Positions 1-64,000 of a stretch of 64,000 bases of DNA are shown here, in pieces. A model generated the notes under the pieces. The model was not told where the DNA came from. It was given only the letters and a program-made list of their open reading frames with translations, and did no database searches. A program made the translations under genes and the position numbers. The number at the start of each line of letters is the position of its first letter. Within the stretch, counting starts at the first letter, position 1. Source of the stretch: Amycolatopsis acidicola (GTDB lineage Bacteria > Actinomycetota > Actinomycetes > Mycobacteriales > Pseudonocardiaceae); assembly GCF_007713735.2 (NCBI RefSeq), contig NZ_VMNW02000008.1, positions 62,001-126,000 of the forward strand. The letters are read 5' to 3'.

Positions 1-35
1 CACCCCGATCGAGGTCTCTTGCAGGACTGTCATCC

Positions 36-60
36 AGATTGCTAGAAATACATACGGTAA
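36..60 (+). promoter_or_regulatory. Candidate shared operator/promoter element upstream of the small CxxC gene
   Basis: The stretch starts AGATTGCT, then 4 nt, then ATA. The same arrangement occurs upstream of the selenoprotein operon (6058) and of the CoA operon (13605). It lies about 45-70 bases before the ATG at 106. It may be an operator or part of a promoter; no binding protein is demonstrated. Confidence 0.4.
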
Positions 61-105
61 TCTTGCTTGTGATTGAGCGGGCTCCGCGACAGGAAGGGCG
101 CTGAC

Positions 106-372
106 ATGGCTGACTCCGGTGAGGACCTCAACAATGCTCTGGCCGGTATGGCCCAGGGGCTCGAAGCCGACGGCTACACACTCGACGCTTCGTGGGTCGG
201 CGATTCTTCTGTCCGGCTGCAGGTGGGCGCGACCGCCGACGCCTGTGAAGACTGCTTGGTCCCGCAGCACGTCATGAGCCGCATGGCCGCGTCACTGCTG
301 GGCCAGGCCGGCGTGTCGGTCGAGGAGACCCAGATCGAGGTGGTCTACCCCGACGGCAGCCTTGCCGGCTGA
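106..372 (+). CDS. Small CxxC protein upstream of selD (unknown function)
   Basis: An 88-residue protein I cannot assign firmly. The start at 106 is chosen because GGAAGG lies about 9 bases upstream; an earlier in-frame start at 73 lacks a comparable site. Around residues 50-60 is a CEDCLVP segment (CxxC followed by hydrophobic-Pro), then a Met-rich helix and a C-terminal IEVVYPDG strand. That layout loosely resembles NifU C-terminal-type scaffolds, where a CxxC begins a helix, but the similarity is by eye only. No signal peptide or membrane segment is visible. It points in the same direction as selD, 163 bases upstream, with no obvious terminator between, so co-transcription and a role as a metal, Fe-S or selenium carrier is possible but inferred. 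Confidence 0.75.
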   Translation: MADSGEDLNNALAGMAQGLEADGYTLDASWVGDSSVRLQVGATADACEDCLVPQHVMSRMAASLLGQAGVSVEETQIEVVYPDGSLAG

Positions 373-535
373 CCGGACCTTGAGATCGCGGAGGTCTCCA
401 GCACCAAGTCCACGGCTTGCCGCGGCATCCCCAGGGTGTACGAACGAGCTGGAAACAGCGACCTTCGACCAGATCCGCTACCAGCGTGACGGTTCGCTGA
501 TGCCCGGCGGTTCGAGGGCTACCCAGGAGACGAGC

Positions 536-1546
536 ATGAGTCGCACGATCCCGACGGCACCGATTCGCATGACGCAGTACGCCCATGGCGGTGGCTGCGC
601 ATGCAAGATCCCGCCAGGCGAGCTGGAACAAGCCGTCGCCGGGCTCGTCGGTGCGAACTTCGGAGAACGCGAACTACTCGTCGGTCTCGACGACGGTGAC
701 GACGCCGCCGCGGTTCGCCTCGAAGGAGACGCGGCGATAATCGCCACGACCGACTTCTTCACTCCCGTCGTCGACGATCCCTACGACTGGGGCCGGATCG
801 CCGCGGCGAACGCACTCTCCGATGTGTACGCGATGGGCGGACGGCCCTTGCTCGCGGTGAATCTCGTCGGCTGGCCGCGCGAGACGTTGCCACTGGAACT
901 GCTCACCGAGGTGTTGCGGGGCGGCGCCGACATCGCCCGTGAGGCCGCGTGCCCGCTCGCGGGCGGGCACAGCATCGACGACCCGGAACCCAAATACGGA
1001 CTGGCCGTCACCGGACTCGGCAGTGCGGATCAGTTGCTTCGCCTGGACGCCGGCCGACCGGGTACTCCGTTGTCGCTGACGAAACCGCTCGGCGTCGGTG
1101 TGCTCAACACCCGGCACAAGGCGACGGGGCAGCGGTTCGCACAGGCCATCGCCACGATGACAACTCTCAACGCCGACGCCGCCGAGCAGGCATTGCTCGC
1201 GGGTTGCAGGTGCGCGACGGACGTGACCGGGTTCGGCCTGCTCGGGCATCTCTACAAAATGGCTCGAGCGAGCGGGGTCACCGCGTGTCTCGATCCGAAG
1301 GCGGTGCCCTACCTCGACGATGCCCGCAAAGCCGCCCTCGACGGCTACGTCAGCGGCGGTACCCGACGCAACCTCGACTGGGTAGCCCCGCATACCCGCT
1401 GGGGTTCCCGCGTGGATGAAGTCGAGATGTTGCTACTCGCCGACGCTCAGACCTCTGGCGGATTGCTGGTGGCCGGAGAGATACCGGGCGCTCCGGTGAT
1501 CGGGGAACTGATCGAGGCCACGGACACGCCGCTGGTTGTGGGTTGA
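536..1546 (+). CDS. selD: Selenide, water dikinase (selenophosphate synthetase)
   Basis: SelD makes selenophosphate, the selenium donor for Sec-tRNA, from selenide and ATP. The product has 336 residues, normal for the family. The N-terminal glycine-rich motif GGGCACK (residues 18-24) carries the catalytic Cys21 and Lys24, matching Cys17 and Lys20 of E. coli SelD. The active-site codon is TGC, so this SelD is a cysteine form and not itself a selenoprotein. AIR-synthase-type features follow, including the Asp-rich DDGDDAA region and ANALSDVYAMGG. The ATG at 536 is preceded by AGGAG six bases upstream; the open frame extends further 5' but without a better start. The stop overlaps the selA start by one base, so selD-selA are translationally coupled. 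Confidence 0.96.
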   Translation: MSRTIPTAPIRMTQYAHGGGCACKIPPGELEQAVAGLVGANFGERELLVGLDDGDDAAAVRLEGDAAIIATTDFFTPVVDDPYDWGRIAAANALSDVYAMGGRPLLAVNLVGWPRETLPLELLTEVLRGGADIAREAACPLAGGHSIDDPEPKYGLAVTGLGSADQLLRLDAGRPGTPLSLTKPLGVGVLNTRHKATGQRFAQAIATMTTLNADAAEQALLAGCRCATDVTGFGLLGHLYKMARASGVTACLDPKAVPYLDDARKAALDGYVSGGTRRNLDWVAPHTRWGSRVDEVEMLLLADAQTSGGLLVAGEIPGAPVIGELIEATDTPLVVG

Positions 1547-2844
1547 TGGCGCGCACCGACCTGCGGCGGGCGGTCCCCCGCACTGACGTGGTGCTCGCCG
1601 ATCCGCGGCTGGCCGAGGCGCACACCCGCTTCGGCCGCGAGGTGCTCAAGCGGGCGGTACACGCCGCCCAACAGGAGGTCCGCAGCGGCGCGCTCGTTCC
1701 CGAAGGGGTCGTCGAGGCGGTGCTCGCCACGCTGGGCCGGAGGCCCAGTTCACTACGACCGGTACTCAACGCGACCGGCGTCGTCCTGCACACCAACCTC
1801 GGCCGCGCACCGTTGTCCGCGGCGGCGACCGAAGCGATCACCCTGGCGGCCGGGTACACCGACGTCGAGTACGACGTGCACACCGGCGCCCGCGCGCGGC
1901 GTGGCGCGGCCGCGACCACGGCGCTGCGCAATGCTGTACCGGCCGCGCAGGACGCACTCGTAGTCAACAATGGCGCCGCCGCGCTGGTGCTCGCGGCCAC
2001 GGCGCTCGCAGCGGGGCGGAAGATCATTGTCAGCCGGGGAGAGCTCGTCGAGATCGGTGATGGGTTTCGTATTCCTGAGCTGATCGCCAGCACCGGAGCG
2101 CGGCTGCACGAGGTCGGGACCACGAACCGCACGAACATCGCCGACTACGCCGCCGCGCTCGGGCCGGACACCGGGTTCATCCTCAAAGTCCATCCCTCGA
2201 ACTTCGCCGTCCGCGGGTTCACCTCCGCGGTTTCGGTGCGCGAACTCGCCGGCCTCGGCGTTCCAGTCGTCGCCGACATCGGGTCGGGGTTGTTGCGGCC
2301 GGAACCGTCGCTGCCGACCGAACCCGATGCCCAGTCATGGCTGGCCGAGGGCGCGACCGTGGTCACCGCGAGTGGCGACAAGCTGCTCGGCGGCCCACAG
2401 GCCGGGCTGGTGCTGGGTGAAGGCGAAACCGTTCACCAGTTGCGGAAACACCCGCTTGCGCGGGCCCTTCGCGTCGACAAGCTCACCCTGGCTGCCTTCG
2501 AGGCGACGCTCACTTCCGCTGAACCCACGCCGGTCACCCGCGCCCTGCACGCCGACGCGGACACACTGCGCGCGCGGGCCGACCGGATCGCCAGGGAGCT
2601 GGCTCAGCACGGGGTCTGTGCCGAAGTCGTCGCGTCGGATGGCGTGGTCGGCGGCGGCGGCGCGCCCGAGGAGCGGTTGCCCGGCTGGGCAGTAGCTCTC
2701 CCCCAGGCATATGCCGAACTTCTGCGGGTGGGTGAGCCGTGCGTCGTCGGCCGGGTCGAGGACGGGCGCTGCTTGCTTGATCCCCGCTGCATACCCGACA
2801 GCGACGACGAACGGTTGATACTCGCGGTGCGAGCTTGCGCGTGA
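1546..2844 (+). CDS. selA: L-seryl-tRNA(Sec) selenium transferase
   Basis: SelA is a PLP enzyme that converts Ser-tRNA(Sec) to Sec-tRNA(Sec) using selenophosphate; bacterial SelA works as a large oligomer in the cytosol. The 432-residue length is typical. The PLP lysine is in the SGDKLLGGPQAG motif (about residue 279), and the N-terminal HTNLGRAP stretch and VVADIGSGLL segment are family hallmarks. ATG at 1546 shares its A with the selD stop; a TTG one codon upstream is the only alternative. The gene is followed by a very strong bidirectional hairpin terminator. Together with selB and selC downstream, this completes the bacterial Sec pathway. Confidence 0.96.
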   Translation: MARTDLRRAVPRTDVVLADPRLAEAHTRFGREVLKRAVHAAQQEVRSGALVPEGVVEAVLATLGRRPSSLRPVLNATGVVLHTNLGRAPLSAAATEAITLAAGYTDVEYDVHTGARARRGAAATTALRNAVPAAQDALVVNNGAAALVLAATALAAGRKIIVSRGELVEIGDGFRIPELIASTGARLHEVGTTNRTNIADYAAALGPDTGFILKVHPSNFAVRGFTSAVSVRELAGLGVPVVADIGSGLLRPEPSLPTEPDAQSWLAEGATVVTASGDKLLGGPQAGLVLGEGETVHQLRKHPLARALRVDKLTLAAFEATLTSAEPTPVTRALHADADTLRARADRIARELAQHGVCAEVVASDGVVGGGGAPEERLPGWAVALPQAYAELLRVGEPCVVGRVEDGRCLLDPRCIPDSDDERLILAVRACA

Positions 2845-2908
2845 TCGCACCGCGAGGAACACGATGACGACCTCAGCTGCGGCCGAGAAGCCGAAATAGC
2901 TCAAAAGC

Positions 2909-2941
2909 GCCCGCCGTCCGACCGGTGGTCGGACGGCGGGC
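2909..2941. terminator. Bidirectional hairpin terminator between selA and the UGSC operon
   Basis: A perfect 15-bp stem (2909-2923 with 2927-2941) closes a 3-nt loop GGT. It lies between the convergent ends of selA and the leftward gene ending at 2962, with an A-run on the left flank. It should terminate both transcripts. Confidence 0.85.
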
Positions 2942-2961
2942 ACTCTACTGCACTAGGGGCG

Positions 2962-4053
2962 TCAGTTCGAATGATCCGTGTTCATGCGGATCTCGCGGGT
3001 CACCGCCTGGTGCCTGGGCCCACCCCAGGACGGCATCCAGCTGGAGTGCAGGCCTGCCCCGCCGACAACCGTGATCAGGAAGTTCGACGGGTCTTTCACC
3101 ACTGGAATCGGCGTCTTGCCGTCCCATTCCCCATGCTGCGCCGGGGTGGTGCGGCGTCGTTCGATGTGCTCGGCCGACAACCGGTCGACCGGCACCCGAG
3201 CGTGCTCGAAGAGATAAGCGCGGATCTCATCCCTGCCGACCTTCTCCCGCCCCAGGATCGCGGCGTGCTCCGGGCCGAGCGCGATGAACAGGTCCGACCC
3301 GGTCGTGAACCGGAAGTTCGACGAGCCGGCGGAGGTGATGCTGTTGGCCAGGATCTTCAGGAAGCTCTCGGCCTTGGTCGCGTCCTGGCCATTGATGTCG
3401 TGCGGCCCTTCGAGACCGAGCACCGTGACGGTGCTGGCGTCCTCGGCGAACCCGCGCTCGACGTGGAACGGTTCCCACGGACTCTGTTCCTGATTCTCCG
3501 CGAAACAATAGGTGTACTTGGCCGGTGTGCCCTGGGTTGCCTTGTCGACCTCCCCCGGCTTGGCGCCACCGAGGTTGCGCAGGATCAACCGGATCGCCCG
3601 GCCGATCGTGGCGTTCGCGCGCCACCCCGGACCGAGGGCGCCCGAACCGGAATTGATGTCGAGCTTCTGGGAGACCGGGCCCGATACGAAGGTGACGATG
3701 CCGCAAGGGTGAGTTGTCGCCTGCACACCGAAGAGGTCGAACCCGCCGGTGGTCATCGCCTCGACCGCGGCGATGACCACCGGCAGGTACTCGGGTCGGC
3801 AGCCGGCCATCACCGCGTTGATCGCAATCGCCTCGACCGTGGCCGGGCCGTTCCGCGGCGGGATCTTCTCCGCGATCAGAGTGTCGGGCGCCAGCCCGTT
3901 CGCTTCGATCATGCGCGCGACCCGCTCCGGGGTCGGTGGCACGATCGGGAGCCCGTCGGTGTTACCGCGCTGGTAGAGGAACTCCTCGATGTCCTCGAGT
4001 TCGCCCTCGACCGTGAGCCGTTCCGATGCCGGCACTCCGGTCCCGGGACTCAT
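2962..4053 (-). CDS. Uncharacterised partner of the UGSC selenoprotein
   Basis: A 363-residue soluble protein whose function I do not know. It opens with a helical segment and TDGLPIVPPTPERV, then a Pro/Arg stretch IPPRNGPATVEAIAINAV and MAGCRPEYLPVV. Later it has GPGWRANATIGRAIRLIL and an N-terminal-half ATTHPCG Cys. I recall proteins with this TDGLP-IPPTPERV signature beside UGSC-family genes, but cannot verify that here. ATG at 4053 is preferred because AGGAG lies nine bases upstream; ATG at 4059 would be only three bases from it. Only 12 bases separate it from the selenoprotein stop, so the two are in one operon and probably act on the same substrate or in a complex. Confidence 0.85.
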   Translation of the reverse strand: MSPGTGVPASERLTVEGELEDIEEFLYQRGNTDGLPIVPPTPERVARMIEANGLAPDTLIAEKIPPRNGPATVEAIAINAVMAGCRPEYLPVVIAAVEAMTTGGFDLFGVQATTHPCGIVTFVSGPVSQKLDINSGSGALGPGWRANATIGRAIRLILRNLGGAKPGEVDKATQGTPAKYTYCFAENQEQSPWEPFHVERGFAEDASTVTVLGLEGPHDINGQDATKAESFLKILANSITSAGSSNFRFTTGSDLFIALGPEHAAILGREKVGRDEIRAYLFEHARVPVDRLSAEHIERRRTTPAQHGEWDGKTPIPVVKDPSNFLITVVGGAGLHSSWMPSWGGPRHQAVTREIRMNTDHSN

Positions 4054-4065
4054 GATCATCAACTC

Positions 4066-4611
4066 CTATTCCTGGCCGGTGATCAGCTTGACGAGCGTGG
4101 CGACTGCCGCCTCGGCCTTGGCCCTGACCTGGTCCTCCGGCAGCCCGGCACCGAGCGGATGCGGAACCGCGCAGATCTGGATCTCCGGCAGCCCGAGAGC
4201 CGTCGCCTCGATCTTGGCCAGCCCGTTGAACGAGGTCGTTGTCACGATCAGTGACGGGATCCCCTGCTTTTCGAGGGTGACTGCGTCATGGAGACTCCAC
4301 GACGTGCAGCTGCCTCAATCACCGAGTCCGGTCACCGCGAAATCGGTGGCGGTCTTGATCTTCTTGATGATCTCCGGCGCGACGCCGACGGTCCGGCCCG
4401 GCTTGCGGAACCGCTGAACCTCGGCCACCCCGTGGTCGCGCAGGAGCAGCTCTTCGACCCTGTCGCAGAAGATGTCGAAGTTCGGCTTGGTGTTGTCGAC
4501 GAAGGCGATTCGCAGTCCCTCCATGCTGGCAGGGCGCGGGTTGAAGAAGCTTTCGCTCGCGGCGGGCATCGTGACCGGATCAAGGATGACCGTACGTGGA
4601 CGTGGTGCCAT
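4066..4611 (-). CDS. UGSC-family selenoprotein (in-frame TGA = selenocysteine)
   Basis: The reading frame starts at ATG 4611 (GGAGG about 7 bases upstream) and meets TGA at 4315-4317 after 98 codons. It then continues open, with coherent protein sequence, to TAG at 4066-4068. Reading TGA as Sec gives 181 residues with the motif U99-G-S-C102 after TDFAVTGLGD. Downstream come SWSLHDAVTLEKQGIP, a hydrophobic strand (SLIVTTTSFNGLA) and a CAVPHPLGAG segment. UGSC proteins are a named family with either Sec or Cys at this position; the U/Cys pair three apart suggests a redox or nucleophilic active site, function unknown. Support for Sec: a hairpin at the right place after the UGA and selA, selB, selC and selD in the same 8 kb. 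Conventional annotation would truncate it at residue 98. Confidence 0.92.
4282..4308 (-). promoter_or_regulatory. SECIS-like hairpin directing Sec insertion at UGA 4315-4317
   Basis: In the mRNA, 11 nt follow the UGA, then GUCGUGG and CCAUGAC form a 7-bp stem (one G-U pair) around loop AGUCU. The stem extends by three more pairs (UGC with GCA) past a 2-nt bulge. The 11-nt spacing and a loop containing G-U-C-U resemble what I recall of the E. coli fdhF element. It lies inside the coding region, as bacterial SECIS elements do. Confidence 0.8.
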
Positions 4612-4641
4612 GTGTTCCTCCGTTTCCTGAGTGGACAAGGT

Positions 4642-6003
4642 TCAGTCTGCCGTCGACTTCTCGACGAGCAACTGGTGGGAATAGTTGTGTCGGCGGGAAA
4701 TGAGGTTGATCGCGATCGCCCCCACCAGGGCCGGGACCGCGAGGACCACGATCGTCAGCTTGAAGGGCGCTCCCCCGCCGGACAGCCCGCCCAGAACAAT
4801 CGGCCCGACGATGCCGCCGACACGGCCGAGCGCGAAGTTGTAGGCGGTTGCCGTCGAGCGCGTCGAGGGACGGTAGTACGAGGGCGAGTACGAATTGAGC
4901 AGGTTTTGCACGCTGTTGAACGCGCCGCCGGCCAGTCCCGCGAACACCAGCAGGAACACGTAGTTGTGCGTGAAACCCAGCAGCGCGATCGAAGCACCGG
5001 CGAGCAGGAACAGCACGGCGAGCACAGGGCGTGCGTCGAATCGGTCGGCGAGCCGGCCACCGATGATGCTGACCGGCACCGCCGTCAGCGCCGCAGGCAG
5101 CAGCAGGGCGATGCTGGCGGTGTCGGTATGCCCTTGATTGACCATCAACTTCGGCAGCCAGAAGCTGAAGCCGTTGTTCACATAGGTGCTGCACATGTAG
5201 CACAGCAGGAACAGCAAGGTGGGAACAGCCCGGTTGTCGCGGAAAACCTCGATCAGCGGCACCTTGGCGGCGGGCACGTCCGCGGTCAGAACGGCGTCGT
5301 CGGACAGTCGCGCGTCAGGCTGGGCGCGCCGCATGAAGTGACGCAGCCGCTCCTTCTGGCCGCTCCGGATCAGGTACCCGGTGGCCTCGGGGAGGAAGCG
5401 GTGATACAGCGGATAAAGGACGACAAGGCAGGCCGCGCCACCGAAGATCGCCCGCCAGCCGACGTGCGGCATGACCAGGATCCCGACGAGCGCTCCGGAC
5501 GCTGTTCCCAGCGACACGCCGGTCGCGACGGTCGTGCCGATCAGGGTCAAGCGGCGACGGTGCGGAATGTATTCACTGATCAGCGCCAGGACGTTGATCA
5601 AAATACCGCCGTTGACGATGCCGAAGAGCAGTCGCGCGGACGCGAACGACACGGATCCGCTGCTGATCGCGGCGAGTGCCATCGACCCATAAGAGATGAT
5701 CGTGCACGAGAGGATGATGCGCTTGCGCCCCACGCGATCGGCGAGGGGACCGAAGATCAGCGCGCCGATCAGGGTGCCGAACGCGGCCGCCGAACCGAGC
5801 GCCCCGGCTTCCCACTCACTCAGATGCAGGGCCTTGCTCAAGGTCGGTAAAGCCGCGCCATACACATAAAGGTCGTACCCCTCGGTGATCGCGAGCAACG
5901 CGCAGGCGACCAACATCTGAATCTGGAAAGCATTGACCCGCCCTTCGCCGAGCCACTTGTTCGCATTGACGGTCAACTGTTGCTGTGGGGCGATCTCACT
6001 CAC
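4642..6003 (-). CDS. MFS transporter, aromatic/organic-acid symporter type
   Basis: A 453-residue, 12-helix major facilitator. The first-half loop motif GPLADRVGRKRI and second-half GGRLADRFDARP are the two motif A copies; GYDLYVYGAALPTL in helix 1 resembles aromatic-acid:H+ symporters (MhpT/BenK/AAHS type). GTG at 6003 is chosen because AAGGAG lies eight bases upstream. It is first in the leftward operon and ends 30 bases before the selenoprotein start. It therefore probably imports the compound on which the selenoprotein and its partner act. The substrate is not determinable from sequence. Confidence 0.9.
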   Translation of the reverse strand: MSEIAPQQQLTVNANKWLGEGRVNAFQIQMLVACALLAITEGYDLYVYGAALPTLSKALHLSEWEAGALGSAAAFGTLIGALIFGPLADRVGRKRIILSCTIISYGSMALAAISSGSVSFASARLLFGIVNGGILINVLALISEYIPHRRRLTLIGTTVATGVSLGTASGALVGILVMPHVGWRAIFGGAACLVVLYPLYHRFLPEATGYLIRSGQKERLRHFMRRAQPDARLSDDAVLTADVPAAKVPLIEVFRDNRAVPTLLFLLCYMCSTYVNNGFSFWLPKLMVNQGHTDTASIALLLPAALTAVPVSIIGGRLADRFDARPVLAVLFLLAGASIALLGFTHNYVFLLVFAGLAGGAFNSVQNLLNSYSPSYYRPSTRSTATAYNFALGRVGGIVGPIVLGGLSGGGAPFKLTIVVLAVPALVGAIAINLISRRHNYSHQLLVEKSTAD

Positions 6004-6057
6004 CTGCGCAACTCCTTCGTGTCGACTTTGACCGGAGGCAACTCAGAAACACTAGCA

Positions 6058-6083
6058 GGATTGCTCTCAATATCGCTAGTAAA
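6058..6083 (-). promoter_or_regulatory. Candidate operator upstream of the selenoprotein operon
   Basis: GGATTGCT, 4 nt, ATA, then GCTAG, with an inverted ACTAGC copy just left of it (about 6050). The motif is written in plus orientation and matches sites at 36 and 13605. It lies about 55-80 bases upstream of the MFS start. The rest of 6004-6211 shows no gene. Confidence 0.45.
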
Positions 6084-6211
6084 GTTGTGACCAGTTTGAA
6101 TCGTCATGTCCTAGCGGGCTGGTGAGGCTCGAGACCGCACCTCGTTGCGGGCGCGTTGACAATTGACGGCGAAGCAAAGTGGGCAGCCGCGGGGCCTCGC
6201 TGCGGAAACGG

Positions 6212-8032
6212 CTACCGGCCGCTCGTCCGGGCGCGCCGGACCATCTCCCGATGGGTGGTGTCCACCCGGCGGGTCCAGCCGCGGCCGTCGAGGTGCTCCA
6301 GCAGCGGGACCGCCACCCGGCGAGTCGTCTGGAGAGCCTGACGCGCCTGGCTCATGGTGAACGGCTGGTCGAGCGCCGCCAGCCGACGGGCTGCCAACGC
6401 CGGCGCCGACGGCAACAAGACGACCCCGTCGAGCCGGATCAGCCGTCCGGCGCGTTCAGCGGCGGCCAGCTCCCGGGACCCCAGGCCGAGGGTGCGCAAT
6501 TCCTGGGCTTCGGGGGCATCGAACGGCTCCGCGGACAGCCGGGCTTCAACCGCGGCGACCGCTGCCGTTATCGGTCCGAGCTCGTCGCGGCTGCCGGGCA
6601 GAAGCACCTGCCCGCCATGTCGCTCGAGGCCGGCGCAGTCGATCACAGCGTCCAGCAGCACGCTGGAAGGGAGTGCCAGCAGGCCGGCAGCGGCACCCCG
6701 GGACAACCCGCCGGACAACGGATCCCGCGCATGCAATTCGGTCAGCTCCGACCGCAAGCGATCTCGCCAGGTCAAAAGGGTCGCCTCAGCCACCAGCCAG
6801 TCGCCGACAGCGCGTACTCCGGCCGGCAGGGAGCTGGCCGGAAGACCGAGCAGCTCGAGCTCACGCAGTCGGACGGCACCGCGGCGCGCGACTTCCGCGG
6901 CGAGATCACCCTCGACACCCCGCCGCGCCAGTGTGATCCCACGGCGAATGCCGTCGCCACGCCGGCTCAACTCGGGCGGGTCCACATCGAGCACGAACGC
7001 TCCGCCGAAGACCCGGCGACCGCCCGGATCACGAAGGACCAGCCGATCCCCGAGCATGAGCGGCAACGCTCGATCGAAGAACAGCCGGGCATGATCCTCG
7101 TCGAATCCTCGTACCCGTGCCGACATCGCGGCCGTACCGACGTGCACGGTGAGCTGACGCGGGGCGTCACCGAAGGAAGTCCCGCTGACTCTCCGGACGT
7201 CGACCGTGTCGGTGATCCACCATGCGCCGGGGGTTATCAGCGCGTCACCGCGATGGACCGAATCCGCGGCCGCCCCCCGGAGGTTGACCGCGGCCCGGGT
7301 GACGGGCTCCAGCGTCTCCGCGGACTCCCCCCGGCTGTGCAACCCACGGACTTGTACCTGCCGTACCGTGTTCGCACCCACCAGGCTCAGCTGATCGCCT
7401 CGGCTGAGACAGCCGGCCGGGAGTGTTCCGGTGACGACGGTGCCCGCGCCGGAAATCGTGAACGATCGGTCCACCCAGAGCCGCACCCGGTCGTCTGCCG
7501 GCGGCGGGGGCATCGCGGCCAGAACGGTGTCCAATGTGGACCGCAGTTCATCCAGCCCGGTGCCGTCGAAAGCCGAGACCGAAACCAAGGGCGCGTCGGC
7601 CAGGCCCGTGCCGGCGAGCTCCGACCGGACCTGCCGGACAACGTCGTCCAGCGGCTGCCGTGCTCGATCCGCCCGGCTGAGCACGATCACGCCGTGCCGG
7701 ATCCCGAGCGCCGCCACCGCATCGCGATGATCGTCGCTCTGCGGCCGCCAGCCCTCGTCGGCGGCGACCACGAAGCACACCACCGGTGCCGGGCCGAGTC
7801 CCGCAAGCATGTTGCCCAGGAATCGCTCGTGACCGGGCACGTCGACGAACGCGACTCGCCGGCCGGACGGCAGGGCAGTCCAGACGAACCCGAGATCGAT
7901 GGTCAGGCCCCGCCGGTGTTCCTCGGCCCAGCGATCGGGATCCATTCCGGTGAGTGTGCGGACCAGCGTGCTTTTGCCATGGTCCACATGGCCGGCCGTG
8001 GCGACGACATGGTCCATCACCGCAGAATCCAT
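6212..8032 (-). CDS. selB: Selenocysteine-specific elongation factor SelB
   Basis: SelB is the EF-Tu-like GTPase that carries Sec-tRNA(Sec) to UGA codons by binding the SECIS hairpin. The 606-residue length is typical. GTPase motifs are clear at the N terminus: P-loop GHVDHGKST, the DVPGHERF G3 motif, and a VIVLSRAD G4 motif where NKAD would be usual. Beta-barrel domains follow, then a C-terminal arm of winged helices (last ~230 residues) that in characterised SelB proteins recognises SECIS RNA. The start is 8032 or the second ATG at 8017 ([12 protein letters not shown]); neither has a strong ribosome site. It lies directly downstream of selC in the same direction. Confidence 0.95.
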
Positions 8033-8167
8033 CCTGGCTCATCGATAACGGCGGCCGCGTCTCCCATGGTGTCGCCCACGGAAGCCGGCCGGGTGCTGTC
8101 CACACTGTTCTGGAGTGACAGCGCGGCGTCGGTCACGACGATTCCTCCGAATACAGGAGGTGTGTCT

Positions 8168-8263
8168 TGGCGGAGGCGGACGGGAATCGAACCCGCCAGG
8201 CCGAGATACTCGGCCTCACCGGTTTTGAAGACCGAGGGGACCACCAGGAACCCTAACGCCTCC
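8168..8263 (-). tRNA. selC: tRNA-Sec (anticodon UCA), CCA encoded
   Basis: On the minus strand the 5' acceptor GGAGGCG pairs with the 3' CGCCTCC, followed by discriminator G and an encoded CCA. The anticodon UCA is at 8226-8228 within a CUUCAAA loop. A long variable arm (GGCCGAG/CTCGGCC) and a T-arm containing GGTTCGATTCC are present. Total length is 96 nt with CCA, as expected for the unusually long bacterial tRNA-Sec. A possible -10 (TATGCT, minus strand, 8279-8284) lies 15 bases upstream. This tRNA reads UGA, matching the in-frame codon at 4315. Confidence 0.96.
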
Positions 8264-8296
8264 CTGCCTGACCAACTTAGCATACCGGCTCGGGAC

Positions 8297-8318
8297 GACC
8301 GCTCCGCGGAGAGCGATC
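8297..8318 (-). terminator. Weak hairpin downstream of trxA
   Basis: An 8-bp stem (8297-8304 with 8311-8318, one wobble) and 6-nt loop lie between the trxA stop and selC. There is no U-tract, so termination is uncertain. The hairpin could instead mark the processing boundary of a trxA-selC transcript. Confidence 0.35.
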
Positions 8319-8386
8319 ACCTTTGGCAGCACAGGAATTCCGTGCGCCAAGCCGCTGCCGGTCGGTCACGCTTTTCTCGCCCTCCG

Positions 8387-8710
8387 TCAGAGGTACTCTT
8401 CGATGGCGCCAAGTAACACGGACTTGGGTTGGGCCCCCTTGAACGCCTTCACCACTTCACCCCCGACATACACCTGAATGGTCGGCAGACCGAGCACATT
8501 GTTGTCGGCCGGCGTCCGGGGATTGGCGTTCGTGTCCAACTTGAAGAATGCGACTTTGTCGCCATACGCCTCGGCGAGTTCATCGATGATCGGGCCGAGC
8601 TGTTTGCACGGGCCGCACCAGTCGGCCCAGTAGTCGACCAGCACGGGTTTGTCGGACTTGAGGACTTTCTCGTCGAAGTCGGCGTCGGTGACGTCGCTGG
8701 CTGCGCCCAT
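8387..8710 (-). CDS. trxA: Thioredoxin
   Basis: A 107-residue classical cytosolic thioredoxin. The active site is WCGPCK (about residues 31-36), followed by the conserved cis-Pro region GLPTIQVYVGGE. The ATG at 8710 is preceded by AAGGAG six bases upstream. It lies 64 bases after trxB in the same direction, as a trxB-trxA pair. It reduces protein disulfides with electrons from TrxB. Proximity to selC-selB is notable because selenium assimilation and redox selenoproteins often draw on thioredoxin, but a dedicated role is inference. Confidence 0.95.
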   Translation of the reverse strand: MGAASDVTDADFDEKVLKSDKPVLVDYWADWCGPCKQLGPIIDELAEAYGDKVAFFKLDTNANPRTPADNNVLGLPTIQVYVGGEVVKAFKGAQPKSVLLGAIEEYL

Positions 8711-8774
8711 TCCTACTCCTTAGTGTTCCGTTGCCGCTACCCGGGATCAGTCTGTCCAGATTGGACAGTCCGGA

Positions 8775-9746
8775 TCACCTGGCGGCCGCCGGCTCGGACA
8801 TTGTCGCCCGATCGGCCTGGTCCGCGAGGTAGCGTTCCGCGTCCAGGGCGGCCGAGCAGCCACTGCCGGCCGCGGTGATCGCCTGCCGGTACGTGTGGTC
8901 GACCAGGTCGCCGCAGGCGAACACTCCGGGCAGGTTGGTGCGAGTGGTTCGCTCTCGGGTGAGGACATACCCCCCGGCGTCGAGGTCGATCTGCCCTTTC
9001 AGCAGCTCGGATCGCGGATCGTGGCCGACCGCGATGAACAGCCCCGAGACATCGAGGTCACGCGTCTGACCGGTCCGGGCGTCCCGAAGCGTGATCGACT
9101 CCACGGAGTCGGCCCCGTTGATCTTCTCCACCTCACAGCCCAACGCGAAATCGATCTTGGAGTCCGCCCGCGCGCGGTCGGCCATGATCTTGCTGGCGCG
9201 CAGTTCCTCGCGACGATGGACGACGGTCACCGACCTGCCGAAACGAGCGAGAAAGGTGGCCTCCTCCGTCGCCGAGTCACCACCGCCGATGACAGCGATG
9301 TCCTTGTCCTTGAAGAAGAATCCGTCACAGGTGGCACACCAGGAGACACCGTGGCCGGATAGCCGCTCCTCATCCGGTAGACCGAGCTTACGGTAGGCCG
9401 AGCCCATGGCCAGGATCACCGCCTTGGCCCGGTGGACGGCGCCCCCGGAGTCGGTGACGGTCTTGACCTCACCGGTCAGTTCCATCGTGACGATATCGTC
9501 GGCGACCAGCTCGGCGCCGAAGCGCTCGGCCTGAGCACGCATCTGCTGCATCAGTCGTGGGCCCAGCACCCCGTCGGTGAAACCGGGAAAGTTCTCCACC
9601 TCGGTCGTGTTGATCAGCGCGCCGCCGGCGGCGATCGAGCCTTCGAAGAGCAGCGGCTCCAGCTCCGCGCGCGCCGCGTAGATAGCGGCCGTATAGCCGG
9701 CAGGCCCACTGCCGACGATGATCACATCGCGCATCCGGTTGCCCAT
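8775..9746 (-). CDS. trxB: Thioredoxin reductase (NADPH)
   Basis: A 323-residue FAD/NADPH flavoprotein of the low-molecular-weight bacterial class. It shows the N-terminal FAD motif [10 protein letters not shown], the redox disulfide in [10 protein letters not shown] (about residue 140), the NADPH motif [10 protein letters not shown] and the C-terminal ACGDLVD FAD-binding segment. ATG at 9746 has AGAAGG five bases upstream; the TTG one codon earlier is less likely. It transfers electrons from NADPH to the thioredoxin encoded next to it. Confidence 0.96.
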
Positions 9747-9821
9747 CAAACCTTCTCTCTCGAGCGCGGCCCGCGCGCGGCGAGCAGACCGTCTGAATTC
9801 GTCGTCTTGTCCGAACGACCG

Positions 9822-11036
9822 CTATCGAACGGCCCCCACCGCGATATGGTCTTCGAGTTCGTCGGGCTGGATGCCGAGCAGGCCACCGAGGATTTCGTCG
9901 TTGTCCTCACCGAGTTGTGGCGCAGGCCGGGTGATCCTGGCCGGCGTACGCGAGAACAGCCACGGCGGGGCGATCGTCCGGCGTCGGCCGAGTCGAACGT
10001 GATCCACCTCGGTGATCGCTCCGCGGTGCAGGAGCTGCGGGTCGTTGAACACCTGCTCCGCGGTGAACGACGGCATCGCCGCGATGCCCGCCGCCTGGAG
10101 CTTTTCGGTGAGGTCGGAAGCGCGCCGCGTCCGTGTCCACGCCGCGATGCGCTCGTCGAGCTCTTCCTCGCGGGCCAGCCTTCCGGCTGAGGTCGCCAGG
10201 TCAGGATCGGTGGCCCACGACGGGCTGCCGAGTATGCCGACGAAGGCCGCCCAGTGGTCGTCGTCCTGGACCGCGATGCTGACCCATTCGTCGTCGCCGG
10301 CCGTGCGGTAAACGTTGTGCGGAGCCATTTGCGCGTCGTGGTTGCCGGTACGGGATGGCGACCGGCGGTTCATGGTCCAGTCCATCATCTGGTCCCCGAT
10401 GAGCTGGTTGAGCGCTTCCGAGGAGGACAGGTCGATGTACTGGCCCGCACCGGTGCGCTGCCGGATGAGCAGCGCGGCGAGAATGGCGAAGGCGCCGGTC
10501 GTGCCTGCCCTCGAATCGCCGCTGCTGGTGAGCTGGTTCGGTGTACCGTCCGCGTAACCCGTCAGGTTCGCTTGGCCCGAGAAACAGGTGAAGCAGGGAG
10601 CGTAAGCGGTGTAGGACCGGAACGGTCCCGTCGCGCCGAAGCCCGAGAGCGACAGCATGATGATGTCGGGTTTCACCGCGCGAAGCGTTTCGTAGCCCAG
10701 GCCGAGCCGGTCCATGACGCCCGGGCGCATGTTCTCCATCACGACATCGCATTTGGCGACGATCCGCTCCGCCAGCTCCACGCCACGCTCCTGCTTGAGG
10801 TTGAGCGTGACGCTACGTTTGTTGAGGTTGATTTCGAAGAAGTTCGACGACGCTTCGGGATCCTTGCTCGCGCCGGCGCCGTGCAGCACTCGCTGCTCGT
10901 CGATCTTCGACCCGCTTTCGATCTTGATGACCTCCGCGCCGAGTTCCGCCAGCAGCATCGTCGAATACGGCCCGGCGAGCACATGTCCGAAATCGGCTAC
11001 ACGAACACCGGCGAGTGGGCCCTGCTTTTCGTTCAT
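9822..11036 (-). CDS. Class III CoA-transferase (CaiB/BaiF family), second copy in operon
   Basis: A 404-residue family III CoA-transferase that would move CoA between a donor thioester and a carboxylic acid. The N terminus has the GVRVADFGHVLAGPY hallmark; the catalytic Asp is probably in SGDSRAGTTG (about residue 170). The start at 11036 is chosen for GGAAG five bases upstream and because it clears the preceding stop; ATG at 11048 lacks a site. It is third in the leftward operon after the dehydratase and a second CaiB-like protein. The adjacent pair may form a heteromer, as in some acyl-CoA-transferases, or act separately. Substrate unknown. Confidence 0.9.
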   Translation of the reverse strand: MNEKQGPLAGVRVADFGHVLAGPYSTMLLAELGAEVIKIESGSKIDEQRVLHGAGASKDPEASSNFFEINLNKRSVTLNLKQERGVELAERIVAKCDVVMENMRPGVMDRLGLGYETLRAVKPDIIMLSLSGFGATGPFRSYTAYAPCFTCFSGQANLTGYADGTPNQLTSSGDSRAGTTGAFAILAALLIRQRTGAGQYIDLSSSEALNQLIGDQMMDWTMNRRSPSRTGNHDAQMAPHNVYRTAGDDEWVSIAVQDDDHWAAFVGILGSPSWATDPDLATSAGRLAREEELDERIAAWTRTRRASDLTEKLQAAGIAAMPSFTAEQVFNDPQLLHRGAITEVDHVRLGRRRTIAPPWLFSRTPARITRPAPQLGEDNDEILGGLLGIQPDELEDHIAVGAVR

Positions 11037-11052
11037 CGAGTCTTCCATTTCG

Positions 11053-12258
11053 TCATCGCACGCTGGCTGTCGCCGGCTGGTCCTCGTAGTCGACATCGCG
11101 CCGCGAGTCGTCGAGAACTTCGTCGTTGTGCTGACCGAGAAGCGGCGCCCCGGTCGTCGGGCGCCACTCGACCCCGGAGAACCGGTACGGCCAGCCCGGG
11201 TATTCGAGAACGCCGGTGACGGGGTGGGCTATCGGCAGGAAGTACTGTCGCGCGCGAGTCTGCTCTGAGGCGTGGAACGTTTCCGCGGTCTGTGCCGGCG
11301 CACAGGCGCTCTTTTCGTTCTGTACCAGGTGAAAAACCTCGTCCGAGGTCAGCGTGGCCGCCCATTCGGCGAGGCGTTCGCGGAGCTCCGGATAGTGCTC
11401 GGACCGGCTCGCTTGCGTGGCGAATCGTTCCTCGCGCGCCCACTCGGGGCGCCCCATCGCCCTGAACAGCCCCTGCCACTGGTGTTCCGACGACAGGATG
11501 AGGATGACGTAGATCCCGTCCTTGCACCGGACGAGCGATTCGAGGAGCCGCCCCATCCCAGTCCGGTTCGGACTCACGCCGCTGTCGAGATAGCGGCGCA
11601 GCTGGGACCTCTCGAGGTGCGCCATCGCGTGCTGCTTCGAGATGTCGATGTGCTGCCCCGAACCACCACCACCGTCGCGCCAGAACAGTGCGGAAAGGAC
11701 CGCGATCGCCGCGGCGCTGCCGGCGTCGTACTCGCCGAGATAGCCGGGCCCCCGGACCGGCTCGCGGTCCAGGTTCTCCGACATCATCGGCAGCATGTAT
11801 CCCTGGCCGCTCGAGTGGTAGGTGGTCAGGTGCGTCGACGCGCGGTCGCGGTACGGGCCGTCTTGCCCGAAGGGCGTGATCGAAACCATGACGAGCCCCG
11901 GATTCACCGCCGAGAGGTCGTCGTAGCCGAGGCCGAGCTCCGAGAGCTCGCCGGGCGCACGGTCCTCGATGAGGACGTCGGCGTCAGCGATGAGCCGAAG
12001 AAACCGGGTCCTGCCCGTTGCGTCGGCGAGGTCGAGGGTGACTCCGCGCTTGTTGGTGTTGAGGTACAGGAACAGGCCGGACTTCTCCTGGTCGGGGTCA
12101 TCGCCGAGGAACGGCCCGCGGCGGCGCGCGGGATCACCCTCGGGGCGCTCGACCTTGATGACCTCGGCATCGAAATCCGCGAGGAGCTTCCCGCAGTACG
12201 GTCCCGAGACCATCTCGGCCAGCTCGACCACCTTCAGTCCGCTGAAGGGCCCGTTCAT
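11053..12258 (-). CDS. Class III CoA-transferase (CaiB/BaiF family), first copy in operon
   Basis: A 401-residue family III CoA-transferase with FSGLKVVELAEMVSGPY at the N terminus and a likely catalytic Asp in LGEYDAGSAAA (about residue 165). The ATG at 12258 overlaps the stop of the dehydratase gene in an ATGA, with GAGGG six bases upstream, so translation is coupled. It is clearly diverged from the neighbouring copy, so the pair is not a recent duplication. It probably activates the acid that the MaoC-type dehydratase or hydratase then acts on; this is inferred from order only. Confidence 0.9.
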   Translation of the reverse strand: MNGPFSGLKVVELAEMVSGPYCGKLLADFDAEVIKVERPEGDPARRRGPFLGDDPDQEKSGLFLYLNTNKRGVTLDLADATGRTRFLRLIADADVLIEDRAPGELSELGLGYDDLSAVNPGLVMVSITPFGQDGPYRDRASTHLTTYHSSGQGYMLPMMSENLDREPVRGPGYLGEYDAGSAAAIAVLSALFWRDGGGGSGQHIDISKQHAMAHLERSQLRRYLDSGVSPNRTGMGRLLESLVRCKDGIYVILILSSEHQWQGLFRAMGRPEWAREERFATQASRSEHYPELRERLAEWAATLTSDEVFHLVQNEKSACAPAQTAETFHASEQTRARQYFLPIAHPVTGVLEYPGWPYRFSGVEWRPTTGAPLLGQHNDEVLDDSRRDVDYEDQPATASVR

Positions 12259-13505
12259 CGCGCACCCTCGTTCCGGTAAGCCGAACGCGAGGGAAGCGCG
12301 ACTGTCGCCTCGCACGTCTGGTGCACCTCGCCATCCTGCGTCGTGCAGGAGCACTCGATGTCAACGAGATGGCGGCCGTCTTCTTCGTACTTGCGCGTGA
12401 CCGAGCCCGTCACTGTCGTGGTGTCGCCCATCCAAGACGGCCGACGCGTCCGGTTGCTCTGGAACACAAGGAATCCGTCATCGCCCATCCAGTTCTGGAT
12501 CGCCTTCTGCATGAGCGACTCGAACTGGCCGTGGTGGCCGTAGGCGCCGCTCCGCAGACCCGTGACACGGGCAGCGGCATCGACGAGGTGTGCCTCGGCA
12601 CGCCAGCGTGGCGCGTTCGTTTCCGGATCGACCCAGCCATGGTCCGCGACGTGCCCCCGGAGCATGTCCCAGTTGACGTTGAACGCGGACTGCTGTCCCA
12701 TCGCCGCCATCCACACGTGGACGTCGAGTGTCGTCAAGGGGCCGGCTACCACGGGGAAGAGCTCGTCGCCGGCGGAGACCTCTTCCCAGTATCGGGGCGT
12801 CGACCCGCGACGGTTCTTCTCCTCGTCCTCATACGCCTGGTGGATCGCGTCCAGCTCGTCCTCCGTGTACCGGTGCCGCGGCCTCTCGGTGAACGCACTT
12901 TCCGTCTTCTGCCTCGACTCCGCGACGATCTGCATCCGCGTCCGGTCGCGGACGGCGACAGTCTCGTTGCGCTGGTTGAGATACGTTGTCCGGTAGGTCG
13001 CCTGGAACAACCGGTACGGCACCTCGCGACGCGGCTTCTTCTCGGTCACCCCCATGTCCGTACCGAAAACATGGAACTTGTCACCAGGACGTACCGTGCC
13101 GAACCAGCGCCATGAACTGCCGCCGGCAAGGCTCCTGCCGAACCCGGGGGCGACGGTCCCCTGCCCCGCCCCGGCCTCGCCGATGCAGATGAGGATCCCG
13201 TTGGGTGCGATCACGCCACCGTGCTTGGTGAACTTCGCGTACTCGTCCCAGCGGTAGAGCGGGTTCTTGTCACCGATGCCGTCACAGAAGTGGCGGATGA
13301 GGTCCTTCGTGACCTCTTCGTTGAAAAGCGCGTAGTGCGAGTTCGGCCCCCGCTTCGAGGGAGGGGCATACGGGCTGCGCAGGTTCCCGACCTGTTCCGG
13401 GAACGCAAGATCACCGACGAGCGCGTTGCGCTCCGCCGCCCACTTGTCCACCGCGTTGTTGAACTCGTCGCTCAGCAGGTCGTTCCGGAAGCCATTGTCT
13501 GCCAC
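12255..13505 (-). CDS. MaoC/FAS1-type double hot-dog dehydratase
   Basis: A 416-residue protein with two hot-dog regions. An N-terminal FAS1-like dehydratase domain covers roughly residues 50-190 and includes HYALFNEEVTKDLIRHFCDG and RWFGTVRPGDK. A C-terminal MaoC-like domain covers about 240-400 and includes WEEVSAGDELFPVVAGPLT. Such proteins hydrate or dehydrate short or branched acyl-CoAs (for example mesaconyl-C4-CoA hydratase). GTG at 13505 has GGAGGAG nine bases upstream. First gene of the leftward CoA operon; its stop overlaps the next start. No activity can be fixed. Confidence 0.85.
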   Translation of the reverse strand: MADNGFRNDLLSDEFNNAVDKWAAERNALVGDLAFPEQVGNLRSPYAPPSKRGPNSHYALFNEEVTKDLIRHFCDGIGDKNPLYRWDEYAKFTKHGGVIAPNGILICIGEAGAGQGTVAPGFGRSLAGGSSWRWFGTVRPGDKFHVFGTDMGVTEKKPRREVPYRLFQATYRTTYLNQRNETVAVRDRTRMQIVAESRQKTESAFTERPRHRYTEDELDAIHQAYEDEEKNRRGSTPRYWEEVSAGDELFPVVAGPLTTLDVHVWMAAMGQQSAFNVNWDMLRGHVADHGWVDPETNAPRWRAEAHLVDAAARVTGLRSGAYGHHGQFESLMQKAIQNWMGDDGFLVFQSNRTRRPSWMGDTTTVTGSVTRKYEEDGRHLVDIECSCTTQDGEVHQTCEATVALPSRSAYRNEGAR

Positions 13506-13604
13506 TGACTTCTACTCCTCCCTCGAGACCGGGACGTCCGCCGCGTCGGCGGCGCCGCCGGCATACAGCCGGTGCGAGGCGCAAGCGATCTGCCACCTCC
13601 AGCC

Positions 13605-13636
13605 GGATTGCTAGAGATAATGCTAGCAGTTTAACC
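13605..13636 (-). promoter_or_regulatory. Candidate operator/promoter of the CoA operon
   Basis: GGATTGCT, 4 nt, ATA, then GCTAG (plus orientation), matching sites at 36 and 6058, followed by TTTAACC. It lies about 100 bases upstream of the GTG at 13505, in an AT-richer pocket of otherwise GC-rich sequence. Confidence 0.45.
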
Positions 13637-13785
13637 TAGGCTGGAAGCAAGCCTGAGATCCGAACAGGCCGCCCGCCGAGCAGGAGGTTGCAGGTGAATG
13701 CCGAGGTCACAGCGGCCAAAGCCGCGTTGGGGCGACAGCGATGCGGAGTCACCGCGTCCGGAAGGCGGGTACCGACATGAGTTTC

Positions 13786-14991
13786 CTAAGTCAACTCTGG
13801 CGTTTTGTTGATCTTGGGTTGGTGGATGAGGGGTTCGTAGCAGGTTTTGTCGCGCCAGCAGGCCCAGATGATGCGGAGCTAGGCGCGGGTGAGGATGCGG
13901 ATGGCGTGGGGGTGGCGTTTGCCTCGGGCTCGGGCCTGGTTGTAGATCGTGGCGGCCCAGTCGTTGCCGTGGCGGCTGTTGTCGGCCCAGGTGGTGAGTG
14001 CTTGTCGGGCGCGGCGGTTGACCGCGTGGCGGAAGGTGACTGCGCGGTGTTTGCCGGATTCTTTGGTGACGGGGGCGGCGCCGGTTTCGGCGGTGAGCTG
14101 GGCGAAGCTGGTGGCGCGTTCGAGCATGGGGCCGATCTCTCCGATGATCTGGGCGAGGTTGATGGTGCCGATGCGGGGCAGTCCGGCGATCAGGGCCGCG
14201 TAGGGGTGGGTGGTGGTCGCGTTGGCGATGGTGGTGTCCAGTTCGCGGATGATGGCGCGGATGGCTCGCACCGTCCGGACCTGGATGGTGACGAGCTGGG
14301 TCACGATCTGGGGACTCAGCCGGGACGCGGCGTGTGGGGCGGCGCGCAGGCGCTCGATCAGCACGCTGCCGGGTCGTCTGCCGGAGTAGCCGTGTTGTGT
14401 GCAGAACGCTTCCAGCCGGGCGGGGGTCAGGCGTGCCGCGGCCTGCGGGGTGGGGTATTGGTCCAGAAAGGACAGTGCGATGTCGCTGTCCAGGCTGGCG
14501 AAAACTGCTTTGCCGCCGGGCCAGTGTTCGTCCAGCAGGGCGGCGAGCTGGTTGACTGCGGTGATTCGAGCCTCGACGTGGTCGGAGCGTTGACGGGTCA
14601 GCGCCTGCAATTCCAGCGTTTCGGCCATGGTGGGTGTCAGGGTGCGCAGCTGGTGGCCGTCGGTGCGCAGGTAGTCGGCGAGTTTGAACGAGTCCCCGGG
14701 ATCGGTTTTGGCCCGGGCGGCACCCCAGCGAGGCCGGATGGCGTTGAATGCGTTGGGGTGTATGGGAATTACCGGATGCCCGGCGGCCAGCATCCGGTCG
14801 ACGACCAGGCCCCGGGTGGTCTCGATCGCGACCGGCAGATCGGCAGGGTCGCCGTGGCGGCGCAACCGGGCCAGCGTGGTGGTCATCCCGGTCTCGGTGT
14901 GGGCCAGGGCCCATCGGTCGGTTCTTGTTCCGGCCTGGTCGATGACGGTCACGTCATGCGAGCCGGTGGCCCAGTCCCATCCCGCGAACAC
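13786..14991 (-). pseudogene. IS110-family transposase with in-frame amber codon
   Basis: The first 370 codons encode a typical IS110 transposase: N-terminal DEDD RuvC-like domain (GWDWATGSHDVTV, the IETTRG segment, AKTDPGDSFKLADYLR) and C-terminal transposase_20 domain (LPRIGTINLAQIIGEIGP). A TAG at 13879-13881 interrupts ILTRA, after which the same frame continues as LRIIWACWRDKTCYEP to TAG at 13786. Family members normally have Trp here, so TGG to TAG is the likely lesion. The last ~31 residues would be lost, so activity is doubtful. IS110 elements lack clear inverted repeats and I could not fix the ends. The element sits between the CoA operon and the lactonase gene; nothing else is recognisable in 14992-15236. 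Confidence 0.85.
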
Positions 14992-15236
14992 GCGCGCGGT
15001 ACTCCTTCGTCACTGGTGAAGGACCCGCTCGATCACGGGGACGCCCGCCGGAAGCTCACTAATCGGCCCTTGACCAGGTCAGGGCATGTTCCTAAGGCCG
15101 GTAAGGCGACCCCGGCCCGGCAGAGCTGGCAAGACTCATGCTGGCCGTCGAACGGCTCGCAACGATGGCCATGCACCCACCGGGACCGAGGGATCACAAC
15201 CCTACTCGACCGGGCTGCAGAAAGGATGGTGCCCTA

Positions 15237-16406
15237 GTGAGCACAGAGCGGCGGCCGGCCCGCGAGATCGTGCTCGTCGGGAACTTCGACCCGAGGAAGC
15301 AGCCCCCGAAACCCGGGTTCACGACGTTCATGCTCGACAATGCGTCCGGGAAGCTCGACCGGATCGCCGAGCACGCTCAGGGGATCAGCGTTGGTTACAC
15401 CGCGGTCGACCACCGCCGCGGCCTCGTCTACTGCACGGACGAAGCCGACACGCTTCCTGGCTCCTACAGCGGCGGCGGTGGCCAGGTACTGGGTTATCAA
15501 GTCTCCGACGACGGACTCGAGCTCACCGAAGTCACCCGATCCCCGAGTTTCGGTTGCCTGCCAAGCGGAATCGCGCTCAACTCCGACGCGACGCGGGCGG
15601 TCACGACCCACCACACGAACCGCACGCCCTCCACACACGTCAAACAAACCGCCGACGGGTACGTGCTCGACACCGTCTGGGATGATCCGACGACGGTCCT
15701 GTTCCCGCTCGACGGCCTGGGCCGGGTCGGCCCGCCACTCGATGTGTTCACCCATCGCGACCGGCCGGGCCCTCTCGACAAGCAGACTCATCCCCAGTTG
15801 CATTCAGTGACCGCGTCTCCGTCGGGATCGTTCTTCGTCGTCTGCGACAAGGGCAGCGACCTGGTCGAGACGTTCCGCGTGCGGGACGACCGCCTGGAGC
15901 AGGTCGCGCGCCATCCGTCCGCCCCCGGGAGCTCGCCGCGTTATTCGGCATTCCACCCGACGCTGCCGTATTTCTGGGTGAATCACGAACGAAGGCTCAT
16001 CGTCGAAGCCTTCCGGTACGACGAGTCCGGAGGCATTGTCTCGGCCGGCGTATTCGACACGGCGCCCGATGGCGTCAGCGAGCTGCCCGGTTCGGTTCAG
16101 GCTGACCTCCGCGTGCATCCCAACGGCAAATCCGTCTACACACTGCTCCGTCTGGTCGACGCGCTGACCGTGTTCACAGTGGACGATTCCACCGGCGCGC
16201 TGCGGATCATTCAGGAAATCCACTTGCCGGATCGTGGTCCACGCGCTTGCGCCATCAGCCCCGACGGCAGACATCTTCTCCTCGCGACCACAGATCCCGG
16301 AGCAGTCACGGTCTGGAAGATCAGCGACGACGGGCGCCTCGCGGACACCGGCACACGAGTGGAGGTGGCCGCCGCCGGCAGCGTCACGTTCGCCCCTCGT
16401 CGATGA
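15237..16406 (+). CDS. Lactonase family protein (seven-bladed propeller, Pgl-like)
   Basis: A 389-residue cytosolic beta-propeller of the YbhE-type 6-phosphogluconolactonase/lactonase family. Repeated blades are visible, for example the VVCDKGSDLVETFRV, ADLRVHPNGKSVYTLLR and CAISPDGRHLLLATTD segments. GTG at 15237 is used; AAGGA lies somewhat far upstream, and further in-frame starts exist inside the IS110 flank. The gene probably lost its native upstream region to the IS110 insertion. It is followed 42 bases later by a crotonase gene, suggesting hydrolysis of a lactone intermediate in an acid-degradation route; the true substrate is unknown. Confidence 0.85.
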   Translation: MSTERRPAREIVLVGNFDPRKQPPKPGFTTFMLDNASGKLDRIAEHAQGISVGYTAVDHRRGLVYCTDEADTLPGSYSGGGGQVLGYQVSDDGLELTEVTRSPSFGCLPSGIALNSDATRAVTTHHTNRTPSTHVKQTADGYVLDTVWDDPTTVLFPLDGLGRVGPPLDVFTHRDRPGPLDKQTHPQLHSVTASPSGSFFVVCDKGSDLVETFRVRDDRLEQVARHPSAPGSSPRYSAFHPTLPYFWVNHERRLIVEAFRYDESGGIVSAGVFDTAPDGVSELPGSVQADLRVHPNGKSVYTLLRLVDALTVFTVDDSTGALRIIQEIHLPDRGPRACAISPDGRHLLLATTDPGAVTVWKISDDGRLADTGTRVEVAAAGSVTFAPRR

Positions 16407-16448
16407 CCGAGTCGGCCGAAGAACACAGCTTCCACAAAGGAGATATTC

Positions 16449-17240
16449 ATGCTTGAGATTTCCAGCAGCGGCATCCGTTACGAAGCCGGCACGATCGGCG
16501 TCATCACGTTGGACCGGCCCGGTAAGCGAAACGCCATCGACGATGCCATGCGCGCCGGTCTCCGCGACGCGATCGAAAACGCCGCGGCGAGCAGCGACCT
16601 TCGTGCGCTTGTCCTCACTGGTTCCGGTGTGGCGTTCTGCGCGGGCGGCGATGTTCGCGGGATGGAGAAGCGCCTCGAAGAAGGAGATCGCGCACCCGAA
16701 TTGGGGTGGCGTCGGCAGCGGAGCCTGCACTGGACACTGGAACTGTTTCACGATCTCCCGGTCCCGACCATCGCCGCCGTCAATGGCGCGGCGATGGGAC
16801 TCGGACTCGATCTCGCGCTCACCTGTGATTTCATCGTTGCCGCGAAGAGCGCGACGTTCGCCGAATCGTTCGTGCACCGGGGCCTCGTCCCGGACGGCGG
16901 CAGCATGTACCACCTGCCGCGGCGCGTCGGACTCGCTAAGGCCAAGGACTTGGTGTTCAGCGGCCGGCGCGTGGACGCGGAGGAAGCGCTGGCGATCGGT
17001 CTCGTCGACCGGCTCGCCGAGGACGGATCGGCCCTCGAGGACGCACTCGCGTGGGCCGCCGAGTTCGCAGCCCGTCCGGCGACGGCAATCGGAGTGGCGA
17101 AGGAGATCCTGAACGTGACGTTCGAATCGGGGCTGGAGGAGGTCGATCGCCTCGGCGCCCAGGCTCAGGCGATCTGCTATTCGACGCCGGACCACCGGGA
17201 GTCCGTCCGCGCCTTCCTCGCTTCGCGGCGCTCGCGCTGA
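16449..17240 (+). CDS. Enoyl-CoA hydratase/isomerase (crotonase family)
   Basis: A 263-residue crotonase-fold protein. The CoA-binding/oxyanion segments GVAFCAGGDVRGME (about residue 58-72) and AAVNGAAMGLGLDLALTCD (about 112-130) are present; Glu in the SFVHRGLVPDGG segment is at the usual catalytic region. AAAGGAG lies seven bases before the ATG. It acts on an acyl-CoA in the cytosol, consistent with the CoA-transferase/MaoC operon across the IS110. It ends 11 bases before the next start. Confidence 0.92.
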   Translation: MLEISSSGIRYEAGTIGVITLDRPGKRNAIDDAMRAGLRDAIENAAASSDLRALVLTGSGVAFCAGGDVRGMEKRLEEGDRAPELGWRRQRSLHWTLELFHDLPVPTIAAVNGAAMGLGLDLALTCDFIVAAKSATFAESFVHRGLVPDGGSMYHLPRRVGLAKAKDLVFSGRRVDAEEALAIGLVDRLAEDGSALEDALAWAAEFAARPATAIGVAKEILNVTFESGLEEVDRLGAQAQAICYSTPDHRESVRAFLASRRSR

Positions 17241-17251
17241 GAAGGGTGCAG

Positions 17252-18547
17252 ATGGCCTACGTCGACGCCAAGGAAACCAGTCCCGAGCGCATTTTCACGG
17301 CTCCGTTTTTCTATCTCATGATCGCGAACGGGCTGCTGCGGTTCCGCACGTTCATGCTCGTGTCGCTGGTGCCGCTTTATGTCATCCAACGCGGGTTCGG
17401 GGCAACCGAAGCAGGGCTCACGACAACGCTCTACATGATTGCGGCGGTCCTAACGCGACCGTGGGCGGGCCGAAGTGTGGAGACCCGAGGACGATGGGCC
17501 GTGATGACCGCCGGCGCGGTCATTTTCTGCGTCGCCACGGGCCTGTACGTCTTACCACTGCCGGTCTGGCTGGTTCTGGCCGCGCGAGCAATCCAGGGCT
17601 GGGGCTTCAGTTTCAACGGCACCGCGGCGATGACACTCGCGACCGACATCATCCCCGAAGCACGGATGTCGCAGGGAATCGGATATCTCGGCATCGAGCA
17701 GACCGTCGCTCAGGTATTCGCCCCCGCAGTCGCACTGTGGCTCCAGACCGAATTCGGTTACACGGTGGCGTTCGGCGGAGTCTTCGGCATCGCCGTGCTC
17801 GACATCGTCGTCCGATTCCCGCTCGCGGCAACGGCGAAGAAGGTCGACGCGGACCGCCGACGCGCCGCCGCCGAGGAACATTCGGCATCGCCCGCGTCCG
17901 GCGATCACGCTGCGGCCGCGAAGCACCCATCGCGCTCCCGGCTCATCGACCGGCTGATCGAACGCGGGGCCTGGAAGCCCTCGCTGGTGATGTTCTTCGT
18001 CGCGCTGGGAACCGTCAGCGTGAACACCTTCCTCGCGGCCTGGGCGATCGAGCGCGGCATTGCCAATCCGGGGGTGTTCTTCACCGCAAGCGGAATCATG
18101 GCCGCGGTGTCGCGGATCGGCGTCAGCCGCGTCGGGGAACGCTTCGGCCAATTGTGGGTGATCGGGCCCGGAATCATGTGCGAGATAGTCGCCATGGCGC
18201 TCATCGCGTGGACGCCGAACCTCCCCGTGCTCCTCCTCGGCGGTGCATTTTTCGGCCTGGGACTCGGCCTGGTCACCCCCGGGCTCAACGCGCTGGCCGT
18301 GCTTGCCGCGAACAAACAATCGCGTGGCATGGCGAACTCGACGTTCTTCATGAGTCTCGACCTCGCGAACGCCATCGGTGCGGTGTTGCTCGGATTCGCC
18401 GCGGACTTCGGCGGGCTTCGTTCCTCATTCGAGGCCGCCGCCGCACTGATGGCGGTCGCGCTCGCCTTGCTGCTCGTCCTCAGCAAACTCGGCGTGATCA
18501 GCTCCAGGCCCGAACCGGCAGGAGCAGGTTCCCGGCTTCAACGCTGA
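17252..18547 (+). CDS. MFS transporter
   Basis: A 431-residue major facilitator with about 12 helices and a charged central loop (ADRRRAAAEEHSASP, about residues 195-230). Helix 1 starts FFYLMIANGLLRFRTFMLV; the loop 2-3 region (AGRSVETRGRW) is a degenerate motif A. The ATG at 17252 follows AGAAGGG; the frame upstream overlaps the crotonase gene and is not needed. Last gene of the lactonase-crotonase-MFS set and probably the uptake carrier for its substrate. Confidence 0.88.
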   Translation: MAYVDAKETSPERIFTAPFFYLMIANGLLRFRTFMLVSLVPLYVIQRGFGATEAGLTTTLYMIAAVLTRPWAGRSVETRGRWAVMTAGAVIFCVATGLYVLPLPVWLVLAARAIQGWGFSFNGTAAMTLATDIIPEARMSQGIGYLGIEQTVAQVFAPAVALWLQTEFGYTVAFGGVFGIAVLDIVVRFPLAATAKKVDADRRRAAAEEHSASPASGDHAAAAKHPSRSRLIDRLIERGAWKPSLVMFFVALGTVSVNTFLAAWAIERGIANPGVFFTASGIMAAVSRIGVSRVGERFGQLWVIGPGIMCEIVAMALIAWTPNLPVLLLGGAFFGLGLGLVTPGLNALAVLAANKQSRGMANSTFFMSLDLANAIGAVLLGFAADFGGLRSSFEAAAALMAVALALLLVLSKLGVISSRPEPAGAGSRLQR

Positions 18548-18573
18548 GCACGTCCCACTCGATCCGCGCTGAG

Positions 18574-18599
18574 GAAACATTTGTGAGAGAACAAGTTTC
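18574..18599. other. Interrupted dyad between convergent genes
   Basis: GAAAC, 2 nt, TTGT, 6 nt, ACAA, GTTTC. The arms pair with a 2-nt bulge. It lies between the MFS end and the GntR end. It could be a weak bidirectional terminator or a protein-binding site; sequence alone does not decide. Confidence 0.35.
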
Positions 18600-18627
18600 G
18601 CACCGTGGCGGCAAGGACCGCGACCTG

Positions 18628-19227
18628 TCACACCGCGACAAGACTCGCCAGGGCTGCGCTGGCCCGCTCGGCGTCGCCGCCGGCGATGGCCTCGATCATT
18701 TCCTCGTACCGGAGCGCCGTAGCTTCGAGCGCACTCCCTCGCAGCAGCGCCTTTCGTTCAGTGTGAGCGATCCGCACCCGCAGCCGGCCGACGATCTCCC
18801 CTGCGACATTCTGCGCGGATACCCGCAGCACAAGGTCGTCGAACTCCCCTACCGCCCGTTCGAACTCCGTCAGGTTGCGAGACGTGACCGCCTGGCGCAG
18901 AGCTACGCCAATTCGGTGGAAGCGTTCAACATCGGCTTCGCCGGCCATCCTCGCCGCTTTGGCCACGCACATCGCCTGCAGCGCCAGGCAAGCTTCAGCG
19001 GTTTGCGTCGCCTCCTCCTCCGTGATCGCGCGTACGCGCACGCCACTGTGCGGGATCTGTTCGAGCAGCCCTTCGTGGACGAGTTTCATCAACGCGCCTC
19101 GCACCATCCCACGGCTCGCACCGAGCTTCTCGCCAAGGTCGGCCTCGACCAAGCGTTGCCCGGGAAGCAATTCACCCGTCGCGATCCCCCGACGGACGGC
19201 CTCAACCACATGCGCCTGCGCGTGCAC
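18628..19227 (-). CDS. GntR-family regulator (FCD type)
   Basis: A 199-residue cytosolic regulator. An N-terminal winged helix (residues 5-65, GELLPGQRLVEADLGEKLG then RGMVRGALMKLVHEGLL) is followed by an all-helical FCD-like ligand domain. It begins with GTG at 19227; a longer N terminus is not supported. Divergent from the permease at 19644 and convergent with the lactonase set. It is the only regulator near the CoA/lactonase genes and the nearest candidate for the shared GATTGCT motif, but this link is untested. Confidence 0.88.
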   Translation of the reverse strand: MHAQAHVVEAVRRGIATGELLPGQRLVEADLGEKLGASRGMVRGALMKLVHEGLLEQIPHSGVRVRAITEEEATQTAEACLALQAMCVAKAARMAGEADVERFHRIGVALRQAVTSRNLTEFERAVGEFDDLVLRVSAQNVAGEIVGRLRVRIAHTERKALLRGSALEATALRYEEMIEAIAGGDAERASAALASLVAV

Positions 19228-19643
19228 CGTTCAGCGCTCCGCCCAGGCCCGGCGCACATCGAGCCACCTGATCGACCTGTATCGCGCGACGACACCGCGA
19301 ACCGGTCCTGCCGACCGGATAAGGCTCCCGCCCGGAAACACCTCTACCAACCAGTGGGCGATCCGACTCATGGCCTGCCGCAATCGAGTCATCTTTTCGC
19401 CCACTGGATCACCAACCTTGAAAGTTTGTTTACTGGCAAGCAGATTGTAATCAGCTCCGGCAATTTCTCCAAGTCCTTTGTGCACCATCCTCTTTATCAG
19501 AGCCAGTTTTTCCGAGCACTGAAAACTCGGCAGAGACCGGGTAAGCCTCGCCGAAAATCCCATCGGAAGGCGATGATCGCTGCCCACACCGGCTGCCGGG
19601 CATCGCTCGATACCGAACCACACCAGACGGAAAGGCCCCTTTT
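19228..19643. other. Divergent intergenic region, no clear gene
   Basis: The region lies between the GntR gene and the permease. The right half (about 19420-19510) is less GC-rich and probably holds promoters. A leftward open frame here shows no family features and no ribosome site. I see no RNA gene or repeat. Confidence 0.5.
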
Positions 19644-20723
19644 ATGACGTCAAGAGCCGATCACCGAACAGTGCCCGGAGTTCGAACCGGCATCGTGGGT
19701 GGGTGCGCACTGACCGTGCTCTTCGCCGCAGGCCTGCTATGGGCGAAATGGCTCCCCTATGCCGTCAAGGCGATCACGATGGCCAGTACACACACATGGT
19801 CAGGTGGCGCGATCTTCGCGAAGGCCGGCGCGCCGGGGGCCAGCCCCTCACTGTCTGGCGCATGGCGATTCAGTACCGCCTACTTCGAGTCGGTCTGGCC
19901 TGCCGCGGTGGTCGGGCTGGCGCTCGCCGCCGGTGTCGACGCCTTGATGCCGAAGGCGTGGCTGTTGTCCGCACTGAACCGCCGAACACGGCTCGGACAG
20001 ACCATCGCCGGAGGCGTGGCGTCCTTACCCAGCCTCATGTGCACCTGCTGCACCGCGCCGGTCGCCGTCGGGCTGCGTCGACGCGGCGCGGGCGTAGCGG
20101 CCAGTCTCGCCTACTGGGTGGGCAATCCGGTGCTGAACCCGGCTGTGCTCGTTTTCCTCTTCCTGGTGGCGCCCTGGCAGTTCGGGGTGACCCGGCTGGT
20201 AGTCGGGGTTTTGCTCGTCGTCGGCGCCAGTGCCCTGGTGGCGCGGCTCGCCCGCCCTTCGGCATCCACGGAAACTACGACCGGAATTCCCTGGGAGACA
20301 ACAGAACCATCGCGGGCGAGGGACCTGCCGCGACGATACCTGCGATCGCTCGGCCGGTTCGCGCTGATCTTCGTTCCGGAGTACGTCGTAGTCGTTTTCC
20401 TCGTCGGCGCGCTGAGCGGCTGGCTCTCCGACTTCTCCGGCCTGGCCGCGACACTCGGCGTGGCGACAATCCTCGTCTGCGCCGCGCTCGGCACGCTCCT
20501 GGTGATCCCGACCGGCGGCGAGATCCCCGTGGTGCTCGCACTGACGGCAACCGCACCCTCGATCGGAAGTGCGGGCGCCTTGCTGATCGCCCTGCCCGCG
20601 CTGAGCCTGCCGTCAATGATAATCGTCGGCCGCGCCCTGTCGTGGCGAGTAACCGTCGCAATGGCCGGGGCCGTAGCACTCGCAAGCGTATTCTCGGCCG
20701 TACTGCTCGTCCTGTTGTGGTGA
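19644..20723 (+). CDS. ArsP/SO_0444-type permease (DUF318)
   Basis: A 359-residue membrane protein with about 8-10 helices. The first half carries PSLMCTCCTAPVAVGLRRRG, a cysteine cluster followed by Pro that matches the metal/metalloid-binding motif of the permease family, and the second half has the repeated IPTGGEIPVVLAL loop. Relatives export organoarsenicals or metal ions. The ATG at 19644 is used. A role in selenium or arsenic handling near a selenium locus is attractive but not shown, since about 9 kb separate them. Confidence 0.8.
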   Translation: MTSRADHRTVPGVRTGIVGGCALTVLFAAGLLWAKWLPYAVKAITMASTHTWSGGAIFAKAGAPGASPSLSGAWRFSTAYFESVWPAAVVGLALAAGVDALMPKAWLLSALNRRTRLGQTIAGGVASLPSLMCTCCTAPVAVGLRRRGAGVAASLAYWVGNPVLNPAVLVFLFLVAPWQFGVTRLVVGVLLVVGASALVARLARPSASTETTTGIPWETTEPSRARDLPRRYLRSLGRFALIFVPEYVVVVFLVGALSGWLSDFSGLAATLGVATILVCAALGTLLVIPTGGEIPVVLALTATAPSIGSAGALLIALPALSLPSMIIVGRALSWRVTVAMAGAVALASVFSAVLLVLLW

Positions 20724-20835
20724 TCTGAGGCCGCCGGAAAGCGCGCCCTCCCGTCTGCCCCGATCAGCGAACAGTTCGGCGGACAGCGCGTTGTCGCGTG
20801 CAACCCGCCGCGCCCTGCCATCACGTCCTCGATGC

Positions 20836-21839
20836 TGTCGGTGTGCCGCTGGCGATCATCGTTTACCTGCGGGCCTGGGGGTTTTCGTTTTCTGGCGCAG
20901 TCTCTCATAGGGTGTTTGGCCGTCGAGGCCGCCGTGGGGCGGTCGAAGTTGTAGTAGTCCTGCCGCTCCTTGAGACGGGCGTTGAAGATGTCGATGTCGT
21001 CGATGACGATCCCGTCGAGCAGAAGGTAGAACTCTTCCGCGTCGATGCGGTGACTGCGCTCGACCTTGCCGTTCAGCCGCGGGGTGGCGGGCTAGATGTA
21101 GATGTGGTTGATGCCCTTGTCGAGCACGTGCCAGTGGAACGCCGACTGGAACTCCGCGCCGTTGTCGGTCTGGATCGTCTCGACTGCGAACGGCAGCTGG
21201 GACAGCACGTAGTCGAGGAACTGGACGGCCGTTTTCTGGTTGTTGTCCGGGTAGACGTTCAGCACCCGCAGGCGGGTGCAGTCGTCGAACGCGGTGTACT
21301 GGCAGAACTTCCCGCGCCGGCCGACAGGCGTGGCTCCGGGCTTGTGCTTGCCTGAGCCAGGCAGCGGTTCGACGAACTTGACATCGATCTGCACGTGGTG
21401 GCCCGGCCGTTGCTTCTCGTAGCGTTTCCAGCGGCGGTCGTGCCGCTTGTAGCGCTGTGAGGCCGGTAGCCGGCTCATGTCGAGGCGGTCGAGGATGTGC
21501 CACACACCGGACTTGCTGATCGTGACGTCGTGATACCGCTTGAGGTACACCTCGATCACCTCGGCGCGGGTCGCATTCGGGATGGTCCGCGGCCGCTTCG
21601 ACCGGTCGCGCGGCCCATCGGTGCCTTCGGCCCGGTAGCGACGCAGCCAGTTGTAGTACGTCTGCCGCGTGATCCCAAAGTAGCGGCAGGTCATGTCCGC
21701 GTTCCCAGCGACTTCCTCGACGTGGCACAGGACCGCCAAGCGCCAACGCACCTGGCGGTCCAGCTGGGGCTCACTCGCCCAGACTCCCTCGTGATCAAGA
21801 GGCGAGGGGGTCAAGCGTCTCCGTCAGTTTATATTGACA
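20836..21839 (-). mobile_element. IS481-family insertion sequence with GATGC target duplication
   Basis: The 1004-bp element starts TGTCGGTGTG at 20836 and, on the other strand, TGTCAATATA at 21839. It is flanked on both sides by GATGC (20831-20835 and 21840-21844), a 5-bp target-site duplication that fixes its ends. It contains one transposase gene, now broken. The empty site would be an intergenic region next to the kdgT fossil. Confidence 0.85.
20856..21814 (-). pseudogene. IS481 transposase, amber codon plus frameshift
   Basis: The N-terminal helix-turn-helix region (MTCRYFGITRQTYYNWLRRY) and the DDE integrase core (VQIDVKFVEP, DDCTRLRVLNVY, IQTDNGAEFQSAF) are intact. A TAG at 21092-21094 interrupts NHIYI; family members have Lys there. 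The frame then continues as PATPRLNGKVERSHR, so the catalytic Glu region follows the amber. A C run at 20936-20939 (plus GGGG) has lost one base, moving the reading frame within DRPHGG before GLDGQTPYERLRQK. Two independent lesions mean the copy is dead. Confidence 0.88.
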
Positions 21840-22091
21840 GATGCACGACAGACGGCCGAATCTCGGTATCCGGGCACGGATGCGGACGAAGTCCTTCACC
21901 TCACATCTTTTCGCCGCGCCACCCCCGCGACCCGTCATAGTAATAGTAACCTTGGCCACTGGCGCCGTGAGCGGGAAGCAGCAAACCGAACGATTTTCAG
22001 TAGCGCTTCTTCGCCCCGGGCGGCACTTGCGAAACCACAAACCTCGTCACGCCGGTCGCGAAGAGAGCGCCAGCCTTCTGGAGCGAGGCTC

Positions 22092-22555
22092 TCACCCGGT
22101 GGCAGGCTCCTTCTGGGGCGCCGCTTGCGCCGATGGCCCCTCCACAGCCGCCGGCGATACACCACGCCGCGTCTGCCAACCCGCCGCCGCGGCGACGAAG
22201 AAGGGCGCGAAGATCGAGGTCAGGATCGTCGGTGCGGCGATCTGAGCCGGGCGAGCGCATCCATCGACCGGTAAGCCTGGTCGGCCAACGCCACCGCGGC
22301 GGGCGCGGCGACGGCGTTGCCCGTGGTCGTGGTCTCAGCCGCGCCGGCGATCACATTGCGCTGCTCCTTATACCGGCGCCGTAGGACGTGGATGCCCCGT
22401 AGGAACAGCATCACGCCCACCCGGGAGGGCGACCGTGAGCAGCCCCAACAGCACGCCGGGTACTCCAGCCTGTCTGAGTGCCGCGAGATCGAAGCCTCTC
22501 CCCATGCAGAATGCCATGAGGGAATCAACAATTCTTCTCCGCAAAGGCCACCACT
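22092..22555 (-). pseudogene. Decayed 2-keto-3-deoxygluconate permease (KdgT) fragment
   Basis: Only the C-terminal half remains, in several frames. LMAFCMGRGFDLAALRQAG corresponds to FMAFGVGSGINLTTLGRAG of the intact KdgT at 24074. RNVIAGAAETTTTGNAVAA corresponds to RNVVAGAAEGTTAGNAVAV. After another frame change, APTILTSIFAPFFVAAAAG matches its last helix. A stop lies at 22092-22094. It is the remnant of a paralogue, oriented toward the IS481 and paired with a fossil cupin. Nothing further was recognised in 21845-22091. Confidence 0.8.
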
Positions 22556-22593
22556 GACTTCGCGGAGAACCAGCACCACAGGCAGAGAACAGC

Positions 22594-22777
22594 CTGCAGC
22601 GAACCGATGTCGGAACGGAACTTGTCTTTGAAAATGAGTACGTGCGCGTCTGGGAGCTCGTCCTCGCAGTTCCAAATTGTGGGCGCCGACGGGATCCCGG
22701 AACATCCGATCCCCAATGTCGGCGACCAGGAGCACCGCCAGATCATCGTCGAACTCCTGGGGAAAGTCTCGCAGTGA
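22594..22777 (+). pseudogene. Decayed cupin gene
   Basis: The beginning (TDVGTELVFENEYVRVWEL) matches TDVGTRVLYEDEQVRVWEM of the intact cupin at 25563. After VLA an internal deletion of about 47 codons removes the His-rich core, the frame shifts, and it resumes as QIVGADGIPEHPIPNVGD up to TGA at 22775. It no longer has metal-binding histidines. It sits head to head with the kdgT fossil exactly as the intact pair does. 22778-23068 holds no gene I recognise. Confidence 0.8.
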
Positions 22778-23068
22778 CGAGACCGTGCCGTCCACCAACA
22801 ACAGCCGTATGCGGTACACCGACGCGGCCGACGAGGAGAGGAAGTAGTCGGCAGCGCACCACGCGATCCCACCAGGGGATGACGACGGGACGGCATGGCC
22901 CGTCGATCCGTCACCACCTTCGAAAGGGACCTTCGCCCCGGTGCGTGCTCGGGTATAGCGGCCGCTGCGAGCTGCAAGGCTAGGCTGGGGGCGGATAAGA
23001 CCAGCTCAGGAGCGCAGCTGTTGCCGTCGCAGACTCGGCCCGCGTCCTGACCGACGGCCGGGAGAGTC

Positions 23069-24028
23069 GTGGAAGTTCGGCAGCTGCAGTACGTTTTGGC
23101 CCTGGCGGAGGAATGCCACTTTCAGCGTGCGGCCAGTCGGTTGTCGGTTTCGCAGCCTTCGCTGAGCCAGCACATCCAGCGCGTCGAACGCGAGGTGGGG
23201 GTGGAACTGTTCGTGCGTTCCACCCGGAGCGTGTCCCTCACGCCGGCCGGCGAGGTCCTGGTCGCTCGCGCCCGTGAGATTCTCGCCGGCCTGGACGATG
23301 CGATCGAGGCGACGAGGGAACGCGGAGAAGGTGTCACCGGCCGGCTGTCGATCGGAATCGCCGGTTCGGCCACGTACTCGCTGGTTCCGCGGCTCGTGCG
23401 GGGTTTTCGGCACGAGCATCCGCGGCTCGTGATCCACCTGAGTCCGGAGATGATGACGAGTCAGCAGGTTCCCGCTCTTGTGGATGGCCGGCTGGACATC
23501 GGGTTCCTCCGTCCTCCGGTCGCTGTCGACGGCTGGTCGGTCGAGGTCGTCGACAGCGAGCCGATGGTCGCGCTGCTCCCGGCGGGACATCCCGGAGCGG
23601 CCGCGTCGAGCGTTCGGCTCACCGACCTCCAGCGGGATCCGTTCATCACGTTTTCCAGCCGATCGGACTCCCGCGCGAACCAAGTGGTCTTCTCCGCCTG
23701 CAGGAAGGCGGGTTTCGACCCGCGGATCGGTCAGGAGGTCGGCATGGTGGCCGCGGTCGTCGGCCTGGTCTCGGCCGGTATCGGTGTTGCCGTCGTGCCG
23801 CACTCCATCCAGTGCGTCAAGGTTGATGGGGCGGTCTACCGGCCCATCGACGACGGGCCGTCGTTGGACCTGGCGATGTGCTGGCGGGAGGAGATGTCCC
23901 CCGCTGTCGCTCGATTCGTGCGCTATGTACAGAAGTCGATCGCCGCGCCGCTGGCCGACCAAGTCCGGCGTGCGATCGAAACGCACGACGCACGACGACT
24001 GAGTTCGAGTTCCGGGCATTCGAGGTGA
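23069..24028 (+). CDS. LysR-family regulator
   Basis: A 319-residue LysR regulator. The N-terminal winged helix-turn-helix (residues 1-60, MEVRQLQYVLALAEECHFQRA then LSVSQPSLSQHIQRVEREVG) is followed by a periplasmic-binding-like effector domain from about residue 90. GTG at 23069 follows GGGAG. It is convergent with the intact kdgT and separated from it by 45 bases, so it is a plausible regulator of kdgT and the cupin, whose shared intergenic region contains nested dyads. The effector domain resembles BenM/CatM-type proteins, but the ligand is unknown. Confidence 0.92.
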   Translation: MEVRQLQYVLALAEECHFQRAASRLSVSQPSLSQHIQRVEREVGVELFVRSTRSVSLTPAGEVLVARAREILAGLDDAIEATRERGEGVTGRLSIGIAGSATYSLVPRLVRGFRHEHPRLVIHLSPEMMTSQQVPALVDGRLDIGFLRPPVAVDGWSVEVVDSEPMVALLPAGHPGAAASSVRLTDLQRDPFITFSSRSDSRANQVVFSACRKAGFDPRIGQEVGMVAAVVGLVSAGIGVAVVPHSIQCVKVDGAVYRPIDDGPSLDLAMCWREEMSPAVARFVRYVQKSIAAPLADQVRRAIETHDARRLSSSSGHSR

Positions 24029-24034
24029 TGCGGG

Positions 24035-24064
24035 CCCGGCGCGCGGCGACTTCCGTGCGCCGGG
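24035..24064. terminator. GC-rich hairpin between convergent lysR and kdgT
   Basis: CCCGGCGC (24035-24042) pairs with GCGCCGGG (24057-24064) around a 14-nt loop that can pair further. It is positioned for both convergent genes. No U-tract is present. Confidence 0.5.
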
Positions 24065-24073
24065 GCCGCCAGA

Positions 24074-25117
24074 TCATTCGGTCGCCAGCTGTGGCGTTGC
24101 TCGCTTCCGGTCGTACCATCGCTCCTCGGCTTCGACCGACACGCCCCGTTTGGCTTGCTGACGGGAGACGAACGCGACGACGAAGGGGATGAGTAGCGCC
24201 GTCACGACTGTCGAGGTTGCCACCTGAGCGGTCGCCACTGCTTCGACTCCCTGGTATGCGGGATCGATCAGTGCGATGGCGGCGGGAACCGCGACGGCGT
24301 TACCCGCTGTCGTCCCTTCGGCGGCGCCGGCGACGACGTTCCGGCATTCGCGTGGCCGGCGGCGAATGAGGTGGATTGCCCGCAGGACCAGCATGGCTGC
24401 CCCGCCGCACATCGTGATGGTCATCAGGGCGAGCAGAATTCCCGACAGGCCCGCCCGGCCCAGGGTGGTGAGGTTGATACCACTGCCGACGCCGAACGCC
24501 ATGAACGGGATGAGCAGCAGCCCACCCGGGCTGAGGAATTCGCGTGCCTTCGGGCTGAAGTTGCCCAGGATGAACCCGATGACGAACGGGATCAGCAGGC
24601 CAAGGAACGTCTTGAAGGGGAATGCGGCCAACCCGGAGATGCCGAGCGCGAGAAGCGTGATGAACGGACCGTCGTTCAAGGCGATGATACCGGCGGCGCC
24701 CCGGTCGGTCGTGTTACCGAATTGTTTCATCAATGCTGCGTACAGTGCCGTGTTCGAGTTCGTCATCGCAGCGATGATGGCCAGCGGCACAAGGCCGAAC
24801 AGTGTGCCACCGGGAAGAATGTAGGCCACCGCCAGTCCGACGGTTACGCCAGCGGCGGTTTTGCCGAGCAGGGTTGCCACGCCCTTTTCCACCGCGGGCC
24901 CCGTGGTCCGAGGGTTCAGTTCCGCGCCCATGCACAGGAAGAAGAGCCCGATGAGCGTGCTGGTCCCGGTGTGGAACAGGGCCGTGGTGAACCCGCCGAT
25001 GTTCAGCAAGCCGGGCAGGAAGGTGCTGACCAGCGCGCCCAGCAGCAACGGGCCGATGTTGATCAGTCCGGGAATCCGGCCGCAGACACGACCGACTCGT
25101 TGTAGTCCGTTTTTCAT
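24074..25117 (-). CDS. 2-keto-3-deoxygluconate permease family transporter
   Basis: A 347-residue membrane protein of the KdgT family (proton-coupled uptake of 2-keto-3-deoxygluconate or related keto acids) with about 10 helices. Family features include LFFLCMGAELNPRTTGP, AAMTNSNTALYAAL, ALNDGPFITLLALG and AGAAEGTTAGNAVAVPAA. The C-terminal 30 residues are charged and cytosolic. AAGGA lies nine bases before the ATG at 25117. Divergent from the cupin gene; a fossil second copy lies 1.5 kb away. The true substrate may differ from KDG. Confidence 0.9.
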   Translation of the reverse strand: MKNGLQRVGRVCGRIPGLINIGPLLLGALVSTFLPGLLNIGGFTTALFHTGTSTLIGLFFLCMGAELNPRTTGPAVEKGVATLLGKTAAGVTVGLAVAYILPGGTLFGLVPLAIIAAMTNSNTALYAALMKQFGNTTDRGAAGIIALNDGPFITLLALGISGLAAFPFKTFLGLLIPFVIGFILGNFSPKAREFLSPGGLLLIPFMAFGVGSGINLTTLGRAGLSGILLALMTITMCGGAAMLVLRAIHLIRRRPRECRNVVAGAAEGTTAGNAVAVPAAIALIDPAYQGVEAVATAQVATSTVVTALLIPFVVAFVSRQQAKRGVSVEAEERWYDRKRATPQLATE

Positions 25118-25369
25118 GATCGCTGTTCCTTCATAAAATCGCGCCGACCTTCGGTCTTGAAATCGCGCTGTTACTTATCCGCAACGAAGACGAAGGGGCG
25201 CGATTCGGGGACTTGTCATGATAATGCTTGGCCGCCGTCAGGACGTATGGCCGGCTGGAGGGGGTGCGGGGCAGTCGATTGCTGCAGATCTTCATTAATC
25301 GGACGAGTCTTTTGAAGATTTGCTGAACTGTAGGTGGATGACGCGAGGAGATCCAGAGAGACTTTTGTT

Positions 25370-25409
25370 CTATTGAGATCCAGCAGCAATTGATTGCACT
25401 GCTCAATAG
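25370..25409. promoter_or_regulatory. Nested dyads in the kdgT-cupin intergenic region
   Basis: CTATTGAG (25370-25377) and CTCAATAG (25402-25409) form a perfect 8-bp inverted repeat that encloses a second dyad, GCAAT-TG-ATTGC (25386-25397). The whole 25118-25562 gap is AT-richer than its surroundings and holds no gene. LysR proteins bind such dyads, so this is a candidate operator for the regulator at 23069. Confidence 0.5.
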
Positions 25410-25562
25410 GTATGAAATACCCTTGTCGGCTCACGGCAGGGCTGGGTAGTGTGGCCGTGGCGACAGAAACATAACGCGCCTTCCGCTTGATGCGAAGCGC
25501 GATATTTCCACCGCACTCACCGGATTCATTTCCGGATCGAAGTAACGGGAGGTAAGCGGTCC

Positions 25563-25958
25563 ATGGAACTGACTGACGTCGGCACCAGGGTGCTGTACGA
25601 GGACGAGCAGGTGCGGGTCTGGGAGATGGTGCTGGCCCCCGGCGAGGCCGTGCACTGGCACAAGCACTGGCACGACTACGCCTACGTGTACGTCACCGGG
25701 GACAACGTGCTGGAGACAACGCTGACCCCGGAGGGCGAGCCGTTCCTCGCCAGTTTCGAGCGGCACCACTCGCAGTCGCAGGTCGTCGGCGCGGAGGGCA
25801 TCCCGATCCACCGCATCCGCAATGTCGGAGACCACCCGCACCGCCAGATCATCATCGAGACGCTGGGGCCGTCACTGTCCCAGGAGACGCTGCCGGCGGT
25901 CAACAACGGGCGCATGCAGCTGCTCGACGCCGACAGCACCGCGGGCGCCGCGAAGTGA
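25563..25958 (+). CDS. Cupin-domain protein
   Basis: A 131-residue single cupin. The metal motif is HWHKHWHDYAYVYV (about residues 30-43), with further His residues in ERHHSQSQVV and in IHRIRNVGDHPHRQ near residue 90. Cupins of this type are isomerases, oxygenases or small-molecule binders; the exact role is unknown. The ATG at 25563 follows GGGAGG. The GTG of the gamma-glutamyltransferase homologue comes 40 bases downstream, suggesting one transcript. A decayed duplicate lies at 22594. Confidence 0.88.
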   Translation: MELTDVGTRVLYEDEQVRVWEMVLAPGEAVHWHKHWHDYAYVYVTGDNVLETTLTPEGEPFLASFERHHSQSQVVGAEGIPIHRIRNVGDHPHRQIIIETLGPSLSQETLPAVNNGRMQLLDADSTAGAAK

Positions 25959-25998
25959 CAGCGCACGACTGCTCCGGATCGATTGTGGGTGAACAGCA

Positions 25999-27768
25999 GT
26001 GAGTCCTACCCGTCCTGAGTTGAAAGGCACCTTCGGGATGGTGGCCTCGACGCACTGGCTGGCGAGCAGCGCCGGTTACGGCGTTCTCGCCGCGGGCGGG
26101 AACGCGTTCGACGCCGCGGTCACCTCGGGATTCGTCCTCCAGATCGTCGAACCGCATCTCAACGGGCCCGGCGGGGAGGTCCCCATCCTCTTCATGAAGC
26201 CCGGCGGGCGTGCCCAGGTCCTCTGTGGCCAAGGCGTGGCTCCGGCAGCGGCGACGGTGGAGGCGTTCGACGGGTACGAGCGGGTTCCCGGTCTCGGTGT
26301 CCGGTCCGCGTGCGTCCCTGGCGCCTTCGACGCCTGGATGCGGCTTCTGCTCGACCACGGCCGTCTGTCGCTGCGCCAGGTGCTCGAACCCGCGATCGAC
26401 TGTGCGCACAATGGTTTCCCCATCGTGCCGAAGATCGCGAGCACGATCGAATCGGTGGAGCAGCGCTTCCGGCAGGAGTGGCTCAGCTCGGCGGAGGTGT
26501 GGCTCCCCAAGACCGGGGCAGGTCAGCTGCACCGGTGCCCGCAGATCGCCGAAACCTACCGTCGTCTCCGGGGAGAGGCCGAGGCGTGCTCGAGTGACCG
26601 CGACGGACAGATCGAACATGCCCGTCGCATCTGGTCTCAGGGCTTCGTCGCGGAGCACATCGATCAGTTCCTGCGCACTGAGGTTCCCGACGGGTCCGGC
26701 GGCGTCTCCACGGGTCTGCTGACCGGTCAGGACATGGCCGGGTGGTCCGCGGAGTACGAGGACACGGCATCGGTCGAGTACGGCGGATACACCGTCCACA
26801 AACCCGGCGCCTGGAGCCAGGGTCCGGTTTTCCTGCAGCAGCTCCAATTGGCCAAGCACACCGGGCTCGCGGAGCTGACGGACTCGAATTCCGCGGAGTT
26901 CGTCCACCTGATCACGGAAGCGGCCAAACTCGCGTTCGCCGACCGTGAAGCCTGGTATGCCGACCCTCGGTTCGCCGATGTCCCGCTGGACGAACTGTTG
27001 TCCGATCGCTACGCGAAGGAACGCGCGGCGCTGATCACCGACGTCGCCTCACTCGATCTTCGCCCCGGAACCGTCTCCGGGCGCACGCCCTATCTGCCGC
27101 CGCAGGCCACCGTGCCCGTGGGTACGGTCCCGGTCGAACGCGGCAACGGCGAACCGACCGTGAGCCGGGGCGGCGAGCCGCGTGGCGACACCTGCCACGT
27201 CGATGTCGTGGACCGTGAGGGCAACATGGTGGCTGCCACGCCCAGCGGTGCGTGGCTGAGCAGTTCGCCGGTCGTGCCGGGTCTCGGGTTCCCGATCGGG
27301 ACCCGGGCGCAGATGTTCTGGCTCGACCCGCGTTCGCCCAACTGCATCGCGCCCGGCAAGCGACCGCGGACCACCCTCAGCCCCGGTCTCATCTCGCGGG
27401 GCGCCGAGCCGGTGCTCGCCTTCGGGACCCCCGGAGGCGACCAGCAGGACCAGTGGACGTTCTCGTTCCTGCAGCGCTGGCTCCATCACGACATCGACCT
27501 CCAAGAGGCCATCGACGCGCCGAACTTCCACAACAACTCGTTCCCCAGCTCCTTCTATCCCCGGGAGATAGCGCCCGGGCAGCTGGTCGTCGAGTCCCGG
27601 TTCGGTGCCGAAGTGGTGCGAGCGCTGGAGAACCGGGGACATCGCGTCGTGCGCTCGGAACCGTGGTCACTCGGCCGTATCTCCGCCGTTGCCCGGGACG
27701 CCGAGTCGGGTCTGTTGTCCGCCGCGGCGAACCCCCGGGGGCGACAGGGGTACGCAGTGGGCCGGTGA
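25999..27768 (+). CDS. Gamma-glutamyltransferase family protein (Ntn hydrolase)
   Basis: A 589-residue GGT-type proenzyme. The two-subunit autocleavage site is predicted just before the Thr in RGDTCHVDVVDREGNMVA (about residue 395), which would become the nucleophile. The large-subunit motif NAFDAAVTSGFVLQIVEPH and the small-subunit GTPGGDQQDQWTF and TTLSPGLI segments are present. No signal peptide is evident, unlike secreted GGTs. Members hydrolyse gamma-glutamyl or acyl amides; some are acylases. Being downstream of kdgT/cupin it may cleave an amide-linked conjugate, which is inference. Confidence 0.88.
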   Translation: MSPTRPELKGTFGMVASTHWLASSAGYGVLAAGGNAFDAAVTSGFVLQIVEPHLNGPGGEVPILFMKPGGRAQVLCGQGVAPAAATVEAFDGYERVPGLGVRSACVPGAFDAWMRLLLDHGRLSLRQVLEPAIDCAHNGFPIVPKIASTIESVEQRFRQEWLSSAEVWLPKTGAGQLHRCPQIAETYRRLRGEAEACSSDRDGQIEHARRIWSQGFVAEHIDQFLRTEVPDGSGGVSTGLLTGQDMAGWSAEYEDTASVEYGGYTVHKPGAWSQGPVFLQQLQLAKHTGLAELTDSNSAEFVHLITEAAKLAFADREAWYADPRFADVPLDELLSDRYAKERAALITDVASLDLRPGTVSGRTPYLPPQATVPVGTVPVERGNGEPTVSRGGEPRGDTCHVDVVDREGNMVAATPSGAWLSSSPVVPGLGFPIGTRAQMFWLDPRSPNCIAPGKRPRTTLSPGLISRGAEPVLAFGTPGGDQQDQWTFSFLQRWLHHDIDLQEAIDAPNFHNNSFPSSFYPREIAPGQLVVESRFGAEVVRALENRGHRVVRSEPWSLGRISAVARDAESGLLSAAANPRGRQGYAVGR

Positions 27769-27940
27769 GTGTCTCTTGTGGACGGTGACCTGAGAGTGCC
27801 CGTCCGTACCGCCGGGCGAGGGAAAACCGGGATCGACTGTCCAAATGAGCATTCGTGCCGGGACCGAACACGAGTTCTTCCGGCCCGGCGGTTGACGCCA
27901 ATCGCCAATTCTCGGGTAACGAAGGCAGGAGGTGGATCGC

Positions 27941-28624
27941 TTGAAACCCGGACCGGCTCCCGTCGAACGGCAGTCGTTGGAGAGCCGGGCGATGATGGCG
28001 CTTCGTTCCTTCATCACGTCAGGTGACGTTGAGCCCGGCGCCCGGCTGACCGAGATCGACCTGTCCGAGCGACTCGGGGTCGGGCGAGCGACGCTGCGCA
28101 CCGTGCTGGCTCGGCTGGCCGACGAGGGGCTCGTGGTCAAAAAGCCATACGCCGGATGGCATGTCATCGAGCTCGACGAGCAAGCGGTCTGGGAAATCTG
28201 GACCTTGCGTGGCAGTTTCGAAAGCCTCGCCGGCCGGCTGGTCGTCGAGCACGGCGACGCGGCTGCCCTCGACCGGATTGCCGCGGCGCACCGGACGCTC
28301 GTGGACGCCTGCACGGAGGGCGACCTGAACGAGATCAGCCGGCGTGACTTCGAATTCCACCGGGCGGTGCTGGTGGGCTCGCGCAACCAGCGCTTGATCC
28401 GGCACTACGACGTCGTCGCCCATCAGGTCCGGATGTACATCCGGGTCAGCAACTCCGAGGTCGCTGCCGATCCGGACGACATCGTCGAACAGCACAGGGC
28501 GCTCGCGGCCGCTTTCGCGGCTCGCGACGCCGACCGCGTGTTCGCGGAGGCATGGAAGCACAACGAATCGGAGGGTGGACGGTTGCTTGCGCGACGAACC
28601 GCACTGAGGGAGAACGCCGGATGA
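27941..28624 (+). CDS. GntR-family regulator (FCD type)
   Basis: A 227-residue regulator: winged helix at about residues 15-75 (SGDVEPGARLTEIDLSERLG, GRATLRTVLARLADEGLV) and an FCD ligand domain with the DFEFHRAVL metal/ligand region. AGGAGG lies eight bases before TTG 27941. A GTG at 27932 overlaps that ribosome site and is rejected. The stop overlaps the kinase ATG, so it is first in a GntR-kinase-aminotransferase operon and probably controls it. Confidence 0.9.
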   Translation: MKPGPAPVERQSLESRAMMALRSFITSGDVEPGARLTEIDLSERLGVGRATLRTVLARLADEGLVVKKPYAGWHVIELDEQAVWEIWTLRGSFESLAGRLVVEHGDAAALDRIAAAHRTLVDACTEGDLNEISRRDFEFHRAVLVGSRNQRLIRHYDVVAHQVRMYIRVSNSEVAADPDDIVEQHRALAAAFAARDADRVFAEAWKHNESEGGRLLARRTALRENAG

Positions 28625-29766
28625 GCTCACCCACGACGGGAAAGACCGCCACGGGACCGGGTAGCTCCGATGTCCTGCGCCAACTCGGGCTCGCGGGCGG
28701 CGGTGGGCTGTCCGATGAGCACGTCGCGATGTCGCCTCGCGAGGCGGCCGGCCTGGCACAGGACTTGTGGCGTCTCGATGTCGTCGACGCCGATCGGTTC
28801 GCGACGGAGAAAGACGACACATTTCGTCTCTCCTGCCGGAGCGGCCGCTCGGTCGTGGTGAAGGTGTCCCACCCGGGCGAGCACGCCGAACAGGTCGACT
28901 TCGAGACCGCGCTGCTGCACCACGTAAGCCAAGGGCCGAGCCCTGTGCCTGTGCCCGAACTGCTGCCGAGCCGCCACGACACGTTGCTGGAAACCGTGGT
29001 GGATTCCGCGGGCCAGCGCCGGATCGCCCGGGTCATGACCTGCCTCGACGGCACTCCCCTGGATTCGGTCGGTTCCGACGCGAAGCAGCGGGAACAGGTG
29101 GGCGAGATGTTGGCACACCTGCGGCACGCGACAGCGAACTTCTCGCATCCGCAGGCCAGTCGGCTGTATGCGTGGAACGTCGAGATTCTCCCGTACCTCG
29201 AACCACTTTTGGGTGCCGTTGCCGACCCGGGCCACCGCGCCCGGCTGGCTTCGGGCCTGGAGCGGTTCGACGAGGTCGTGACGCCGAAGCTCGGTGGTTT
29301 GCGCCGCCAGGTGCTGCACAACGACTTCAGTACGTCGAACCTGCTCGTCGAACCCGCCGATCCGGCTTTCGTCACCGGTGTGCTGGATTTCGGGGACGCG
29401 GTCGAAACCGCCATCGCGGTCGATGTCTCGACGGCGATGCTCAACCAGCTTCCCCGTGACTGCGGGCAGAACATGCCGAGCGACATTTTCGCCGCCGGCC
29501 GCGACGTGTTGCGCGGATACCTGCGTCACGCGGAACTCACCGACGAAGAACTGGCCGTCATCCCGCACCTGGTGATGGGCCGAGTCGTCGCGCGCGCTCT
29601 CATCACCTCGTACCGAGCCCGCCAGGTCCCGGGCAACACCGCCTACATTCTCAGGAACACCGAACAGGGCTGGGGTCAGTTGGAGTGGTTCCTCCGGCGG
29701 AGCCCGGACGAGATCGCGGCCACCTTGACGACGACCGCGACAGCAGATACGGAGCAAACCCGGTGA
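28621..29766 (+). CDS. Aminoglycoside/choline-kinase-like phosphotransferase
   Basis: A 381-residue protein-kinase-fold small-molecule kinase. It shows VVVKVSHPGE (ATP-lysine), the catalytic loop HNDFSTSNLLV (about residue 240) and the metal motif GVLDFGDAV. The ATG overlaps the GntR stop (ATGA), and its own stop overlaps the next start (GTGA), so translation is coupled. In relatives, a kinase of this type (hydroxylysine or ethanolamine-like) phosphorylates an amino alcohol that a class III PLP phospholyase then cleaves. That is exactly the neighbour here, so the substrate is likely an amino alcohol, by inference. Confidence 0.85.
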   Translation: MSSPTTGKTATGPGSSDVLRQLGLAGGGGLSDEHVAMSPREAAGLAQDLWRLDVVDADRFATEKDDTFRLSCRSGRSVVVKVSHPGEHAEQVDFETALLHHVSQGPSPVPVPELLPSRHDTLLETVVDSAGQRRIARVMTCLDGTPLDSVGSDAKQREQVGEMLAHLRHATANFSHPQASRLYAWNVEILPYLEPLLGAVADPGHRARLASGLERFDEVVTPKLGGLRRQVLHNDFSTSNLLVEPADPAFVTGVLDFGDAVETAIAVDVSTAMLNQLPRDCGQNMPSDIFAAGRDVLRGYLRHAELTDEELAVIPHLVMGRVVARALITSYRARQVPGNTAYILRNTEQGWGQLEWFLRRSPDEIAATLTTTATADTEQTR

Positions 29767-31127
29767 CATCCTCGATCTCGCGTGGCGCCGGCCGGCCGCG
29801 TTCCCGCGGCAAAATGAACAACGCGTTCAACCCCGAAGCAGCCGCATCCCTTCCGCCCGCCGAGCAGCGAATGATCGCGCGCCGCGAGCGGCTGCTCGGC
29901 CCGGCGTACCGCTTGTTCTACGACAAACCCTTGCACATCGTCCGCGGCCGCGGGTGCCGGCTCTGGGACGCCGACGGCAACGAGATCCTGGACGCCTACA
30001 ACAACGTCGTCTCGGTCGGTCATGCCCATCCTCGAGTGGTCGAGGCAGTCCACGAGCAGATGCAGACGCTGTGCACGCACACGAGGTACCTGCACGCGGG
30101 CGCACTGGACTACGCCGAACAACTACTCGACACCATGGGCGGCCGTGCCGGCGACGGACACGCCATGTTCACCTGCACCGGGTCGGAGGCGAACGACCTG
30201 GCGTTGCGCATCGCCCGCCACCACACCGGCCGACGCGGCGTGATCGTGACCTCCGAGGCCTACCACGGGAACTCCGCGGCAACCGCCGAGTTTTCGCCGT
30301 CGCTGGGCGACAACTCGCCCCTGGGCACCTGGGTCCGGCGGGTTCCCACCCCGGACTCGTACCGCGTGCCGCGGGCCGAGCTCACCGCGTGGTTCAGCGA
30401 GCACGTGCGCCGGCAGATTCGCGAACTCGAGCGGCACGGCGAAGGACTGGCCGCGTTGGTCGTCGACTCGATGTTCACCTCCGACGGGATCTACGTCGAC
30501 CCCACCGAGCTGCTCGCTCCGGTCGCCGAAATCGTGCGCGAGGCCGGCGGGCTCTTCGTCGCCGACGAGGTGCAATGCGGCTTCGCCCGCAGCGGTGAGC
30601 ACACGTGGGGTTTCCAGCGGCACGGAATCGACCCCGACATCGTGACGCTCGGCAAGCCGATGGGCAACGGATACCCGGTCGCCGGCATCGCCGTCGCCTC
30701 GGAGGTGGTGGAGAGGTTCGGCCACGACATGCGTTACTTCAACACCTTCGGTGGAAACACCGTGGCCGTCGCGGCCGCCCAGGCGACGCTCGACGTGATC
30801 CGCGACGAGGGCCTGGCCGAGAACGCGAACCGCACCGGAGCGGTGCTGCGCGAGGGCATCGAAGACCTGTCGAAGCGTTTCGAACAAATCGGCGATGTGC
30901 GCGGAGCGGGCCTCTACATCGGAGTCGAGATCGTGTCCGACCGTGCGGCGCGGACCGCGGACGGCGGTGAAGCGGCACGCATCGTCAACGGTCTGCGGGA
31001 GCACGGGGTGTTGATCTCGGCCACCGGCGCCCCCGGCAATGTCCTCAAAATCCGGCCCCCGCTCGTCTTCTCCGCCGCGGACGCCGACCGGCTACTCAGC
31101 GCGCTGGGCGACGTCCTGGCTGCCTGA
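29763..31127 (+). CDS. Class III aminotransferase / phospholyase-like PLP enzyme
   Basis: A 454-residue fold-type I PLP enzyme. PLP-binding marks are TCTGSEANDLALRIARHHTG, DSMFTSDGIYVDP, ADEVQCGFARSGEHTWGF, and the Schiff-base lysine in VTLGKPMGNGYPVAG. It resembles the AGXT2L (ethanolamine-phosphate/phosphohydroxylysine phospholyase) branch and is coupled by a GTGA overlap to a small-molecule kinase. The predicted reaction removes phosphate and ammonia from the kinase product, giving an aldehyde. Alternatively it is a true omega-aminotransferase. The start at 29763 is set by the overlap. Confidence 0.88.
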   Translation: MTSSISRGAGRPRSRGKMNNAFNPEAAASLPPAEQRMIARRERLLGPAYRLFYDKPLHIVRGRGCRLWDADGNEILDAYNNVVSVGHAHPRVVEAVHEQMQTLCTHTRYLHAGALDYAEQLLDTMGGRAGDGHAMFTCTGSEANDLALRIARHHTGRRGVIVTSEAYHGNSAATAEFSPSLGDNSPLGTWVRRVPTPDSYRVPRAELTAWFSEHVRRQIRELERHGEGLAALVVDSMFTSDGIYVDPTELLAPVAEIVREAGGLFVADEVQCGFARSGEHTWGFQRHGIDPDIVTLGKPMGNGYPVAGIAVASEVVERFGHDMRYFNTFGGNTVAVAAAQATLDVIRDEGLAENANRTGAVLREGIEDLSKRFEQIGDVRGAGLYIGVEIVSDRAARTADGGEAARIVNGLREHGVLISATGAPGNVLKIRPPLVFSAADADRLLSALGDVLAA

Positions 31128-31200
31128 CGAAAGTCGTTGCCAGGGCGGGACATCTCGTGCTGGCATTCACCCCGCACCTCTGTAACGCAAGGAGTTTTCG

Positions 31201-32202
31201 ATGGCCAGCACTCAGAAACCGATCGGTGTCGCGCTGATCGGATGCGGCCGGGTTTCCGATGCTCATCTGGGCGCGATCACCTCGCAACCCGAAAAGGGCA
31301 GGCTGGTCGCGGTGGTCGACCGGAATCCCGAGCTGGCGCGAGCCGCGGCTGAGCGCTTCGGCGCCGAGCACGCCTGTGCCAGCATCGACCAGGCGATGAA
31401 GATCCCCGAGGTCGAAGCCGCCATCATCTGCCTGCCGAACCATCTCCACGGGGAGGCGTCGATCCAGTGCCTCAACGCGGGCCGTCACGTGCTGGTGGAA
31501 AAGCCGATGGCCGACGACTACGCCACCACCGTCGCCATGGGCGAAGCGGCGGAGGCCGCCGGCAAGGTGCTCGCCGTCGGTCAGTCGCGCCGGCACGGCT
31601 CCGCCATTCGCTACGTACAGGACCACCTGGAGTCCTTCGGTGAGCTGCGCGCCATCCAGGCGTCGTTCTGCATGTACTGGGACGGCCCGCAGGCTCCTTG
31701 GTGGGCGGAGCGCACAGCTAAGGACGGACTGGTGCTCTCCCTGCTGGGCTCGCACACCATCGACTTCGTGCAGATGATGCTCGGCAAGCACCCGCTGCGC
31801 GTGCACGCCGAGGCCACCCGCCTGCGCGACTGCTGGAGCGCCGAAGACGAGGCGATGATCCTCATCCGCTACCCGCAGAACAAGATGGCGACAGTGCACC
31901 TGTCGTACAACCAGCAGCCGTTCTTCGAGCGTTACCACCTCCTGTTCGACACGTCGATCGTCGAGGTGCGCGACGTCAACATGGTGCTGGTCAACAACGA
32001 GGTGGTCCACGCGCCCGCGGAGGAAGCCACGCTGCTGGTCACGAACGAGCTGTTCAAGAACCAGTTCGCCGAGTTCGCCGCGGCATGTCACGGGCTTCCG
32101 AACCGCAGTGCCCTGCACCCGCACGGTATCGCGCTCATGCGCGTCATCGATGCCGCGCTGGAGTCGTCCCTGGCCAACCAGACCGTAGCCATGCGGTGGT
32201 GA
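31201..32202 (+). CDS. Gfo/Idh/MocA-family NAD(P)-dependent oxidoreductase
   Basis: A 333-residue two-domain dehydrogenase. An N-terminal Rossmann domain (VALIGCGRVSDAHLG) carries the EKPMADDYATTVAM active-site Lys-Pro motif (about residue 100), followed by a C-terminal alpha/beta domain with WWAERTAKDGLVLSLLGSH. Such enzymes oxidise sugars, inositol or related polyols. AAGGAG lies seven bases before the ATG. It follows the phospholyase gene by 73 bases and precedes the operator for the permease. A catalytic role in a sugar-derived route is inference. Confidence 0.88.
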   Translation: MASTQKPIGVALIGCGRVSDAHLGAITSQPEKGRLVAVVDRNPELARAAAERFGAEHACASIDQAMKIPEVEAAIICLPNHLHGEASIQCLNAGRHVLVEKPMADDYATTVAMGEAAEAAGKVLAVGQSRRHGSAIRYVQDHLESFGELRAIQASFCMYWDGPQAPWWAERTAKDGLVLSLLGSHTIDFVQMMLGKHPLRVHAEATRLRDCWSAEDEAMILIRYPQNKMATVHLSYNQQPFFERYHLLFDTSIVEVRDVNMVLVNNEVVHAPAEEATLLVTNELFKNQFAEFAAACHGLPNRSALHPHGIALMRVIDAALESSLANQTVAMRW

Positions 32203-32470
32203 CAACAGCGCAATCCCTCCTGAGCGCCTCCGGCGCAGGCTGGAAACAGCTCCCACGCTCTCACGACGTCCGCACTGGTGCGCCGAGCTGAACCCATCGA
32301 TCCGTAACATCCCGGAACGTCGAGGTGACAGGGGCACCAAGCGCGCCCACCGAGCGGCTCCCGAGCTCGGCGCGCGGAAATCAGGTTCCACGCCGGAACA
32401 CCGCCTGCCACAGGCTCCAACACCCCACGAAACCGAAGCCCGGCAGAAAGTCGACTATGACCGTTGACAC

Positions 32471-32500
32471 CACCGGTAACCCGTAGCATATTACCGTTAA
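32471..32500. promoter_or_regulatory. Operator-like sites upstream of the APC permease
   Basis: ACCGGTAAC (32472-32480) and TTACCGTTAA (32491-32500) match the TTACCGGTAA dyad found at 40567, 45001, 45904, 47494, 49035 and 49194. They lie 30-60 bases before the ATG at 32529. The rest of 32203-32470 shows no gene. Confidence 0.6.
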
Positions 32501-32528
32501 CCCTGTACTCAAGAACATGGGAGCGGCC

Positions 32529-34085
32529 ATGAGTGGACACTCACCAGACGACGATGACCGCCACCTCGCCGCGCTCGGCTACAAGCAGGAACTGGTCCGC
32601 AACCTGGGAAGCTTTTCGACTTTCGCCACGGGCTTCGCGTTCATCTCGATCCTGACCGGCATGTTCCTGCTGTTCGGGTTCGTCTACTCCAGCGGTGGCC
32701 CGGCCTCGATCTGGGCGTGGGTCGTCGCGGTGATCGGGCAGGTTCTGTTCGCGCTGTCGTTCGCGGAGCTCGCGGCCAAGTATCCGCTGGCGGGTTCGGT
32801 GTACAGCTGGACGAAACACATCACCCGCGGGACCAGCGCCTCGTGGCTCGCGGGCATCTCGATGATCCTTGCCCTGATCGTGTCCTCGGCGACCGTCGCG
32901 CTGACCATGCAGACGATCCTGCCGGCGATCTCACCGGTCTTCTGGATCTACGGTGACGGGAGCGGTCCCCATGACGCCACCATCAACGGCGTCATCCTGG
33001 GCTCGATCATGCTGGTGCTGACCACGATCGTCAGCCTGCTCGGCTCGAAAGTCCGGTCCCTCGTCAACAACATCGGCGTCTCCGTGGAACTGATCGCCAG
33101 TATCGTGCTGATCGTCGGGCTCGCGATCAACGCGAAGCATGGTCCGTCGGTCGTCTTCGAGACCAACGGGACAGGTCTGAACCAACCCGGCGGCTATGTT
33201 GGCGCGTTGCTGCTGTGCCTTCTGCTTGGACTGACCGTCATGTGGGGGTTCGACACGGCCGGTTCGCTGGGCGAGGAGACGATCAACCCACGACAGACCA
33301 GCCCGCGCGCCATCATCCGCGCGTTGGTGGCCTCCGGGGTGTTCGGCGCCTTGCTGATTTTGGCCGCCGTGATGTCCATTCCGAAGCTCGACGACCAGCG
33401 GATCGCCGACGATGGACTGTCCTATGTGGTCAAAGCTTCCCTCGGTACGGGGCTGGGCAACATCATGCTGGTGTGCGCGGCCATCGCGGTCTTCGTCTGC
33501 GGTCTGGCCAACCAGACCGGCGCCGTGAACATGATGTTCGCGATGGCCAGGGACAACGCGCTTCCGGGGTCGTCGCGGCTGGCCAAGGTCGCCGAGCGCG
33601 CGAAGACGCCGGTGCTGCCCCCGCTGATCGTGTTGGTGGTGGGCGTCGCGATCCTGGTCTACAACATCGGGCAGCCCGCGATCTTCCTGACTGTTTCGAG
33701 CACGACCGTGGTCTTCGCGTTGATCTCGTACTTCCTCATCACCGCCTCCTTTTCCCTAGCCCGGGTCCGCGGCGACTGGGAACAACCCGACACGCGGTAC
33801 TTCCGGCTGGGGAAATGGGGCCTGGTGGTCAGTGTGGTCGCCACCATCTGGGCGGCGGGCATGATCGTGAACATCGCGTGGCCGCGCCAGGTTCTTTACA
33901 ACCCCGACGAGCCCTTCCACTGGTACTTGCAGTGGGGCGGTGTGCTCATTCCGGCTGTCGCGCTGACACTCGCGTTTCTCGTGTACTGGTTCACGCAACG
34001 GAAGAAGATCGGGATCCTGCCCGAGCACTCGTCCGGCTTCGCCTCCCAGCAGTCCGCGCCCAGGGCAGAACTGGAGACCCGTTGA
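32529..34085 (+). CDS. APC-superfamily amino acid/amine permease
   Basis: A 518-residue integral membrane protein with about 12 helices. FSTFATGFAFISILTGMF and PLAGSVYSWTKHIT are the TM1-2 consensus of the GABA/choline-like ACT branch; AGSLGEETINPRQTSPRAI in the middle and a Pro/Gln-rich cytosolic tail follow. ATG at 32529 has GGAG five bases upstream; an ATG at 32517 lacks one. The stop overlaps the next ATG. It probably imports an amino acid or amine under control of the adjacent TTACCGGTAA sites. Confidence 0.9.
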   Translation: MSGHSPDDDDRHLAALGYKQELVRNLGSFSTFATGFAFISILTGMFLLFGFVYSSGGPASIWAWVVAVIGQVLFALSFAELAAKYPLAGSVYSWTKHITRGTSASWLAGISMILALIVSSATVALTMQTILPAISPVFWIYGDGSGPHDATINGVILGSIMLVLTTIVSLLGSKVRSLVNNIGVSVELIASIVLIVGLAINAKHGPSVVFETNGTGLNQPGGYVGALLLCLLLGLTVMWGFDTAGSLGEETINPRQTSPRAIIRALVASGVFGALLILAAVMSIPKLDDQRIADDGLSYVVKASLGTGLGNIMLVCAAIAVFVCGLANQTGAVNMMFAMARDNALPGSSRLAKVAERAKTPVLPPLIVLVVGVAILVYNIGQPAIFLTVSSTTVVFALISYFLITASFSLARVRGDWEQPDTRYFRLGKWGLVVSVVATIWAAGMIVNIAWPRQVLYNPDEPFHWYLQWGGVLIPAVALTLAFLVYWFTQRKKIGILPEHSSGFASQQSAPRAELETR

Positions 34086-35167
34086 TGCCACCGGGCGCCA
34101 GGACAGACGCTGCGGTCATGACCGTCACCGGCCCGGTGCCGGCGAGCCAGCTCGGCGCGACGCTCCCCCATGAGCACCTGTTCATCGATCTGAGCTGCTA
34201 CCTGATCGACCCGGGCGACGCCGGCGCCGCGGCCGCTCTGGAGCTTCCGGTTCGGTTGGACACGCTGGACGACGTGCGCCGTTCTCCCTACGCCAACCGG
34301 GAGAACTGCGTGCTCGACGACCTCGAACTCGCCGTCGCCGAGGCCGGCCAGTTCCGTGCTCTCGGCGGCACGACCATTGTGGACGTCACGCCCGCGGAGA
34401 TCGGTCGCGATCCGCTCGGGCTGCGCGCTGTCAGCCAGCGCACCGGACTGCGCATCGTGACCAGTTGCGGGCACTACATCGACGCCGCGCACACCGGAAC
34501 GCTCCGGGCCGCGGCGGAAGACACGATCGCCGAACGGTTCGTCCGGGAAATCCGGGACGGCATCGGCGATACGGGCATCCGGCCCGGGATCATCGGAGAG
34601 ATCGGCACCGGTGATCCGATCACCGGCTCGGAGTTGAAGATCCTGCGCGCGGCCGCCACGGCACATCGGGAAACGGGCCTGCCCATCACCGTGCACGTCC
34701 ATCCACCCGCCCGGCGCGGCCACGAGGTCCTCGACGTCCTGGAAAGCGCGGGCGCCGACCTCACGCGCGTGGTGCTCGGGCATTGCGACGCGTCACTGGT
34801 GCACCCCGATATCACCTTCGAGGAAGGGGTCGCCTATCACCGCTCGCTGGCGGAGCGCGGCTGTTTCGTCGAGTACGACCTCTGCGGGAACGCCGGGCAT
34901 TTCAGCACCGACACCCATTCCTGGTGGCTGCCCTCGGACCGCGAACGAGTTCAGGCGATCTCGTCGCTGGCCGAATCCGGTTTCCTGGGCTCCGTGTTGT
35001 TGTCCCAGGACGTCGGTCACAAGCACTACCTCCGCCAGTACGGCGGCTGGGGCTACGGGCACATCTTGCGTACGTTCCCCGGCCACCTCCGGGACGCCGG
35101 CTTCACCGATGCCGACATCGTCCGGATCACGGTCGACAACCCGCGGCGCATGCTTGCCGGCGATTAG
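34085..35167 (+). CDS. Phosphotriesterase-family lactonase/hydrolase
   Basis: A 360-residue amidohydrolase-fold metalloenzyme. Metal ligands are visible: HEH in LPHEHLF (about residue 30), a bridging Glu in GIIGEIGTG, His in TVHVHP, His in LGHCD and Asp in SQDVGHK. Using a bridging Glu instead of carbamylated Lys is typical of PLL/lactonase-like members. The start overlaps the permease stop by one base, so uptake and hydrolysis are coupled. The family prefers lactones or phosphotriesters; here a lactone or amide substrate is more likely, by context only. Confidence 0.85.
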   Translation: MPPGARTDAAVMTVTGPVPASQLGATLPHEHLFIDLSCYLIDPGDAGAAAALELPVRLDTLDDVRRSPYANRENCVLDDLELAVAEAGQFRALGGTTIVDVTPAEIGRDPLGLRAVSQRTGLRIVTSCGHYIDAAHTGTLRAAAEDTIAERFVREIRDGIGDTGIRPGIIGEIGTGDPITGSELKILRAAATAHRETGLPITVHVHPPARRGHEVLDVLESAGADLTRVVLGHCDASLVHPDITFEEGVAYHRSLAERGCFVEYDLCGNAGHFSTDTHSWWLPSDRERVQAISSLAESGFLGSVLLSQDVGHKHYLRQYGGWGYGHILRTFPGHLRDAGFTDADIVRITVDNPRRMLAGD

Positions 35168-35186
35168 ATTCTTTTCACCGCAACAG

Positions 35187-35230
35187 GAAAACGGGGCTGT
35201 GGCACAATTCCTTGCCACAGCCCCGTTTTC
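35187..35230. terminator. Strong bidirectional hairpin terminator
   Basis: An 18-bp perfect stem (35187-35204 with 35213-35230) and 8-nt loop, with A-run and T-run on its flanks, lies between the convergent phosphotriesterase-like and oxidase genes. Confidence 0.9.
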
Positions 35231-35237
35231 TGCCTTC

Positions 35238-36461
35238 TCAAAGTTCCAGCAGCTCCCGGAAATACTCGTTGGTGAACGCGCCCCGCGGATCGAACCGGGC
35301 GCGAACACGGCGGAAGTCGTCCCAGCGCGGGTACGCCGCCGCGACGTCTTCGGCCCGGTAGGCGTTCCACTTCCCCCAATGCGGGCGGGCACCGAGTGAC
35401 TTCATGAGTGAGTCCACTGCGGTGAAGAAGGGCACGTAGTCGGTGCCGATGACCCCCGATACCGAGACAGACGCGGTGTCGCGGCCGTACTGTGCGGACA
35501 GCCAGGCACTGTCTTGCTTCTGCCAGCGGATCTGGATCGGTGAGTCCACCTCCGGGTAATGGCTCAGCATCAGTTCCCGCAGCGCGAGGAAGGCCTCGCG
35601 ATCACGGGCGGCATCGACCATGTACTCCATCTCGTGGAAGGTCGGGTCCGTCGCCGTGTCCGGGTACACCAGGTATGCGCGCCCGACACGCCCTTCCTTC
35701 AGGTGCCGCACGTCGTAGGAGTCCTCGATCTCGACCTCGTCGAGCAGCTTCACCCACCCGTAGTCCGCGGGGACGGGCTCGAAGCCGTAAAGGGCGTGCG
35801 CGCGGTCGTTGGGCATCCACCAGAACGAGAAGTGGCGATGACTCGCCTTGAGTTCGTCCCACTTTTCGAGCAGATCACGGAAGTGCATGGCGGTGTTGCG
35901 TTCCCGCAGGAAATACCGGGGCAGCAGCTGCACCTCTACCTGAGTGATGACGCCGAGGAGACCCAGCGACACCTGCGCTGCCGGATGTGCGTCGTCCCCG
36001 GCGGCGATCTCGACGAGCTCCCCTTGCCCGTCGACCAGCTGGGTCCTGGTGATGGTGGCGGAGAGGTTCGTGAGCCCGGCCCCGGAGCCCTTGGTGCCGG
36101 TGCTGGTCGCTCCGGTGATGGTCTGGAGGTCGATGTCGCCTTGGTTGGCCAGGGAAAGCCCGGCCTCCCACAGCGGCGCGCCCAGTGCGGACAGCCTCGT
36201 GCCGGCGAGGATCGTCGCCCGGCCGGTGTCACGGTCGACGGAAGTGACGCCGGTCAGGCGGGTGGGATCCACCAGCATCCCGTCAGTCGGCACGATCGGC
36301 ATGATCGAGTGTCCGGATCCGGCGGCGCGCACCGTCCTGCCCTCCCGGAGGGCGGCGGCCACCACAGCCGCGACCTCGTCGGGAGTACTCGGGGTAACGA
36401 TCTCGTGCGGCTGGCAGGACTGGTTGAGTCCCCAGTTCCGCCAGGTGGCTGCAGCGGTCAT
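35238..36461 (-). CDS. FAD-linked D-arabinono-1,4-lactone oxidase-type protein
   Basis: A 407-residue FAD oxidase of the aldonolactone/vanillyl-alcohol-oxidase group: an N-terminal FAD domain with AAGSGHSIMPIV (the GSGHS FAD-linking His region) and SLANQGDIDLQTITGATSTGT, and a C-terminal ALO domain (WHYPRF-type region replaced by HWGKWNAY and DDFRRVRARFDPRG). Members oxidise sugar lactones or polyols with O2. ATG at 36461 is used; the frame continues upstream antisense to the aldehyde dehydrogenase. It lies in the same leftward unit as the aldehyde dehydrogenase 29 bases upstream. Confidence 0.85.
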   Translation of the reverse strand: MTAAATWRNWGLNQSCQPHEIVTPSTPDEVAAVVAAALREGRTVRAAGSGHSIMPIVPTDGMLVDPTRLTGVTSVDRDTGRATILAGTRLSALGAPLWEAGLSLANQGDIDLQTITGATSTGTKGSGAGLTNLSATITRTQLVDGQGELVEIAAGDDAHPAAQVSLGLLGVITQVEVQLLPRYFLRERNTAMHFRDLLEKWDELKASHRHFSFWWMPNDRAHALYGFEPVPADYGWVKLLDEVEIEDSYDVRHLKEGRVGRAYLVYPDTATDPTFHEMEYMVDAARDREAFLALRELMLSHYPEVDSPIQIRWQKQDSAWLSAQYGRDTASVSVSGVIGTDYVPFFTAVDSLMKSLGARPHWGKWNAYRAEDVAAAYPRWDDFRRVRARFDPRGAFTNEYFRELLEL

Positions 36462-36490
36462 CGAAACCTGCCTTCGTCGTCCGTCGGAGC

Positions 36491-37918
36491 TCAGTGGTGG
36501 CTGGTGAGCACGTGCTTGAGCCGGGTGAACTCGGCGGCGCCGAGCGCTCCGTTCTCGATACCGAACCCGGATTCGCCGAACCCGTTGACCGCACAATCCG
36601 GACCGAACATCAGGTGTTCGTTGACCCAGACCATGCCCGCCTTGAGGTCACGGGCGAACCGGGTGGCGCGGCCGGAGTCCGAGGACCACACCGAGGCGGA
36701 GAGGCCATAGACGGTGCCATTGGCCATCGCGAGCGCTTCCTCTTCACCGGAGAAGGTCTGGACGGTCAGGATCGGCGAGAACACCTCGTTTTGGATGATC
36801 TCGTCATCCTGCGCGAGCCCGGTGACCACTGTCGGCTCCAGGTAGAAGCCAGGGCGAGCGACCCGGCTGCCCCCGGTCAGCACCTTCGCATGCGAGGGCA
36901 GCCGGTTGAGGAAGCCCACTGCCCGGCCCAGCTGCTTTTCGGAGATGAGGGGCCCGAGGGTCGTCGTTTCGGCGAACGTGTCCCCCAGCCTGACCTCCGC
37001 CATCTCGCTCAGCAACGCGGCCACGAACTCCTCGGCCGCAGTGTCTTCCACCAGGATCCGGCTCGAGGCCATGCACTCCTGGCCGGAGTTGAACAACCCG
37101 GCGTCCCTGAGCAGAGCCGCCGCTCGCGGCAGGTCCGCGTCGGCGAACACGACCGCGGGCGCGTTGCCGCCCAGCTCCATGACCGCCTTACGCAGCCCCT
37201 GCGCCGCGGAGACGGCCACGGCGCGGCCACCCGCCACGGAGCCGGTGAAGCTGACCATCCCGACTTTCGGGTTGGCGGTGAGCGCGGCACCTGTGCCCGG
37301 CCCGTCGCCCATGACCACGTTGAGCACGCCGGGCGGCAGCACCTCGTTCGCCAGCTCGACCAACCGCACGGTACTCAGCGGTGTCAGCTCGGACGGTTTG
37401 ATCACCATGGTGTTGCCGACGGCGAGCGCCGGGATGACCTTGGCGATCGCTTGCAGCAGTGGGTAGTTCCACGGCGTGATCGCGCCGACGACACCGATCG
37501 GCTCGCGGCGAAAGGCCGATGTGGCGCCGTCGAGGTACTCGGCGGCGCTCGGTGCGGTCAGGTTGCGGCCGGCGGTCGCGCCGAGGCGCACCCCGTCGAC
37601 ACAGTCGGCGAACTCGTCGCGAAACGCCGCGATCGGCTTGCCCGCGTTCGCGACCTCGATCTCCAGGAACTCGTCGGTGTGCCGTTCCAGCAGGTCCGCG
37701 AGCTTCGCCAGCAGCTTGTGCCGGGCTGCCGGGGTCTGCCGGGACCAGGTGCCGAAGGCGTCTGCCGCCGCGTCGACCGCGGCAGCGACGTCGCTGGACG
37801 AGGAGTCGCCCACCCGCAGGATCTCCTGCCCGGTGGCGGGATTGACCACGGCCCGGTCCCCGGCCCCGGAGGGCTCGGCGGGCTTCCCGCCGATGATGTT
37901 GAGGAATGTCTGCTTCAT
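36491..37918 (-). CDS. NAD(P)-dependent aldehyde dehydrogenase
   Basis: A 475-residue ALDH. Catalytic Cys is in NSGQECMA (about residue 283) and the general base Glu in MELGGNAP (about 250); cofactor binding PWNYPLLQAIAKVIPAL and FTGSVAGGRAV are conserved. Closest in style to gamma-aminobutyraldehyde/PatD-like enzymes. It follows the enolase-type gene and precedes the lactone oxidase in one leftward run, so it probably oxidises an aldehyde intermediate to an acid. Confidence 0.9.
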   Translation of the reverse strand: MKQTFLNIIGGKPAEPSGAGDRAVVNPATGQEILRVGDSSSSDVAAAVDAAADAFGTWSRQTPAARHKLLAKLADLLERHTDEFLEIEVANAGKPIAAFRDEFADCVDGVRLGATAGRNLTAPSAAEYLDGATSAFRREPIGVVGAITPWNYPLLQAIAKVIPALAVGNTMVIKPSELTPLSTVRLVELANEVLPPGVLNVVMGDGPGTGAALTANPKVGMVSFTGSVAGGRAVAVSAAQGLRKAVMELGGNAPAVVFADADLPRAAALLRDAGLFNSGQECMASSRILVEDTAAEEFVAALLSEMAEVRLGDTFAETTTLGPLISEKQLGRAVGFLNRLPSHAKVLTGGSRVARPGFYLEPTVVTGLAQDDEIIQNEVFSPILTVQTFSGEEEALAMANGTVYGLSASVWSSDSGRATRFARDLKAGMVWVNEHLMFGPDCAVNGFGESGFGIENGALGAAEFTRLKHVLTSHH

Positions 37919-37945
37919 CGAAATCGTCCTCGTCGCCGCGAGTGG

Positions 37946-39046
37946 TCAGGACACCGAAAACACGGACTCGAGCCCCGTGGTCTGGACCTTGATACCGAGC
38001 CCCGGTCCGGCGGGGGCGGAACCGCGACCGTTGTGGGAGCGCGGCTGGTAGCCCGCGACGTGCCCATCGGTCCAGTCGTTCATGAAGGAAGCGTTCTGGA
38101 AGTTCTCCGGCCGGGTGCTGGCGGCGAGGTGGCTCACCGCCGCGCTGACGATGTCACCGCCCCAGGCGTCTTCCATCGAGACCATCATGCCGAGCTCCTG
38201 CATCAGATCACGCATGCGCGCCGCCTGGGTGAGCCCGCCGACCCGGCTGATCTTGATGTTGATCGACACGGCGCCCGCGTCGAACTTCGCCCTGAACACG
38301 TGTGTGAGGTTCAGGATGGATTCATCGAGCACGAGCGGCAGGCTCGAGTGCCGCATGGCGAAGACGCAGTCGTCGGTCTCCCGGCAGGGCTGCTCGATGA
38401 AGACCGGGAGATCGGCCATCAGCCGGGTCGCGATCTGGGCGGAACGCAGGTTCCACCCGCCGTTGGAGTCCGCCACCACGAGGGTGTCCGCCGACGCCGC
38501 ATCGACCACGGCGCGCGTGCGCGCGGCGTCGTCGCGCGGGTCGTTGCCGACCTTGAGCTGGAAGCGCTTGATGCCGGCCTCCTCACGGGCCACCACGAAC
38601 GCGGCCATCTCCTCCGGCGAGGCGAGCGGAACGGCCTCGTAGAGCGGGAAATCCTCCTGCAGGACACCGCCCAGCAGCTTCGAGACCGGTTGCCCGCACG
38701 CCTGGCCGAGCAGGTCCCAGCAGGCGACGTCGATGGCGGCCTTGGCGTAGCCGCCGCCCAGCAGCACCCGGTCGAGGGTGCGGCGAACCGCGGCGAGATT
38801 GGTGGGGTCCTGCCCGATCAGCGACGGGGCCAGCGTGTGCAGCGCCGCCCGGACCTCTGCCCAGTGCGTCGGCAGGTAGGTGTCGCCGAGCGGGGTGATC
38901 TCACCCCAGCCTTCGAGTCCCTCGTCGGTGCGCAACCGCACCAGGGTGCCGATCTGGTGGGTCGCGGCCCGGTCACCCGACATCACGTATTCGCCGTGGG
39001 CGTAGCGCAGGTTGTAACCGAAACAGTCGATCGCGACGATCTTCAT
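37946..39046 (-). CDS. Enolase-superfamily enzyme, cis-3-hydroxyproline dehydratase-like
   Basis: A 366-residue mandelate-racemase/muconate-cycloisomerase-subgroup protein: N-terminal capping region (EGWGEITPLGDTYLPTHWAE) and a barrel with FQLKVG (catalytic Lys), metal ligands Asp in VADSNGGW, Glu in FIEQP and Asp/Glu in LVLDES, and a second Lys in NIKISRVGG. The Gln-Leu-Lys variant of the usual KxK and the YAKAAIDVACWDL stretch resemble cis-3-hydroxy-L-proline dehydratases and hydroxyproline-betaine epimerases. ATG 39046 is chosen over a TTG three codons earlier. Reaction unproven. Confidence 0.85.
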   Translation of the reverse strand: MKIVAIDCFGYNLRYAHGEYVMSGDRAATHQIGTLVRLRTDEGLEGWGEITPLGDTYLPTHWAEVRAALHTLAPSLIGQDPTNLAAVRRTLDRVLLGGGYAKAAIDVACWDLLGQACGQPVSKLLGGVLQEDFPLYEAVPLASPEEMAAFVVAREEAGIKRFQLKVGNDPRDDAARTRAVVDAASADTLVVADSNGGWNLRSAQIATRLMADLPVFIEQPCRETDDCVFAMRHSSLPLVLDESILNLTHVFRAKFDAGAVSINIKISRVGGLTQAARMRDLMQELGMMVSMEDAWGGDIVSAAVSHLAASTRPENFQNASFMNDWTDGHVAGYQPRSHNGRGSAPAGPGLGIKVQTTGLESVFSVS

Positions 39047-39075
39047 GGGGTTCAATCCCGTCTCTCGTGGTGTGC

Positions 39076-40461
39076 CTACCAGCGGGGGCTGCCGCCGGCC
39101 AGGCTCACCGTCTGGGTCTTGGTGTAGAAACCGAACGCGGCCTTGCCCTGCTCGCGAGGTCCGAAGCTGGAGTCCTTGTCCCCGCCGAACGGCATCCAGA
39201 AATCCACGCCGGTGGTGGCGGCGTTGATGCGCACCATCCCGGCTTCCAGCCGGGATGCGACCCGCAGCAGGGCTTCGACATCACGGCCGTGCACGGAGCC
39301 GACCAGGCCGTACTTGACGTCGTTCGCCGCGGCGATCGCCTCATCGACGGTGTCGACCTCGACGATCGTCGCCAGCGGGCCGAAGACCTCGTCGCGCAGG
39401 AGCCGGTGCTCTCGCGGCAGTTTGCGGGCCACGGTGACCGGGACGTAGTAGCCCTCGTCGCTTCCCTTGGGGGAGCTGGTGATCACGGCACCGGCTTCCT
39501 CAGCCTCACGCACGGCGCCGAGGAACTCCGCCTGCGCCGCCTCGTTGATCACCGGGCCCACGGCCGTCCCGCCGGTGACGGGATCCGCCGGATTCGCGGC
39601 GGCGACGGCCTTTTCGAGCGCGGCCACATGCTGTGAACTGTCGCCGACGATGATCACGCGGCGGGTCGCCGTGCATTTCTGACCGGCGTAACCGGCGATG
39701 GCGCCCAGCAATACCGAAGCGGTCTCGTCCGGGTCGGCGTCCGGCAGCACGATGGCCGGGTTCTGACCGCCCATCTCGGCCTGCACCGGAACACCGGCAG
39801 CCGTGGCACGGGCGACGACACTCTGCCCGACCGCGGTCGACCCGGTGAAGGACACGACGTCGGCGGCGTCGATGAGGCTCTCCGCGACCGGACGGCCGCC
39901 GAAAACGAGGGAGAACACCGACTTCGGCAGGTGTCCGCCCAGTAGCTCGCGCAGGGCGTCGGCCACGCCGATCGCGTCGCCGGAGGGCTTCAGCACGACG
40001 CTGTTCCCCGCGGCGAGGGCCGGCGCGGCCTTCCACAGCAGGATCGCCAGCGGGAAGTTCCACGGCGTGATCAACCCGGCCACGCCGAGCGGCCGGCGGC
40101 GGGTGAACGACAGCGCTCCCGCGGGCGCTTCGTAAGTCTCGCCGGCCGGGTCGAACACCTGCTGGCTGTAGTAGCGCAGAATCGACACTCCCCGCGCGAC
40201 CTCTCCAGTCGCTTCGCCCAGAGGCTTGCCTACCTCGCGAGCGATCAGAGTCGCGAACTCTTCGGCACGACGGCTGAGCTCGTCAGCGGCCGCGCAGAGC
40301 GCCGCGGAGCGGCCCGCGGTACCCAGCGCGAACCAGTCGGCCTGCGCCTGGCGCGCCTCGGCCACGGCGCCGGCCACAGCGGACGGCTCGCTCGCCGGCA
40401 CGCTGAAGACCACGTCGTCCGGTTTCTGCGGACTCCGGCTGACAACCTGCGACGTGCTCAT
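39076..40461 (-). CDS. Aldehyde dehydrogenase, 2,5-dioxovalerate (KGSA) dehydrogenase-like
   Basis: A 461-residue ALDH with Cys in YAGQKCTATRRV, Glu in AEMGGQNP and NAD-binding PWNFPLAI. The C-terminal TTGVDFWMPFGGDKDSS and GFYTKTQTV match alpha-ketoglutarate-semialdehyde dehydrogenases, which finish hydroxyproline and pentonate catabolism. First gene of a leftward unit with the enolase-type enzyme, second ALDH and lactone oxidase. A TTACCGGTTA operator-like site lies about 105 bases upstream. Confidence 0.88.
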   Translation of the reverse strand: MSTSQVVSRSPQKPDDVVFSVPASEPSAVAGAVAEARQAQADWFALGTAGRSAALCAAADELSRRAEEFATLIAREVGKPLGEATGEVARGVSILRYYSQQVFDPAGETYEAPAGALSFTRRRPLGVAGLITPWNFPLAILLWKAAPALAAGNSVVLKPSGDAIGVADALRELLGGHLPKSVFSLVFGGRPVAESLIDAADVVSFTGSTAVGQSVVARATAAGVPVQAEMGGQNPAIVLPDADPDETASVLLGAIAGYAGQKCTATRRVIIVGDSSQHVAALEKAVAAANPADPVTGGTAVGPVINEAAQAEFLGAVREAEEAGAVITSSPKGSDEGYYVPVTVARKLPREHRLLRDEVFGPLATIVEVDTVDEAIAAANDVKYGLVGSVHGRDVEALLRVASRLEAGMVRINAATTGVDFWMPFGGDKDSSFGPREQGKAAFGFYTKTQTVSLAGGSPRW

Positions 40462-40566
40462 ACACCCATCTCCACGGTTACTCGTCCAGCTTCGGCGTTC
40501 CCAGCCCGGGCCGCACCCGGCCCGGTCAATGCGTCACGCACCAGCGGTACCTCACTTAGTAGTCGA

Positions 40567-40576
40567 TTACCGGTTA
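40567..40576. promoter_or_regulatory. Operator-like site TTACCGGTTA
   Basis: A near-perfect dyad in the gap upstream of the ALDH start at 40461, matching the dyad in front of the FCD GntR gene. 40462-40671 holds no gene. Confidence 0.6.
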
Positions 40577-40671
40577 CGTATTAGATCGTGCCGAGGTGAT
40601 GAGGTCAAGACAAGGCGCCCTGAAACACTCGCGACTTCGATACCCCACCTCCGGCAACGCGCGTCGCACGG

Positions 40672-41313
40672 TCAGGTCAACGTGTGACGGCGCGAAATCG
40701 CCACGAGCTCCGCGGCCGAGACCGGTCCTTTTTCCCCTTCGATCCGGCTCACCAGGGCCAGGAACACCTCGGCTGTCGTCAGTGCGTCGCCCAAAGCGTG
40801 ATGCGGGGTGTGCGGATACAAACCGAGATCGCCCGCCATCGCTTCGATGTCGGGCTCGTAGCCAGTCCCCGAGGGCGCGACACCAATGGCGCGGGCGAGC
40901 GCCGCGGTGTCGATGGTCGGCGCCATGTACCTCCCCGAGCCACCGAGCGCGCGTCCGATGAACGCACGCTCAACCCAGGCCGCATGCGCGACAAGGACCC
41001 GCCCGCCCAGTTCGGCCCGCAGCCCGGGCGCGACCTCCCGCAGCGACGGCGCTGAAGCCAGGTCCTGGTCACGCATCCCGTGCACACTCATGGCTCCCAC
41101 GGTCACCTTCCGCGGTGGCCGGACCCGCGAGTAGCGCGCGCTGCCGCAGTGGATCCGTCCCTTTCGGATGATGACCGTGCCGAAGGAGACCACTTCGTCG
41201 CGGCGCAGATCCAGGCCCGTGGTTTCGAGGTCCACCACGCAATAGGCCGCGTCCCGCCACGGCACGGCGAGGTGTGTGTGCGGCGCGCTGCGCCGCCAGG
41301 GCAGGAACCTCAC
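40672..41313 (-). CDS. DnaQ-like 3'-5' exonuclease (DEDDh)
   Basis: A 213-residue exonuclease domain. The four acidic/His motifs appear as YCVVDLETTGLDL, a middle AHAAWVERAF segment with the motif-II Asp replaced, DTAALARAI and HHALGDALTT. It is similar in size to stand-alone DnaQ-like proteins. The ATG overlaps the stop of the upstream CBS/nucleotidyltransferase gene (ATGA), and the pair recurs in actinobacteria as far as I recall. Its role is probably nucleic acid or signal turnover, not catabolism. Confidence 0.85.
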   Translation of the reverse strand: MRFLPWRRSAPHTHLAVPWRDAAYCVVDLETTGLDLRRDEVVSFGTVIIRKGRIHCGSARYSRVRPPRKVTVGAMSVHGMRDQDLASAPSLREVAPGLRAELGGRVLVAHAAWVERAFIGRALGGSGRYMAPTIDTAALARAIGVAPSGTGYEPDIEAMAGDLGLYPHTPHHALGDALTTAEVFLALVSRIEGEKGPVSAAELVAISRRHTLT

Positions 41314-43124
41314 CGCCGGACCCGGGTCATCCAGGAGTTCTCGACCGCGCTCTGCACGGCGGCGATCGCGCGGAAGGTTTCGCGGAGGTGGCGGCGCGTG
41401 AGGATGTCGAGTTCGCGGGGAGCGAGGTAGGTCGTGGGCGCGGTCCGGGTCGAGATCGCCTCGATTTCGCGTTTGAGCAGCAGCTCGTAAACCTGTTCGA
41501 AGGCGGCCTCCAGGGTGTCGGTCTCGTCCCTGGTGAGCAGCCCTTCCTGATGGCCACGGGTGAGACGGTCGAGCGTGCTGCCGCGTGAATCGCCTGTCAC
41601 CGCGGCGATCCAGCGACCGATCGACGCGACGGGAAGCAGCCCGCCGCGCTTGAGGTCGAGCTGGCCGCGGTGTTGTCCACTGTGGTCGACCACGAAGTCC
41701 CGGACGAACCCCGTCGGCGGTTTGACCGCGGTCGACTCCTTCAAGAAGGCGTGCAAGAATTCGACAGCACGCGGATGGCGGACGAGCGCGTCGGTGACGG
41801 TCTTGCCCAGCACCACTTCGGTCAGCGGACGGCTGTCCATGACGATCGAGGAGAGCAGCAGCGCCTGGGGCGCGGCCGGATCACTCAACCACCCCGTGAC
41901 GGCACGTGACCATTCCCCGTCCGACCGGCAGAACAACGGATTCACCGCGTTGGCCCCGTTGACGCACCGGCGCAGCCCGCACGACTCCATGTCCCCCAGC
42001 AGCGCCTCCGCCCGCCGGATGATGTCCTCACGCGGTTGATCCGAGCCGACGTCACGCCAGACGATCGCAGTGTCCACATCGGACGCCGGTAGCGGTTCGC
42101 GGCGTGCCATCGAGCCGAGCACGATCCACGATGGCGCAGGCACGCCGTCACCCGGTGCGTGCAGTTCGATCAGCTTGCGCAGCAGCGCGTCGACGACCGC
42201 CGCGAGCAGGTTTCCGATGTGCAGGGCGGGGAGGCCGTTGGCGGCGAGCTCGACCAGCGTGGGCTTGAGCAGCTGACCGGCCTCGCGTAGCCGCGCCACT
42301 GTGGTCGCCTGCTCGATCTGCGAGCGGATCAGCAGCGGGGTCCTGATCTCGGCCGCCGCGAAGTCGACCGTGCGCAGGACGCCGACCGCGCTGCCCCGGC
42401 CGTCCACGACGACCAGGTGATGCACACCCTTGTCGATCATGCGCGAGAACGCGGCGGCCTGGGAGAACTCCTCGCTGATCGTGACGGCCGGGAAGGACAT
42501 GATCTGTTCGACCGGCGCCTGCGGAGAGATCTCCCCGGTCGCGACCTTCTCGCGAAAGTCGCGATCGGTGGCGATTCCGAGGCGGCCCGCGCGCCGTAAC
42601 AGTGCGCACGAGTGCCCGGCCTCGCCGATGCGCCGCGCCGTGTCCGCCACGGTGTCGCCGTGACGCGCCCACACCACGGGACGCATCAGGGCCGTCGCCG
42701 AGGACACCGTGCGGTCGAGGACGTTGCCGCGGGTGAGGCGTTCCCGGCTGATCATCGCGCCGAAATGGGCGAATCTCAGCCTGCCCGGGTCTTTCACCAC
42801 GGCGCGCGGATCGGGCAACCGCAGGCACAAGGTGTCCTCGACCGCGACGACCGACAATGCGGGCGGCAATCCGGTGAGCACCGAGATGTGCCCGAAGGTG
42901 TCGCCGGGGCCGAGCTGGTCGATGACGCGGCCGCGATCGATGACTTCGACGGCGCCGGTGCGCACGACCAGCAAGTGGTCCAGCGCAGGCTCATCGGCCT
43001 GGACGATCACCGCGCCCGCGGCGAAGTACTCGACCTCGATCCGGCGCGCGAGCGCCCGCAGATCCTCAGCGTCCAGCGCGTCATAAGGTGGCTGGCTGCC
43101 CAGGAAGTCGGTGTACTCCTTCAT
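41310..43124 (-). CDS. Cyclic-nucleotide-binding/CBS/DUF294 nucleotidyltransferase-like protein
   Basis: A 604-residue multidomain cytosolic protein. It has an N-terminal cNMP-binding-like beta barrel (about 10-120, LDHLLVVRTGAVEVIDRG), two CBS motifs (about 140-260), a putative nucleotidyltransferase (about 330-450, WIVLGSMARREPLPASDVDTAI with the Asp pair) and a helical C-terminal substrate domain. AAGGA before the ATG at 43124 favours it over a GTG at 43139. It is coupled to the exonuclease. Function unknown; CBS and cNMP-like domains suggest sensing of energy or nucleotide state. Confidence 0.85.
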   Translation of the reverse strand: MKEYTDFLGSQPPYDALDAEDLRALARRIEVEYFAAGAVIVQADEPALDHLLVVRTGAVEVIDRGRVIDQLGPGDTFGHISVLTGLPPALSVVAVEDTLCLRLPDPRAVVKDPGRLRFAHFGAMISRERLTRGNVLDRTVSSATALMRPVVWARHGDTVADTARRIGEAGHSCALLRRAGRLGIATDRDFREKVATGEISPQAPVEQIMSFPAVTISEEFSQAAAFSRMIDKGVHHLVVVDGRGSAVGVLRTVDFAAAEIRTPLLIRSQIEQATTVARLREAGQLLKPTLVELAANGLPALHIGNLLAAVVDALLRKLIELHAPGDGVPAPSWIVLGSMARREPLPASDVDTAIVWRDVGSDQPREDIIRRAEALLGDMESCGLRRCVNGANAVNPLFCRSDGEWSRAVTGWLSDPAAPQALLLSSIVMDSRPLTEVVLGKTVTDALVRHPRAVEFLHAFLKESTAVKPPTGFVRDFVVDHSGQHRGQLDLKRGGLLPVASIGRWIAAVTGDSRGSTLDRLTRGHQEGLLTRDETDTLEAAFEQVYELLLKREIEAISTRTAPTTYLAPRELDILTRRHLRETFRAIAAVQSAVENSWMTRVRR

Positions 43125-43154
43125 CCCGCGTCCTTTCACGACTCCCGGGGACGA

Positions 43155-44084
43155 CTACGGTGCCGGCGTCAGCAGACCGGAATCGGTCTCGCGGACCGCC
43201 TGTGCGATGCGACGTCGCACCGCGGGCGCCAGGGACTTGACCGGTTTCCGCACCGGCCCCGCGTGGAGCCCGATCTCCTCGCACGCCGCCTTCACCCCGG
43301 CGGTGTAGGACACGCTGCCGACGGCTTCGAACAGGGGCCCCAGCCGCGTCATGACTGCCGCGACCTCGTCGTGGTCCCCGCTTCGCGCGGCCTTGCCGAT
43401 CCGCGCGAGGCCGGGAGCGGCGAAATTGCCCGCACCGAGAATGAAGTCGGCGATCCCCAGTCCGGCCGCCGCCGGCGCCAGATTCTCCTGCCCGCAGACG
43501 GTGACGATGTCACCACTGGCGGCGAATGCTTCCAATTCCTCGGGTACACCCGAGGAATCCTTGACCTGCGTCACCGCCGGTACAGCCGCGCGCAGCCGCC
43601 GAATGAACTCGGCAGTGTAGGAAACCCCTGACGCGTCAGGGTAGTTGTACGCCAGCAGCGGCAATCCGGGCGCGGCGGCGGAGACATCGCGGTGATAGGT
43701 GATCAGGTCGTCGTCATCGAGCGGGCCATAATACGGCGGCGCGACCAGCAAGGCGTCCACCTCATAACTCGCGGCATGGCGTGCCAGCGCCGTGGCTACG
43801 GCAGTCGAGGTGTGTCCTACTTGGACGGTCACTTTCGTCCTGCCGCGCGCGACCCTCGCCACAACCTCGAGCGCGTACATCCGCTCGACCTCGGTCAGGG
43901 ACGGGAATTCACCGGTACTCCCGCACACCACGACGCCGTCGACACCGGCCGCCACCTGAGCTTCGACCAATCGCTCCAACGCGGCGCGATCGGGCCGCCC
44001 ATCCTCGTCAAACGGGGTGACGAGAGCCGTGAAGACCCCACGCGGCCCCACGGCTCCCGTCCCCCGGGCCTCGACGACGGTCAC
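43155..44084 (-). CDS. DHDPS-family lyase/deaminase
   Basis: A 309-residue TIM-barrel class I aldolase. The pyruvate-type Schiff-base Lys is in VTQVKDSSG (about 170), Tyr in LLAYNYP, and VVCGSTGEFPSL is the GSTGE motif. Members include dihydrodipicolinate synthase, KDG aldolase, 1-pyrroline-4-hydroxy-2-carboxylate deaminase and dehydratases. GTG 44084 overlaps the stop of the sister gene by one base. Two different DHDPS-type proteins in tandem suggest distinct steps or a heteromer. Confidence 0.88.
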   Translation of the reverse strand: MTVVEARGTGAVGPRGVFTALVTPFDEDGRPDRAALERLVEAQVAAGVDGVVVCGSTGEFPSLTEVERMYALEVVARVARGRTKVTVQVGHTSTAVATALARHAASYEVDALLVAPPYYGPLDDDDLITYHRDVSAAAPGLPLLAYNYPDASGVSYTAEFIRRLRAAVPAVTQVKDSSGVPEELEAFAASGDIVTVCGQENLAPAAAGLGIADFILGAGNFAAPGLARIGKAARSGDHDEVAAVMTRLGPLFEAVGSVSYTAGVKAACEEIGLHAGPVRKPVKSLAPAVRRRIAQAVRETDSGLLTPAP

Positions 44085-44974
44085 TACGCGGCGGCGGGCA
44101 CGGCGGTCAGCGCCAGTTCCACGTCCTTGATCACCTGCGCGCGGTCCTCAGCGCTCAGCGGCGACCGCGGCGGACGGCAGGGACCCGCATACCGGCCCAC
44201 GACCTCCTGCGACACCTTGATGGCCTGCACGAAGTTGTGCTTGGTGTCCCAGGTGAGCGCTGCCTGCAGCTTCGCGTAGAGCTCCCGCACCTCGGCGAGC
44301 TTGCCCTCGCGGGCCAGCGACCACAACGCGGCGCACGCCTGCGGGATCGAGTTGGAGAAACCGCCGATCCAGCCGACGGCACCCATCAGGGCCGCCTCGA
44401 CCACCACGTCATCGGCCCCAGCCAGCACGTCCAGCCGCGGCGCCGTGCGCTGGATGGCGGTGATGCGGCGGATATCGCCGGAAAACTCCTTGACCGCCAC
44501 CACTTCTTCGATCTCCGCGAGACGCGCGAACAGGTCCGCGGTGATGTCGATCCGGGTGTCGTAAGGGTTGTTGTAGGCAACGATCGGCAGACCCGCGCGC
44601 GCGACCTCGCGGTAGTGGTCGACCACCTCGTCGTCGTTGGCACGGTAGGAGTTCGGCGGCAGGGCGAGCACAGCGTGAGCCCCGGCCTCACGAGCGTCCT
44701 CGGCCCAGCGCAGCGATTCGGCGGAACCGTAAGCACCCACACCGGCGATGACGCTGAAGCCTTCGGGTGCCGCTTCGAGTACGGCCCGCAGAACCTGCTT
44801 GCGCTCATCCACCGTGAGGACCTGGTACTCGCCCAGCGAGCCGTTCGGGCACGCGCCATCGACGCCGTTCGCGGCCAGGAAAGCGATGTGTTCCTGCAGA
44901 CGGTCGAAGTTGATCGAGAGATCGTCGTTCAGCGGGAGCGTGTTCGCCACGACGATGCCATGCCAGGGGCGCAT
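44084..44974 (-). CDS. DHDPS-family lyase/deaminase
   Basis: A 296-residue sister of the next gene. Schiff-base Lys is in VAVKEFSGD, with a variant CPNGSLGEYQVL instead of GSTGE. ATG 44974 has AAGGA six bases upstream; a TTG five codons earlier is rejected. Operator-like AACCGGTAAT at 45001 lies 30 bases upstream. It is more diverged than its neighbour, so a substrate other than dihydrodipicolinate is likely. Candidates include 4-hydroxypyrroline-carboxylate deamination. Confidence 0.88.
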   Translation of the reverse strand: MRPWHGIVVANTLPLNDDLSINFDRLQEHIAFLAANGVDGACPNGSLGEYQVLTVDERKQVLRAVLEAAPEGFSVIAGVGAYGSAESLRWAEDAREAGAHAVLALPPNSYRANDDEVVDHYREVARAGLPIVAYNNPYDTRIDITADLFARLAEIEEVVAVKEFSGDIRRITAIQRTAPRLDVLAGADDVVVEAALMGAVGWIGGFSNSIPQACAALWSLAREGKLAEVRELYAKLQAALTWDTKHNFVQAIKVSQEVVGRYAGPCRPPRSPLSAEDRAQVIKDVELALTAVPAAA

Positions 44975-45000
44975 GAGAGTCCTTTCCAACAGCGGTACGT

Positions 45001-45010
45001 AACCGGTAAT
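45001..45010. promoter_or_regulatory. Operator-like site AACCGGTAAT
   Basis: The dyad lies just upstream of the first DHDPS-type gene, within an AT-rich patch (45001-45045) that likely holds the promoter. Confidence 0.6.
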
Positions 45011-45179
45011 ATACTACATACAACTACCTGTGTATACCGGGAACTTGGTGATTTTCGAGCGCTCCACGCTCACCGAGGCGCGCTGAGCGGCAAAAGAGCC
45101 AGGACGCCACGTCCTGGCCCGGAATCGCAGCGGTCAGCCGAGCTGCCCGGCATTCCCGGGCGGCGGAGTGCCGAGAACG

Positions 45180-45851
45180 TCAGTCCCCCTCGGGCTTGTT
45201 CCATTCCCCGCGGATGTGGCTGAGATGCTGGCGCATCAGTTCCTCCGCTCGCCCGGCATCACCGGCGACCACGGCGTCGAGAATGGGCCGGTGTTCCTCC
45301 GCCGATTTGACCAGCCGGCCTTGCTGGCTCAGGACACCGAGCCCTTTCTGCGGCGTCTTGTCGCGCAAGTTCTCGACGATGCTCGTCAAATGGTCGTTTC
45401 CCAGCATCGCCAGCAGACCCAGGTGGAACTGCCGATCGGCGTCGATGTACAGCACGAGGTCCTCGTCCCGGGCGCCGCGCACGATGTCATCGGCCAGCGC
45501 GCCGAACTCGCCGGCCCTGGCGGCGACCTTGCCCGTCCGGGCCAGTTGCCCCATCGCCGGGACCTCCAGCATGACCCGCACCTGGTAAATGTCGGCCAGG
45601 TCCTTGTCGCTGATCGGGACGACCCGGTAGCCGCGGTTGCGGACCGGCTCCATGAGGCCCTGCTGGACCAGCGTGAGCATCGCCTCGCGGACAGGGCTGT
45701 TCGAGACGCCCAGCGTCGCGGCAAGACCGGCGGCCGAGTAGATCTCGCCCGGCTTGATCTCGCCCGCGATCAGCCCTTTGCGGATCACCACGAGCGCCTG
45801 CTCGCGCAGGCTCTCGTGGCGCTGCAGATGACTGCCTGACTGAACGGTCAT
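45180..45851 (-). CDS. GntR-family regulator (FCD type), likely local master regulator
   Basis: A 223-residue regulator with N-terminal wHTH (GEIKPGEIYSAAGLAATLGV, SPVREAMLTLVQQGLM, residues 20-75) and an FCD ligand domain containing DADRQFHLGLL. ATG 45851 is preferred because GAGGAG lies six bases upstream; GTG 45857 overlaps it. A perfect dyad TTACCGGTAA lies 53 bases upstream, suggesting autoregulation, and the same dyad is repeated in front of the permease, ALDH, DHDPS and MFS units nearby. Probable repressor with a catabolic ligand. Confidence 0.9.
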   Translation of the reverse strand: MTVQSGSHLQRHESLREQALVVIRKGLIAGEIKPGEIYSAAGLAATLGVSNSPVREAMLTLVQQGLMEPVRNRGYRVVPISDKDLADIYQVRVMLEVPAMGQLARTGKVAARAGEFGALADDIVRGARDEDLVLYIDADRQFHLGLLAMLGNDHLTSIVENLRDKTPQKGLGVLSQQGRLVKSAEEHRPILDAVVAGDAGRAEELMRQHLSHIRGEWNKPEGD

Positions 45852-45903
45852 GAACACTCCTCCCCACTGGACGCCGCATGCCTCCGTGGCTTTTAGTCAA
45901 ATG

Positions 45904-45913
45904 TTACCGGTAA
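45904..45913. promoter_or_regulatory. Autoregulatory operator TTACCGGTAA
   Basis: A perfect 10-bp palindrome in the leader of the GntR gene. It is the best match to the consensus of the cluster. Confidence 0.65.
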
Positions 45914-45980
45914 ACCATGGCACGCCGGGCCAAGGCCGGTCGTCCCGGTCGAGGGAAACCAGGACGACCAGCGAGAACCG

Positions 45981-47459
45981 TCAGTGGTCGAGTGAGAACC
46001 AGGTCGTCTTGAGTTCCGTGTACTGCTCGAATGCCTCGAGCCCCTTGTCGTGCCCGCCGAACCCGGAGGTCTTGAACCCGCCGAACGGCGTGGTGATGTC
46101 ACCTTCGCCGTAGCAGTTCACGGTAACCGTGCCGGCGTCCACGAGCCCGGACACACGGTGCGCCCTGCCCAGGTCGTGAGTGAACACCGACGCCGCGAGT
46201 CCGTATTCGGTGCCGTTGGCGAGCTCGACAGCCTGCTCCTCGGTGTCGAAGGTCAGCACCGAGACCACAGGCCCGAAAATCTCCTCGCGAGCCACGGCCA
46301 TGTCCGGCCTGACGTTGTCGAGCACGGTCGGCTCGACGAACCAGCCGCCCGTCTCCTCGAGGATCCGGTTGCCGCCGTAGGCGACCGTCGCCCCCTCCGC
46401 GCGGGCACCGTCGATGTAGCGCAGGATGCGCTCCAGCGCACTGGGCTCGATCACCGGCCCCAGCTTGGTGTCGCGGTCAGCCGGGCTGCCGACCTTCCAT
46501 TCCGCCAGCTTGTCGACGACGGCGGCCACGAGCCGGTCATGCGCCGGCGCTTCGACGAGAATGCGCGAGCCCGCGGTGCAGTTTTGGCCGGTGTTCCAGA
46601 AGGCCGCGCCTACAAGCTCCTCGGCGACGTAGTCGACGTCACGCTCCACCGCGTCCGCGAACACGATCTGCGGGCTCTTACCACCGCATTCCAGGCCTAC
46701 CGCCTTGAGATTGCTGTCGGCGGCGTAGCGGAGGAACTCCCGCCCGACCGCCGTAGAGCCGGTGAACGCGACGACGTCGACATCCGGGTGCAGTCCCAGC
46801 GCCTTGCCCGCGACCTCACCCCGGCCCGGCAGCACACTCAGCACCCCCGCGGGGACACCGGCCTCGAGCGCCAGTTCGGCGATGCGCAAGGTGGAAAGCG
46901 GCGCCTGCTCCGGCGGCTTGATGATCACCGAGTTGCCGGCGGCCAGCGCGGGTCCGAGCTTCCACGACAGGGTCGCGGCCGGGAAGTTCCACGGCAGGAC
47001 CGCGGCCACCACACCCCGCGGCTGCCGGGTGATCAACGCGAGGCTGTCGGACCCGGTCGGCGATACCTTGCCGAAAACCTTGTCAAGGCTTTCGGCATAC
47101 CAGCGCAAGGTCGCGACCACATCAGGCAGGTCGAGGGTCTCGCAGTCGGTGATGGGCTTGCCCGCGTTGACCGAATCGAGGTAGGCGAGCTGGTGGAGGT
47201 TCTGCTCGACCAGATCCGCGAACCGCAGCATCACCGACTTGCGCTCGGCGGGCGCGAGGCCGGACCAGGCGCCCTCGGCGAAGGCGCGGCGGGCCGCGGC
47301 GACCGCGCGGTCGACGTCTTCCGGACCCGCCGCCGCGACATGAGCGAGGACCTCCCCGGTGGCCGGGTTGTAGGTCTCCAACGTCTCACCGGACGCGGCA
47401 TCGACGAACTTGCCGTCGATGAGCGCCTGGGTCGGCGTCGTGATCGTGGCCTGCGACAT
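45981..47459 (-). CDS. Aldehyde dehydrogenase (PuuC-like)
   Basis: A 492-residue NAD(P) aldehyde dehydrogenase: PWNFPAATLSWKLGPALAAGN, FTGSTAVGREFLRYA, base Glu in LECGGKSP, catalytic Cys in NTGQNCTAGSRIL and C-terminal PFGGFKTSGFGGHDK. It resembles gamma-glutamyl-gamma-aminobutyraldehyde and betaine-aldehyde dehydrogenases. Operator-like TTACCGATGA at 47494 lies upstream. It converts an amino- or acylamino-aldehyde to an acid, substrate unknown. Confidence 0.9.
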   Translation of the reverse strand: MSQATITTPTQALIDGKFVDAASGETLETYNPATGEVLAHVAAAGPEDVDRAVAAARRAFAEGAWSGLAPAERKSVMLRFADLVEQNLHQLAYLDSVNAGKPITDCETLDLPDVVATLRWYAESLDKVFGKVSPTGSDSLALITRQPRGVVAAVLPWNFPAATLSWKLGPALAAGNSVIIKPPEQAPLSTLRIAELALEAGVPAGVLSVLPGRGEVAGKALGLHPDVDVVAFTGSTAVGREFLRYAADSNLKAVGLECGGKSPQIVFADAVERDVDYVAEELVGAAFWNTGQNCTAGSRILVEAPAHDRLVAAVVDKLAEWKVGSPADRDTKLGPVIEPSALERILRYIDGARAEGATVAYGGNRILEETGGWFVEPTVLDNVRPDMAVAREEIFGPVVSVLTFDTEEQAVELANGTEYGLAASVFTHDLGRAHRVSGLVDAGTVTVNCYGEGDITTPFGGFKTSGFGGHDKGLEAFEQYTELKTTWFSLDH

Positions 47460-47493
47460 CTCGCACCCTTCGTAGTCGGTTACACTTTACACA

Positions 47494-47503
47494 TTACCGA
47501 TGA
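47494..47503. promoter_or_regulatory. Operator-like site TTACCGATGA
   Basis: A degenerate form of the GntR dyad, 35 bases upstream of the ALDH start, next to a GGTTACAC half-site. Confidence 0.5.
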
Positions 47504-47523
47504 CTAATCTAGCAGATCAGATC

Positions 47524-48858
47524 TCAGTGCGGTTCCTGCTGGGCATCCTGCTTTTCGGGCACCGCCGCGTAGGCAACGGTGCGCAGGCTCCGGGTCTCGC
47601 GAGCCAGCACGATCGCGGTGATGGTCACGAGCCCGAGCATCCCGATGTAGACGTAAACGAGCGACAGCGAATCGCCACCGGCACCGAAGAGTGCCGTGGC
47701 GATGAACGGGGCGAGACCACCCGCGAACACCGCGCCGACGTTGGAACTGATCGCGGTCCCGCTGAACCGGAACTCGGTCGGGAACAGTTCGGCGAACCAC
47801 GACGGCTCCACCGAGAGCATGGGAGCCATCCCGAACGCGTAGGCGGCCATGAAGGCCAGCCAGATCGGCCCTGTCTGCCCGGATCCGACAAGCAGGAAGA
47901 ACGGGACGTAGAACGCCAGCATGAAGCAGGCACCGCCGGCGAACACCTTTTTCCTGCCCACCAGGTCGGACACGTATCCCCACAAGGGAATCATCGGGAT
48001 CGCCACCGCCGAAGCGAGGAACACCCCCAGAGTCGTCACCGTCGAGGACGCATGGCCGGTTGTCTCCGCGTAGGTGACGGCGAACGCCGTAATGAGATAG
48101 GCGGACGCGTTCTCCAGGATGCGGAGACCGACGACGGTCGCGACACTCCTCCACTGCGACCGCAGCGACTCGCGGAGCGACGGCGGTCGAGTCCCCTCCC
48201 CCTGGACAGCCTGGAACGCGGGCGTCTCCTCCACCGCGCGGCGGATGATCAGGCTTCCCACAACAGCGAGCACGCTGACCAGGAAAGGGATCCGCCAGCC
48301 CCACGAAGAGAAGCTCGCGTCGGACATCGTCGCCGACATCAGGGTGAACAGGCCCGCCGCGGGCAACGTTCCGATGTACTCCCCGGAGTTGATCATGCTG
48401 GAGAAGAAGCCGCGCCGGTGCTCGGGCGCGTATTCCAGGACGAGCACCGCGGACCCGCTCCACTCACCGCCGACCCCGATGCCCTGAACGACGCGCAGCA
48501 GGACCAGGAGGATCGGCGAGATGACGCCGACCTGGTCGTAGGTCGGAAGCAGGCCGATCGCGACGGTGCCCAGCCCCATCACCAGAATCGTGATCACGAG
48601 GGTCGGCGACCTGCCGATCCGGTCCCCGAGCCTGCCGAACACGAGCCCACCCACCGGGCGGGCGACGAAACCGACCGCGAAGGTGCCGAACGACGCGAGC
48701 AGCCCGACGAAATCGGACGCGCCCGGGAAGAACACGTGGGGGAACACGAGGGCGGCGGCGAGCCCGTAGAGATAGAAGTCGTACCACTCCAGCGCCTGAC
48801 CACTGATACTCGCGATCAGTGCCCGCTTGAACGGCCGGGCGGGCCGGGTTGCAGTCAT
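47524..48858 (-). CDS. MHS-type MFS transporter
   Basis: A 444-residue metabolite:H+ symporter with 12 helices: ISGQALEWYDFYLYGLAAAL in helix 1, the motif-A loop GGLVFGRLGDRIGRSPTL, and LRVVQGIGVGGEWSGS in helix 4, characteristic of the ShiA/PcaT/ProP branch. ATG 48858 has only a weak ribosome site; an upstream extension in frame is Pro/Arg-rich and unlikely. It lies leftward, and operator-like TGACCG/AACCGGTCA sits about 190 bases upstream. Likely importer for the acids processed by the neighbouring unit. Confidence 0.9.
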   Translation of the reverse strand: MTATRPARPFKRALIASISGQALEWYDFYLYGLAAALVFPHVFFPGASDFVGLLASFGTFAVGFVARPVGGLVFGRLGDRIGRSPTLVITILVMGLGTVAIGLLPTYDQVGVISPILLVLLRVVQGIGVGGEWSGSAVLVLEYAPEHRRGFFSSMINSGEYIGTLPAAGLFTLMSATMSDASFSSWGWRIPFLVSVLAVVGSLIIRRAVEETPAFQAVQGEGTRPPSLRESLRSQWRSVATVVGLRILENASAYLITAFAVTYAETTGHASSTVTTLGVFLASAVAIPMIPLWGYVSDLVGRKKVFAGGACFMLAFYVPFFLLVGSGQTGPIWLAFMAAYAFGMAPMLSVEPSWFAELFPTEFRFSGTAISSNVGAVFAGGLAPFIATALFGAGGDSLSLVYVYIGMLGLVTITAIVLARETRSLRTVAYAAVPEKQDAQQEPH

Positions 48859-49034
48859 CGTCAGCCAATCCGTTGTCAGGAGCGCGGCCGGTCCGCGGAC
48901 CGGTGGTGGACGAGGAGGAAGACGGGTTCCGCGTGCCACCCATGCCAAGAGCCTCGCCGCCGGGCACCCAGCGGATGCGCGACCACCGGGCACCCGACCG
49001 CAGGGGTCGAAACATCCGAGCCATCAGTAAAATG

Positions 49035-49051
49035 TGACCGATAACCGGTCA
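49035..49051. promoter_or_regulatory. Operator-like dyad TGACCG...CCGGTCA
   Basis: TGACCG (49035-49040) and CCGGTCA (49045-49051), containing AACCGGTCA, resemble the GntR sites. They lie upstream of the MHS transporter. Confidence 0.5.
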
Positions 49052-49193
49052 CTATAGCCAAGAGAAGCCGGGACGCCAAGACTTCACTTGCCCCCGGCGC
49101 ATCCTGGCATCCGCATTCGCCCGCGGTCCTCGCGCGCGTGACCAACCCGGCACACCTGCCACTCCTTGACAGTGATAGATGACACGTAGAGTA

Positions 49194-49216
49194 TTACCGT
49201 TCACGTAACCGATGAC
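49194..49216. promoter_or_regulatory. Operator-like pair TTACCGTTCA / GTAACCGATGAC
   Basis: Two half-related sites side by side in an AT-rich patch, in the divergent region. They match the 47494 and 32491 sites. Confidence 0.5.
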
Positions 49217-49568
49217 GTGGGGAGCGCCCGTGGATCCTCGACCCGGCGGCCGAGAGGCGACCCACCCTTCCCTGCGCCCGGCGTCCTGTCCGCGCCCACG
49301 AAGTCCTGGGCTGCCGATTCCTTTCGGCCGCACGGGCGGGGAACGCCGTAACACGTCTGTCATGAAATCGAATGGATCGGGCACTCGTTTTAACCTGACG
49401 GCGCTTGCAAATTCTCCCCATGCGCTTGAGGCTGTCTTCACGGCAACGCCTGATCGACGATCGAGTAGTCTTCCGCAAATCGCGTCACTGACCGAAACGC
49501 ACGCGGATGACGCTGATCGCGGTAATTCCAGGATGATCCGACGATCACCGGACGAGGAGGAGATTTCG

Positions 49569-49634
49569 GTGACGCCCCCGACCTCGAACCTTCGTACCAA
49601 CTGGGTGCATCGCGCGCTCTCGGGTTACAACTAG
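49569..49634 (+). CDS. Possible 21-residue small ORF
   Basis: GTG at 49569 is preceded by GAGGAGGAG six bases upstream, a stronger site than most genes here, and the frame ends at TAG 49632-49634. It encodes a short polar peptide ending LSGYN. It could be a leader peptide, a gene remnant or chance. No homology is known to me. Confidence 0.25.
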   Translation: MTPPTSNLRTNWVHRALSGYN

Positions 49635-49921
49635 CCTTCCGGCACCTCTTGGGCGCCCTCATGGCGTTCTGCGCACCTGCTTGACTCCCGCTGCACCGGG
49701 CCACATTGATGATGTCCGCCCGAGGGTTCGCCTGCAGCGATGAGACAGCGGCGCTTCGCGGCCATTCAGGGTTGTCTTCAATTCATCACGAGCACGACAT
49801 TCCGCGCGTTCGGAAATCCAAGGGCCGTGCCGACGCGCGGACATTTTCCGTGCACGATTCTCCCCGTTCATGGATTCATCGTTCTCGTGACCGACCATCT
49901 CACCCCTCGATAGGAGCCGAC

Positions 49922-51265
49922 ATGACGACGTACCCGCCGGATTCCGACCGGAAAACGCTCCACCGCGCCATCGCGGCTGCCGCGATCGGCAACTTCGTGA
50001 CCTGGTTCGACTTCGCCACGTACGGCTTCCTCGCGCTCATCATCAGCGAGGTTTTCTTTCCCGCGGGCAACCCGGCTCTGAGCCTGCTGTCGACCTTCGC
50101 CATCTTCGGCGTGGCCTTCTTGATGGAGCCGGTCGGTGCGTTCGTTTTCGGCCGGCTCGGAGACACCATGGGCCGCAAGACGATCCTCGCCACGGTCATC
50201 ATCATGATGTCCGCGGCGACCTTCATCGTCGGGCTGCTGCCCGGCTACGCCCAGATCGGCGTGACCGCGCCGATCCTGCTGTTGATCGTCCGCTTGTTAC
50301 AGGGGTTCGCCGCCGGAGGTGAACCCGGCGGGGCGGCGACGTTCCTCGTGGAGTCCGCTCAGCCGGAGCGGCGTGCCCGCACCGTGAGCGTCTGGCACTG
50401 TTCGAGCTATCTGTCCAATGTGGGCGCGTCGCTGCTGATTCTCGGACTCTACGCGGTCCTTTCGGACGAGCAGATGCACGCGTGGGGCTGGCGGGTGCCC
50501 TTCCTGATCGCGGCTCCGATCGGAGTCATCGGGCTGATCATCCGCCTGAAGCTGAGTGATACCCCCGAATTCGAGAAGATGAAGTCCGAGGGTTCGCTGA
50601 GCGAGTCCCCGCTGCGCGAGGTCCTCACGGTCAACCGCCGCCAGGTCCTGCAGGTGATCGGCTGCTCGGCGTTCCAGTACGCCGCGTTCTACTTCGTGTT
50701 CATCTACATGGAGACCTACCTCAAGTCGGAGCTGGCCTTCTCCAGCACCGCGGCGTCGATGTCGACCGTCGCCTGCCTGGTCATCGCGTCCATCTCGATC
50801 TTCGGCTTCGCCCGGATCTGCGATCGGGTGGGGCGAAAACCGATTCTGCGCTGGGCGATGATCATCTGCATCGTGCTCACGTTCCCGGTGTTCCTCCTGA
50901 TCAACAGTGGCAGCGTGCCGCTGGCGATCGTCGGGCACGTCGCGCTCGGGGTGCCGCTGGCGATGTTCATGTCCGCGTCCGGTTCGGCCATGGTCGAGAT
51001 CTTCCCGGCACGGGTGCGATACACCGGGTTCTCGGTCGGCTTCAACGTCGCCGGCGCGTTGTTCGGCGGCACGGTCGCCTACGCCGCGACTCTGCTGATC
51101 TCGTTGACCGGATCATCGTTGTCGCCTTCCGCGATCATCATCGCGACGGCGCTGATCGCGTTGGTCGCTGTCGCGACGATGAAGGAGACCGCCGGGCCTC
51201 GCCGCGAGGTGGGGGAGGGCCAACACCGGGAACCCGCCGCCGCGCCCGCCGGCGACACGCAGTGA
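49922..51265 (+). CDS. MHS-type MFS transporter
   Basis: A 447-residue 12-helix symporter of the metabolite:H+ symporter branch: AIGNFVTWFDFATYGFLALI, motif-A GAFVFGRLGDTMGRKTIL, and LLQGFAAGGEPGGAATF in helix 4. A charged tail of ~25 residues follows. AGGAG lies six bases before the ATG at 49922. It is 37 bases upstream of the dimethylformamidase-like gene, so it may bring in that enzyme's substrate. It is not close in sequence to the leftward MHS carrier. Confidence 0.9.
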   Translation: MTTYPPDSDRKTLHRAIAAAAIGNFVTWFDFATYGFLALIISEVFFPAGNPALSLLSTFAIFGVAFLMEPVGAFVFGRLGDTMGRKTILATVIIMMSAATFIVGLLPGYAQIGVTAPILLLIVRLLQGFAAGGEPGGAATFLVESAQPERRARTVSVWHCSSYLSNVGASLLILGLYAVLSDEQMHAWGWRVPFLIAAPIGVIGLIIRLKLSDTPEFEKMKSEGSLSESPLREVLTVNRRQVLQVIGCSAFQYAAFYFVFIYMETYLKSELAFSSTAASMSTVACLVIASISIFGFARICDRVGRKPILRWAMIICIVLTFPVFLLINSGSVPLAIVGHVALGVPLAMFMSASGSAMVEIFPARVRYTGFSVGFNVAGALFGGTVAYAATLLISLTGSSLSPSAIIIATALIALVAVATMKETAGPRREVGEGQHREPAAAPAGDTQ

Positions 51266-51302
51266 GTCTCCCCCGCCCTGGTCGTTGAAGGAACTACTCA
51301 TC

Positions 51303-53549
51303 ATGCTGCTTGGCTACTCCAGCGCCCTGAGCGCGACGGCGGGCGAAACATTGACATTCCACGTCAGCACCCGCGACGGTGTCCCTTTTACGGCGAACCT
51401 GGTCCGGTTCGACGGTGTCGAACAGTCCACGATCCCGCACCGCGCCGTGGAAACCGCGGTCCCCAGCGCGGCCGACGGCACTTATGTCGGCCACACGCGA
51501 CAGTCCACCATCGGCTCCGCCATGACCGCGTACCTGGACACGGCCCGGTCCCACCGGAGCTTCGCCGCCGGATTGTGGTTCAGGCGCACCATAGCGTCCG
51601 AAGCCGCGTCAGTCCTGTGGACCGCCGGCCCCGGGCACGGGCGCACCGGGGGCGGTTTCACCATTTCGCTGGACGCTGAAGGTTTTCTGCGGAGCGAGCT
51701 TACCGGTGGGGCGGGCGAACCGTTGGTGCTGCCCACAGCCGTATCACAGAACACGTGGACCTGGGTGCGGCTCGCGGCCGACCCCCGCCACGGTCGAGTC
51801 TCCTTGTATGCCAAGGAGATTGACCCGGACCGCGAACTCGGTACGGCCGAGGTCGCCCTCGCTTCGGATTGGGCGCTGGTGCCCGGCGAGTTCACTGTGG
51901 CGGGTGATGCGTCCCGGAGCCCCGGTTCGATGTTCACCGGCAAGATCGAAGATCCCCGGCTGTACGGGACGCTCGCCGATCTCGAAGCAGGCGACCCCGC
52001 CAACGCTATCGTCGCCTGGCAGATGGGCCGGGACTTCGCGACCTCCCAGGTATTCGACGCCGGCCCTCAGGGCTGCCACGGCGTGCTGCACAACCGTCCC
52101 ACGCGCGCGGTAACCGGTCATGGCTGGACTCCTGGTTCTGTCCGCTACAGCGACGCTCCCGCGGAGTGGAACGCCATCCACTTCCACGCCGACGACGTCG
52201 ACGACCAGCAGTGGCCGGCCGACTTCTCGTTCACCATCCCGGAGGAACTGTCCTCCGGCTGCTACGCGTTCCGGCTCCGTCAAGGCCGATCCGTCGATCA
52301 CCTGCCGTTCTTCATTGCTCCGCGAGGAAGAACCGGATCCAGGGTCCTGTTCGTCGCACCCACGAACACCTATCTCGCCTACGCCAACGAACATCTCTGG
52401 GAGGGCGAACGCGGCGAAAGCCACGCCCGCATGATGGACTTCCCGATCCGGCTCGACGACGCCGAGCGCACCCTGCGCGACCATCCTGAGTTCGGCCGAT
52501 CCGTCTACGACAGCCACGCCGACGGCAGCGGGGTCGTCTACGCCAGTGTGCGCCGTCCCCTGCTCAACGTCCGGCCCGACCATCACAACTGGCTGGTCGG
52601 CGGCCGACGGCACTTCGGCGCCGACTTGTTCATCCTGGGCTGGCTCCGGCGGACCGGCATCGCGTTCGACGTGGTCACCGACAACGAGGTGCACCGCCAG
52701 GGCCGCGAACTGCTCGGACGCTACGACGTCGTGGTCACCGGCAGCCACCCCGAATACGTCACCGCCGAGCACTATGCCGCCGTGATCGACTATCTCGACG
52801 GCGGCGGGAACCTCATGTACCTCGGCGCCAACGGGTTCTACTGGGTCACCAGCTACCTCGACGAGGAACACAGCGGTATCGAGATCCGGCGAGGCTACGC
52901 GGCCACCCGCGACTGGTCCTCCCACCCCGCCGAGCTCCACCACAGCTCGACCGGACAACTCGGTGGCGCCTGGCGCCACCGCGGCATCGACACCAATCCC
53001 CTGCTGGGCATCGGCATGACCGGATGCGGCTTCGCCACAGGTTCGGGCTACACCCGCACCGACGACAGCTACGCACCGGATCTCGAATGGATATTCGACG
53101 GCGTCACATCGCGGATCCTGGGCAAGCACGGCCTCGTCCTGCGAGCCGCTGCCGGCGATGAGCTCGACGGCACGGACTTCCAGCGCGGCACGCCGGCGAG
53201 GACCCGCGTCCTCGCGACATCCGCGCACAGCGAACTGTACTACCCCGCCATCGAAACCCAGACCGAGATCGGGCCCCGGCTCGACGGCCGGTCCAACCCC
53301 CGTGTCCGGGCCGACATGGTGTACGTCTGTCCACAGGGGACTCGAGGTGCGGTGTTCTCAGCCGGATCCATCGCATGGGCCGGCGGGCTTGCCCACAACG
53401 GCTATGACAACGACCTGGCCAGGGTCGCGACGAACGTGCTCCGCCGGTTCTCTCACGCGGAACCGCACGCCCCCTCACGCCAACGTGGCACGAGGTCCCT
53501 TGGGCGGCAATGGATTCGAGCGGCTCGCTCCCGGCCTTGGCACGCCTGA
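51303..53549 (+). CDS. N,N-dimethylformamidase large-subunit-like protein
   Basis: A 748-residue protein matching the DMFase beta/large subunit (~760 residues). It has an N-terminal immunoglobulin-like region, a LamG/concanavalin-like insert at about 75-220 (FAAGLWFRRTIASEAA, NTWTWVRLAADPRHGRVSLYAKEID) and a C-terminal amidohydrolase core with LFVAPTNTYLAYANEHLW, HHNWLVGGRRHFGADLFILGW and NLMYLGANGFYWV. In DMFase an iron is bound by Tyr and Glu residues of this core; candidate residues are present, but I cannot assign them. No small-subunit gene is adjacent. It would hydrolyse a small amide, with uptake by the preceding MFS. Confidence 0.82.
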   Translation: MLLGYSSALSATAGETLTFHVSTRDGVPFTANLVRFDGVEQSTIPHRAVETAVPSAADGTYVGHTRQSTIGSAMTAYLDTARSHRSFAAGLWFRRTIASEAASVLWTAGPGHGRTGGGFTISLDAEGFLRSELTGGAGEPLVLPTAVSQNTWTWVRLAADPRHGRVSLYAKEIDPDRELGTAEVALASDWALVPGEFTVAGDASRSPGSMFTGKIEDPRLYGTLADLEAGDPANAIVAWQMGRDFATSQVFDAGPQGCHGVLHNRPTRAVTGHGWTPGSVRYSDAPAEWNAIHFHADDVDDQQWPADFSFTIPEELSSGCYAFRLRQGRSVDHLPFFIAPRGRTGSRVLFVAPTNTYLAYANEHLWEGERGESHARMMDFPIRLDDAERTLRDHPEFGRSVYDSHADGSGVVYASVRRPLLNVRPDHHNWLVGGRRHFGADLFILGWLRRTGIAFDVVTDNEVHRQGRELLGRYDVVVTGSHPEYVTAEHYAAVIDYLDGGGNLMYLGANGFYWVTSYLDEEHSGIEIRRGYAATRDWSSHPAELHHSSTGQLGGAWRHRGIDTNPLLGIGMTGCGFATGSGYTRTDDSYAPDLEWIFDGVTSRILGKHGLVLRAAAGDELDGTDFQRGTPARTRVLATSAHSELYYPAIETQTEIGPRLDGRSNPRVRADMVYVCPQGTRGAVFSAGSIAWAGGLAHNGYDNDLARVATNVLRRFSHAEPHAPSRQRGTRSLGRQWIRAARSRPWHA

Positions 53550-53562
53550 CAACCGAAGAGCG

Positions 53563-53593
53563 AAGCAGGGCCCCGGTCGTCGGGGCCCTGCTT
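53563..53593 (+). terminator. Hairpin terminator after the DMFase-like gene
   Basis: A 13-bp perfect stem (53563-53575 with 53581-53593), 5-nt loop and a downstream TTT run. It also faces the convergent APC gene ending at 53626. Confidence 0.88.
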
Positions 53594-53625
53594 TTCGTAG
53601 CCACTCCGCGCACCTGCTGAGCGCG

Positions 53626-55179
53626 TCAGCGGCCAAGCGATACATCGTCGGCGCGCGTGACCTGCTCGCTGCCGGGATTCTTGCGGCCCTTGCGTTTCAG
53701 GTAGGCGTACATCATCCATCCGATCACGAGCATGGCGCCGATGAACACGAACGCGCCCCACTGGTAGTACCAGGCCGCATCCCCGTAGATCTCCGCGCGG
53801 GGCCAGGCGATGTCGACCAGCACCGCCACTTGGAACAAGACGGCGATGATGTTGACGACCACACCGAAGCGGCCCAGCGTGAAGTAAGGACCGTGGTCGG
53901 GTCCCGGCCACTCGCCCTTGAACCTCTTGATCAGCAGTGACACCGTCACGATCAAATACACCACGTACCACAGCACTGACGCGATCGCGGCCAGTGTTCC
54001 GAACAACTGTGTGTTGCCGAGGTTGACCAGCAGCAGGACGATCGGGACCGCACCGATCAGTACCGAGGCCGCGATCATGCTGCGCGTCCTGGGGTTGACC
54101 GTGGACAGTTTCTTCGCGAAGGGCAGTCGCCCGTCGCGGGCCATCCCGAAGACCATCCGGATCCCGGACGCCTGCACGGCCAACGCGTTGACGAAGATCG
54201 AAATCCCGACGGCGATGAGGAAGACAGTGGCGAGCCCATCGCCGAGCGTGGCCTTGAGCACGTAGGCCATCCCCTGCGAGCCGATGAGCTGCAGGTTGCT
54301 CTGCCCGAGGATGTCCGGCATCGCCATCTGGGCCGCGAGCACGAGCAACGCGCCCATCAGCGCCGACGCGGCGACCGCCCGGACGATCTCGCGGGGAGCG
54401 AACTTGCGCGGGTTGGACGTTTCCTCGGCCAGCGAACCTGCCGCGTCAAAGCCCGAATAGATGTTGACCGCGAACAGCGTGGCCACCAGAAGAACCCCGA
54501 CGATGCCCCATGACGCTCCGGTGCTCGTGCCGGCCGAATCCAGCACGATCCCCGGTCCACGCTTGGCATGGCCGAACAGCACCACGATGAGCAACGTGCA
54601 GCCGATGAGTTCGGTGAACACGCCGATGTTGTTGATGATCGCCATCAGCCGCACGCCGACGATGTTGATCACGGTGGTCACGACGACGAGGATGGCGCCG
54701 AGCAGAACCGCGTTCTGCGCGCCGCTGGCGGTGGCGAAGGTACCGATGTCGTCCGTGGTCCCGAAGACCTCGAAGCCGCTCCAGATCTGCGGCAGCACGA
54801 CCTGCAGCGAGACCGCGGGCCCGGCGACGCTCACGCAGATGGTCAGGATCACCAGCCAGCCCGCCGTCCAGGCGGCGAGAGGTTTGCTGATCTGCTTGAC
54901 CCACTGGTAAACGCCGCCGGCGAGCGGGTATCGCGAGGCCAGCTCGGCCAGCAACATGGCGACGAGGAACTGCCCGGCGGCGATGACCGGGATCGACCAC
55001 CAGAACGCCGGGCCCGCAGCCCCGAACCCGAAGCCGAAGAGCATGAACACGCCGGTCAGGATCGACAGGAAACTGAAGCCCGCCGCGAACGAAGAGAACC
55101 TACCGAGCCTGCGATCCAATTCCTGCTTGTATCCGAACCCGGCCAGGTAGTCGGAATCGTCGGTCGACGAGTCGGTCAT
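53626..55179 (-). CDS. APC-superfamily amino acid/amine permease
   Basis: A 517-residue, 12-helix permease of the same ACT branch as the one at 32529 (TM1 FSSFAAGFSFLSILTGVF, PLAGGVYQWVKQIS, AGSLAEETSNPRKFAPREI), but clearly diverged. AAGGAGG lies five bases before ATG 55179; the frame extends 5' without a site. Adjacent to a GMC oxidoreductase, TetR and ALDH, it probably imports an amine or amino alcohol for that oxidation route. Confidence 0.9.
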   Translation of the reverse strand: MTDSSTDDSDYLAGFGYKQELDRRLGRFSSFAAGFSFLSILTGVFMLFGFGFGAAGPAFWWSIPVIAAGQFLVAMLLAELASRYPLAGGVYQWVKQISKPLAAWTAGWLVILTICVSVAGPAVSLQVVLPQIWSGFEVFGTTDDIGTFATASGAQNAVLLGAILVVVTTVINIVGVRLMAIINNIGVFTELIGCTLLIVVLFGHAKRGPGIVLDSAGTSTGASWGIVGVLLVATLFAVNIYSGFDAAGSLAEETSNPRKFAPREIVRAVAASALMGALLVLAAQMAMPDILGQSNLQLIGSQGMAYVLKATLGDGLATVFLIAVGISIFVNALAVQASGIRMVFGMARDGRLPFAKKLSTVNPRTRSMIAASVLIGAVPIVLLLVNLGNTQLFGTLAAIASVLWYVVYLIVTVSLLIKRFKGEWPGPDHGPYFTLGRFGVVVNIIAVLFQVAVLVDIAWPRAEIYGDAAWYYQWGAFVFIGAMLVIGWMMYAYLKRKGRKNPGSEQVTRADDVSLGR

Positions 55180-55339
55180 GATGCCTCCTTGTATTCCGTC
55201 TGCTGCCAAAGGAGACGAAGCAGCAAAGTTTGGGGTGAAACCGCGAAGCGCACTGTGGAATGACGATGCCTTCACCGAAGTGAACGGCCGCAAATGGCAT
55301 GAGAATCGACGACGGGGGCACGCCGGGCGGCGCGTCCGA

Positions 55340-56896
55340 TCAGGGTTTCGCGTGATCTTCCACGATAATGCTCGCAGCCTTCTCACCGAGCATCATCACC
55401 GTCATGCAGATGTTGACCCCGACCTGGCGGGGGAAGACCGAGGCATCCGCGATCCGGAGTCCTTCGAGGCCTCGGACTCGCAGCCGGGGATCGACCACCG
55501 CGGCAGGGTCGTCCGCGGCCCCCATCCGGCAGGTTCCGTTGGGATGGAAGACGGTCCCGCTCCGCTCGCGGCCGTATTCGGACAGCTCGCCTCGTTCCCG
55601 GAGACCGTCGCCCGGCAGGATTTCTTTGCCGATCCAGTCACCGAGCGCGGTTTGTCCGGCGATTTCCAGCACGACTTCGAAGCCCTGAAGCAAGACGTCT
55701 TCGTCGTGTCCTTCGGCGTCGGTGAAGTAGCGGAAGTCGATGCGTGGCGCGCCACCCGGGTCGGCCGGGTCGAGGCGCACCGTGCCACGGCTCCGGGGGT
55801 AGCAGACATTGGGGTTGAGGACGATGGCCCGTTCGACGTCGATGGTCTGCGAGCCGAATCCGAGGTAGGAAATGTCGTCGCGGCCGGCGGCGGCGCTGAT
55901 CTCGATCTGGATGTCGGGCGCCGTCGAGGCCCACGAGCTGCGAGCCACGGCCATCGCTTCGAGGATCTGCGTCGAGTGCCACGGCGCCGGGGGTTCGATC
56001 GGCCGTTTCGACTCCCAGACCGCGACGCCCAGTACGTGGTCGGTGAGATGCTCGCCCACCGCCGGGAGGTCGTGCACCACGTCGATACCTGCCGCGCGCA
56101 ACTGGTCGGCAGGACCGATGCCCGAGCGCAGCAGTAGCGCGGGCGAGTCGAAGGCCCCTCCCGCGACCACGGTTTCCACGCGAGGTGTGATCCGGCCGCG
56201 GTTCGTCTCCGCTCCGGTCACCCGGCCGTTGCTGTCGACCAGGAGGCGATCGACCCGGATATCGGTCAGGACGGTGAGGGACGAGAGGTCCGCGCGCGAG
56301 CGGTGGAGGTAGACGACCGACGAGGACAGCCGGTTACCCGCCGCGTCCGCGTTGACCGGAACCCAGCTGAAAGCACCGTCGTCCAACGGCTTGTCGTTCC
56401 ACGGTGTGCCGGCCAACCCGAGTGCCGCCGCCGCCTGTTCCACGGCTCGCGCCCATTCGCTCCGCGCCGGGTTCGAGATCGGCCGCACGGTGTCGAGAAC
56501 ACGGCGGAAGTAGGGCTCGGTACCGGCACCGTCCCAGCCTTCCGCCCCGAGTCGGGCCCATTGGTCGAAGTCGTCGCGGTGAGGGCGCAGGAAAAGACCG
56601 CCGTTGTGCGAACTGCACCCACCGAGGACCTTCGCCCTGGCAGGTTCGATCGCGCTGTTGCCGCGGGGTTGCGGTTCGATGGTGTAGTTGTAGTCGAGCT
56701 CGGTGCCGAGCATCCCCACCCACCGGCGCAGATCGGCGACGCGATGGTCACCGGCATCCGTGGGCCCGGCTTCGGCGAGCACCACCCGTGCTCCGGTCTC
56801 GGCCGCGAGACGAGCGGCCACGATGCAGCCGGCCGTGCCACCACCTACCACCAGGTAGTCGCACTCGGCCACGGCCGGGATCAATCTGGAAGTCAT
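55340..56896 (-). CDS. GMC-family oxidoreductase (choline-dehydrogenase-like)
   Basis: A 518-residue FAD enzyme. It has the N-terminal dinucleotide motif VVGGGTAGCIVAARL, GMC signature 1 in KVLGGCSSHNGGLFLR, signature 2 around AFDSPALLLRSGIGPADQL, and the catalytic His in FHPNGTCRMG with the second His/Asn in RQVGVNICMTVMM. It oxidises an alcohol to an aldehyde with a flavin; choline and related alcohols are typical. ATG 56896 is used. A GTACA dyad operator lies upstream at 56942. Confidence 0.9.
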   Translation of the reverse strand: MTSRLIPAVAECDYLVVGGGTAGCIVAARLAAETGARVVLAEAGPTDAGDHRVADLRRWVGMLGTELDYNYTIEPQPRGNSAIEPARAKVLGGCSSHNGGLFLRPHRDDFDQWARLGAEGWDGAGTEPYFRRVLDTVRPISNPARSEWARAVEQAAAALGLAGTPWNDKPLDDGAFSWVPVNADAAGNRLSSSVVYLHRSRADLSSLTVLTDIRVDRLLVDSNGRVTGAETNRGRITPRVETVVAGGAFDSPALLLRSGIGPADQLRAAGIDVVHDLPAVGEHLTDHVLGVAVWESKRPIEPPAPWHSTQILEAMAVARSSWASTAPDIQIEISAAAGRDDISYLGFGSQTIDVERAIVLNPNVCYPRSRGTVRLDPADPGGAPRIDFRYFTDAEGHDEDVLLQGFEVVLEIAGQTALGDWIGKEILPGDGLRERGELSEYGRERSGTVFHPNGTCRMGAADDPAAVVDPRLRVRGLEGLRIADASVFPRQVGVNICMTVMMLGEKAASIIVEDHAKP

Positions 56897-56941
56897 GGCG
56901 CAGTGCACCTTTCGTGCATTGACAGCGTTTCAGCGGAGTTA

Positions 56942-56953
56942 GTACAGATGTAC
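56942..56953. promoter_or_regulatory. Operator dyad GTACA-GA-TGTAC
   Basis: A perfect 5-bp-arm dyad with a 2-nt spacer upstream of the GMC gene. It is identical in arms to the site at 59226. Confidence 0.65.
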
Positions 56954-57018
56954 ATTCCCAAGCATGTGCTGGACACCGGGAACGTGATGGTTCGACTGGT
57001 CGCGCTTTGTCGCGCGGT

Positions 57019-57558
57019 TCAGCCCGTGATGCGGCGGAGAACTTTGGTGACGTCTTCGAGATCCGGTGCCGAGCCGAGAATCATCGACTGCAGCAGGAGT
57101 CCGTCGAACGCGAGTGACAACGCCTCTGCCGTGAGTCGGTCGGTGTGCCGGGAGAGCACGTCGGGCAATTTGGCCTGCCACTCGTGACTGAGCTTTTGCA
57201 GCGGTGGCCGCCGTAATGCCGCCAGATAAAGCTCGTGCTCGACAACCGTTCGCGTCCAGTGCGTGGTCACCAGTGTTCGCAGGTAGGCGACCAGCTCCTG
57301 GACGAGATCCTTGCCGTCGGCCAGATTGTCCGACCATTCCTCGAGTTCGGCGTCCGTATGACGCTTCGCCTCGATGATGGCGGCGGCCATCATATCGTCC
57401 CGCGTTTTGAAGTGGTACGTCGTGGAGCCCAGTGGCACCTGGGCACGTTCGGCGACCGCCCGGTGCGTAAGGCCTTCGATGCCGGATTCGGCGATCACTT
57501 CGACGGCGGCGCTGGCGATGCGCCGCGGCCGGTCGGGATCGTTGACTCCTCGGGGCAT
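57019..57558 (-). CDS. TetR-family regulator
   Basis: A 179-residue repressor. N-terminal HTH at residues 10-55 (IASAAVEVIAESGIEGLTHRAVAERAQVPLGSTTYHF region), then an all-helical ligand domain with a Trp/His-rich WTRTVVEHELYLAALRR. It is transcribed between the GMC and ALDH genes, each of which has the GTACA-NN-TGTAC dyad upstream, so these are its probable operators. ATG 57558 fits the normal length. Confidence 0.9.
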   Translation of the reverse strand: MPRGVNDPDRPRRIASAAVEVIAESGIEGLTHRAVAERAQVPLGSTTYHFKTRDDMMAAAIIEAKRHTDAELEEWSDNLADGKDLVQELVAYLRTLVTTHWTRTVVEHELYLAALRRPPLQKLSHEWQAKLPDVLSRHTDRLTAEALSLAFDGLLLQSMILGSAPDLEDVTKVLRRITG

Positions 57559-57681
57559 GAACCTGAACTCCTGTCCTGCCGGTCGGCAAGCGGACGGTGG
57601 GCAACCCTACGCACTGTTGTGGAGATCCGCCGCGTGCGCCCCGGGGCGCTGGTCCTGGACAGGCCCGCGACGATGTCGCGA

Positions 57682-59193
57682 TCAGCGAAGCTGGATCCAG
57701 ATCGCCTTGGTCTCGGTGTAGATGTCGTGTGCCATCAACGATTTTTCACGGCCACCGAAGCCGGACTGTTTCCACCCGCCGAACGGCACCGCCTCGTCGC
57801 CCTCGGAGAAGCAGTTGACCGATACCGTGCCGGCCTCGATCGCCTTGGCGATCCGGTGCGCGCGGTGGAGATCGTTGGTGTAGAGCTGTGACGCGAGGCC
57901 GTACCTGGTGTCGTTCGCGATCTCGACGGCCTCGTCCTCGGTGTCGAACGTCGTCACGGTCAGCACCGGCCCGAAGATTTCTTCCCGCGCGATGCGCATG
58001 TCGTTGCGCACGCCGTCGAAAATCGTCGGCTGCATGAAGCTGCCGCCCGAGTCCTCATGAAGCCGGGATCCGCCCAGTACGAGGGAGGCCCCTTCGGACT
58101 TGCCAAGCTCGACGTAACGCAGTACTCGCTCGAGATGCGCGGGGCTGATCGAGGCACCGATCTTCGAGTTCTCGTCGAGCGGGTCCCCGACCGTCCAGTT
58201 CGAGAACTCCTCGACGAGCGCCTGGAGCACACGGTCTTTCACCCCGCGTTGAACGAGAAGACGGGAGCCGCCGGAACAGATCTGCCCCTGGCTGTAGATG
58301 ATGCCCCCGGCGATCTCCTTGACGATCGGCTCCAGGTCGTCGACATCGTCCATGACGATGACGGGGCTCTTCCCACCCAGTTCGAGGAAGACCCGCTTCA
58401 GATTCGACTCGGCCGCGTATTGCAGCAGGAGCTGGCCGGTCTCCGTGGAACCGGTGAAGCTGAGGCAATCGACGTCGGGGTGCCGCCCGAGTGCCTGTCC
58501 GGCGACCTCGCCGAGTCCGGGAAGGACGTTCAGGACTCCGGCGGGAATCCCGGCCTCCGCGGCCAGCTCGGCTAGCCGGAGGATGCTGAGCGGCGTCTGC
58601 TCGGCAGGCTTGATGATCAGCGAGTTCCCGGAAGCCAGGGCCGGTGCGATCTTGTTCGCCGTGATCTCCAACGGAAAATTCCACGGGATGACGGCCGCGA
58701 CGACCCCGATAGGCTGCCGCGTGATCATCGAGACCTTGTCCTCGGCGGTGCGCGACATCTGGTCGTAGATCTTGTCGATCGCCTCCGCGTGCCAGCGAAT
58801 CAGCCCCAGCGTTCCGGGCAGGTCTCCGGTGATCGCGTCGTGCACCGGCTTGCCGTTGTCGAGTGACTCGATCAGAGCCAGCTCGACGCGGTTCTCCTCG
58901 ATCAGATCGGCGAACCTGAGCAGCACCGCTTTTCGCTCGGCGGGCGACATACGACGCCACGGACCGGTCCGGAACGCGCGCCGTGCCGCGGACACCGCGT
59001 CGTCGACATCGGCAGGCGACGCTTGCGCGACGTCAGCCAGCTTCTCACCGGTCGCCGGATTGGCGGTCACGAAGGTCGCGCGCCCCTCGGCATGCCGGAA
59101 CTCGCCGTCTATGAACAGCCTGGTCTCGAAGCGAACGCCGCGAGCCAATTCGCGGAAGTCCACTACTCGCTCTGGCGCGGCCGCAGATGTCAT
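57682..59193 (-). CDS. Aldehyde dehydrogenase (betaine-aldehyde/PuuC-like)
   Basis: A 503-residue ALDH: PWNFPLEITANKIAPALASGN, FTGSTETGQLLLQYA, base Glu in FLELGGKSP, catalytic Cys in YSQGQICSGGSRLL and C-terminal PFGGWKQSGFGGREK. It shares the layout of the ALDH at 45981 but differs clearly. With the GMC enzyme it would convert an alcohol to an acid in two steps. The dyad at 59226 lies about 30 bases upstream. Confidence 0.9.
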   Translation of the reverse strand: MTSAAAPERVVDFRELARGVRFETRLFIDGEFRHAEGRATFVTANPATGEKLADVAQASPADVDDAVSAARRAFRTGPWRRMSPAERKAVLLRFADLIEENRVELALIESLDNGKPVHDAITGDLPGTLGLIRWHAEAIDKIYDQMSRTAEDKVSMITRQPIGVVAAVIPWNFPLEITANKIAPALASGNSLIIKPAEQTPLSILRLAELAAEAGIPAGVLNVLPGLGEVAGQALGRHPDVDCLSFTGSTETGQLLLQYAAESNLKRVFLELGGKSPVIVMDDVDDLEPIVKEIAGGIIYSQGQICSGGSRLLVQRGVKDRVLQALVEEFSNWTVGDPLDENSKIGASISPAHLERVLRYVELGKSEGASLVLGGSRLHEDSGGSFMQPTIFDGVRNDMRIAREEIFGPVLTVTTFDTEDEAVEIANDTRYGLASQLYTNDLHRAHRIAKAIEAGTVSVNCFSEGDEAVPFGGWKQSGFGGREKSLMAHDIYTETKAIWIQLR

Positions 59194-59225
59194 CTATGCA
59201 GTCTCCCGGTCTAGAAACGAAGGAC

Positions 59226-59237
59226 GTACATTTGTAC
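59226..59237. promoter_or_regulatory. Operator dyad GTACA-TT-TGTAC
   Basis: The second copy of the TetR-type dyad, 33 bases upstream of the ALDH start. Confidence 0.65.
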
Positions 59238-59494
59238 ATCCCATCGGGTAATGGGTAACATAACACCTACGGCGCGGTTTGGCGAGAGCTTGCGTGGCGT
59301 TACTGAGCTGATGACCTCACTACGCGTCCCACTGTTCGATGTCGAACTTCGAGACGTCCGGGCATGCCGAACGGGGCAGCAGTGTTTCGCGCTGCCCCGT
59401 CACTGTCTTGGCCGTGTGATCGAGATGTAAGTACGACCGTCCTGAATGGACCCGCGCGTCGAGGTTGGAGATCCACCGCGGGCGGACGTTAGGG

Positions 59495-59650
59495 GGTGTC
59501 CTCAAAGCCTGGTCGATGGGCTTGGTGATCCAGGTGGTTCCTGGCGGTGCCGGGGGTTCGCCCTCGTACCGGGTTGTACTCGGGTGAATCCGCGGTGCCC
59601 GCCAGGGGCCGCCTGGGCGCCAAGAGCGCGAATGAGGCTTTGAGGACGCC
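59495..59650. repeat. Inverted-repeat-bounded intergenic element (156 bp)
   Basis: GGTGTCCTCAAAGCC (59495-59509) and GGCTTTGAGGACGCC (59636-59650) are inverted copies matching at 14 of 15 bases and enclose an internal hairpin-prone segment. It could be a MITE-like or structured-RNA element. Its right part (agcgcgaatgaggctttg) recalls short repeats I associate with Amycolatopsis genomes. No protein is convincing. Confidence 0.6.
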
Positions 59651-59688
59651 ACTGGTGTTTCGTGACCCTGTCCGGTTTACGTTGCCGT

Positions 59689-59865
59689 GTTTGCCCGTGC
59701 GGTCGGTGAGTTTGCCCGCTGCGTCACTGATTTTGCCGGTCCGGTCGCTGAGTTTGCCCACGGCGGCAGCGGCCGGCCAACTCGGCGACGCCCCGGGCCA
59801 ACCCGGCGACGCCAGGAGCCAACTCGGCGACGCCAGGGGCCAACTCGGCGCCCTGGCAGGCAAAC
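59689..59865. repeat. Two 21-bp-period tandem arrays in opposite sense
   Basis: Array A (59689-59766) has three complete 21-bp units and a partial, each starting TTTGCC-like. Array B (59776-59858) has three units and a partial, each starting GCCAAC and ending in a CCAGG- or CCCGG-like block. The ends GTTTGCC (59689) and GGCAAAC (59859-59865) are inverted. Units are 21 bp and contiguous, so this is not a CRISPR array. It may be a DNA-binding or structural element. Confidence 0.7.
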
Positions 59866-59900
59866 ACACCCGCGCGTAAAGACCACAAGATCACGAGACA

Positions 59901-60974
59901 CTAGGCGCGCACTGCGCCGGGCCAGATGTCTCCCACGGTGAAGCCGTGTCGTAGCGGGTCGTCGTCGCTGACGAAGATCTCCGACTTCGCGATGAGGTGG
60001 GCCGACCCGGTCAGGGCGGGAACGATTCCCTTGTGCTCGCCGACGACGGCTTCACGCGCCGCGCGCACGCTGTACACCTCGTCGATGATGCTCTCCTGCC
60101 GGAACTCCTCCCCCAGTGCCAGCTCGCCCTTCGCGACGAGCGCGGCGACCTGGGCGGAAGTGCCGGTGCCGCAAGGGCAGCGGTCGATGAGGCCCTGAAC
60201 CCCGGCCGGAAACCGCGGCGGCCCAGGCAGCATGGGCATCACGACCGCGGACCGGCCGTGGTTGTCGCCCGAGCGCGGGGCACTGGCGACCAGCACCGCA
60301 TCGACCGAGGAAAAGCCCGTGGCAGCCGGGTTTTCCACCGTGACCGAGGAAACCGCCGCGTTCCGCACCCGTTCGCCCAGTTCCACGATCCGCGAGGCGT
60401 TCTCCGGATCGATGGTCAGCCCGAGGTCGTCGGCGGACACGATGACGTAGAACATCCCGCCGTAGGCGACGTCGACGGTCAGCGTGCCCAGCCCCGGCAC
60501 CTCGAGCTGATGGTTGAGATGCGTGGCGAACGACGGAACATTCTCCACGGTCACGTGTTCAACCCGGTCGCCGGAGCATTTCGCGTGCGCGACAACGATT
60601 CCGGCCGGCGTGTCGACACGCACGGTGGTGATGTCCGTTGTCTGGTCGATGGGCACCACGCCGGCTTCGAGGATGGAGGACACGAAACAGAGGATGTTGC
60701 CCCCGGACATCACCGGGTAGATCGGCCGCTGGTTGATGATGACCAGTCCGACGTCGGCGGTCGGGTCGCAAGGCGGCACGACCAGGTCGGCGTTCAGCGC
60801 GGGATGACCGCGGGGTTCCTGCAGAAGCGATGTCCGCAGCCAGTCGTGGTGCTGCTCGACGTACTTCTTTTTGTCGAGCATCGTCTCGCCGGTGATGTTG
60901 AGCGGCTCCAGGCCGCCCACCACGATCCGGCACGGCGCCCCGGAGGAGTGGGCGTCGACGACGTTGATGATCAT
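59901..60974 (-). CDS. Proline-racemase-family enzyme, hydroxyproline epimerase/dehydratase-like
   Basis: A 357-residue protein. In the first active-site loop the usual Cys is replaced by Ser (VMSGGNILC), while the second Cys is retained in DRCPCGTGTSA; AFVSSILEAG-like and ADVGLVII segments fit the family. Ser/Cys pairs occur in hydroxyproline 2-epimerases and 3-hydroxyproline dehydratases, so plain proline racemase is unlikely. ATG 60974 overlaps the DHDPS-family stop (ATGA), coupling it to a lyase of the same route. Confidence 0.85.
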   Translation of the reverse strand: MIINVVDAHSSGAPCRIVVGGLEPLNITGETMLDKKKYVEQHHDWLRTSLLQEPRGHPALNADLVVPPCDPTADVGLVIINQRPIYPVMSGGNILCFVSSILEAGVVPIDQTTDITTVRVDTPAGIVVAHAKCSGDRVEHVTVENVPSFATHLNHQLEVPGLGTLTVDVAYGGMFYVIVSADDLGLTIDPENASRIVELGERVRNAAVSSVTVENPAATGFSSVDAVLVASAPRSGDNHGRSAVVMPMLPGPPRFPAGVQGLIDRCPCGTGTSAQVAALVAKGELALGEEFRQESIIDEVYSVRAAREAVVGEHKGIVPALTGSAHLIAKSEIFVSDDDPLRHGFTVGDIWPGAVRA

Positions 60975-61885
60975 GCCGCGGCCTTTCGGAAGTCGGAGAG
61001 GTACGCCGGGTCCGTGGCCTCGACGACAGCCTTCAGTGCGTCCACTTCGGACGGAACGAGCGAGAGGTAAGGCTCTCGGATGGGACCCACCTGGAGACCG
61101 AGAATGCCGCACACCGCTTTGACGGCCCCGTTGTAGGGACCGCTGATCACCGCGTTGATGAGCGGCAGGATTCCGTGCCAGATCTCGTACGCCCTGGCCG
61201 CATCCCCGGCCTCGGCCGCGCGCTGCAAGGCAGCGAAGCCGGGAGTCAGGAAGTTGGCCGCGCCGACGATGGCCCCGGCCTTTCCGGTCAGGAACGCCGG
61301 CGGGACGAGAATGTCCTCGCCGACGAACACGTCGACCCCGGGGATGGGGTCGAGCAGCAGGGAGGTCAGGGACGCGAAGTCCCCGCTCGAGTCCTTGACG
61401 ATCTCCACGGTGGGGATCAGGTCCTTGATTCGCGCCAGCGACTCACGCCCCCAGGTCACCCCCATGGCCGGCGGGTGGTTGTAGACGCAGATCGGCAGCG
61501 AGGTCGACTCGGCGACCTTCTCCAGGTAGCGGAACGCGCCGTCGAGGTCCAACGGCTCGTAGTAGGGCGTCGCGACCATGATGGCGTCGGCACCGGACTG
61601 CTCGGCGTGGCGGGCGTTGGCCACCGCCGCGCGAGTGGAGGGAGCCCCGACCTGAGCAACGACCTTCACCCGGCCCGCGACCTGCGAACAGGTCGCTTCG
61701 ATGACGGCCCGCCGCTCGTCCTCGCTCAACGCGGGAAACTCACCCGTGCCCCCGCACGGCACGAAGCCCGAAATGCCGTCCGCGATTCCCTGCTCCACGA
61801 GGGCGGCCAGGGAATCACCGTGGACCTTCTCGCCATCCTCGGTGAACGGCGTGATCATCGCCGAGATAACCCCGGAAAAGGGCAT
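60971..61885 (-). CDS. DHDPS-family lyase/deaminase
   Basis: A 304-residue barrel with Schiff-base Lys in VEIVKDSSGD, the FVPCGGTGEFPAL variant and GAIVGAANFLTPG. GGAGG lies seven bases before ATG 61885. Coupled to the racemase-family gene, it fits 1-pyrroline-4-hydroxy-2-carboxylate deaminase, or another hydroxyproline-derived deaminase, whose product 2-oxoglutarate semialdehyde would be oxidised by an ALDH such as the one at 39076. Confidence 0.88.
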   Translation of the reverse strand: MPFSGVISAMITPFTEDGEKVHGDSLAALVEQGIADGISGFVPCGGTGEFPALSEDERRAVIEATCSQVAGRVKVVAQVGAPSTRAAVANARHAEQSGADAIMVATPYYEPLDLDGAFRYLEKVAESTSLPICVYNHPPAMGVTWGRESLARIKDLIPTVEIVKDSSGDFASLTSLLLDPIPGVDVFVGEDILVPPAFLTGKAGAIVGAANFLTPGFAALQRAAEAGDAARAYEIWHGILPLINAVISGPYNGAVKAVCGILGLQVGPIREPYLSLVPSEVDALKAVVEATDPAYLSDFRKAAA

Positions 61886-61902
61886 GATTCCTCCAAAACC
61901 TC

Positions 61903-61925
61903 ATTGCAATCGATAATATGTAACG
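61903..61925 (-). promoter_or_regulatory. Promoter/operator-like AT patch
   Basis: ATTGCAATCG then GATAATATG then TAACG, immediately upstream of the DHDPS-type gene. It loosely resembles the ATTGC...GATAAT core of the site at 13605 but lacks GATTGCT. It may simply be a -10 region. Confidence 0.3.
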
Positions 61926-61961
61926 TACTACTCGGCCGGACCTGGCGCCACCGAGGCGCGG

Positions 61962-62456
61962 TCATGGCACCTGTCGGACGATCGACCCGCGGGCGATGAC
62001 CGGGTCGAGGATGCCGCCTTCGATCTCGTCGGCCGCCTCGGACAAATCCGGCGGGTTGCGGTGGGGATGCGGGTACCCGAGTTCGGCTTCCATCTCGGCC
62101 GAGTAGAGGTAGACGGACGTGACCAGCAGGGACAGCGGGTGGAACAGGTGCGGAGAGCCGGAGTCCAGCTGCCGCAGCGCGCTGAACAGTTCCCCGGTGG
62201 GCACGTCGTGGATCGCCGCGAGCGCGGCGGCCACATTGTCGAGCACGGGGTCGAGGATCGCGAGGGCTTCGGTCACGTAGTCGTCGAACGCGGCGACCTC
62301 GTCGCCCCCGGGACGGCCGTCGCCGTCGCTGGGAATGAGCACGGCCGCGACGCGGCGCAGGTCGGCCATTTCCTCCGCGGTGAGTGAGCGGCGGGCGGTC
62401 TTGCGAACCACCGGCGCCGAAAGCCGGGTGATGCCGTCGTGGTGGGTGCTGGTCAT
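61962..62456 (-). CDS. Small subunit-like protein of GMC dehydrogenase (gluconate 2-dehydrogenase subunit 3 type)
   Basis: A 164-residue protein with the subunit-3-like segment SLTAEEMADLRRVAAVLIPSDGDG and helices carrying HPLSLLVTSVYLYSAEMEAELGYP. Its ATG overlaps the stop of the GMC gene (ATGA), so the two are co-produced as a membrane-associated or periplasmic-type complex in relatives. No Tat signal is obvious in this copy. Confidence 0.75.
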   Translation of the reverse strand: MTSTHHDGITRLSAPVVRKTARRSLTAEEMADLRRVAAVLIPSDGDGRPGGDEVAAFDDYVTEALAILDPVLDNVAAALAAIHDVPTGELFSALRQLDSGSPHLFHPLSLLVTSVYLYSAEMEAELGYPHPHRNPPDLSEAADEIEGGILDPVIARGSIVRQVP

Positions 62457-64000
62457 GCCGGGATTCCTTCGATCTCCTCGGTCAGATCACGCGCGATGCG
62501 CAAAGCGAGCGCGACGATCGTCGTCGTGGGGTTGGCCGAACCGCCGGTCACGAAAATACTTCCGTCTGCGATCCGGAGATTGGGGACATCGTGCGCGCGC
62601 CCCATGGGGTCCACGACCGAGCGCGCGGGGTCCAGGCCCATCCGGGCCGTGCCGAGCAGGTGTCCGGGCTCCCCCGGCATGTCGGCGATAGGGAGCACCT
62701 TCTTGGCACCGCTCGCCTCGTGCGCTTCGATCATCCGGGCCAGCGCGAACTCGCGGATCTTGAGCGTGTTCTCACTGAACCGGTATTCGATCTTGGCGGC
62801 GGGCAGGCCCGAACTGTCGGTCCGGCTCGGGTCCAGCACGACCCGGTTCGACTCCTCCGGGAGATCGTCGATGTTGCACGCCCACAGGATGGCGTTGCGC
62901 GAATCCCGGACGACGTCGTGGAACTTGGGGCCCCACAGTTCGTCGAACCCGAGACTGCGATGGGGTTCCACCCCGTTGTTGATCAGACCGGGCGCGGTCG
63001 AGGCGTGCATCTTGATCCCGCGGTAGAACCCCCGCTCCAGGTCGGTCTCGTAGAACTGCATCGAACTGATCGCCGCGCCGAGCGGGCCGCGCCAGGATTC
63101 CAGGTCGTCGTCGTAGTAACCGAGGACCATCGAGTTCGGGTGGAGCATCAGGTTCCTGCCCACCAGCCCGGAGGAGTTGGCGAGTTCCGACATCAGCAAC
63201 AGCCGCGCGGTGCCGACACCGTTCGCGCAGAGCACGACGTGGTCCGCGGCGAGGTCGACCTCCCGGCCGCCCTGGTCGATGTAGCGCACGCCGGAGGCTT
63301 TGCCATCCGGGCCGGTCATGATCCGGCTGACCCGCGCGCCGGTGCGCAGCTGGGCACCGGCGCGGATCGCCGCCGGCCAGTATGCGAGATCGAACGAGGC
63401 CTTCGCGCCTTCGGGGCAGCCCTGCACGCAGGTTCCCCACCGAACGCAGGCGGCCAGGTCGCCGTGTTTGTGGGTCGGGATCGAGTTGGCCCCGTACCAC
63501 CAATGCCAGCCCAGCTTGTTGAGACCTTCGGCGGCCCGGCGACCGGCCTTGCCCAGTGGATGAGGCGGCTGCGGGAACTCCTGGCCATCCGGGTAGGCCG
63601 GGTCTCCGTCCAGGCCCGCGATTCCGAGGAACTGGTCGGTCTCGTTGTAGAACGGCAGCAGGTCGTCGTAGGAGATGGGCCAGTCGTCGGCGATCCCGTC
63701 CACTGTGCGGACACGCAGGTCCGAGGGCACCAGCCTGGGCCACAAGCCGCCGAAGTGGATGGTCGAACCTCCCACCGCGGCGTACATCGAGGGCGGCAGG
63801 TCGGTCTGGCTCACCTCGAGCGGGTAGTCGGCGAGGTTGCGGCGGTCATTCGGTTCCAGGCCCCAGTGCGTCCTGGCGACGAGCTCCCACATCCGGTGGT
63901 TCGCCGCGTAATCGCTCGGGTTGAGCCAGTCGCCCTGTTCCAGGCAAACCACGTCGATGCCCGCCGTCGCCAGCGTGTGGGACATGACAGCCCCGGAAGG
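62453..64000 (-). CDS. GMC oxidoreductase large subunit, 5' end beyond window
   Basis: At least 515 residues are present and the frame is open at the right edge, beginning inside an N-terminal FAD motif (SGAVMSHTLATAGIDVVCLE). AAVGGSTIHFGGLWPRL, a Cys-rich WGTCVQGCPEGAKAS stretch that resembles the iron-sulfur-like or structural Cys loop of gluconate/pyranose-type GMC enzymes, and the C-terminal TGGSANPTTTIVALALRIA are seen. It pairs with the small subunit at 61962, oxidising a sugar or hydroxyproline-like alcohol. Confidence 0.85.
   Translation of the reverse strand, partial: PSGAVMSHTLATAGIDVVCLEQGDWLNPSDYAANHRMWELVARTHWGLEPNDRRNLADYPLEVSQTDLPPSMYAAVGGSTIHFGGLWPRLVPSDLRVRTVDGIADDWPISYDDLLPFYNETDQFLGIAGLDGDPAYPDGQEFPQPPHPLGKAGRRAAEGLNKLGWHWWYGANSIPTHKHGDLAACVRWGTCVQGCPEGAKASFDLAYWPAAIRAGAQLRTGARVSRIMTGPDGKASGVRYIDQGGREVDLAADHVVLCANGVGTARLLLMSELANSSGLVGRNLMLHPNSMVLGYYDDDLESWRGPLGAAISSMQFYETDLERGFYRGIKMHASTAPGLINNGVEPHRSLGFDELWGPKFHDVVRDSRNAILWACNIDDLPEESNRVVLDPSRTDSSGLPAAKIEYRFSENTLKIREFALARMIEAHEASGAKKVLPIADMPGEPGHLLGTARMGLDPARSVVDPMGRAHDVPNLRIADGSIFVTGGSANPTTTIVALALRIARDLTEEIEGIPA

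Follow-up and report, generated by a model that had tools for sequence, protein, structure and literature searches.

An in-frame TGA in a gene of the UGSC family

On the minus strand of the stretch of DNA analysed here (the window, 64,000 nt of Amycolatopsis acidicola), a reading frame ends conventionally at a TGA codon and continues coherently behind it. This raises two questions: whether the codon stops translation or is read as selenocysteine (Sec), and what the longer protein would do. The frame starts at an ATG (4609–4611), which is preceded by GGAGG (4617–4621, minus strand), a likely ribosome-binding site. It runs for 98 codons to the TGA at 4315–4317, and for another 82 codons to a TAG at 4066–4068, exactly as described in an earlier reading made from the sequence alone, which had also noted the residues U-G-S-C within it. 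With TGA translated as Sec, the gene (4066–4611, minus strand) encodes a protein of 181 amino acids, and UGSC, an instance of the U/C-G-S-C family motif, occupies residues 99–102.

The sequence-only reading had assigned this protein to the UGSC family, and two family models bear the assignment out. PF24696 matched residues 9–178 with 165 bits (cut-off 25), and the NCBIfam model NF041046, "UGSC family (seleno)protein", matched with 132 bits (cut-off 125). The window copy shares with the family both of these matches, the motif, and the occurrence of Cys and Sec forms, and it lacks none of the defining features. None of the other 79 genes that we collected is close to it, the best identity being 41%. 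In the 2008 GOS ocean survey, UGSC is among the major selenoprotein families, with 255 Sec sequences (PMC2398784), and a 2026 review groups it with selenoproteins of largely uncharacterised function (PMC13188914).

The open frame behind the TGA is weak evidence by itself, because 83 of 249 comparable frames in the window, those with 90 open codons ahead of a TGA, also stay open for 82 codons after it. We therefore rejected it as evidence for Sec. Its commonness is at the same time what speaks for the TGA being an ordinary stop, which would leave a 98-residue protein or a decaying pseudogene. Against that reading stands, in the first place, homology through the site. When the C-terminal 82 residues alone were used as a query, relatives turned up in 73 of the 76 loci, counting the window among them, with a best E-value of 3.2e-22 outside the window, which is beyond what chance gives.

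For a view of the site itself, 80 UGSC genes were collected: 45 from 42 loci of a public genome scan, 34 from 100 related whole genomes (the nearest ones, with the window's own genome included), and the window gene, leaving genes below 25 bits with the profile of alignment A1 out of the count. The sequence-only reading had named homologues that end at the TGA as the finding that would count against it; all 80 genes run on past the site. At the Sec position, 63 carry a Cys codon (55 TGC, 8 TGT), 15 carry TGA and 2 carry TAG, and no other codon occurs.

The public genome scan was run with six peptide patterns that had Cys in place of Sec, one of which was the motif itself, so the high share of Cys among the 45 genes that it yielded is partly by construction. 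The same applies to the invariance of D98–W105 in alignment A1, in which all 43 rows (one UGSC per locus, leaving out second copies of L008, L011 and L015) have eight identical residues around the motif. A less biased set consists of the 35 UGSC genes of the 100 genomes, found with the family model reading through stops rather than by motif, and here 19 genes have Cys, 14 have TGA and 2 have TAG. Across the 80 genes, Asp occupies position 98 in 74, Ser position 101 in 78 and Trp position 105 in 49, while Sec/Cys99, Gly100 and Cys102 are present in every one.

Both TAG genes belong to one genome, G074 (loci L062, L070 and L090), which is from the same order as the window. Its tRNA-Sec (RF01852, 64 bits) has the anticodon CTA, owing to which ARAGORN labelled it Pyl; the genome's other RF01852 match above the cut-off is a tRNA-Ser. 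ARAGORN was run on 10 of the 20 returned tRNA loci, and identified eight tRNA-Sec with anticodon TCA, the one with CTA, and one tRNA-Ser (L091). The last of these belongs to G087, a genome with two UGSC genes, both of the Cys form. The tree separates the two TAG genes, each of which groups with TGA genes in a different, well-supported clade; the codon therefore tracks the tRNA of the genome and not descent. G074 thus appears to use UAG for Sec, and the joint change of codon and anticodon amounts to a natural experiment on the reading of the UGSC Sec position by tRNA-Sec. The use of UAG for Sec is known in Geodermatophilus, for which a literature search returned no paper. Some species have been described as using UAG for Sec with a matching anticodon (PMC10778597).

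The label at residue 99 requires seven changes between Sec and Cys on the tree, and at least two of these are forced by well-supported branches. The tree holds only two independent Sec/Cys pairs (starred on it) and the genes are related, so that no sign test can reach significance.

The hairpin behind the codon

The sequence-only reading had described a hairpin with an AGUCU loop exactly 11 nt after the UGA. A putative SECIS element is indeed present at 4285–4303 (minus strand), with its stem beginning at 4303, 11 nt after the UGA, and ending at 4285. It can be drawn with 8 bp and an apical loop GUC, or with 7 bp and the loop AGUCU, the version described earlier. In a recent review, the bacterial SECIS model has a loop of 3–9 nt with a G in the first two loop positions, placed 16–37 nt from the UGA (PMC13188914). 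With a distance of 19 nt from UGA to loop and the apical G of its GUC loop, the window hairpin conforms to this model. Folding z-scores ranged from -2.3 to -3.4 for three stretches of 35–48 nt, and reached -1.5 for a stretch of 81 nt. By itself, the window hairpin is evidence of modest weight.

Comparison between genes with a stop codon at the site (Sec genes) and those with Cys was more informative on the stem. At 14–32 nt from the first base of the codon, the full 8-bp stem can form in 12 of 17 Sec genes versus 1 of 63 Cys genes. With at least 7 of the 8 pairs, the counts are 13 of 17 and 11 of 63, and this frequency among Cys genes indicates that the coding sequence itself accounts for part of the stem. 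The minimum free energy z-score of 48 nt averaged -1.46 in Sec genes versus -0.20 in Cys genes, and fell below -2 in 3 of the 17 and 5 of the 63, respectively. Changes on both sides were seen at 7 of the 8 pairs, and 90.4% of the alignment cells pair, versus 75.2% in shuffles.

The loop is a sharper mark of Sec than the stem. An apical GU is found in all 17 Sec genes and in none of the 63 Cys genes when two registers are allowed, a feature that was defined post hoc, after viewing the sequences, and that is present in 14 of the 17 in the main register alone. In the two independent pairs, the apical GU goes with Sec in both, while a hairpin of at least 7 of 8 pairs goes on average with Sec in 0.6, against it in 0.2, and shows no difference in 1.2. 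Where a serine stands seven codons past the Sec position, its spelling makes the same distinction: it is AGT in 13 of 13 such Sec genes and AGC in 13 of 13 such Cys genes. AGT is rare elsewhere, accounting for 6 of 167 Ser codons of the same Sec genes, and for 13 of 200 in nine gene stretches of the window. Conservation of the RNA loop for SelB would be expected to give such a difference in the spelling of one and the same amino acid.

Homology through the site in 80 of 80 genes, the TAG/CTA swap and the contrast in hairpins between Sec and Cys genes together make an ordinary stop at 4315–4317 very improbable, despite the commonness of open frames behind TGA codons. Sec at residue 99 of the window protein is instead strongly supported, as judged from these comparisons, and the claim that this copy is translated with Sec stands on Cys and Sec relatives that continue through the site, the codon and anticodon swap, a Sec-specific hairpin and the two family models. 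The gene very probably encodes a full-length selenoprotein of a known family, masked by ordinary annotation of the stop codon.

The adjoining partner and the genes around it

Directly downstream of the UGSC gene lies a gene for a protein of 366 amino acids (2962–4062, minus strand), a member of an unnamed family and the presumed second subunit. This constant partner, along with a pair of thioredoxin genes upstream, is new relative to the sequence-only reading. The partner had no family match in the Pfam and NCBIfam copies searched, so it is presumably annotated as a hypothetical protein. Searching the 45 aligned relatives against the same two collections gave a single match for one member (E 0.009), and sequence comparison of the partner with the PDB gave nothing below E 0.25.

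The partner family adjoins UGSC, or is fused to it, on the same strand in 78 of the 80 cases, with a gap of at most 374 nt; it lies downstream of UGSC in 62 of these and upstream of it in the other 16. The two misses are G011, in which the only partner match is on another contig, and one UGSC gene of G022 (contig C8), which has a weak adjacent match (E 8.3e-5). A single protein comprises both in 25 of the 76 UGSC frames, a total that counts the window copy twice; the window copy itself is of the split form. Among the 100 genomes, UGSC is found in 20, and the partner is found in the same 20, plus a weak fragment in G005 (E 8.5e-7). Because of this linkage, the fusions and the occurrence in the same genomes, it is strongly supported, on comparative grounds, that UGSC and its partner form one two-subunit enzyme. 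A fusion of UGSC to a conserved domain, Unknown_1, was also reported in the GOS survey, which places that domain in only few aquatic organisms (PMC2398784). The Unknown_1 domain is probably the partner family of the window; in contrast to the distribution given there, the partner is nearly universal beside UGSC in our set.

Some loci carry additional copies. The order UGSC-partner-UGSC-partner-partner is found in G059 (L149; the last match is partial) and in G097 (L150), and two partners lie beside a single UGSC gene on contig C1 of G074. At locus L005, a DUF6282 gene (2423–3253, checked with Pfam) directly follows the partner, and DUF6282-like genes, grouped with it by BLAST clustering, are near by in two other haloarchaea and one Bacillota MAG (L016, L017 and L029).

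In the partner alignment (A2, 45 rows, leaving out the truncated second partner of L015), R155, W196 and E189 are present in all 45 rows, H266 in 44, K182 in 43, N190 in 42 and R158 in 41. These are candidate substrate-binding residues. Two cysteines are nearly invariant as well, C88 (42/45) and C186 (41/45).

The sequence-only reading had placed the full Sec machinery within 8 kb, and the genes for tRNA-Sec, SelB, SelA and SelD were all found there. On the minus strand are SelB (6212–8032; TIGR00475, 255.5 bits, over the cut-off) and tRNA-Sec with anticodon TCA (8168–8263; ARAGORN, and RF01852 with 77.1 bits). On the plus strand are SelD (362–1546; TIGR00476, 386 bits), of which the true start is probably downstream of 362, since the match begins at residue 69 of the frame, and SelA (1543–2844; TIGR00474, 433 bits, over the cut-off). 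A tRNA-Sec gene lies within 7 kb of UGSC in two other genomes, G088 (L139, about 0.15 kb) and G097 (L150, about 6.7 kb), that is in 3 of the 8 genomes of the 100-genome set that have a Sec-type UGSC.

The remaining genes of the region share the strand of UGSC. They encode an MFS transporter (4642–6003; PF07690, 165 bits), nearest to the aromatic acid/H+ symport group, with 261 bits to TIGR00895, below the cut-off of 418.55; a thioredoxin, TrxA (8387–8710; TIGR01068, 104.7 bits, over the cut-off), the presumed reductant; a thioredoxin reductase, TrxB (8775–9749; TIGR01292, 383 bits, over the cut-off); two family III CoA-transferases (9822–11096 and 11053–12354; PF02515, 373 and 319 bits); and a FAS1/MaoC-type dehydratase-like protein (12255–13505; PF13452, 51 bits). 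From 13.5 kb down to 3 kb, the order on this strand is MaoC-like protein, two CoA-transferases, TrxB, TrxA, tRNA-Sec, SelB, MFS transporter, UGSC and partner, and SelD and SelA converge on these genes from the other side.

TrxA or TrxB homologs of at least 45% identity were found near UGSC in only six distinct places among the 76 stretches, a raw count without control. Clusters of neighbouring genes in 49 stretches, each named by one Pfam-checked representative and counted without background control, included family III CoA-transferases (13), acyl-CoA dehydrogenases (10), short-chain dehydrogenases (8) and enoyl-CoA hydratases (8).

An IS110-family transposase gene (13879–14991; PF01548) marks the edge of the Sec island. 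Far from it, at 59901–63985, the window contains genes of the proline racemase and DHDPS families and a GMC oxidoreductase gene, and proteins with similar starts were seen by eye close to UGSC in L009 and L012. The window's assembly (G000) carries a second set of tRNA-Sec, SelA, SelB and SelD genes on contig C128 (L002, L152 and L153) and, about 28 kb from them, a fused UGSC-partner gene with Sec (L002), accompanied by TrxB and CoA-transferase genes. As the stated contamination of the assembly is 6.96%, this Sec region may be that of another organism. On contig C55 (36521–38116) of the same assembly, a molybdopterin oxidoreductase frame (PF00384) with one in-frame TGA is possibly a Sec formate dehydrogenase.

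Likeness to protein B and the proposed reaction

The sequence-only reading had suggested a redox or nucleophilic enzyme. That proposal is kept here and tentatively narrowed to a nucleophile resembling that of protein B of glycine reductase, by a profile match to GRDB (PF07355). For this match, 14 GRDB proteins were translated past their TGA and compared by hhalign with a UGSC profile built from loci that were picked by patterns including the motif itself. The match has a probability of 94.6% (E 6.6e-8), spans 70 columns and places Sec on Sec. The GRDB alignment (A3) covers 14 of 18 GRDB loci, leaving out L103, L113, L116 and L117. The control comparison of UGSC with GrdE gave 5.7%. PrdB was the next NCBIfam match of UGSC (E 0.0013, 18 bits versus a cut-off of 300). 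The window protein and GRDB share, in the same order, U-G-[ST]-C-T, E-x-x-G-I and P-x-P-x-G. Six of the 17 Sec-type UGSC genes, a clade with U-G-S-C-T-S-C (L139, L140, L141, L143, L145 and L146), also agree with GRDB at the third Cys of its UxxCxxC motif, where the window copy has Trp. A relation between UGSC and the Sec domain of protein B is thus supported at the level of sequence.

UGSC was nevertheless not filed as a member of GRDB, because it lacks the N-terminal part of GRDB, because PF07355 gave no match to the window protein at E<=1, and because no match to PF07355 or PF09338 was found in the window's genome; the same PF07355 search does recover its family elsewhere. Any complex formed here therefore differs from glycine reductase. 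In 15 of the 18 GRDB loci (L104–L112, L114, L115 and L117–L120), the Pfam match ends just before Sec. PF07355 seems to miss the catalytic domain of GRDB, which may be why the relation to UGSC shows weakly in family scans.

The predicted structures help to weigh other chemistries. In the AlphaFold model of UGSC (pLDDT 92.8, pTM 0.85), five strands alternate with helices, and Sec sits between the strand of residues 91–97 and the helix of residues 100–115. The PDB structures listed as matching this model have generic alpha/beta folds (E 1.9e-4 and a TM of about 0.5 for the best), and comparison of UGSC with the PDB by sequence gave nothing below E 0.9. The partner model (pLDDT 86.8, pTM 0.89) matched class I fumarases best in a Foldseek search of the PDB, at E 1.8e-3 and a TM below 0.3; the matches to class I fumarase and to cyclic-amide-hydrolase folds were rejected as too weak for use. 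Among the Foldseek matches listed, none ties either model to a reductase of the protein B kind.

UGSC could be a selenol/dithiol-disulfide oxidoreductase, a thioredoxin-like shuttle between U99 and C102 with the partner as its redox target or docking domain. The UxxC spacing and the presence of Cys102 in 80 of 80 genes would suit such a role, as would the nearly invariant C88 and C186 of the partner, and the GOS paper calls a thioredoxin-like fold likely (PMC2398784). The model argues otherwise, however: with its five alternating strands and helices, and with no thioredoxin among the best 50 of 1624 PDB structure matches, it does not support a thioredoxin fold for UGSC. Together with the profile match to GRDB, this makes the shuttle rather unlikely.

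Somewhat less probable again is an isomerase, lyase or hydratase, in which Sec or Cys would act as an acid-base or covalent catalyst with no net reduction. The generic alpha/beta scaffold of UGSC and the weak fumarase match of the partner model would agree with it, but Cys102, present in all 80 genes, suggests a redox step. Sec is, moreover, seldom retained for chemistry of this type.

The reading that we prefer, and in its full form hold to be an even call, is a Sec nucleophile in a two-subunit enzyme, recycled by thioredoxin, that cleaves carbon-heteroatom bonds reductively. The proposed chemistry rests on the GRDB profile match, the UxxCxxC motif in 6 of 17 Sec-type genes, the PrdB match, the invariant residues 99, 100 and 102, the alpha/beta model, and TrxA and TrxB. 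Weighing against it are the short reach of the GRDB match (70 columns), the few places with TrxA or TrxB near UGSC, the genome's lack of GRDB and PF09338 matches, and a partner with no profile relation to GrdE or GRDB. The first two steps are strongly supported by the comparisons above: SelB recognises the hairpin with its GU loop and Sec is placed at UGA codon 99, and the UGSC subunit and the product of the next gene act as one enzyme. In what follows from there, UGSC may be the Sec domain known from protein B of glycine, sarcosine and betaine reductases, existing as a protein of its own. The partner would bind and polarise a small, probably carboxylate-bearing substrate, and the selenolate of Sec99 could then attack the carbon that bears the leaving group, in a C-N, C-O, C-S or C-halogen bond. 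Attack of Cys102 on selenium would free the reduced product and leave a Se-S bond, to be reset by the thioredoxin and thioredoxin reductase encoded just upstream. The MFS transporter may import the substrate, and the CoA-transferases may feed the product into catabolism via CoA-thioesters.

Parts of this scheme have published counterparts. Glycine reductase is described as thioredoxin-dependent, with a proposed selenoether step (PMC10298544). The glycine and D-proline reductases differ from the system described here in their partners, as no partner of the GrdE/PrdA type is present; the profile comparison was made with GrdE. Candidacy of the partner as GrdE (hhalign 0.1%) or as part of GRDB (0.2%) found no support. 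Since the partner is unrelated to both by profile, the pyruvoyl activating group of GrdE and PrdA has no evident counterpart in the proposed enzyme.

Closer in arrangement is the fluoroacetate reductase proposed for FarB/FarE, where cleavage of a C-F bond has been put forward for a GrdB-like pair with an MFS gene (PMC10838667). That proposal too involves a two-subunit Sec nucleophile accompanied by an MFS gene, and a subunit, FarE, without the pyruvoyl Cys. It differs in that it concerns a rumen bacterium and dehalorespiration, and in that FarE is related to GrdE, which by profile the window partner is not.

It is a real possibility, though one we hold with a little less confidence than the mechanism itself, that UGSC and its partner represent a new and widespread class of two-subunit reductases in bacteria and haloarchaea. 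Such enzymes would pair protein B's Sec domain with an unrelated subunit for substrate activation, and would cleave carbon-heteroatom bonds outside anaerobic amino-acid fermenters with thioredoxin as the donor. The constant partner and the proposed chemistry, resembling that of protein B, give the UGSC family a testable function, and UGSC expressed without its partner may be inactive.
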